Positions 1 through 28,072 of a stretch of DNA of 28,072 bases are shown in pieces. Position 1 is the stretch's first letter. Each line of letters starts with the position of its first letter. The translations under genes were made by a program, and so were the position numbers. The stretch is from positions 1 through 28,072 of the IMG/VR virus record IMGVR_UViG_3300044858_003850; one strand, 5' to 3'. This DNA comes from a virus. The notes below the pieces were generated by a model. It was not told the DNA's origin and searched no databases. It saw nothing but the letters and a program-made list of their open reading frames with translations.

Positions 1-1044
1 GTCTACAGCCCATAGGGTCCATGTTCCTGGATCTACTAATCCTAACGCAGACATTGCCCTCTCATAAGGGACGTCGAAACTCAGGGTTTCATTGACGCTG
101 TCTAGTGTTACATAGCTAGAGTCCAAGTTTACTGAAGTAGTTCCACTGTAGTTGTAGAGCGTAACTAGTGGTGTATATCCGCTGGCAGGGAAGAAGTTGC
201 TAAGGTCGGCATCTGTGCCAGCCGAGCTCCAGGTAGAAGTTGCAGTCTTAACAACAGTAATGTCGTAGTCTGCATCAGCTGCCAGCACTGGCGCTTTTGG
301 AGTGTAGCGACGTGCCCTCGGTGTGTCTACAGAGAACACCTTAGACTTACGCCGAGCATTGTCTGGGTTAACAGTTTTAAGGAAGAGGTCAATCTCGTAC
401 AGACCGGTGCGGAGCTCGTCAATAAACTCTTGGTTGTCAAGAATGGTATAAGAGACGCCCTGACGTGACACAGAAGTTACACGCTGAGGAAGCTCGCAAG
501 CTTCGTCTCCAGCCCAGAGCCGAGCAAACTCAATGGCTAGCTTTCTAGCTGCCATCTTTCCTGCTACTGGAACTGGAATTCCATATGAGTATGTAATTTC
601 AACGTTGCAAGGAGTCCAAGGAGTTCCAACACGAACGTGAATTGTTGAGTGGTCTACCAAATAGTAGCTGGATGGATCTAGTACAGTTCCAGTCTTGTTT
701 CTTATAGCGTGGATTTTTGTAACTGGTCGTCCGCGGAGTCTGATTCTTGCGTCTGGGGAGAGACCGTCAGAGACCAACTCAGAATACTCGTCATAATCGC
801 CGGACGGAATATTGTATACGTCACCGCCGAATAGTACAGGACTGTTAGTGCGATCGGAAGGGCCCATTCTATTGTTGCGAAGGGTGCATGTGTAACGTTC
901 TGTGACAGTTGTGACTCCTGTATATTTACGGCCAGACATGGCCCAAAGTAAGTTAGAGGCTACCTGTACGGCTTCTTCAGAGTATTCCGTGTAAGCGTAA
1001 TCTCCAAGCTCATCGGCTTGAATCCACAAATTAGAGTTAGTCAT
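1..1044 (-). CDS. Putative head-to-tail adaptor protein, 3' end cut by window edge
   Basis: An open frame of 348 codons runs from ATG at 1044 (preceded by AGAGAGG, good Shine-Dalgarno spacing) to the window edge without a stop, so the C-terminus is missing. The N-terminal ~200 residues contain ASNLLWAMSGRKYTG, a charged-aromatic stretch, and a helix around AARKLAIEFARLWAGDEACE. This layout resembles the small helical head-tail connector (adaptor) proteins of actinophages. From about residue 245 the protein continues into a Thr/Ser/Asp-rich, beta-strand-like segment (YDITVVKTATSTW, LDSSYVTLDSV) that ordinary adaptors lack. It follows the capsid and tail-tube-like genes, which fits a connector. 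The adaptor identity is from recognition by eye; another structural protein of the neck is possible. Confidence 0.6.
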   Translation of the reverse strand, partial: MTNSNLWIQADELGDYAYTEYSEEAVQVASNLLWAMSGRKYTGVTTVTERYTCTLRNNRMGPSDRTNSPVLFGGDVYNIPSGDYDEYSELVSDGLSPDARIRLRGRPVTKIHAIRNKTGTVLDPSSYYLVDHSTIHVRVGTPWTPCNVEITYSYGIPVPVAGKMAARKLAIEFARLWAGDEACELPQRVTSVSRQGVSYTILDNQEFIDELRTGLYEIDLFLKTVNPDNARRKSKVFSVDTPRARRYTPKAPVLAADADYDITVVKTATSTWSSAGTDADLSNFFPASGYTPLVTLYNYSGTTSVNLDSSYVTLDSVNETLSFDVPYERAMSALGLVDPGTWTLWAVD

Positions 1045-1064
1045 TTTGCCTCTCTATAATTTTA

Positions 1065-1106
1065 ACGGGTGGCAGCTCAAGCGAATTTGCTCAAGCGGCC
1101 ACCCGT
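1065..1106 (-). terminator. Intergenic hairpin, possible terminator or attenuator
   Basis: A perfect 9-bp inverted repeat (acgggtggc at 1065-1073, gccacccgt at 1098-1106) lies between the virion-protein gene ending at 1122 and the adaptor start at 1044. On the minus strand the stem is flanked by TTTTA before and TTAAAAT after, which could extend it. The 24-nt loop holds two direct copies of gctcaagc (1075-1082 and 1089-1096) separated by gaattt. There is no long U tract, so it may be a weak or bidirectional terminator or an mRNA-stabilising hairpin. Confidence 0.45.
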
Positions 1107-1121
1107 AAAACTGCCTACAGC

Positions 1122-2252
1122 TTAGCTAGCTGTTGGGTTTTCGTTTGCCTGTACGATGAAGTCAATGTCATTGTCGGCATTGTAGTTTACGTTTCCAGGC
1201 ACGTTGTAGTTCATGTCTGGGCTGGTGTTAGCCAGTACCGTAACTGGGGTTGGGCTTGGGTAGCTCTCAGTTACAGAGTTAGCTACCGTTACACGAGCCG
1301 AGGAACCAACGCTGAACGAAGTAACGTCAGCGGTGACAGCTGTGTTGGTGTAGCTAATGGTGTTCGTAGTAACCGAAGCAACCGTCCAAGTACCGTTAAA
1401 CAGGGATCCAATATTCTGCACATAAACCGTGTCGCTTGCAGCAATGTTGTGTGCAGCGCTGAAGGTAAGGGTTGCAAGAGTGTTGGTGAGGGTAGCAGCA
1501 GCGCTGTTAACAGTAACAGTTGAACGGCTTGACAGAGGGGCAGTTGGCGAGGTAAAGACAACCTGGTCAGTGCTGTTGTCGGTCCAAGTGTAGAATCCAT
1601 TGAGTCCGGATGGAGCCCAGCTTGCACGTGCGTAAGCGTATGGACGCTCTGCAGCAACTGGGAACTCCCAGCGGCCGTCGATACCAGCCTGGAAGTTAGG
1701 GTTACCTAGACCATAGCCTTCGAAAGTGTTTGCAAGCATACCGTTTTCAATGACACGGTCGCCTGACTGACGCATCTTTACAAATGGGAATACCCAGTGG
1801 AAGTAAGGCAGCACAGCTGCTTTCTTACCATTCTTGATTGCGTGTGACCATACTTCAATGGCAACACCGTTACCAGCTGGGTCATCGCCAACACCAGGAG
1901 ATGCCCAACCAATTGACTTGTTGTTTGGATCCTGGGAAGTACCAAGGTTCTTGCGAAGAAGAAGACCACCGGAGAGCAGCTGAGATAGCTCTGGGTCTGG
2001 CTCACAGATAGCAAGCTCCATGGTGATTCTCTTTAGTGTGTCGGGAGCCTTGTAAGTGACGCAAACGACACCATTAGCGCCCTTCTCTGTGATCTCGTCG
2101 CCCTCTTCGTATTCAGGGGTGAACGAGAGTCGCATGAAGGCGGAAGTGGTGTAGCTGTCAGCGCTTCCCGTTAGTAGATTTCCAGCAGCATCTAGGCGGG
2201 TGACACGGATCGACACACCCTGAATGCTGGCTGCATATTCTTGAGTAGCCAT
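1122..2252 (-). CDS. Virion structural protein, major-tail-protein-like
   Basis: 376 aa, ATG start preceded by AAGGAG at a suitable distance. Residues 10-100 (IQGVSIRVTRLDAAGNLLTG, EYEEGDEITEKGANG, ICEPDPELSQLLSGG) and the later VLPYFHWVFPFVKM stretch look like a tail-tube/major tail protein of actinophages. Residues about 245-325 form a separate Thr/Val-rich beta domain (SAAHNIAASDTVYVQNIGSL, FNGTWTVASV) of a kind often added to phage surface proteins, so it probably projects from the virion. The C-terminal tail is Asn-rich. It lies between the second capsid-like gene and the adaptor. Structural role is fairly safe; tail tube versus head decoration cannot be settled here because the position before the adaptor is unusual for a tail tube. 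Confidence 0.6.
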   Translation of the reverse strand: MATQEYAASIQGVSIRVTRLDAAGNLLTGSADSYTTSAFMRLSFTPEYEEGDEITEKGANGVVCVTYKAPDTLKRITMELAICEPDPELSQLLSGGLLLRKNLGTSQDPNNKSIGWASPGVGDDPAGNGVAIEVWSHAIKNGKKAAVLPYFHWVFPFVKMRQSGDRVIENGMLANTFEGYGLGNPNFQAGIDGRWEFPVAAERPYAYARASWAPSGLNGFYTWTDNSTDQVVFTSPTAPLSSRSTVTVNSAAATLTNTLATLTFSAAHNIAASDTVYVQNIGSLFNGTWTVASVTTNTISYTNTAVTADVTSFSVGSSARVTVANSVTESYPSPTPVTVLANTSPDMNYNVPGNVNYNADNDIDFIVQANENPTAS

Positions 2253-2274
2253 CTAGCTATTCTCCTTATGTTTG

Positions 2275-3150
2275 TTAGGCTGTCAGGTCTACCCGGACAG
2301 CGAGGTGGATGGATGTGTCAAAGTAAACCGCGGCTGGGCGGATTGCTTTGAGACGCATGTCATTTTGGTTGCCATTGACATCAAAAGCTTGGCTTAAGTT
2401 GTCGTTTACGATATCGACATTGCCGACATAAGTCTTGACAGTGCCGGTCGCGTAAATCCATTTGTTAGTAGCAGAAGCGGTAGCTCCAGCATCTCCGTCT
2501 GGTCCGGTGCCTGAATAGCCAGAACCGACAACAACAGGGGTACCTCCAAGAGTTTGAAGGTGCTCTTTTCCTTTGTCGTGGAAGAGCATGTTTGAGTTGC
2601 TAGAGAGAATTGCAGCAACGTCTCGGGTCATGTGAATTATTCCCTGCTCTCCACCGTGAGAAGCTGAGCCAATTGTGTACTCAAGCAGAGCTAAAGCACG
2701 CTTTGCTGAAAGAGCTGTTCCAGAGTTTAGAACCGTAACAGTGTTAGAGGTGAGAGCCTTGTTGTCGTGGCTCTCTCCTTTACGGATGTCTCCGTCCCAG
2801 AGTTCGGCTTCCATAGCCTTCTGGGTGACACCCTCGAGCTGACGGGTGATTCTTGCAATTCGGTCAAGTCCGATAAAACCTAGAGTTGAGCGAGTTTCCT
2901 CGACTTCAATGAAAAATGGCTTAATGTCATCGTAATAGTTGACAGTAGCGCCACTTACAAGTTGTGCTTCTGTAGTGTCAGTGTCATCCCAGTTTGACAC
3001 ATTCTGAACAGTGGTTTCCCATTCCTGGGCAAATCCTCGGATCCAGCGGTCCTCGTCGGCTGAGTTTTCTGGCTTGACTACAGCAAGTAGACCAAAGGCG
3101 GAGGGCAGAATTAGTGGTGCCTCTACTACGCCGTTATTGGGGAAAGCCAT
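2275..3150 (-). CDS. HK97-fold capsid-like protein (second capsid or decoration protein)
   Basis: 291 aa, ATG start with TTAGGA upstream. The C-terminal half reads like a phage capsid of the HK97/encapsulin type: a helix with QKAMEAELWDGD, GEQGIIHMTRDVAAIL, then GGTPVVVGSGYSGTGPDG, KWIYATGTVKTYVG and a final strand FDTSIHLAVRVDLTA. These are the usual E-loop-distal helix, glycine-rich loop and closing A-domain strands. The protein follows directly after the 694-aa major capsid gene, separated by a strong hairpin. Either it is a minor or second capsid subunit or it is the shell protein itself. The fold call is inference from sequence style; no catalytic residues are expected. Confidence 0.5.
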   Translation of the reverse strand: MAFPNNGVVEAPLILPSAFGLLAVVKPENSADEDRWIRGFAQEWETTVQNVSNWDDTDTTEAQLVSGATVNYYDDIKPFFIEVEETRSTLGFIGLDRIARITRQLEGVTQKAMEAELWDGDIRKGESHDNKALTSNTVTVLNSGTALSAKRALALLEYTIGSASHGGEQGIIHMTRDVAAILSSNSNMLFHDKGKEHLQTLGGTPVVVGSGYSGTGPDGDAGATASATNKWIYATGTVKTYVGNVDIVNDNLSQAFDVNGNQNDMRLKAIRPAAVYFDTSIHLAVRVDLTA

Positions 3151-3174
3151 CTTTTTCCTAACTTAAATCTTTTA

Positions 3175-3207
3175 GGGGGTGGGCGCCCCCGGGGCCGAAG
3201 CCCCGGG
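3175..3207 (-). terminator. UUCG-tetraloop hairpin between the two capsid-like genes
   Basis: On the minus strand CCCGGGGC and GCCCCGGG (3207-3200 and 3195-3188) enclose UUCG closed by a C-G pair, an exceptionally stable RNA tetraloop. A second stem, ggggg at 3175-3179 with ccccc at 3186-3190, overlaps the first by three bases, so the two are mutually exclusive. No U tract follows; the next bases are CCTAAAAG. It sits in the 84-nt gap between the 694-aa capsid gene and the 291-aa gene and could lower downstream expression or protect the capsid mRNA 3' end. Confidence 0.55.
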
Positions 3208-3234
3208 AGCTAACCCGTTGTTGCTATTTAGTTT

Positions 3235-5319
3235 TTAGAGCTCGATAGCAGCTGCGGTTGCGCCACCAGTGGTGTCGCGTAGAGCAGCAGCAACACCGTT
3301 GACCGAGATGGTCGAGGTGATTGCTAGAGACTCGATACCAACCTTGGCAACGTTCTCGAAGGTCTCAACGAACATCTTGTAGTCGTTGGTTCCTACGAGG
3401 GAGCTGTCGCGGATGATACCTAGGTCGAGAGTTCCACCATCCAAGAATAGGAAGGTTCCCTCTGCGAACAAGTACCATACGAAGCTGTCTGGGAACTCTA
3501 CGAGTGCAGTTGCACCCTGAGAACCAAACGGAGTTGCGTCTGGAGAAGCTACTAGGTCAACGTTGATGGTTGACAGGTAGCCGTTGATCTCGGCCTGTGA
3601 TACAGACAGAGTGCTGTCTCCTGGCATTGCCAGAGTCAAGTCAGCTGCCATTGCGTCGTATACCCAGGCAGGAATAATTGCCTTGAGTACGGCGTTTGGA
3701 GCTAGACGGTGACGTGAACGGTAAGCAGCAGCTGCACGACGAAGCTGTACCAGGAAGTCACGACCAAAACCGATTAGGGAAGTGGTGGTAACAGCGGTAG
3801 AGCCAGATGCAATGTTGCTGAGCAGGTTCTGCTCTGCCTCACGTGCGTGCTGCACAAGAGCTAGCTCGTTGTGGCGAGCAATCAACTCTGGGTAAGCACG
3901 AGTCATGAGGTTACCGAACTGCAGCTGTAGAGTTACAGCGTCGGTTGAGACGGTGTTCTCGGCAGCAGCTGAAACAGTCAGGCTGGTCTTGGTGTTTGAG
4001 TATGGGGCTGCATCCGTAGCTGCGGTCCATACGCCAACTGCGTTAGCGTAGGTTCCAGCTGCGAAGCTTGGTGGGGTTACGAAGCGGATACCGCCGCGGT
4101 CTGCCTGGAAACGTGGCAGAGCGTCGCGTACCGGACGTACAGTGGTTGAGCCAATGCCGAAGATGTCGTAGCGAACCTCGACTGGAGCTGCGTGGCCACC
4201 AGAAGCGGTAAGTGCTTCCTGACCTACAACTGCCTCGATCTTTGCGGCGTTTGCCTCTGCGTCAGTACCGAGGAATCTCTCCTCTGGGTACTGAGTGGTG
4301 AAGGAAGCAACAATGTGCTGCTCTCCGTCTCCACCGTTTACACGACGAAGAGAGTGTAGTCTCTTCTCCATGGCGCGAGCAACCTCTGCCATGTCCTGAA
4401 TTGTGCTTCCCGCGGTGTAGCCAGGGATGTCAGCACCAGCGGTGATTGCCACTGGAGCCTCGGTAACCTGAACTACAGGCTGGCGGTCAGCTGGAGCCTC
4501 GAAAGGCTTCTCTTCTGCGGCGCTCACTAGTGCCTGCTCCTTCTGCTCTTCTACGAGAGCGGTTGATGTTTCAATTGTTTCTTCAGAAGAAAGCTCTGCT
4601 GCTGGTTCTACCTCTACGGCTGCTTCTGCAGACTCTTCGGTAGAAAGCTCAGTTGCCTCTTCTGTATTGGTCGATAGTTCAGAACCGTCTTCCTGATCGG
4701 TTGATGCTTCGTTTGCAGACTCCTCTACAACTTCGGCTACTGCCTCAGTTGCAACCTCTACGTCTGCTGATAGCTCGGCTTCTGCAACAGGAGTTGCATC
4801 TGCACTTACCTCAGCGGCTGGCTCACTAGAAACTTCCTCGGTTGCGGCCTCGTTCTCGGCGGATGCCTGAATTGACATCTCATCCTCCTTCTTTTCCTCT
4901 TCCTCGGACTCTTCCATGGGCTCTTCCATTTCGGCTTCTGGTTCCATCTCCACAGGCATGTCTTCAGCTGGAGCTTCCTCCGCTGGCATGTCTTCTGCTG
5001 GAGACTCTTCCTTCATAGCCTCGTCTTCGGTCATAGCCATTTCTTCTCCCTTGTCGCCATAGCCCTCGCCCTTGACACGGGCAGCTGCTTCAGCGGCCTT
5101 TGCTGCAAGCTCTGCAGCAAGAGCTTCGCGACGAGATAGCTCGCCACGAACAATGTCAAGAGAGTCGGCTAGCGACGTCATAGCATCAACTGTCTCAGGA
5201 GTAGGGTCTTCACCCTCGACCATTTCAAACTGGCTGATAATCTCTGCCTGAAGCTCTGCGACTTGCTCGTCGCCAAGCTCAGCGATAGTATCAAGCTGAG
5301 TTTTGATTTGGTCGTACAC
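3235..5319 (-). CDS. Major capsid protein with N-terminal scaffold-like acidic extension
   Basis: 694 aa, GTG start 4 bases after a strong AGGAGG. Three parts can be seen. Residues 1-85 are a predicted helical/coiled-coil segment (LAAELAAKAAEAAA). Residues about 87-275 are very rich in Glu/Ala/Ser/Thr, with almost no aromatic residues (for example MEEPMEESEEEEKKEDE). Residues about 295-680 are a capsid core of the type seen in actinophage major capsid proteins (TTVRPVRDALPRF, RGGIRFVTPPSFA, GVWTAATDAAPY, MTRAYPELIARHNELALVQH, NDYKMFVETFENVAKVG). The acidic part plus coil probably acts as an internal scaffold or delta domain removed by the protease encoded just upstream (5438-10174). No separate scaffold gene is visible, which supports the fusion idea. 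Confidence 0.8.
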   Translation of the reverse strand: MYDQIKTQLDTIAELGDEQVAELQAEIISQFEMVEGEDPTPETVDAMTSLADSLDIVRGELSRREALAAELAAKAAEAAARVKGEGYGDKGEEMAMTEDEAMKEESPAEDMPAEEAPAEDMPVEMEPEAEMEEPMEESEEEEKKEDEMSIQASAENEAATEEVSSEPAAEVSADATPVAEAELSADVEVATEAVAEVVEESANEASTDQEDGSELSTNTEEATELSTEESAEAAVEVEPAAELSSEETIETSTALVEEQKEQALVSAAEEKPFEAPADRQPVVQVTEAPVAITAGADIPGYTAGSTIQDMAEVARAMEKRLHSLRRVNGGDGEQHIVASFTTQYPEERFLGTDAEANAAKIEAVVGQEALTASGGHAAPVEVRYDIFGIGSTTVRPVRDALPRFQADRGGIRFVTPPSFAAGTYANAVGVWTAATDAAPYSNTKTSLTVSAAAENTVSTDAVTLQLQFGNLMTRAYPELIARHNELALVQHAREAEQNLLSNIASGSTAVTTTSLIGFGRDFLVQLRRAAAAYRSRHRLAPNAVLKAIIPAWVYDAMAADLTLAMPGDSTLSVSQAEINGYLSTINVDLVASPDATPFGSQGATALVEFPDSFVWYLFAEGTFLFLDGGTLDLGIIRDSSLVGTNDYKMFVETFENVAKVGIESLAITSTISVNGVAAALRDTTGGATAAAIEL

Positions 5320-5387
5320 TGTACCTCCTAGGCCAGTTAGTTTTTGGACGTCAAACGCCCGTGATTACAGTCAAGGTTGAGGGACTC

Positions 5388-5428
5388 CGCGCTCATGGCG
5401 CGAGGCGCTCCACCTACGGATAATTTTA
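5388..5428 (-). promoter_or_regulatory. Capsid-gene leader: possible -10 box and GC hairpin
   Basis: The 118-nt gap before the capsid gene contains, in minus-strand order, GGTAAAATTA (TAAAAT at 5428-5423, matching the actinobacterial TAnnnT -10 pattern) and then a 5-bp GC stem, cgcgc/gcgcg at 5388-5392 and 5398-5402. No convincing -35 box is seen. The capsid needs high expression, so a local promoter is plausible, but the hairpin could equally end or process the long upstream message. Confidence 0.3.
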
Positions 5429-5437
5429 CCGTATTTT

Positions 5438-8400
5438 TTAGGTAAGTAGTCGAAGTAGCTTACTCATCTCGGACTGAACCTCTCCCTGAGAAAAGACATC
5501 AGCACCTGACATGTAAGACTTTAGCTTTTGGGTAGCTATATCTGCGTCTTCCTTACCAATCTTTGATTCTACCCTGTCAATCATGCCCTCTATTAGGTCT
5601 TTAAGACCTACAGGCAGATCGCTATATCTAACTTTTTGGGCTTCTTTACCAAAAGGTAGAGGTAGATTTGCAATAGTTTTTCCTAGCTCAGCTGCGGTGA
5701 GACGGACATTCTCTAGAGCTTCCGGGTTAAGCGCTTGAGCGTCGAGTCGATCAATCATTCCTAAAAGCTCGGAGCTTGCGGCTGCAGAGGCAGCATAGTC
5801 TCCTGCAAAGTCTAGGTTTTCAGCCTCTTCTACTCTTTTTAGAGCTCGAGAAAGGCCAGCAACACCTAGGTCTTGCTTTAGCCGAGCTAGAACCTTTCGG
5901 TATTTGCCTTTTGCATCTCTAGGTTGATTTACGCCTGAAACATACTTAATGCGACCATCTTCATCGCGAGTAGGTGCAGACTTAGCTTTTTTTACTTCTT
6001 CGGCGGCTTTGATCTCTTCCTCAGTTTGCTTATCGGCTTCTTCTTTGACTTCTTTAAGCTTCTTAAGCTCTGCCTCTGAGATCTCATCGGCTTTTGGGCC
6101 GGCAGCCACCACCACCTCTCGAACATAGGCAGCAGCAGTTGTAGAAGTCCACTCTTCTGGGATTAGATCTTCTCTACCTAGAGCCTTTGCTCTCTTAACG
6201 ATATGCTTCTTAGCAAGCTCGATGTCTTTTGCGCGACCGTGAGCCTTGATTGCACGCTTTAGATCTTCCTCATTTTCGATTGGAAATGATCCATCTGGAA
6301 GTGCAAAACCTTTTTCAGCATACTTCTCGCGAGTCTCTTCCGAGTAATCTCTAAACTCGCCAGTTGCGGCTGCAGTAATTGCTGCACGCATAGCAGCTAC
6401 CTTCTCTGCAGCTTCCATTGAGTCAGCGTGTAGCCAGTGGCTAGGAATTAAATCGGCTTGGCGTAGCTTGCGAGCACGCTTGATGATGTGCTTGCGAACA
6501 GCCTTGCGCTCAGAAGCTTTCGAACGACCATAAGCCTGAATTGCATTCTTTAGGTCGTCGACGTTGCGAATTGGATATGAACCGTCTGGCATTGCTTTGC
6601 CTTCTTCAGCAAGAGTCATGCGCTCTTCCTCGGAAATCTTGGCAAGCTCTGCAACAGCAGCTGCAGTTAGGGCTTTTTCACGCATTTCAGCAGCACTAGC
6701 GGTAATAGCCTCTAGGTTTGCCTCACGCATTTTCTTTTTTGCTTCCCTGACACGACTCTTTAGGTTAGGCGCTGTTGCAGAAAGCTGACCTAGCATGTCT
6801 GCTTTTGCAACTAGTGACCCGACTGCTCTGCTCTTCATAATTGCAAGCTCGGAGGCACCAGCGGCAACAAGAGCCATAATCTTACCGGATGCAACCATTG
6901 CCCGAGCAATTGGGAATCCCGGAACATTTACCTGGCAAACTGCAACGAGCTCCAAAGAGCCGTTGATTGGACGCCAGTCTCCAGAAGGGGCAGAAGCACG
7001 AAGTGCACGAACCTGCATCTCATCTACGTCTGGACGGAGGGATCCAGCGCACCAAATGCCGTACTCGTCTTCTCCCATGTGAACGTCTGCTACTGCAGAG
7101 GCGGTGTCGTCATAGTGCTTAGCAGCTGCGGCAGCATCTACGTTTAGTGGGGCGTGTCCGCCAGCAAGGGTTAGCTGACCTACAGGAATGTCCATTCCCT
7201 CGGCAGTGTGAATTACGCCTGTGTGGAAGTAAGCGTACTTGCTTCTTGAGCGTGGTGGCTTAGTCGAGCGTGGTAGACCGATGTGGCTGACGTGCCATGC
7301 TGCAATGTGGCCGTAGATACGACCATCTTTGTCCACGGTTAGTGGAGTTGGCTTTGTCAACTTCGGGTTTTCAAACCATGAAGCTGGAGGAGTAACTGGA
7401 ATTTCTGATTCCAGATATCCTGAAGCAATGATTGGCTCGACGTCAGCAAAGGTCTCTAGAGACTCTTCGTAAACGCCGTCTTCTGGGGTCACAATATCCT
7501 CCTGATCCCCTGATTCTTCAATGAGAATAGAGCATTCTTGGAATGCGGGCTTAGCTACAATTGTAGCAGCCATGATTCGGGCCTTATTGATAGTTAGTTT
7601 GTCTTTGCCGTATTCTTGACCATCATCAGCAGTTTCTTTTGATGGCTTCTTGTCTTCTTTTGCCTCGAACTGGTCAAGGTCAACAGAAACTCCACGCAGG
7701 AATCCGTGACGGACTAGACGCTCTGCTTCACGTCCGTATGGACCGCTGTCAAATACTCCGTAAGCATTCCCCATTCCGCCATCTACACGCTCGATGTAGT
7801 CAATTCTACCAACCACAACTGATCCATCGTGTCCCTGGCCAGTCTTAATCTGCCAAAGTAGTGGAACTGGTAGCTCCCTCATCGAGATAGCGCCTTTGTC
7901 AAACTTGCGACCGTCTCCCGACTCTACTTCTTCCGGGATAAGCATTGGAATAAAGAATCTCGCTCCATGAGCAGGCTTAGGGGCAGCTGCTACTAGACCA
8001 ATTTTTTCTCTGGCATCGGCCGCTCTAGCTGCTAGCTCTGCACGCTGAATAATAGCTGCATCAAATTCTTGCTCACTTGCAAAAAGGCTGGCTGAAGCCT
8101 GACGACCGCGCTTTTTCCCAACGTTGAACTTGCTTCCGGTATATACACCAGTAACTTCTTTGTGACGAAGTTGGCAATATCCCTTAGCGCGTGGCCCCAT
8201 GTACTTAGAAAGCTGACGGACACAACGAGTCCAGTCGCCAGGGGTACCCCAACGAATCTTGAGGGCACCTTTGCCACGAGTCCAGTAGCGTCGAAGTGCT
8301 TCGGCGTTTCCACGGTTGCGATCGAGACCTCCAGCTGATAAAAGTGGCTCTACAACTGTTTCCCAGAAAATCTGGAAGTTGTAAGCCGAAGAGTTAATTC

Positions 8401-10174
8401 CCCGATCTGCTTGACTTAAAACATCGTTTAGAACTTCTTTGTCACTAAGCTCCACTACTGGTGGTGGAGTGGCTGATTTAAGGTCCAGAAGAATCTGATC
8501 ATTTTTTACCCACTTGCCATCTTTTCTTTCGTAAAGGACAGGGGTGGTGGTTTCCTTCGTTTCTGGAACAATTGCAACAATATCCATAACAGCGCTTTTG
8601 TCGTCCGGAGAGACAATGGCTAGGTACTTGGCTGAAATGTCTGAAGATTCTGGCGTCTGTGTGCCTTCTTTTTGTGGTTCGGCTGAAGACTGAATTGGCT
8701 TAAATCTTTTTCTTTGATTCACAACCCAAGCGTCCCAGTTTCTTAATAAAGATGACAGCTCTTGCTTAGTCATTGGAGGAAGGGTTCCTGGCAGCTGAGC
8801 TTTTGGCATATTGGAAGGTGTTCTAGGCTCAGCTAAAATTCCAGAAACATCAAGCGGCTCTTGACTCAGAGGGGCCATTAGTCTTTTAGTCGGCTCGGCT
8901 TTTCTTTCTTCAGTTTGATTGGCTGGTACTGTTACAGTTTCTCCGTTAGCATCTAAAAGAACATCAACGGTGCCGTCTTTGCTATTAATAGCAGTTATTT
9001 CGCCTTTACCGCGGCTATAGTCTCCAGAAATAACAACTTTAGTGCCAACTTTAGCAAATCTTCCAGAAGCATCCCTTGGTTGACCCTTAGCCAAAGCCGC
9101 TCTCTCTTCTGGAGTGTAGTTTCCATCTTGATTTGTAGGGTCGGTAGTGCCTGCTGCAGTCAATACTCTGTCAATCATGGCAAAGTCTTCTTCTGCAAGG
9201 CCCTCGGCCATAAGTGCAGTCTCTTCTGGATCAATCTCTTCTAGAAGAACTGGTTGGAATGGACGCTCTTGGAAGAAAGCAGAAATAATAACCGCTGAAG
9301 ATGGGTCAATTAGAACGTGCTCGACTTCTACGTTGTCTTCCGGGTCATCCAGGGCTTGATCGTAGTAATAAACGTCGCCATCAACGTGCCCCAGGTCGTC
9401 CCAGCCGAAGTCGTCCCAGATAGAAACCGTTCCATCAATGTCGATTTTATATAAGCGGTCAATTCCAGAACCGTCCATGCGAACACGAGCCATAAACTCT
9501 GGACCAACATTAGCGTCCAGCTCATGTGCAACCTTGAACGGGTTTACATCAGAGTCATAGTTTCCAAAACCGTAAGTATCTAGGTGGTCTTCGTACCCTG
9601 GAAGCATGTAGCCACCAGCAGTGCGTGCTTTTCGGTTTTCTCTTTCAACAATTGCGCGAGCCCATCTCCATGCGGCGTCGCCACCCCAAAGGGCCCAGGC
9701 GATGCGACCATTCGATGGAAACTTGTCTTCGCCTGGAGCCCAGCCTTTACCCTTCTTGTCTACTTCGTGACGAGGGAAATATTTAGCAATGTGTCTAACT
9801 TTGCGAATTCCTATTTGACCACCGCGAGCAAGAGTGCGAGCGGTGTTAAGGCCTACTGGAGTTCCACCACGCTTGTACTTCTTTCTCCACTCGAGTGCCT
9901 TCTTAGCTTCTTCAACAACTCCCTCTGGAATTGTGTACATTCTGTCCCCGGAAGCGGCGATTGGAGAGATTTCTGTAAGCGCGGCGTCTGCAAGCTCGAC
10001 TACTGAATTAGAAAAAGCCTGCTTAGCTGGCTTGTCTGGCAGTGCAGCTAGTCTCTGTGCAATTTCTACTTGTGAAAAGTCAGCAACAAGATTAGTGTCA
10101 AAATATACTGCAGCGTATTTTCCTTTTTTCTCAAAAAAGGCTAAAGAGTCGTCAGCGCCAACGAATTTAAGCAA
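5438..10174 (-). CDS. Capsid maturation protease embedded in a 1578-aa polyprotein
   Basis: 1578 aa, TTG start at 10174 preceded by AGAGGA, 4 nt after the upstream stop. Domains in order: 90-185, a phage module with EWRKKYKRGGTPVG and PSNGRIAWALWGGD; 365-373, motif QPRDASGRF followed by a small beta-barrel-like stretch to 420; 590-675, a module with RYWTRGKGALKIRWGTPGDW and conserved Cys/His; 738-900, the protease, with candidate His782 (GQGHDGSVVVGR) and Ser830 (FLRGVSVDLD) like the His and Ser of prohead proteases; 930-1105, a module beginning WFENPKLTKPTPLTV; 1182-1247 and 1280-1342, two copies of a DUF6582-like unit (LPDGS-PI, HI-KRA, LIP--W); 1417-1425, a second QPRD motif; then a helical tail. 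It should cleave capsid and scaffold parts during head assembly. Prohead proteases are usually a few hundred residues, so the size is striking. Confidence 0.8.
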   Translation of the reverse strand: MLKFVGADDSLAFFEKKGKYAAVYFDTNLVADFSQVEIAQRLAALPDKPAKQAFSNSVVELADAALTEISPIAASGDRMYTIPEGVVEEAKKALEWRKKYKRGGTPVGLNTARTLARGGQIGIRKVRHIAKYFPRHEVDKKGKGWAPGEDKFPSNGRIAWALWGGDAAWRWARAIVERENRKARTAGGYMLPGYEDHLDTYGFGNYDSDVNPFKVAHELDANVGPEFMARVRMDGSGIDRLYKIDIDGTVSIWDDFGWDDLGHVDGDVYYYDQALDDPEDNVEVEHVLIDPSSAVIISAFFQERPFQPVLLEEIDPEETALMAEGLAEEDFAMIDRVLTAAGTTDPTNQDGNYTPEERAALAKGQPRDASGRFAKVGTKVVISGDYSRGKGEITAINSKDGTVDVLLDANGETVTVPANQTEERKAEPTKRLMAPLSQEPLDVSGILAEPRTPSNMPKAQLPGTLPPMTKQELSSLLRNWDAWVVNQRKRFKPIQSSAEPQKEGTQTPESSDISAKYLAIVSPDDKSAVMDIVAIVPETKETTTPVLYERKDGKWVKNDQILLDLKSATPPPVVELSDKEVLNDVLSQADRGINSSAYNFQIFWETVVEPLLSAGGLDRNRGNAEALRRYWTRGKGALKIRWGTPGDWTRCVRQLSKYMGPRAKGYCQLRHKEVTGVYTGSKFNVGKKRGRQASASLFASEQEFDAAIIQRAELAARAADAREKIGLVAAAPKPAHGARFFIPMLIPEEVESGDGRKFDKGAISMRELPVPLLWQIKTGQGHDGSVVVGRIDYIERVDGGMGNAYGVFDSGPYGREAERLVRHGFLRGVSVDLDQFEAKEDKKPSKETADDGQEYGKDKLTINKARIMAATIVAKPAFQECSILIEESGDQEDIVTPEDGVYEESLETFADVEPIIASGYLESEIPVTPPASWFENPKLTKPTPLTVDKDGRIYGHIAAWHVSHIGLPRSTKPPRSRSKYAYFHTGVIHTAEGMDIPVGQLTLAGGHAPLNVDAAAAAKHYDDTASAVADVHMGEDEYGIWCAGSLRPDVDEMQVRALRASAPSGDWRPINGSLELVAVCQVNVPGFPIARAMVASGKIMALVAAGASELAIMKSRAVGSLVAKADMLGQLSATAPNLKSRVREAKKKMREANLEAITASAAEMREKALTAAAVAELAKISEEERMTLAEEGKAMPDGSYPIRNVDDLKNAIQAYGRSKASERKAVRKHIIKRARKLRQADLIPSHWLHADSMEAAEKVAAMRAAITAAATGEFRDYSEETREKYAEKGFALPDGSFPIENEEDLKRAIKAHGRAKDIELAKKHIVKRAKALGREDLIPEEWTSTTAAAYVREVVVAAGPKADEISEAELKKLKEVKEEADKQTEEEIKAAEEVKKAKSAPTRDEDGRIKYVSGVNQPRDAKGKYRKVLARLKQDLGVAGLSRALKRVEEAENLDFAGDYAASAAASSELLGMIDRLDAQALNPEALENVRLTAAELGKTIANLPLPFGKEAQKVRYSDLPVGLKDLIEGMIDRVESKIGKEDADIATQKLKSYMSGADVFSQGEVQSEMSKLLRLLT

Positions 10175-10178
10175 AAGA

Positions 10179-10547
10179 TTAGTCCTCTACCTTTAGGTCT
10201 GTCTCGGACACATAGTCAGAGGCAGAAATAATTTTTTCGGAGTGGTCTTTCAAGATATCGAGGGTGAGCTCGCCCTTATCGTAGAGCTTTACAGCTTTGT
10301 GCTCATTCTCGTAGTCATCGAAGTCAAAGTCTTCGGTAATAATTATCGGGTCTGTATCCCAGTCGAGCTGGTAGACGTCGTGCTTTGCCAGACGGTCAAA
10401 AATCCCGGCCTCTTCTTTGTCAGTGATTTGCCAGTCATTGTCTGCTCGAACCGACATCCCTAGCGGAAACCAGCAAATAACCGAGTCAATTGACTCAGTG
10501 GAGGGGTCTACGTAGAACCAGACATCAATGATGCTGCTTTTTGCCAT
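10179..10547 (-). CDS. Hypothetical acidic protein
   Basis: 122 aa, ATG start with AGAGAG upstream. I do not recognise the family. The protein is acidic, especially in the second half (EDFDFDDYENEH), has an N-terminal hydrophobic strand with aromatic residues (IDVWFYVDP, VICWFPLGM), and lacks membrane segments or Cys clusters. Its stop lies 4 nt before the TTG start of the maturation polyprotein, so the two are probably translated from one message. The acidic, small, soluble character would fit an assembly helper or an inhibitor-type protein, but nothing in the sequence proves this. Confidence 0.7.
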   Translation of the reverse strand: MAKSSIIDVWFYVDPSTESIDSVICWFPLGMSVRADNDWQITDKEEAGIFDRLAKHDVYQLDWDTDPIIITEDFDFDDYENEHKAVKLYDKGELTLDILKDHSEKIISASDYVSETDLKVED

Positions 10548-10563
10548 TTATTTCTCTCTAACC

Positions 10564-10601
10564 GTAAAATAGACCAGGGACGTGGCTATTTTCTATTTTA
10601 C
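10564..10601 (-). repeat. 10-bp perfect inverted repeat in intergenic gap
   Basis: gtaaaataga at 10564-10573 and tctattttac at 10592-10601 are perfect reverse complements separated by 18 nt, filling most of the 76-nt gap upstream of the 122-aa gene. Each arm contains the TAAAAT hexamer seen in other gaps of this window, once on each strand. It may be an operator, paired -10 elements, or an AT-rich hairpin. Confidence 0.5.
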
Positions 10602-10623
10602 ACTGATTTTTTGTATTGTTGTT

Positions 10624-10812
10624 CTATTGACCGTATAATTCGCGGTATACGATCTCCGAGGTGGCTTCCGGCACCTGGAAAATTAGTTGGTCTAATTCCT
10701 CATTAGAAATTTTGGACAAATCTACCTCTATTTCCTTAGGCTCGCGCTCTCCGGAAAAGTCTTCAACATAGTACAAAACCTTGGTTTGGTGCCTTCTTTC
10801 GGGCTTTTCCAT
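10624..10812 (-). CDS. Hypothetical small protein
   Basis: 62 aa, start ATG overlapping the stop of the preceding gene in a TAATG junction, which implies coupled translation. The sequence is charged (EKPERRHQTKVLYYVEDF, EIEVDLSKISNEELDQLIF) with a beta-strand start and a helical end, and no membrane segment. I do not recognise it. The tight coupling to the 99-aa gene before it makes it a real gene rather than a chance frame. Confidence 0.6.
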   Translation of the reverse strand: MEKPERRHQTKVLYYVEDFSGEREPKEIEVDLSKISNEELDQLIFQVPEATSEIVYRELYGQ

Positions 10813-11111
10813 TACTGCCCCTCCCGTTCTTCTACCCTAGCCAAAAACTTAACAAATTCCTCGGAAAAATCGTCTTCAGAGGTCAAAGGGACGCTCTTCA
10901 TAATGTAGGAAATTTCTGCAAAAATACGGGCCTCGAACTCCTCGGAGGGCTTTACATATTTTGGATACTTGATCCAGTTAGCATCCGGGTCCCAGGTCTG
11001 CCCGTCCTTGCTAAAAAAGTCATAGGGCTTGGCAATAGAGCCCAAATAACCAAATTTGCGAGAGTACTCTACGTACCGAGGGTCAGGTCTTTTTTCTAGT
11101 TCTTCTGCCAT
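10812..11111 (-). CDS. Hypothetical small protein
   Basis: 99 aa, ATG at 11111, six bases after the stop of the HESGH/ART-like protein, with AAGGA in the end of that gene as ribosome binding site. It is rich in Tyr, Phe, Lys and Glu (RYVEYSRKFGYLG, DPDANWIKYPKYVKPSEEF), with a predicted C-terminal helix (EDDFSEEFVKFLARVEERE). No known family recognised and no membrane segment. It ends in the TAATG overlap with the 62-aa gene. Placement immediately after a possible toxin-like enzyme raises the idea of an antidote or partner, but this is only positional. Confidence 0.65.
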   Translation of the reverse strand: MAEELEKRPDPRYVEYSRKFGYLGSIAKPYDFFSKDGQTWDPDANWIKYPKYVKPSEEFEARIFAEISYIMKSVPLTSEDDFSEEFVKFLARVEEREGQ

Positions 11112-11117
11112 ACGCCA

Positions 11118-13115
11118 CTATCCTTGAAATCCTGGTGGAACCATCATATCAACCATACTTCTGTCCAAAATAACCAAATAGCTCTCGCCGGAGTTCATCA
11201 CAATTTCTACACCCTGGTATCCTAACATACCAGCCAAAATAGAATGATTCTCACCGCGCTCGTTTAGGCCCATTTTTAACTTTAACAGCTTAACTTGACT
11301 GTCTAACTCCGAGCCCTCTAGGTTGGGGTCAATCTCATTCAAAACAATTTCTTTTAGTAATGTTTTTCTTAGTTCATCGTAGAACTTGTTTATGTCAGTG
11401 TCATTATTATTTTTTACAGAGTAAATGTTTCCATCTTTTGACCAGCTGCTTTCTAGGGATACATAAACGTTTGCATCTGGTTTTGCACGCATTTTTGCAG
11501 TTGTTCCGTACCCACGAGCTGTGCTTTGATTGTTTGATGAATACTGACCGTCTCCGTAAATTCCATAACCATACCACGGCATGTCAGCAGTCCTAAACTG
11601 GTTATGCATAAGCCAAGCCTCGGATTCGCTATTAGCTGAAACTCCTCGGTAAATAGTGTATTTATCGTTTGGAATGCTGTCAACAGTGTCTGGCTTTTTA
11701 TCTGTAAAACCAAAAATTCTTGCTAGTTTGTGGACCCTAGCGGCTCCGTATTTGGCTTTTTTATTATATTCAGAGCTTTCTGGCCCATTAAATTCAGGAG
11801 TGATTACATTTTGATCATCAGCAAGTATGCCATCAACAAATTTAAAGAAATTATTTTTGTATTGTGGGTAGTTGTCTCTCCATTTTTTGTTCAGTTGGGC
11901 CTTCGTTAATCCTTTAGAAGACAGCAGCTCTAAAAATTCCGGAGAAGCGTCCCCAGTAATCAAGTATTTGGCATACTGCTCGGCGAAGCTTTCGGAAACG
12001 CTTTCGTCACCATACAAGCTGGTCCCAGCCTGAGAGACATTAAACTTCTTAAAGTCATCTTCTAGGCTCTTTCTTCCAGAAGACTTTCCGTCTCCCCAGA
12101 GCTTATACATCTGAAGGTGTCCGCTTTCGTGGACAATTAGATGCTTGTAGGCAAGGTCCTTTGTGTCTATATCAGTCGAGAAGAAATCGGAAGGTCTGTC
12201 CGGCCTATTTAGCATGGTCTCTATCTTCTCGGGGAATAGGTAGATTCCATTACCACCTAGGAATGTAAAGGCAACCTCATCTCCGCCAAGCTCTGATGTC
12301 ACTGCTTTTGGAGCAGCGTTTGAAGCTTCGGAAAGAACATTTACTGAAATCTTGTCCTTGTTAAATCTGAATGCTCTTGCTGCAGCAATACCTGCTTTAA
12401 TTTGAGCTGCGTCAACCTCATTCACAATAGGAGTTAGAACTCCGTCAGTGCGCTTTCCGTCCATGTACAGATTAATTTCGGCATTGTCCGTGTTGGATGA
12501 AATTCTAATGAAGGACTTGGTTGGGTCGCTGCTTCTTTCGCGGAGGATTGAAGCAACTTTTCTGCTAGCTCTATAGGTAGCCTCTTTATCGTGCGCTCCC
12601 TGAACCAGGAACTCATCCTTAAGCTCTTTGAAAAGTCTGTCGCTTAAAGCAACAGCTCCTTCAATGTCCCAATCGGAGTCAAGAGCTCTGAGAATTGCAT
12701 CAATTCTTGGCATCTTGGTTCTGTATTCGGTAGCGGCATCTGCTCTAAGTTCATTTGCCGTTTTAGGGGTAGAACCGGTTCGTTTTTTATTGTGGAAAAA
12801 TCCTCTGACAAGTGCTAAACCTCTAGTGTCTAGGAATCTGTCATTTTTTACTAGCATGTCTAGCGTTGTCGGATCGTACTCCTCGGATGCATTCAGACTG
12901 TCATAGTCAATTTGTAATAAATCTCTAAGGGCTTTTGCGTATGCTCCCTGGTCCCCGCTTCCGCGGGCATCTCTAACAGCAGAAATTTTTGCTTCGAACT
13001 CGTCTAGGTCAGCGTTGGCAGAAATTTTGTTGAAAAGCTGTGTTTCAATCGCTTTTAGATCATCCCAGCTAGGATCTATTGGAGTAGTACGAGGGCGACC
13101 AGGACCGCGCTTCAA
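11118..13115 (-). CDS. Metallopeptidase plus ADP-ribosyltransferase-like protein; probable -1 frameshift extension of the 930-aa protein
   Basis: 665 aa if started at TTG 13115, but that start has only a weak ribosome site, and the same frame stays open upstream to 13239 with no ATG, GTG or TTG. The 37 codons upstream look coding (SNKGPDSAPKPRVAK, LEGKNFDLSKLRD), so this is more likely translated by frameshift from 13223-16015. The N-terminus has an AT-hook-like RGPGRPR. HESGH at 329-333 is a zinc-peptidase HExxH motif, with the likely third ligand at Glu375 or Glu379 (SESFAEQYAKYL). Residues 487-653 resemble an ADP-ribosyltransferase: YRG at 489-491, GYGIYGDGQYSS at 516-527, and a terminal strand GESYLVILDRS (Glu644). 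It may be a virion-carried enzyme acting on host or head proteins. The ART call is less sure than the peptidase motif. Confidence 0.75.
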   Translation of the reverse strand: MKRGPGRPRTTPIDPSWDDLKAIETQLFNKISANADLDEFEAKISAVRDARGSGDQGAYAKALRDLLQIDYDSLNASEEYDPTTLDMLVKNDRFLDTRGLALVRGFFHNKKRTGSTPKTANELRADAATEYRTKMPRIDAILRALDSDWDIEGAVALSDRLFKELKDEFLVQGAHDKEATYRASRKVASILRERSSDPTKSFIRISSNTDNAEINLYMDGKRTDGVLTPIVNEVDAAQIKAGIAAARAFRFNKDKISVNVLSEASNAAPKAVTSELGGDEVAFTFLGGNGIYLFPEKIETMLNRPDRPSDFFSTDIDTKDLAYKHLIVHESGHLQMYKLWGDGKSSGRKSLEDDFKKFNVSQAGTSLYGDESVSESFAEQYAKYLITGDASPEFLELLSSKGLTKAQLNKKWRDNYPQYKNNFFKFVDGILADDQNVITPEFNGPESSEYNKKAKYGAARVHKLARIFGFTDKKPDTVDSIPNDKYTIYRGVSANSESEAWLMHNQFRTADMPWYGYGIYGDGQYSSNNQSTARGYGTTAKMRAKPDANVYVSLESSWSKDGNIYSVKNNNDTDINKFYDELRKTLLKEIVLNEIDPNLEGSELDSQVKLLKLKMGLNERGENHSILAGMLGYQGVEIVMNSGESYLVILDRSMVDMMVPPGFQG

Positions 13116-13189
13116 GTCTCTTAGCTTTGAAAGATCGAAGTTCTTACCTTCAAGGCTCTTTGCAACTCTAGGCTTAGGGGCTGAATCCG

Positions 13190-13232
13190 GTCCCTTGTTT
13201 GAAGGGCCAGAGACAGCCCTATCTATTTTGGG
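13190..13232 (-). promoter_or_regulatory. Probable -1 programmed ribosomal frameshift site with pseudoknot
   Basis: On the minus strand the end of the 930-aa gene reads GTC CCA AAA TAG. The heptamer C CCA AAA (13232-13226) fits X XXY YYZ and lies directly before the stop. Slipping back one base gives CCC AAA ATA GAT AGG, exactly the frame of 11118-13115. After a 5-nt spacer comes a stem AGGGC/GCCCU (13220-13216 and 13207-13203); loop bases GUCUC (13214-13210) can pair with GGGAC (13194-13190), leaving an 8-nt third loop, an H-type pseudoknot. A fusion of 1632 aa would result (930 + 37 + 665). Confidence 0.65.
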
Positions 13233-16015
13233 ACGCGGCTACTCTCTATCGGTACCAGCTCTAGCTGCTCGTCTCCTTGGTCATCCAACCAAACAACAGC
13301 CCAGGCTTCGGTTCCATCTTCTGGGTCTGTAACAATTTGAGCCTCTACGAAGGTTCCAAGTCTGTCACCATCTTCGTCTGGCCAAACATCTCCGGCCTCG
13401 AAGTCCTGAATATTTCCTAGAGCTGTCTCCTCGGCCTGTTCTTGACCCGATACCCCTTGGCTTCCTAGGTATGGGGCGGCTGCGTCTTGATCTGCAGTGC
13501 TTCCTACTTGGTCATCTTCTAGGTCTTGGTTTTCATCGTCCTGCCTTGCTTCGTCTCCGAAGTCGAAGGAGAATCCACGCAAGTCACGAAGCTCTTGTCC
13601 TTGTACGTTTCTCTTGTAATCCGTAGGTTCTGAATCTTTGTCATGAAGATTTAGATCGTTGTCTAGATCATCTCCAAGGACATCCATTCTGTTTGAGCGA
13701 AGAAGTCCAATCTGGTTGTCTCCGAATCTAACAAAAACGGCGTCATCATATCCGTCTACATCTGCACTTCTAACATCTATAACATTTCCAATAGACCACT
13801 CGCCAACATTGTTCCAGTAACGTACTTTGTCTCCCTTTTTAACGATGGTTTTACCATCTTTGGAGGCAAACGGCCTTCTAAGTATGTCCCTAAGGTCAAA
13901 GCTCTCCGTTAGAATTTTTCTTTCTATGTTATTTGCAAGCGGGGCAACTTTTTGACCTAGAGGAGTTCCATTGAACTTAGACTTGATTCCAGCTCTAAGG
14001 GTATTGATAAGAAGGTTTCTAGACTCTTCAGTGTCTGGTAGACGCCCAAGAAGCTGAACCATTCGGGCTTCAAAAATCGGTAAGTCGTCTTGTTCTATTG
14101 CTTCCCAGGCGGAGCCAACGAAGCTTTGCAACTTAGTACCACGTGCCTGTCCGGACTTGTTATATTTCTCTGCGCGACCTTCTAGATACTTTTTCACTAC
14201 TTCGTCTGGAGTAAGTAGCTTAAACGAAGTCTTATTTAAGTCTTCTAAAGCTACTTCAGTGCCTTCGGCTCTCTGGCCACGGTAATATCTAATTCTATCC
14301 GCGAGAGTCTTGTTATCTGCCCAGTAGGCTTTATAAACTCGATTGTCTTCGCCATTTTTTCTCTTCGGAGCTTCTGGACTGGTTCTACCTAAAATGTGGT
14401 CTCTGAAAACGTAAACGCCGTTCTTATCCCCATAAATGGATGCAAAAGAGTCTTTGTAATCAAAGTGATAGAAAGTCTGGGTGTCACCATTTGAATCGGT
14501 AAATCGGTAACGTTCCATGTACTGGTTACCGTGAGTTTTAGCTACAGCAACTTCGTACTTATAGACACTTCCGTCTTTATCGGTAAAGTCTCCACGCTCT
14601 AGAACAATGTGATCGGTCTTATCAACTCTAGCTTGCGGATTGTTTTCTAGTAAAGCGTTGTAGATAGCATTTGGGTCTTCAATCTTTTTTCCGCGCTTAC
14701 CAAATACAAGGCGTCCAGTATCAGGATCTATCAGCTGATCAATCTTAACGTTTTGCATCTGCTCGAGAGGTGAAATATTGGCCGGAATGTCTTTTCCATC
14801 ATCTTCTCTGCCTTTAGGAATTTTTATAGCTTCTTTTGGCTTTGACGGAGAGGGTTTTGATTTAGTTCCTGGTCTAGGAGCTGTTGCTGGCTTCTTCGCA
14901 GTGGAGTCTGTGCTGTCTACGGTAGGTGTAGGTGTAGGTGTAGGTGTAGGTGCTTTGGAAGTTGGCGCTGCGGTTGGAGCCGGCGCTGCTGGAATGTCAG
15001 AGCTTTTCTTTTTAGTTTTTGAAACGTAGAGACCTTCGTTTCTATCAATAGCTTCGACCGTAACAGAGCCGTCTTTCTTTTGTATCGGGTAAGAAAAGCC
15101 TGGCCTACCTCGAGAGTCTCTAACTTGTTTAGCAGAATCTAGAACAGTTCCAATTTCATTGCCTCTAGAGTCAAAAAGAACATCTCCGCGCTTAAACTCG
15201 TCACCAAATTTAAGAGTAGTGTTAGCTGGAGCTTTTTGTGTTTTAACCGGAGGCGGGGTTGGTACACCGTCATCTTCTCCATCTGTTGGAGAAGAAGATT
15301 TAGGAGCCCTAGCTGCATCGATTAAGGAGTCGAGGTCTACGTCTGTATCTCCGCCATAGGCAACGTCTGCTAAAACATCTTTAACTGCCGAATCCGCGGG
15401 GTCCTCCATGGATTTGTCAAACTCGTCTGGGTCGATTCCAGATTCTCTTAGTAGGTTTTTTGCCTCTTCTCTGTCTAGAGATTCAAAACCACCGGGAAGC
15501 TCTGCAATAGGAGAATTCTTTCTACCTTCCTCTTCAGCTGCTCGCTCTTCTGGAGTAAGTTCTCCTCTAATCAGACGCTCGTCGTTAGGAGTGATGTCAG
15601 TTCTAGTCTTCTCGATATCTTCAATTGTTGGAATGTCTTGGTCAGTAAGAGTTCTTTTGTTTCCAAAAATGTCTGTTGACTCTAGAGGGATTCCTTTTTC
15701 TTCCAAGAAGCTTTCTGGCAGCTGAGCTTTTACAGTGGAATCAAGTAGGTGGGAGTCAATTTCGTAGACTCCATCAAACATTCCCTTTTTGTTTCTAACT
15801 ACAACTCTTGCCTTACCTGGAACACCAGTCGGCCCTGCGTAGTTACCGGTCAGTCCGACTCGGCGATTGCCCTTTCCACGAAGGATAGCTAGAACGGTGG
15901 CACCCATCTCAATCCAACGACCAGCTCGGTCACGGGGCTGAATTCTCCAGAAACCCTTGTTTGCACCATCGTTGAGACCGATTGCAGCGGTGATTACCGT
16001 TTGCTGATTATCCAT
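13223..16015 (-). CDS. Multidomain head-associated protein, upstream partner of the frameshift
   Basis: 930 aa, ATG start with ACAGAGGA upstream. Residues 14-100 (NDGANKGFWRIQPRDRAGRW, EMGATVLAI, KGMFDGVYEID) closely match the N-terminus of the 881-aa protein at 22343-24988, so the two are paralogous there. Later come a second small beta-barrel-like stretch (270-332), a Pro/Thr/Lys-rich linker (about 340-400, with a PT repeat), an unrecognised globular region (415-715), another SH3-like stretch (725-780) and an acidic linker leading to a last beta domain (870-927). No catalytic motif is visible; the enzymes lie in the -1 frame downstream. The short form would thus be an enzyme-free version and the long form would carry peptidase and ART-like domains. 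It lies between portal-side genes and the maturation polyprotein, which favours a head or ejected-protein role. Confidence 0.75.
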   Translation of the reverse strand: MDNQQTVITAAIGLNDGANKGFWRIQPRDRAGRWIEMGATVLAILRGKGNRRVGLTGNYAGPTGVPGKARVVVRNKKGMFDGVYEIDSHLLDSTVKAQLPESFLEEKGIPLESTDIFGNKRTLTDQDIPTIEDIEKTRTDITPNDERLIRGELTPEERAAEEEGRKNSPIAELPGGFESLDREEAKNLLRESGIDPDEFDKSMEDPADSAVKDVLADVAYGGDTDVDLDSLIDAARAPKSSSPTDGEDDGVPTPPPVKTQKAPANTTLKFGDEFKRGDVLFDSRGNEIGTVLDSAKQVRDSRGRPGFSYPIQKKDGSVTVEAIDRNEGLYVSKTKKKSSDIPAAPAPTAAPTSKAPTPTPTPTPTVDSTDSTAKKPATAPRPGTKSKPSPSKPKEAIKIPKGREDDGKDIPANISPLEQMQNVKIDQLIDPDTGRLVFGKRGKKIEDPNAIYNALLENNPQARVDKTDHIVLERGDFTDKDGSVYKYEVAVAKTHGNQYMERYRFTDSNGDTQTFYHFDYKDSFASIYGDKNGVYVFRDHILGRTSPEAPKRKNGEDNRVYKAYWADNKTLADRIRYYRGQRAEGTEVALEDLNKTSFKLLTPDEVVKKYLEGRAEKYNKSGQARGTKLQSFVGSAWEAIEQDDLPIFEARMVQLLGRLPDTEESRNLLINTLRAGIKSKFNGTPLGQKVAPLANNIERKILTESFDLRDILRRPFASKDGKTIVKKGDKVRYWNNVGEWSIGNVIDVRSADVDGYDDAVFVRFGDNQIGLLRSNRMDVLGDDLDNDLNLHDKDSEPTDYKRNVQGQELRDLRGFSFDFGDEARQDDENQDLEDDQVGSTADQDAAAPYLGSQGVSGQEQAEETALGNIQDFEAGDVWPDEDGDRLGTFVEAQIVTDPEDGTEAWAVVWLDDQGDEQLELVPIESSRVPK
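14922..14951 (-). repeat. Five tandem copies of a 6-bp repeat
   Basis: gtaggt occurs five times in tandem within the 930-aa gene and encodes an alternating Pro-Thr run (about residues 357-365) in the linker. The 6-bp unit keeps the reading frame, so copy-number change would alter linker length without inactivating the protein. Confidence 0.7.
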
Positions 16016-16050
16016 GAAGTATCCTCTGTAAAAGGTGAAAACTACCTACA

Positions 16051-16056
16051 ATTTTA
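16051..16056 (-). promoter_or_regulatory. Possible -10 box (GGGTAAAATTG) before the 930-aa gene
   Basis: TAAAAT at 16056-16051 lies 36 nt upstream of the ATG at 16015, in the 63-nt gap after the 165-aa gene. It matches the TAnnnT pattern and the similar boxes at 5428, 10601 and 1064. No good -35 hexamer is seen at 16-18 nt. Confidence 0.25.
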
Positions 16057-16078
16057 CCCTAATGATTGACAGAGTTAG

Positions 16079-16576
16079 TTAGGCAGTGAGAGCTTTCTCT
16101 AGCAGAAACATAGTCTGCTCGGAAAGCTGTCCTCGCTTAGCCATCAGAATCAATCTGGTGTTGGCGTGAAGTAGGGTGACTTCATCTACATCTGGAGACA
16201 GAGAAGCAATAATTGCATCTTTTGCACTGTCTGAAACTTCAGGTGCTCCGCCTAGCCACTCGGCGAGGCTTTCTTTGTCCTGGCTCTCGGAGTATGGGTG
16301 TCCCGAAGAAAGAAGTGGAAGATAGCGGGGGCTAAACTCCAGATCGTCTACAACATTAAAGGCAGTTGTAGCGTATTCCGCGAAGCTTTGAACGTCGTAG
16401 CGAATGGCATCGGCTCTTTCGTCATCTTCCAGATATGAGTAGTAGTTGCAGGCCTGCTGAGCGACCTCAACGGCGGTAGAAGCAGTCACATGCCTAGACT
16501 CTCCTACCTGGGCGTTGTAGTAGCTAATGGTGTCTGCTAGTTCGTCTGGAGATATGAATTGGTCCCAAGTATTCAC
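16079..16576 (-). CDS. Hypothetical protein
   Basis: 165 aa, GTG start sharing one base with the upstream stop (TAGTG), so it is translationally coupled to the Cys4/ParB-like gene. It is mainly helical and acidic (ISYYNAQVGES, NYYSYLEDDERADAIRYDV, LHANTRLILMAKRG, TMFLLEKALTA), with no membrane segment, Cys cluster or catalytic motif. The family is not recognised. It is the last gene before a 63-nt gap, so it may end a portal-Dps-head subgroup. Confidence 0.65.
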   Translation of the reverse strand: MNTWDQFISPDELADTISYYNAQVGESRHVTASTAVEVAQQACNYYSYLEDDERADAIRYDVQSFAEYATTAFNVVDDLEFSPRYLPLLSSGHPYSESQDKESLAEWLGGAPEVSDSAKDAIIASLSPDVDEVTLLHANTRLILMAKRGQLSEQTMFLLEKALTA

Positions 16577-18042
16577 TACTCGTCCTCTTTCTTAGGAAGT
16601 AAATCTGCGTCAGGGCTATCATACAAGTTCATGGCTAGCTCTGAAGCTCTTTCAAATGGGTCTACTCCCAGCTCTAGGGCTCTATTCCAAGACGCTCTAA
16701 TGCTAGGGATGATTTCATAGCTCAGGTCTGAATATTCGGCTAGAGAGAAGATGGCGTGCTCGTCAGAAACGTATTCTTCCCTAGGCAAAATTCTTACAGT
16801 AGACGCTTCCTTTATGGCTGAGTCAATCATGTAGCCAGCGGCGGTTAGGGATGACGCGTTTCTCTTGCTTGACTTAGGGTGGCTTGCTGGAAGCAGGTCA
16901 TTGTCTGTGGTGTACTTAGAATTCTTCGGGCGCCCAGTGCGCAGTAGGTGTAGATAAGCATTAACTCTCGCCATTGCCCACGAGTTTCTGTTCTGGTCTG
17001 GACGGTGGGAAGTAGAGAACGCTCCGGCTCCGCGGCGGTAGACGGCCTTGAGGGTGCGGACTGAAGTCTTCTTGGAAGCAGTGTCACCATACTTTTTGTT
17101 GTGGTTGTCGGCCTTCTCTTGGAGAGCTGATTCAACTTTCTTAGAGAAGGTGATTTTCTTTCCGCCAGCAGCAGAGCCCTTAGGGTTCTTCTTAGAGCCT
17201 TTAATTCTTTCGCTTGGCTCCGCAGGCTTAGAGCCAGCGGTAGCAACAATAGGTCCCTGATACACTTTAGCTTTTATTCCTTTGTGGCCTTGGCTAATTC
17301 TGGTTGCGCATCTGTGGTGACCATCAACCAGTTTCATTCCTTCGTCATCTTTGTAGACAATGATTGGCTGCTCAAAAGCCTGAGCATCTTTAAAGTTTGA
17401 CATGTCTACAAATTCTTGAGTTGGAGTTAGGTCAGAGATTTCTACATACTCTTCCTTGTAGTTGCTCTCCATCTCCTTGATTTTCTTCTTAAGCTCTTCT
17501 TGAATCAGCCTTGGAGACTTCAAGAAATAATCTTCGACTGGTTTGTCTTTTGGATTTACAGTTCCGTCTGGTAGAACAGCAAAACGGCAAAGCCCGCCCT
17601 CTTCTGTTTCTGCAATGATCACCTTGCAGCCATTTGGAGCTTCCCAGAAAACACAATTGCCACACTTAACACCAATAGCTGCATTCTCAGCGTTCTCGGC
17701 TGCGGTAGTGTAGCCAGCCCAAACGCCAGTGTTGTCAGCGTTGAATTTTCCGTGCTTGTCTACAATCTCAAGTAGAGCAGTAGCTAGGTCTCGCTCTTCT
17801 GGAACTAGGTAGCCGGCAGCTTCCAGCGACTTTTTAACGGAGTGAGCATCGTCTCGCATTAGAGTTCCGTCTGGCATGTAGTGGTAACCCGGAGGGGCTG
17901 GTGGCAGCTCCTCTTTCTCTTCCTCTTCTACTGCCAGGTGTGGATTTACTTTAGGCTCTTCAATTTTGTCCATATCAAGTACTTCTGCCGGAGCTCCAGC
18001 CCCGCCAGAAGATCTAATAATAGAGCCTAAGTATTCAGACAT
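16576..18042 (-). CDS. Multidomain head protein with Cys4 cluster, ParB-like domain and phage SHRP module
   Basis: 488 aa, ATG overlapping the Dps stop by one base (TAATG). Residues 100-165 have four cysteines (127, 130, 139, 152; CGNC, GCKV, LCRF) in a compact domain that could bind iron-sulfur or zinc. Residues about 200-262 resemble a ParB/sulfiredoxin-type fold: DLTPTQ at the start and LVDGHHRCATR at 238-248. Residues 300-390 form a conserved phage module with KAVYRRGAGAFSTSHRP and MARVNAYLHLLRTGRPKN, ending LLPASHP. The C-terminus is helical. The ParB-like part could bind DNA or hydrolyse nucleotide or DNA, but the active site cannot be checked by eye. The combination near portal and maturation genes suggests a minor head or ejected protein. 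Confidence 0.7.
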   Translation of the reverse strand: MSEYLGSIIRSSGGAGAPAEVLDMDKIEEPKVNPHLAVEEEEKEELPPAPPGYHYMPDGTLMRDDAHSVKKSLEAAGYLVPEERDLATALLEIVDKHGKFNADNTGVWAGYTTAAENAENAAIGVKCGNCVFWEAPNGCKVIIAETEEGGLCRFAVLPDGTVNPKDKPVEDYFLKSPRLIQEELKKKIKEMESNYKEEYVEISDLTPTQEFVDMSNFKDAQAFEQPIIVYKDDEGMKLVDGHHRCATRISQGHKGIKAKVYQGPIVATAGSKPAEPSERIKGSKKNPKGSAAGGKKITFSKKVESALQEKADNHNKKYGDTASKKTSVRTLKAVYRRGAGAFSTSHRPDQNRNSWAMARVNAYLHLLRTGRPKNSKYTTDNDLLPASHPKSSKRNASSLTAAGYMIDSAIKEASTVRILPREEYVSDEHAIFSLAEYSDLSYEIIPSIRASWNRALELGVDPFERASELAMNLYDSPDADLLPKKEDE

Positions 18043-18497
18043 TAGCGGATACCGAGAAATGCCTTAATCTGCCAGTTCCACTTCTTGTGGGTGTCAATGC
18101 GACCAGCTAGGAAGTCCATAAGACCCTGCTCGTTGCACTTCTCTGCCTCAGAAAATGCATCGTAGTGGCAGTCAATGAGAGCCTGGTTGACATTTAGAAC
18201 CGAGTTTAGAAGCTCTGGAACATTTGCTCCGTCGTAGCGTGGCTCCTTAATAGTTGACATCTCAACGAAGTCAGTTAGCAAATATGGAGCTGCGTATCCA
18301 ACCTTGAGAATGTTTTCTGCTAGTGGGTCGATTACCCCGTCAACATCCTCGTATAGCTTTCCGAAGAAGTCGTGCATTTCCGCGAAGTCGCCACCAAGAA
18401 CATTCCAGTGATATCCCTGGTAGACGAATTTGGCAGTTACTACATCAGAAAGTAGTTTTGCTAGCTTGGCGGCTAGCTCTGGGTTTGGGCTGTGCAT
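18042..18497 (-). CDS. Dps-type ferritin-like protein
   Basis: 151 aa, ATG one base after the portal stop, with AGAGG as ribosome site. The family signature YHWNVLGGDFAEMHDFFGKL is present. Aligned without gaps to E. coli Dps (offset 21) and Listeria Dps (offset 1), the ferroxidase residues are kept: His30, His42, Asp57, Glu61; the Asp of the usual D67 position is Gly46. Dps proteins form 12-subunit shells that oxidise and store iron with peroxide and can protect DNA. The length is typical. The N-terminus is short and lacks a long Lys-rich tail, so DNA binding is doubtful. Its place directly after portal is unusual for a stress protein and suggests late expression or packaging into the virion; host-like detoxification during infection is the alternative. 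Confidence 0.85.
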   Translation of the reverse strand: MHSPNPELAAKLAKLLSDVVTAKFVYQGYHWNVLGGDFAEMHDFFGKLYEDVDGVIDPLAENILKVGYAAPYLLTDFVEMSTIKEPRYDGANVPELLNSVLNVNQALIDCHYDAFSEAEKCNEQGLMDFLAGRIDTHKKWNWQIKAFLGIR

Positions 18498-18498
18498 G

Positions 18499-20244
18499 TT
18501 ATACCTCTGGTTCGGCTAGTGGTGGAGCTGGTGTTGGTCCTGTCTCTCCCTCGGGTGGAGAGGCTGGCGCTCCAGTTGCTTCTTGCAAAATTTGATCTAT
18601 CTCTGGCGAAATTGGAGCACCGCTCTCTTGCATACTCTGCTCTCGAACCTGCCCCATAACCTCTGGTGCAACAGCCTGAAGCATGGCCTCGGTGAGCTCT
18701 GGAGTTACCATACCCTTTTGCAGAATTAAGCGAAGTGCAAATTCTTTTGGATCTGGAGCGTCTGCATCAGAGAATCCGTGAGCACGTCTCCAAGCGTTGT
18801 AAGAAACGGCCATCTTGTCGAATCCAGAGTCAGCATCGGCAGCTCGGTCATTGCGAGTTGCAACAAGGCTTGGGTCGTACCAAATGCAAAGCTTCTTGAC
18901 TTCCTCTTCTGGGTAGCCATTGGCAACTAGGTATGGACGCAAGTACATAACAGTAAGCGCGTCAACTATAAGTAGCATCAGAGGCTCGATGTGTGCCTTG
19001 TAGAGGGCTTCATCTATTTGCATAGCGTTTGAGTACTTAACGTTTGCAAGACCAGTTACAACGTCCTTAGGAACGTCTAGACCCTGCATGATGCGCTCTA
19101 GTACACGATCTGCACGCTGGGCAAGCGCTGGGTCGAATGAACGCTCGAACTTAAACTGCTTAATCTTGTCGCCAAGTTCTGCAGGGCCGCGAATGATTAG
19201 CGGAACAACTGCTGATGCTGAATCTTCGTCCTTGATCGGCGTGGTCATCGCATCGATTAGTTGGTCCTCGAACTCGTCAGCCGCTTCCTCTGGGTTGTAC
19301 TGCTCGTTGTAATTACCCTCTTCATCGTATGGATAGTCGGGATCGGGAGCCGCGGCAACGGAAAGACCGTCTGGAAGATAAAGAGCACCTGCGTTGAGGC
19401 GAGAACGAGCAGTCGCACGGAATGTTCTGTTTAGTAGTAGAAGTTCGGCGCAGAGGTCGAGTAGACCGCGTAGCGAGCTGTCTGCTTCCTGGCTGTAGCG
19501 TGGGTGTGCTCTCCAAATACGACCAACGTAAGCTGTGTTTGGTAGACGAACTACATCCTTATTTCCAGTAGAAAGGCTAGAAGCAATAGAAGTTCCACCA
19601 GAAATATCGCGTCGAGGATTAACGATGTAGTTACCCTTGGCATCTACCTGTAATTCGTCAACAGAACGGATGTCCCACGACTCTGGAAGCCCAGAACCTA
19701 CACGCTCTGGAATCTGAACCAGATAGCACTCGCCAGTAACCTGCAAGTTAAGTGCGGCATCCTTTAGAAGACCTGGCTGACCGCCGTAAGCCGAGCTAAG
19801 CCGGTCAAGTGCACGCTGTGCAGCTGCAGCAAGACGCGGGTCAATAGCTTCTACCGAGCCAATGGGAGCCGGAGCCTCTGCAGGATTAGACACTGCGGCT
19901 GCGTAGAGGCGAATACGAGATACAACAGACGCCACTAAGTTAAAAGCGTACTTAACTTCACCGATTGCGTCGTAGTATTCCCACGCTTCGGTCTGCCAAG
20001 CAGTAGAAGCGGCCTGTCGACGAGCTTTGAAGTATTCCGCTTCACTTCTGTCGTCGAGTTTAACCTGAGCTGCGGCTGCAGTTAGTGGACGTGGAGCATT
20101 AAATGCTTGAGGCTCGGCATAAACGATGCCAAAAGAGTCAATTGAAACTCCTGGAGCCACACGAGTAGCGTTTTTAGGAACAGAGCTTCGAACTGTCGTA
20201 GTTTTTTGCTCTGTTTTTGGAGTTTCTCGCTTAAAAATACCCAA
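18499..20244 (-). CDS. Portal protein
   Basis: 581 aa with TTG start at 20244, chosen because AGGGAG lies 6 nt upstream and the preceding gene stops at 20262; a longer frame to 20397 would run back through the DUF1360 gene and reads as non-coding. The core has actinophage portal features: WEYYDAIGEVKYAFNLVASV (an early helix pair), ECYLVQIPER, YVGRIWRAHPRYSQEADSS, LLNRTFRATARSRLNAGALYLP, then a long helix and PEEVKKLCIWYDPS-type wing. Pro-rich C-terminus. The portal forms the 12-subunit vertex ring through which terminase packs DNA. It sits downstream of terminase, as is normal, with a small membrane gene and one unknown between. Confidence 0.85.
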   Translation of the reverse strand: MGIFKRETPKTEQKTTTVRSSVPKNATRVAPGVSIDSFGIVYAEPQAFNAPRPLTAAAAQVKLDDRSEAEYFKARRQAASTAWQTEAWEYYDAIGEVKYAFNLVASVVSRIRLYAAAVSNPAEAPAPIGSVEAIDPRLAAAAQRALDRLSSAYGGQPGLLKDAALNLQVTGECYLVQIPERVGSGLPESWDIRSVDELQVDAKGNYIVNPRRDISGGTSIASSLSTGNKDVVRLPNTAYVGRIWRAHPRYSQEADSSLRGLLDLCAELLLLNRTFRATARSRLNAGALYLPDGLSVAAAPDPDYPYDEEGNYNEQYNPEEAADEFEDQLIDAMTTPIKDEDSASAVVPLIIRGPAELGDKIKQFKFERSFDPALAQRADRVLERIMQGLDVPKDVVTGLANVKYSNAMQIDEALYKAHIEPLMLLIVDALTVMYLRPYLVANGYPEEEVKKLCIWYDPSLVATRNDRAADADSGFDKMAVSYNAWRRAHGFSDADAPDPKEFALRLILQKGMVTPELTEAMLQAVAPEVMGQVREQSMQESGAPISPEIDQILQEATGAPASPPEGETGPTPAPPLAEPEV

Positions 20245-20261
20245 GGCGGGCTCCCTGTCTC

Positions 20262-20552
20262 TTACCGCTCGATCCAGGCGGACAAAAGCCCGACCACAGC
20301 GGAAATGGCCATGATTAATGATACCACAAAGGTAAATTGAGGTAGGATTGATGCTCCAGCGACGAGTGCAAATGACACCCAGAAGCCAGTGCACCAATTA
20401 CAAGTGATTAGATATCCAATTTTTGTCATTGGAGACCATTTTTTCCAGACCCAATTTCTAAAACCATCCAAAATTGCATCTGTTGTGATTAGGTGAGTGA
20501 TTCGGTATGCAGCTAGTGCAAGAATTACAAAATTTACTGTCGTTATATCCAC
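20262..20552 (-). CDS. DUF1360-type membrane protein
   Basis: 96 aa, ATG start at 20552 just 1 base after the upstream stop. The N-terminus has FVILALAAYRITHLITTDAI, the middle GYLITCNWCTGFWVS (Cys51, Cys54) and the C-terminus hydrophobic segments (FTFVVSLIMAISAVVGLLSA), giving about three membrane helices. This matches the DUF1360 family found in many phages and Gram-positive bacteria near structural or packaging genes. The function is not established; a holin-like or envelope-modifying role cannot be excluded. Confidence 0.8.
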   Translation of the reverse strand: MDITTVNFVILALAAYRITHLITTDAILDGFRNWVWKKWSPMTKIGYLITCNWCTGFWVSFALVAGASILPQFTFVVSLIMAISAVVGLLSAWIER

Positions 20553-20553
20553 T

Positions 20554-20916
20554 TTAGTCCTTAATCGAGTTCAGGGTTTGGTACGGATTCCATCCACGAA
20601 GCCTAGACCCGCAGCCGCAACCAGTATCCTTCTTGAATGCTAGCATTTTTCCCGTCTTGGTGACAACCCTAGAATCATTTTTAGGGTCTTCAGACGGAAT
20701 GAACGTCTCATATGCCTCTCGAAATACGATTTGCGGCCCCTCCGGGGAGTCTTTGGCGACCAGGATATGCTCATCTGTCAGTATCACTCTTGTAACTTCT
20801 AAGTATCTGGACCCTGGAGTAGGCTCGTAGCTTCGCAGCTGCGAAACGTCTTCGAGTTCTCCCGCGGCGATTGCCGCTAGGTGACAGGGAAACCTGTCCA
20901 TAATGATTCTGGTCAC
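20554..20916 (-). CDS. Hypothetical protein with CGCGSRLRGW motif
   Basis: 120 aa, GTG start sharing one base with the terminase stop (TAGTG); an ATG five codons later is an alternative. The end of the protein has GCGCGSRLRGWNPYQ, a Cys-rich, basic-aromatic motif, and the rest is a mix of beta strands (EVTRVILTDEHILVAK, PQIVFREAYETFIPSED). I do not know the family, but similar short proteins are common next to terminase in actinophages, to my recollection. The position between terminase and portal suggests a packaging or head-vertex partner. Confidence 0.65.
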   Translation of the reverse strand: MTRIIMDRFPCHLAAIAAGELEDVSQLRSYEPTPGSRYLEVTRVILTDEHILVAKDSPEGPQIVFREAYETFIPSEDPKNDSRVVTKTGKMLAFKKDTGCGCGSRLRGWNPYQTLNSIKD

Positions 20917-22337
20917 TATCTTACCCTAAAAATTCTGCCTGCAGGTCGGCTGTTCGGACTAGTAACTCCTAGCTTACGGTCTGCAAAGCTTTTTGCTCGG
21001 ATTTTACCTCCGCTAAATCCTGGAGGCGGCTTAATAAGGAGAGCTGTAAGGGCATGGACTAGTGCGTCTACTCGGTCAGGTGATTTTCCTTCGCCAGGAA
21101 TCCACGAATACATCTGAGACTCTAAGTCCTGCAAGTAGCCAACATGGTGAACGCGCTGCTGTTCGTAGGCTAGAACTGTAGGCTCCGCTCTTAGGGCTTT
21201 TCCATGCTTTGAGTGAACCTCAAGAACTTTAATAGTTGGGTCGATTGAGTTGATTGCGTTGCGTACAAGTGCGCCACCTTGATTAACTTCGGCAACGACG
21301 GGACAACCCCACTTACGAGCCATCTCCACAACTTTACGGGCCCAGGTGTCTGGGGAACCATGAATTGTAGCGTCTTCAAGAACCCAAGCATTGCGCTTAA
21401 AGAGGTCTGGTTCTGCAGTCGCAGCGCAGACAACAATGCCACATTCGTCGCGGGGATTCTCAGCAACAGAAGGGTCCACGCCGATAATACGTAGCGGAGT
21501 AATAGGAGGGTAAGCCACGTGTCTAGCCGCTTCAACCATTTCTTCATTCCAAAGTGCTCCTTCAATGTCGTCGAGCATCTCTCCATAAAGTTCCTGACGT
21601 GCAAGCGTCGTGCCTTCGTAGACGCCCATAATCGTGTCTAGGTAAGCCTGCGAAAGGTTTCCAGCATTGTCCAAGGTTGAACCCTTGGTAACAACAACCC
21701 TTGCCCCGTTTGGATTGTCAGTACGGGACTCTTCAATAAGTTTGTAAAGCAGCGGGACTCTCTTAGGAGTGGTGGTACAGATGATCTGTGGATTGCGACC
21801 AAGACGAGTGCCAACTCGCAAGTTGTCGAATGCGGTCATACCGGCGGCGTCTGGAGTCTGACGCCAAGCTGCAATCTCATCGCCCCAGGCGTGAGTGAAC
21901 TGAGGACCACGTAGAGAGTCAGGCTCGTCAGCTGTGAAGAGCGTGGCCGTGTTTCCGTTAGGCCAAGTAAGGCGACGCTTAGAAGGCTCGTAGTGCGGCT
22001 TCTCGGAGGGGGGAGAAACGGCAATGATTCCAGACTCACCTTCAACGATAACGTCACGAACGTCAGCCGCGGTACGGGCAACAAGAGCAAAGCGACGCTG
22101 CCCATCTTTTGTAACTTTGGCCTGCTCGCGTACCCACTCGGATGCAAGGCGGGTTTTACCGAAACCACGACCAGCCAGAACTAGCCAGACGTTCCAGTCG
22201 CCATCAGGGGCTTTTTGCTCTGGACGCGCCCAGACGGACCAGTCCCAGACGAGAGACTCTGGGTCCATCCCGTCAAGAATTGCTAGACGCTCCTCCTCTG
22301 GAAGGAGGGCGAGCTGCTCCATAATGCTTTTGCCCAT
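20916..22337 (-). CDS. terL: Terminase large subunit
   Basis: 473 aa, ATG start with AAAGGA upstream. ATPase half: Walker A GRGFGKT (56-62), Walker B-like THAWGDEIAAW with Asp153/Glu154, and coupling motif CTTTPKR (187-193). Nuclease half of RNase H type: Asp288 (IIGVDPS), Glu350 (VVAEVNQGG) and Asp421/Asp424 (SPDRVDALVHAL), as in Terminase_6 family proteins. The enzyme drives DNA into the prohead through the portal and cuts the concatemer. No small subunit is obvious next to it; the two-HTH protein at 26205-26771 is a possible one. Length is normal. Confidence 0.93.
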   Translation of the reverse strand: MGKSIMEQLALLPEEERLAILDGMDPESLVWDWSVWARPEQKAPDGDWNVWLVLAGRGFGKTRLASEWVREQAKVTKDGQRRFALVARTAADVRDVIVEGESGIIAVSPPSEKPHYEPSKRRLTWPNGNTATLFTADEPDSLRGPQFTHAWGDEIAAWRQTPDAAGMTAFDNLRVGTRLGRNPQIICTTTPKRVPLLYKLIEESRTDNPNGARVVVTKGSTLDNAGNLSQAYLDTIMGVYEGTTLARQELYGEMLDDIEGALWNEEMVEAARHVAYPPITPLRIIGVDPSVAENPRDECGIVVCAATAEPDLFKRNAWVLEDATIHGSPDTWARKVVEMARKWGCPVVAEVNQGGALVRNAINSIDPTIKVLEVHSKHGKALRAEPTVLAYEQQRVHHVGYLQDLESQMYSWIPGEGKSPDRVDALVHALTALLIKPPPGFSGGKIRAKSFADRKLGVTSPNSRPAGRIFRVR

Positions 22338-22342
22338 GTGTA

Positions 22343-24988
22343 CTAGTCTATCCTTTTAAATCTTTCAATTAGTTTGGTTATCTCGTCCGAACGCTCTCCC
22401 TTGAGGCCCTTGGCCTGAGAGCCTTTGAAGAACCGGTGAGAGAAGTGCTCTGCAAAAAACTCTGCTGAGTTTATAGTTCCGTAGTCGCTAGGAACGGCAG
22501 TGCCTTCGGAATAAATCTCGTTTATAAGCTTTGCTTCGTCGCTTTGGTCGCCACCAGTGTTTTCTAACTTAATAAACGCGTTTTCTAATAGGTGGCCGTA
22601 CTCGTGAGCGAAGACATGCTCGATGTCGTATATTTTCTCGGATTCTAGGAATTCCGGAGAGAACCCTATTATATTTTCCAGCTCGGCTAAGAACTGCTCC
22701 TCATCCATGCCCTCTGCCATTTGCTGTTTGTATCTGTCTTTAATTCTTTGAATAGCCTCTTCTCTAGAGGTGGTTATGCTCATGTGCTCTTTAGAGAAGT
22801 TTATTTTTAGATCATCTACGCCGATGGCATAGCCAGAAGCAACAAATTCGGTCTTTTCAAATTCCGAGGCCTCCCCGTGGTCGTGGGCGTGGCCCTCTTC
22901 CGAGTTAAATTTAAAGTTATCGTTATTTTGATCGGATAAAGATATTTTTATTGGCTGATTAAGGGGATATTCGTTATTTAGTTCTTTGTATTGCTCTAAA
23001 ATTCTAGTGAGGGTTGCTTCGTTAGTTGTGGTAAAAGACTCCGAGTATTCGTTTGTTGTCCTGTCTTTATACTGGGTGTGATTCATAAATACTGACGTGC
23101 CATTTTCAAACTTATAGCCATCAACTTTTAGGCTGTTTATTTCGTCAAGACTGTCGTTTTTATATTTTTCATACTGATCGAAAAGCTTTGTATTTAGGAA
23201 CGTATCTAGCTTAGAAGAGATCGAATCTAAGAGGTTGTCAGCATCAGAAGACTTGGAAAGAAACTCTTTTACCTCGTTTAGGTCTACCCCATAGTACCCA
23301 AGGAAAGCTTCTTCTGGATTCGACACTTCCCAGCCGACCGGAAGAGTAGAAGGGGATATAGACGGACCTTTTTCCAACTCCTCTAATGATTTCGAGACTA
23401 ACTGCTTATATTTTTCGTCAGAAAGAATAGATTTTACGTTCTTTAGCTTTTCAGACTTAGTTCTGTCTTCTTCCTCTGCAAATATGCTTCGACCAAACTT
23501 GCTAGAAATTTCTGGTTGCTCTTCTACTACTGGAGTAGGGGTTGGGGCCGGTTCTTCTACTGGTGGAGTGTAGTCTCGAGTTCTGTGTGTAAAGAATGGT
23601 TGGCCAGTGAGCTCTTGAAGGGTGGATAGAGCTTTTAGGTGGTTATCTAAAAGATCGTTTTTGTAATCAACATCTGGATTAGATGACCACTTTTCTAACT
23701 TCATTAGGCTTGGCACGTTTAGCGCTACTTTCCCATCTCCAACGTCTATAAATAAGTTCTTTAGCTTGTTGAAGTTAACATTATTTCCAGAAGCTTTATA
23801 TTTATCGTAAGCGCCCTGACCATGAAGTTCATCAAATTTTGTTTTAATGTCTGTAGCAGACAAATTGTATTTGTCAAGAAAGTCTTGAAGAGTGTCGCCT
23901 AGGGGCTCAACGGGATGAAAATTAAAATGCGACATAAGAGTGAAGTATCGAAATGGAGTAGCACCTGTTCCACGCGGGAACTCTTGATCGCTGTACTCAA
24001 AAAGCCAAGGCTCGTCCGGGTATATTGGTGCTAAATCTCCAACCCGCTTAATCCGGCCAGGGGTGTAAGCCAACTCTCTTCCAACGGTGACTGCAAACTC
24101 ATCTTCAATTCCGCTATACCCGATCATTCCGTAAACTTCATCGGGTTTTGCATAAACTTCGTATCTACCATTAGCCTGCTCGTTTTTCTTTTTCGAGTTA
24201 TAGTCATAAGCCATGTCTCTGTCAAGGGAGACATATCCGACTGCAGACTCTTCTTCTTCGTTTTTTCCGTTGACGGCATTTCTATAAAAAGTAATTAATC
24301 CGTTTGGATCAAGTCCAAGAACGTGCTTAGCGTAGGCTATATTGAGCTCTTTCATGTCTTGTGGTATTTCTGAAAGTTTATTTGGAGACTGAGTTTTTTC
24401 GTCTGTAGCGTAGTTAAGAACTGCTTCCCACATATTTTCTGCAGTTTTATATTTTTCCTGCAGCACGGGCTCTGCGTCAAAAACTTTTTTGTAGGCAAGT
24501 TTTGCGCCTCTAGCCATATCGCTGTTTTTGCCTCGGGCGGAGGTTAGACTATTTCTAGCAACCGGGAATCGCCCGTCTTCCTTTAAGACCCTGGCTACAT
24601 ACCGGAAAATCTCTTTTTTGGCCTCGTCTCCGCTGATCTCTGTCTTGAGTTCTGGCGCTGGCTCTGCAGTAGGGGCGTTTACTTCTTCTAGTTTTTCTTT
24701 TACGTAGTCGTCCGGGAGAATGGCCTCTATAGCAGTTATGTCCTCGGACTTAACAAGATAGACGCCCTTAGGAATGCGGGAATTGTCTAAGACCTCTATT
24801 CGGGCAAGGCCAGGTTCAACGTTTCCTATAAATTTGCCTAAAGCCTGAGCTTTTCCATAAACGCCAGGTAGCTCGATGTCAAACATAACTTCGCCGCCCA
24901 TCTCGACGAACTTGCCGTAACGGTCGCGGAGCTGCTTGCGCCAAAATCCCTTATTGGCACCAGAATCTCCGGGGGTTATGTCAACCAT
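22343..24988 (-). CDS. ART-like and metallopeptidase multidomain protein
   Basis: 881 aa, ATG start 24 nt after the tRNA 3' end; a weak AAGG lies 12 nt upstream. Residues 9-95 (SGANKGFWRKQLRDRYGKFV, EMGGEV, PKGVYLVK) match the N-terminus of the 930-aa protein. Residues 228-310 look like an ADP-ribosyltransferase: ITFYRNAV (Arg236), AVGYVSLDRDMAYDY (Ser254) and IEDEFAV with Glu295/Glu297 in an ExE arrangement. A Pro/Thr linker follows (473-490), then a long helical/unknown region with a His-rich stretch EEGHAHDHGE (697-706). HEYGH at 795-799 with Glu843 or Glu847 (SAEFFAEHFSHRF) forms a gluzincin-type zinc site. It ends 5 nt before terminase. Possible roles: processing of head proteins, or an enzyme carried in the virion and ejected to modify host proteins. 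Confidence 0.75.
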   Translation of the reverse strand: MVDITPGDSGANKGFWRKQLRDRYGKFVEMGGEVMFDIELPGVYGKAQALGKFIGNVEPGLARIEVLDNSRIPKGVYLVKSEDITAIEAILPDDYVKEKLEEVNAPTAEPAPELKTEISGDEAKKEIFRYVARVLKEDGRFPVARNSLTSARGKNSDMARGAKLAYKKVFDAEPVLQEKYKTAENMWEAVLNYATDEKTQSPNKLSEIPQDMKELNIAYAKHVLGLDPNGLITFYRNAVNGKNEEEESAVGYVSLDRDMAYDYNSKKKNEQANGRYEVYAKPDEVYGMIGYSGIEDEFAVTVGRELAYTPGRIKRVGDLAPIYPDEPWLFEYSDQEFPRGTGATPFRYFTLMSHFNFHPVEPLGDTLQDFLDKYNLSATDIKTKFDELHGQGAYDKYKASGNNVNFNKLKNLFIDVGDGKVALNVPSLMKLEKWSSNPDVDYKNDLLDNHLKALSTLQELTGQPFFTHRTRDYTPPVEEPAPTPTPVVEEQPEISSKFGRSIFAEEEDRTKSEKLKNVKSILSDEKYKQLVSKSLEELEKGPSISPSTLPVGWEVSNPEEAFLGYYGVDLNEVKEFLSKSSDADNLLDSISSKLDTFLNTKLFDQYEKYKNDSLDEINSLKVDGYKFENGTSVFMNHTQYKDRTTNEYSESFTTTNEATLTRILEQYKELNNEYPLNQPIKISLSDQNNDNFKFNSEEGHAHDHGEASEFEKTEFVASGYAIGVDDLKINFSKEHMSITTSREEAIQRIKDRYKQQMAEGMDEEQFLAELENIIGFSPEFLESEKIYDIEHVFAHEYGHLLENAFIKLENTGGDQSDEAKLINEIYSEGTAVPSDYGTINSAEFFAEHFSHRFFKGSQAKGLKGERSDEITKLIERFKRID

Positions 24989-25012
24989 TTATCTATTGTA
25001 CCTTGGCGATTG

Positions 25013-25084
<72 letters not shown>

Positions 25085-25094
25085 TAGTGCAAAA

Positions 25095-25100
25095 AGTATA
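25095..25100 (-). promoter_or_regulatory. Possible tRNA promoter -10 box
   Basis: TATACT (25100-25095) lies 10 nt before the tRNA 5' end, so initiation would fall close to the mature end. It is flanked by a short inverted repeat, tagtgc (25085-25090) and gcacta (25101-25106). The -35 region (CCCCTTTAGGG) is poor. Confidence 0.3.
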
Positions 25101-25142
25101 GCACTAAACTAACCCTAAAGGGGTGTTGTTGACTAGTTTTTG

Positions 25143-25955
25143 CTACGAAATTTTTACAGCTGTAACAATAATTGAAGGAACGGCCGGGTGTTCTGTAGCT
25201 CCAGAGCCAGTCGGAAGCTCATATTCAATTTTGGTGTTAGCGCTATCTGAAGACCAAATAATCTCGTAATAGTCGTTTGGTGTAGTTACATCAACAAACA
25301 AATTCCAAGCAGCAACAAAATATGGGTTATTTGCAGTCAGTGCCAACTTAACATTGCTATTTGGAAGGTTAGATCCGTTTTTCTTTATCCAAATGTTGAC
25401 AATAGCCCCGCCTTGAAGTTGATGCAGCTGAGCAGAAAACGAAATATCGTAAGTTCCAGTACTAGCAAAAACAATTCTTGAATTATTAGAAAGAGCTATG
25501 TCTCTAGACGTGCCTACATTTGTGTATGTAAATGCTTGAATAGAGTTTGCAGTAAAAGGCCCCTGATCCTGGATGCTATATGCAGAAAAGAATGGGACTA
25601 GTGGTGCGGAACCTGTTGGCCCGGTGGCGCCTTGAATTCCAGTTTCGCCGATAGCGCCGGTAGCGCCGGTAAGTCCTATGGAGCCTGTTGGTCCGGTTGG
25701 TCCTGCACTAAGCCCTTCTAGGTCACTGACTGTAATGTAACGATTAGGCTCTTCTATCAGGTCCTTGTACATGGATCCGATTATTTTTACAACTATGTCT
25801 TCGTCAGAGGAGACAATTTCGTCTGCAATGACCTTATATTCGGGAGTGTTATTAGACGACAAAATTATTCCTAAGGATATATCTCCCGGGGAAAGTCTAT
25901 CAGTGATAAGTAGAGACGATACTAGCTGACTAGTAAAAATATAACACCCCCGCAT
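25143..25955 (-). CDS. Collagen-like virion fibre or decoration protein
   Basis: Up to 270 aa if the ATG at 25955 is used, but that ATG lies in the loop of a terminator hairpin and lacks a ribosome site. TTG at 25862 (239 aa), with AGGA six bases upstream, is a better signal, although residues 18-31 also look coding (TDRLSPGDISLGII). Residues about 82-115 hold eleven Gly-X-Y triplets (GPTGPTGSIGLTGATGAI and on), which form a collagen triple helix. The C-terminal ~150 residues form a beta-sandwich of C1q/TNF-like or BclA-like style (GTYDISFSAQLHQLQGG, VNIWIKKNGSN, NPYFVAAWNLFVD). Likely a trimeric surface fibre helping host or surface binding. It is separated from the main head cluster by a tRNA. 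Confidence 0.75.
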   Translation of the reverse strand: MRGCYIFTSQLVSSLLITDRLSPGDISLGIILSSNNTPEYKVIADEIVSSDEDIVVKIIGSMYKDLIEEPNRYITVSDLEGLSAGPTGPTGSIGLTGATGAIGETGIQGATGPTGSAPLVPFFSAYSIQDQGPFTANSIQAFTYTNVGTSRDIALSNNSRIVFASTGTYDISFSAQLHQLQGGAIVNIWIKKNGSNLPNSNVKLALTANNPYFVAAWNLFVDVTTPNDYYEIIWSSDSANTKIEYELPTGSGATEHPAVPSIIVTAVKIS

Positions 25956-25970
25956 TTCTGCAGGGGTGTT
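25938..25970 (-). terminator. Intrinsic terminator after the ncRNA
   Basis: Minus strand AACACCCC (25970-25963) and GGGGTGTT (25950-25943) form an 8-bp stem, with an inner TGC/GCA pair set around a GAAA loop (25961-25952), followed by ATATTTTTA. This is a classical stem plus U-rich tail. It closes the transcript started at the promoter at 26189-26161. Confidence 0.8.
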
Positions 25971-26154
25971 AAGAGTGAGAATCGGGATTGGTTTTTACCC
26001 GAACGGCCTCTCAGTTTGCTGTCAGTAAGCTCCCTTAGCCGACCAGACGTTTAGGTTGCACCTTGATCGCGAGATCCGCCTGTGCATTACGCCGCTGGAC
26101 TGAGTGCCCGAGCGTTGTTCTGCCATACTCCAGCTCTCCCGTCGGATTGCTGTT
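25938..26154 (-). ncRNA. Predicted structured non-coding RNA, about 215 nt
   Basis: The 249-nt gap between the HTH gene and the fibre gene has no credible reading frame but has a promoter, a terminator and strong pairing potential. The ends of the body pair: CGGGA (26141-26137) with UCCCG (25987-25983), extended by AAU/AUU across a short bulge. Inside, three hairpins lie side by side without conflict: GCUGGA/UCCAGC (26134-26129 and 26099-26094), UGCAC/GUGCA (26086-26082 and 26061-26057) and CGGCU/GGCCG (26041-26037 and 26008-26004), giving a four-way junction. It does not look like tRNA, tmRNA, RNase P, SRP or 6S RNA to me. It may act as a regulator, a packaging-type RNA or a decoy; function unknown. 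Confidence 0.65.
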
Positions 26155-26160
26155 AGATAT

Positions 26161-26189
26161 AGATTAGCACAGATTCTGTAAGTTTGCAA
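26161..26189 (-). promoter_or_regulatory. Strong promoter for the ncRNA, with palindrome over -35
   Basis: TTGCAA (26189-26184), a 17-nt spacer and TAATCT (26166-26161) form a good sigma-70-type promoter of the actinobacterial TAnnnT form. Expected start is near 26154. The -35 lies inside the 10-bp palindrome GTTTGCAAAC (26182-26191), which could be a repressor or activator site. Confidence 0.65.
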
Positions 26190-26204
26190 ACAACACGCCG
26201 AAAA

Positions 26205-26771
26205 TTAAAGAGCTCGGTTATCTTTAATAATCGGAGTGTAAACCTTGCTCTTGCCAGACTTAGGCTTGATGTATCCGTACCTTGCAAGTCTAAACCGAAT
26301 CGCGCCGTGAGTAATTCCCAGTCGCTTCGCTAGGCGGTACAAGGTCACGCCTTCAACCTTGTGTGCGTGGTTGAGAAGCGCTGTGTACTCTTCTGCTTCC
26401 TTGCGGTAGCGAGCGCCGTTAGCACGTACCTGCTGAGCGTAGGGCTGCAGCTCGAGAAGCTTTCTTAGCGTCTCTGCGCTTGGCTCTACGTACTCGCGCT
26501 TTGGACGCTCTGGCTTTACAGGTGGCTCTGGAATTTCAATGCCAAGCTTTTCCGTAAATTTTGGATCTGCGTTTGCAATTTGACGGATGCGCTCTCGGGT
26601 AAGACCGGAGGCGTTTGAAATTGCTTCGTAAGTCCAGTTTGCGTCAACCAGCTCGCGAATTAGTTGATCGCGGTAAGGAGCTCCTGGCTTTCTTTGGAAA
26701 GCAATCTCGATCTCTTTTGGTAAACGCTGGTTCTTTTTGATGTAGTTCTTTTCGTCGCTTAGTGTTGTCAT
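26205..26771 (-). CDS. DNA-binding protein with two helix-turn-helix segments
   Basis: 188 aa from ATG 26771, preferred because it follows the upstream stop by 4 nt with AAGGA upstream; an in-frame TTG at 26801 would overlap the upstream gene. Residues 46-67 (WTYEAISNASGLTRERIRQI) resemble a sigma-70 region-4-like HTH. Residues 139-170 (VTLYRLAKRLGITHGAIRFR) form a second HTH followed by a basic wing-like tail. A Pro/Glu-rich stretch and a helical section with many Arg/Glu lie between. It could be a transcription regulator (the ncRNA promoter starts 15 nt after its stop) or a terminase small subunit. Two HTHs favour sequence-specific DNA binding; the exact role is open. Confidence 0.75.
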   Translation of the reverse strand: MTTLSDEKNYIKKNQRLPKEIEIAFQRKPGAPYRDQLIRELVDANWTYEAISNASGLTRERIRQIANADPKFTEKLGIEIPEPPVKPERPKREYVEPSAETLRKLLELQPYAQQVRANGARYRKEAEEYTALLNHAHKVEGVTLYRLAKRLGITHGAIRFRLARYGYIKPKSGKSKVYTPIIKDNRAL

Positions 26772-26775
26772 TCTT

Positions 26776-27075
26776 TTATTTTTCCTTTTCGTTTCGTCCA
26801 AATCTTTTGGTGTATTTATTTTGTACCTCTGTGATTATAACCTGATAGTTTTCGATTTGCAAGGTCTCAGGGGTAGAAACTATTCGAATGTCAACAACGT
26901 TAATCATTGACTCGATAGTGTTTACCATTCTCTGCACCTCGTCGGCCATTGCTAGCTCGGGGCAGTAGATTTCGACCTCGCAGTCGTACATATCGAAAAC
27001 GCCACTATGGGCGATTTGGTCTCTGAAATCGTCCGCGTCTCTTGAGATTATTTTTGCTGTGTAGCTTTGGGGCAA
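26776..27075 (-). CDS. Hypothetical protein
   Basis: 99 aa, TTG start with AAAGGA eight bases upstream. The order strand-helix-strand (SYTAKIISRDADDFRDQI, YDCEVEIYCPEL, helix EVQRMVNTIESM, VDIRIVSTP, IENYQVIITEV) suggests a small alpha/beta protein. Not recognised. It overlaps the 73-aa membrane protein by 71 nt in another frame and is followed after 4 nt by the HTH gene. The overlap makes either the true start or the end of the neighbour uncertain, but the regular alternation of hydrophobic residues supports a real gene. Confidence 0.65.
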   Translation of the reverse strand: MPQSYTAKIISRDADDFRDQIAHSGVFDMYDCEVEIYCPELAMADEVQRMVNTIESMINVVDIRIVSTPETLQIENYQVIITEVQNKYTKRFGRNEKEK

Positions 27076-27226
27076 CTGGGTGGTCCTTTCGATCGTCTAT
27101 TTCGATGTCGTTAGCATCGCGGGGGTATGTTACAAAAAACAATAAGGCAAGAAGCGTTATTAGCATCGGGCCTGATATGAAAACCACGGCCGTGGCGATT
27201 ATAAAAGTTATAAGCGCCGCTTCCAT
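27005..27226 (-). CDS. Small membrane protein, lysis-cassette candidate
   Basis: 73 aa, ATG three bases after the stop codon start of the previous gene, with a perfect AAGGAG six bases upstream. Residues 1-35 are hydrophobic (ALITFIIATAVVFISGPMLI, TLLALLFFV) and form one long or two short membrane helices; the rest is charged and ends in a basic tail (KRRGRFQRPNRP). The third of three tiny membrane genes after the NlpC/P60 enzyme. A holin-like or envelope-disrupting role is plausible. The basic tail overlaps the next gene by 71 nt. Confidence 0.7.
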   Translation of the reverse strand: MEAALITFIIATAVVFISGPMLITLLALLFFVTYPRDANDIEIDDRKDHPVAPKLHSKNNLKRRGRFQRPNRP

Positions 27227-27391
27227 CTACTTCTCCTTGCCGGATAGAACTGCCAGCGCTACTGCGGAAATCGCGAGTGGCAAAGGCAGATGCTGATTTT
27301 GAAGCAGAGCCAAAGTAATAGACGCTACTACTGCCGTAATCGACAGAACGGACGTCCATACGATGGATCGTAGGAAGAGATAAAGTTTCAC
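27227..27391 (-). CDS. Very small two-helix membrane protein, holin candidate
   Basis: 54 aa, GTG start with GAAGG seven bases upstream. The start overlaps the stop of the 49-aa gene in GTGA, so translation is coupled. The protein begins MKLYLFLRSIVWTSVLSITA, continues with a hydrophobic stretch ending LALLQNQ, and has a second one (LPLPLAISAVALAVLSGKEK), so two membrane helices joined by a short polar turn. That is the size and shape of a class II holin. Frame, Shine-Dalgarno site and coupling support it, but the holin call rests on context only. The gene's stop codon directly abuts the ATG at 27226. Confidence 0.7.
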   Translation of the reverse strand: MKLYLFLRSIVWTSVLSITAVVASITLALLQNQHLPLPLAISAVALAVLSGKEK

Positions 27392-27537
27392 TTTCTAACC
27401 TTCTTTTTTGGTTGAACCACTCCGAGAAGTGGTTGTAGTCTGCGTCTTTTTCTCTTCTCGATGAAGTAAGAAAGCAGGAGTGGGATAACTATTGAGAAGC
27501 CTAAGGCGACCCAAGCTGCAATAATGTGTAGTTCCAT
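27388..27537 (-). CDS. Very small single-helix membrane protein with basic tail
   Basis: 49 aa, ATG at 27537, 15 nt after the stop of the NlpC/P60 gene, with AGG eight bases upstream. One membrane helix (IIAAWVALGFSIVIPLLLSY) is followed by a strongly basic C-terminus (EKRKRRRLQPLL, PKKKVRK). Such N-out, basic-in proteins occur as holin or antiholin partners next to phage lysins. Its stop overlaps the next start (GTGA). Not assigned to a named family. Confidence 0.7.
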   Translation of the reverse strand: MELHIIAAWVALGFSIVIPLLLSYFIEKRKRRRLQPLLGVVQPKKKVRK

Positions 27538-27552
27538 GGCATTAGCCTAGCA

Positions 27553-28072
27553 CTAGTAGCGCACATACACAACCGTAATACCATTTTTTGCAAAACCATC
27601 TACGGTTTCCATAACGGTATCAGCTGAATAGTTCTTGGCGTGTATAAACAGCCCACTTCCAACATAAACTCCAATGTGGAATGCACCGGAGCTCTTCCTG
27701 TACTTGAAGGCGACTAGGTCTCCTGGAATAGGGGCGTCTACTATTTCACCCTCGCGCATCTGCGCTGTTGCGGAGTGTGGCAGCTCGATGCCGCGGAACT
27801 TTTGGTAGAACCACATCGTCAGACCAGAGCAGTCCCAGCGTTTGGGGTCATCGCCGAAGCCGTAAGGAGTTTTTCCTACATAGCTGATTAGTTTTTGAAG
27901 AGCCTTATCCATGGTCTCGTAGATTTCGCGTTGCTCCGCGAGCTCCATAAGGTTTTGCTGTTTTATCGCAGTAATCTTGGCATTCTTTTGCTCAAGAGTT
28001 AGCTCTAGATTTTCAATTCGATCGGACAGCTTTCCGATGTTTGGAAGCTGAGCCAGCAAATCAGTCTTAAGT
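27553..28072 (-). CDS. NlpC/P60 peptidoglycan hydrolase, 5' end cut by window edge
   Basis: The frame is open to the window edge: codons upstream of the first TTG (28059) contain no stop, so the true start probably lies outside. From that TTG 168 residues are visible. Residues 1-58 are a coiled coil (LEQKNAKITAIKQQNLMELA). The rest is an NlpC/P60 cysteine peptidase: Cys77 in RWDCSGLT, His128 in FHIGVYVG, and His140 in LFIHAKN as the third residue. These enzymes cut D-Glu/meso-DAP peptide links in the cell wall. Followed by three tiny membrane proteins, it probably is the phage endolysin; a tail-associated wall hydrolase with a long coiled coil is the alternative. Confidence 0.85.
   Translation of the reverse strand, partial: LKTDLLAQLPNIGKLSDRIENLELTLEQKNAKITAIKQQNLMELAEQREIYETMDKALQKLISYVGKTPYGFGDDPKRWDCSGLTMWFYQKFRGIELPHSATAQMREGEIVDAPIPGDLVAFKYRKSSGAFHIGVYVGSGLFIHAKNYSADTVMETVDGFAKNGITVVYVRY

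Follow-up and report, generated by a model that had tools for sequence, protein, structure and literature searches.

The window analysed here is a 28,072-nucleotide stretch of a 28-kb virus record (IMG/VR record IMGVR_UViG_3300044858_003850), and all the genes discussed lie on its minus strand. They run in the order terminase, portal, ferritin-like protein, DUF5824 protein, a 165-amino-acid protein, gene A, gene B, two small open reading frames, a 1,578-amino-acid protein and the major head protein; past the major head protein come an unknown protein and then the major tail protein. The best relatives of the portal are found in phages of Actinobacteria. The features are as follows.

22343–24988, minus strand: single-frame protein with the N-terminal module of A and its own HEYGH motif
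20916–22337, minus strand: terminase
18499–20397, minus strand: portal (phrog_776)
18042–18497, minus strand: ferritin-like protein (PF00210, E 1e-15), its gene immediately following that of the portal
16576–18042, minus strand: 488-amino-acid protein with DUF5824 and a short ParB-like match, between the portal and A
13223–16015, minus strand: gene A, 930-amino-acid zero-frame product, terminator TAG at 13225–13223
13226–13232, minus strand: slippery heptamer C CCA AAA (Pro-Lys), identical in 13 of 13 loci
13220–13225, minus strand: 6-nt spacer TAGATA, zero-frame TAG included, from the junction comparison
13214–13219, minus strand: outer helix, 5′ arm GGGCTG, pairing with CAGCCC in 13 of 13 loci
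13186–13211, minus strand: inner helix, TCTGGCCCTT with AAGGG-A-CCGGA and loop CAAAC, from folding and the recoding control
13178–13183, minus strand: outer helix, 3′ arm CAGCCC, from folding and the pairing survey
11118–13226, minus strand: gene B, 702 amino acids from the slip, predicted −1 extension via frameshifting
5438–10174, minus strand: 1,578-amino-acid head protein matching the portal-type family phrog_859 and the head-maturation-protease family phrog_18402
3235–5319, minus strand: major head protein

The portal-type match at 5438–10174 occurs despite the separate portal gene at 18499–20397.

Gene A ends ..GTC CCA AAA TAG, with C CCA AAA TAG in frame at 13232–13223, as the original prediction had read it. 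The −1 frame is open from before this point (stop-to-stop span 11118–13238), and its first ATG, GTG or TTG past the slip is the TTG at 13115, codon 39. A genome annotation will list A and B separately and give B this codon as a false start. These features, which we confirmed in the window, had led to the proposal that a −1 ribosomal frameshift joins a head-region protein to a metallopeptidase/ADP-ribosyltransferase (ART) protein. Comparison of 13 loci strongly supports that proposal, and the junction of A and B is very probably a site of −1 programmed ribosomal frameshifting. Large viruses, apparently of Actinobacteria, thus appear to produce a short and a long form of one head-region protein.

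Twelve further IMG/VR loci keep the heptamer, the position of the stop (TAG or TAA) and the 6-nt spacer at the A/B junction, a conservation that, judged by sequence, far exceeds chance. Their B sequences are 29–85% identical to the B of the window, and the eight A sequences that were aligned are 45–79% identical to its A. A protein search with A, made before any DNA pattern was used, retrieved L002, L003 and L004 (best-segment identity 72, 48 and 44%), all of which have CCCAAAATAGATAGGGCTG at the junction. An exact DNA scan added L007, L008, L009, L010 and L012, and all five were also recovered with the B and A profiles, with no DNA pattern involved; L007 and L008 are near-identical to each other. 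L032 and L033, where the junction reads CCCAAAATAAAT(C/A)GGGCTG with slip and spacer unchanged, came from the A profile as well, and a looser DNA pattern yielded L038 and L040, in which the B frame matches the B profile at E <1e-124. The zero-frame stop is TAA in these last four loci. Four other DNA-pattern matches (L035, L036, L039 and L042) lack long A and B frames and were set aside as chance, and a megablast of the region against phage records gave no match. In six large virus records, the element occurs once per record.

Ten of the 11 A-profile matches reach the junction, and the element is present in all ten, including L032 and L033. The exception is L034, in which A continues in frame into a different C terminus without a slip site: its 1,372-amino-acid A homologue (4974–9089) ends in a region unrelated to B that has its own HELWH motif. 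The split-gene set thus comprises 13 loci, the window included, and one relative is a fused, in-frame alternative to the frameshift. We also sought a relative in which normal intergenic sequence and a strong start separate the two frames, and found none; all relatives that reach the junction keep both the overlap and the slip site.

The downstream frame shows the marks of coding sequence from the slip onward. A is conserved in relatives up to its last residues (..PK), and the extension is conserved from its first −1 codon (PK-I(D/N)RA..). Between the slip and codon 39, the window and L002 differ by 10 synonymous and 1 nonsynonymous codon changes, and synonymous changes likewise outnumber nonsynonymous ones in other pairs of loci; by its evolution, the stretch ahead of the first start in B is coding DNA, and the −1 frame downstream is under purifying selection. 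This long overlapping frame has no start of its own at its head: in the 11 loci checked, the −1 frame contains none ahead of the slip, and the first starts in B fall 22–132 codons past the slip, at positions that do not correspond between lineages. Among the 56 invariant B residues with synonymous codons, only four hold one codon in all 13 loci, namely P1 (CCC), K2 (AAA), I3 (ATA) and A6 (GCT), which together correspond to the slip and the first hairpin arm. The choice of ATA for I3 is in part dictated by the other frame, where a stop follows AAA, and some loci were fetched by DNA patterns that hold these bases; the loci retrieved purely through protein searches show the same codons. Readthrough of the stop was considered and ruled out, as the zero frame closes shortly past it in the window, L032 and L033.

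The heptamer has the X XXY YYZ form in the zero frame in all 13 loci. C CCA AAA is a plausible slip sequence, but the heptamer named as highly shift-prone in Escherichia coli is C_CCA_AAG (PMC5009743). In each locus a hairpin is predicted to begin 6 nt past the heptamer, within the range of 5–9 nt commonly reported for ribosomal shifting (PMC5009743): GGGCTG opens it and CAGCCC closes it after 21–30 intervening nucleotides. In the window, the RNA from 13219 to 13178 folds as a nested hairpin of about −27 kcal/mol. Folding the loci one by one recovers an inner helix in every lineage with differing sequences (CCCTT:AAGGG in the window, CCCA:TGGG in L004, CCGTCG:CGACGG in L033). Because the outer helix is invariant, covariation comes from the inner helix only, and L038 and L040, fetched by a pattern holding the outer arms, are not independent for those arms. 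As a control, we recoded each locus synonymously 2,000 times, keeping the B protein and its codon usage; the natural hairpin was more stable than 97.7–99.95% of the recodings per locus (1–45 beat it). The conserved stimulator, as predicted from these comparisons, is a two-part hairpin in which the helix GGGCTG:CAGCCC encloses an inner helix of changing sequence. An Rfam search returned nothing beyond a chance match, and conservation of an upstream Shine–Dalgarno-like stimulator was not evident on unscored inspection of the sequences of the loci.

The original prediction had instead drawn an H-type pseudoknot from AGGGC:GCCCT and GTCTC:GGGAC with an 8-nt connector. These pairings can be drawn in the window, yet both occur only there and in L002 (2 of 13 loci), with the first stem alone in L003, whereas the nested hairpin, which uses the same bases and extends past the interval first considered, is found in all 13. 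Conservation in relatives thus bears out the heptamer and not the two stems, and a real shift stimulated by the pseudoknot is, in our estimate, a very slim prospect. A frame junction of this kind could also arise during transcription, since RNA polymerase might in principle slip on the run of A at CCCAAAATAG and so join the frames. A four-A run is short for productive transcriptional slippage, and an RNA hairpin at the distance suited to ribosomal shifting, exactly 6 nt away, is kept in all relatives; we consider this origin extremely improbable.

Two further explanations dispense with recoding. B might be made alone, by re-initiation or coupling at or past the TAG of A, with no fusion formed: late TTG, GTG and ATG codons are present in B, and phage operons often contain overlapping stop/start pairs. 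Against this stand the absence of a −1-frame start upstream of the slip and the scatter of the first starts, which have no consistent ribosome-binding site, as well as the conservation of the protein from its first −1 codon; nor would re-initiation need fixed CCC AAA codons or a hairpin. This course is very unlikely. The broken frame might also reflect gene decay or an error in sequencing or assembly, and in a single genome one base lost from a homopolymer would look the same, but the identical junction in thirteen contigs from many samples and the purifying selection on the downstream frame already contradict it and leave it a negligible chance. Ribosomal −1 frameshifting is supported by all the comparative tests available.

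In the product of gene A, an N-terminal module (residues about 10–115) is followed by a Pro/Ala/Lys-rich linker and then by conserved domains; a C-terminal domain closes the protein at the slip. The N-terminal module is shared with the single-frame protein at 22343–24988 (37% identity over 92 amino acids, E 4e-12), whose gene is adjoined by a tRNA-Asn (GTT) gene on the minus strand (25012–25084). That protein had been put forward as a paralogue uniting module, peptidase and ART-like segments in one frame; the shared module and an HExxH motif are borne out, whereas the ART-like part was not confirmed and the peptidase matches B weakly. The module recurs in two proteins of DSL-LC01, one of them a giant, and in a giant protein of Pumpernickel, and all its carriers are encoded in the head-gene region. 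A virion-targeting function is a reasonable reading of this common module. The place of A between the portal and the major head protein, together with the module, suggests that A is a head protein of the virion. Neither A nor B matches a MuF domain in Pfam or PHROG or qualifies as a MuF-like minor capsid protein.

B comprises a helical region (about residues 54–300), a zincin pattern (HESGH at 366–370 with E412) and an ART-like region (about 500–702); across the loci, the extension is 700–1,000 residues long. H366, E367, H370 and E412, the HExxH motif and a downstream Glu ligand, are invariant in the 13 B sequences, and on this pattern B is predicted to hold a zincin metallopeptidase; the family match is weak (TIGR04549, best E 0.0023). 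The ART-like domain has invariant R527, G558xG560xY562 and E674, and a Pfam PARP match in 2 of the 13 B members (best E 1.3e-4). AlphaFold2 (AF2) modelling of whole B with nine sequences gave a mean pLDDT of 66.9 and no significant PDB match, so the C-terminal domain was refolded alone. The model of the C-terminal 266 residues has a mean pLDDT of 88.6 and matches ART-PolyVal-like phage proteins in BFVD with probability 1.0; the best viral fold matches also include a MuF-like fusion of a Microbacterium phage. Fold matches in the PDB were non-significant (best E 0.14), with tankyrases and MbcT in the list. With an ART fold and conserved catalytic-type residues, the C terminus of B is thus predicted, from a confident model, to be an ART-PolyVal-like domain.

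In L032, L033, L038 and L040, the peptidase region of B contains an extra domain of about 270 amino acids. The inserts of L033 and L040, the two tested, match a stretch of a 3,289-amino-acid giant of phage DSL-LC01 as well as Gordonia, Pseudomonas and other phage proteins, some of them annotated ART; searches against Pfam and PHROG gave no confident family for the insert. In the genome of Gordonia phage Mareelih, the portal gene is immediately followed by the matched gene, and a further gene close by is annotated ART. This kind of shuffling is in keeping with the polyvalent effectors described by Iyer et al. (PMC5512222), large proteins with several unrelated effector-type domains encoded beside the portal or terminase, an organization that A–B shares. 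The zincin, the ART-like domain and an inserted domain found in distant relatives together make A–B resemble a phage polyvalent effector. Neither a tblastn search of phages with B nor a search of bacterial and archaeal genomes with the B profile gave a match, and no full B homologue was found in named phage records, so that no cultured member is at hand.

We propose that translation of the junction proceeds as follows. CCA and AAA would occupy the P and A sites as the ribosome meets the stable two-part hairpin 6 nt ahead; some ribosomes would re-pair on CCC AAA and continue into B, and others would terminate at the TAG. The products would be A (930 amino acids) and an A–B fusion of about 1,630 amino acids, presumably the minority. 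A would reside in the virion head and bring a low number of A–B copies into the particle; the two predicted enzyme domains of B, zincin and ART-like, would be injected effectors, and the zincin might process the fusion. A carrier and effector role for A–B is an evenly balanced proposition. The fuller scheme, in which a double-stranded DNA phage follows the logic of Gag–Pol, with A as virion carrier, the frameshift setting a fixed low ratio of A–B to A, and A–B packaged and injected so that the zincin frees the ART-like domain in the host, is more tentative and somewhat doubtful.

Among tailed phages, most known examples of programmed frameshifting concern tail chaperones or the extension of coat proteins. 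The cassette described here, whose slip site and hairpin persist although the proteins have diverged widely, would append a large module with several enzymes to a protein encoded near the portal. Were it to function as proposed, translation would control how much of an injected effector the phage delivers. The 13 loci provide natural variants for reporter work.

Frameshifting of a head gene had been expected to be unusual. That holds only in part: neither −1 frameshifting nor its occurrence in phage coat genes is new, and what we did not find in the open-access literature, where a precedent may have escaped us, is a −1 frameshift that appends a zincin/ART module, or any enzyme payload, to a portal-proximal protein. 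As in lambda gpG/gpGT, a −1 slip near the end of the upstream gene would let a tailed phage make a longer product in smaller amounts. Unlike gpG/gpGT, which are tail chaperones absent from mature virions (PMC5009743), A and B are large (930 and 702 amino acids), B has enzyme-like domains, and the pair lies between the portal and major head protein rather than being small open reading frames between the major tail protein and tape measure. Coat genes are frameshifted by −1 in T3/T7, Lactobacillus A2 and Listeria A118/A500 and by +1 in PSA (PMC5009743), and there too a structural gene yields a short and a long product; those extensions are Ig-like or short (PMC5009743), whereas B is an enzyme-like module of 702 to about 1,000 amino acids. 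The retroviral Gag part carries Pol into the particle (PMC5009743), and the proposed A–B similarly joins an enzyme module to a particle-delivering protein by frameshifting; it differs in belonging to a double-stranded DNA phage, in having zincin and ART-like domains and no polymerase, and in that packaging through A is an inferred step, and we claim no homology.

The nearest leads concern MuF and VIP2. PRFect lists MuF-like and VIP2 ART genes among its unconfirmed, unannotated frameshift predictions (PMC10885494), and Microbacterium phages have single-gene MuF–VIP2 fusions (PMC7302621). Like A/B, the PRFect cases suggest frameshifting between a head gene and an ART gene in actinophages; unlike A/B, they come with no conservation analysis, and A and B have no MuF match. 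Polyvalent proteins, including MuF/ART fusions (PMC5512222), share with A–B the zincin and ART-type domains, the place beside portal or terminase and the domain shuffling, and their zincins have been proposed to process them (Iyer et al. 2017, PMC5512222), a paper in which the word 'frameshift' does not occur. A–B would differ from these proteins in that its enzyme part is reached by frameshifting only, so that one gene would supply both the carrier alone and the carrier joined to its enzymes.
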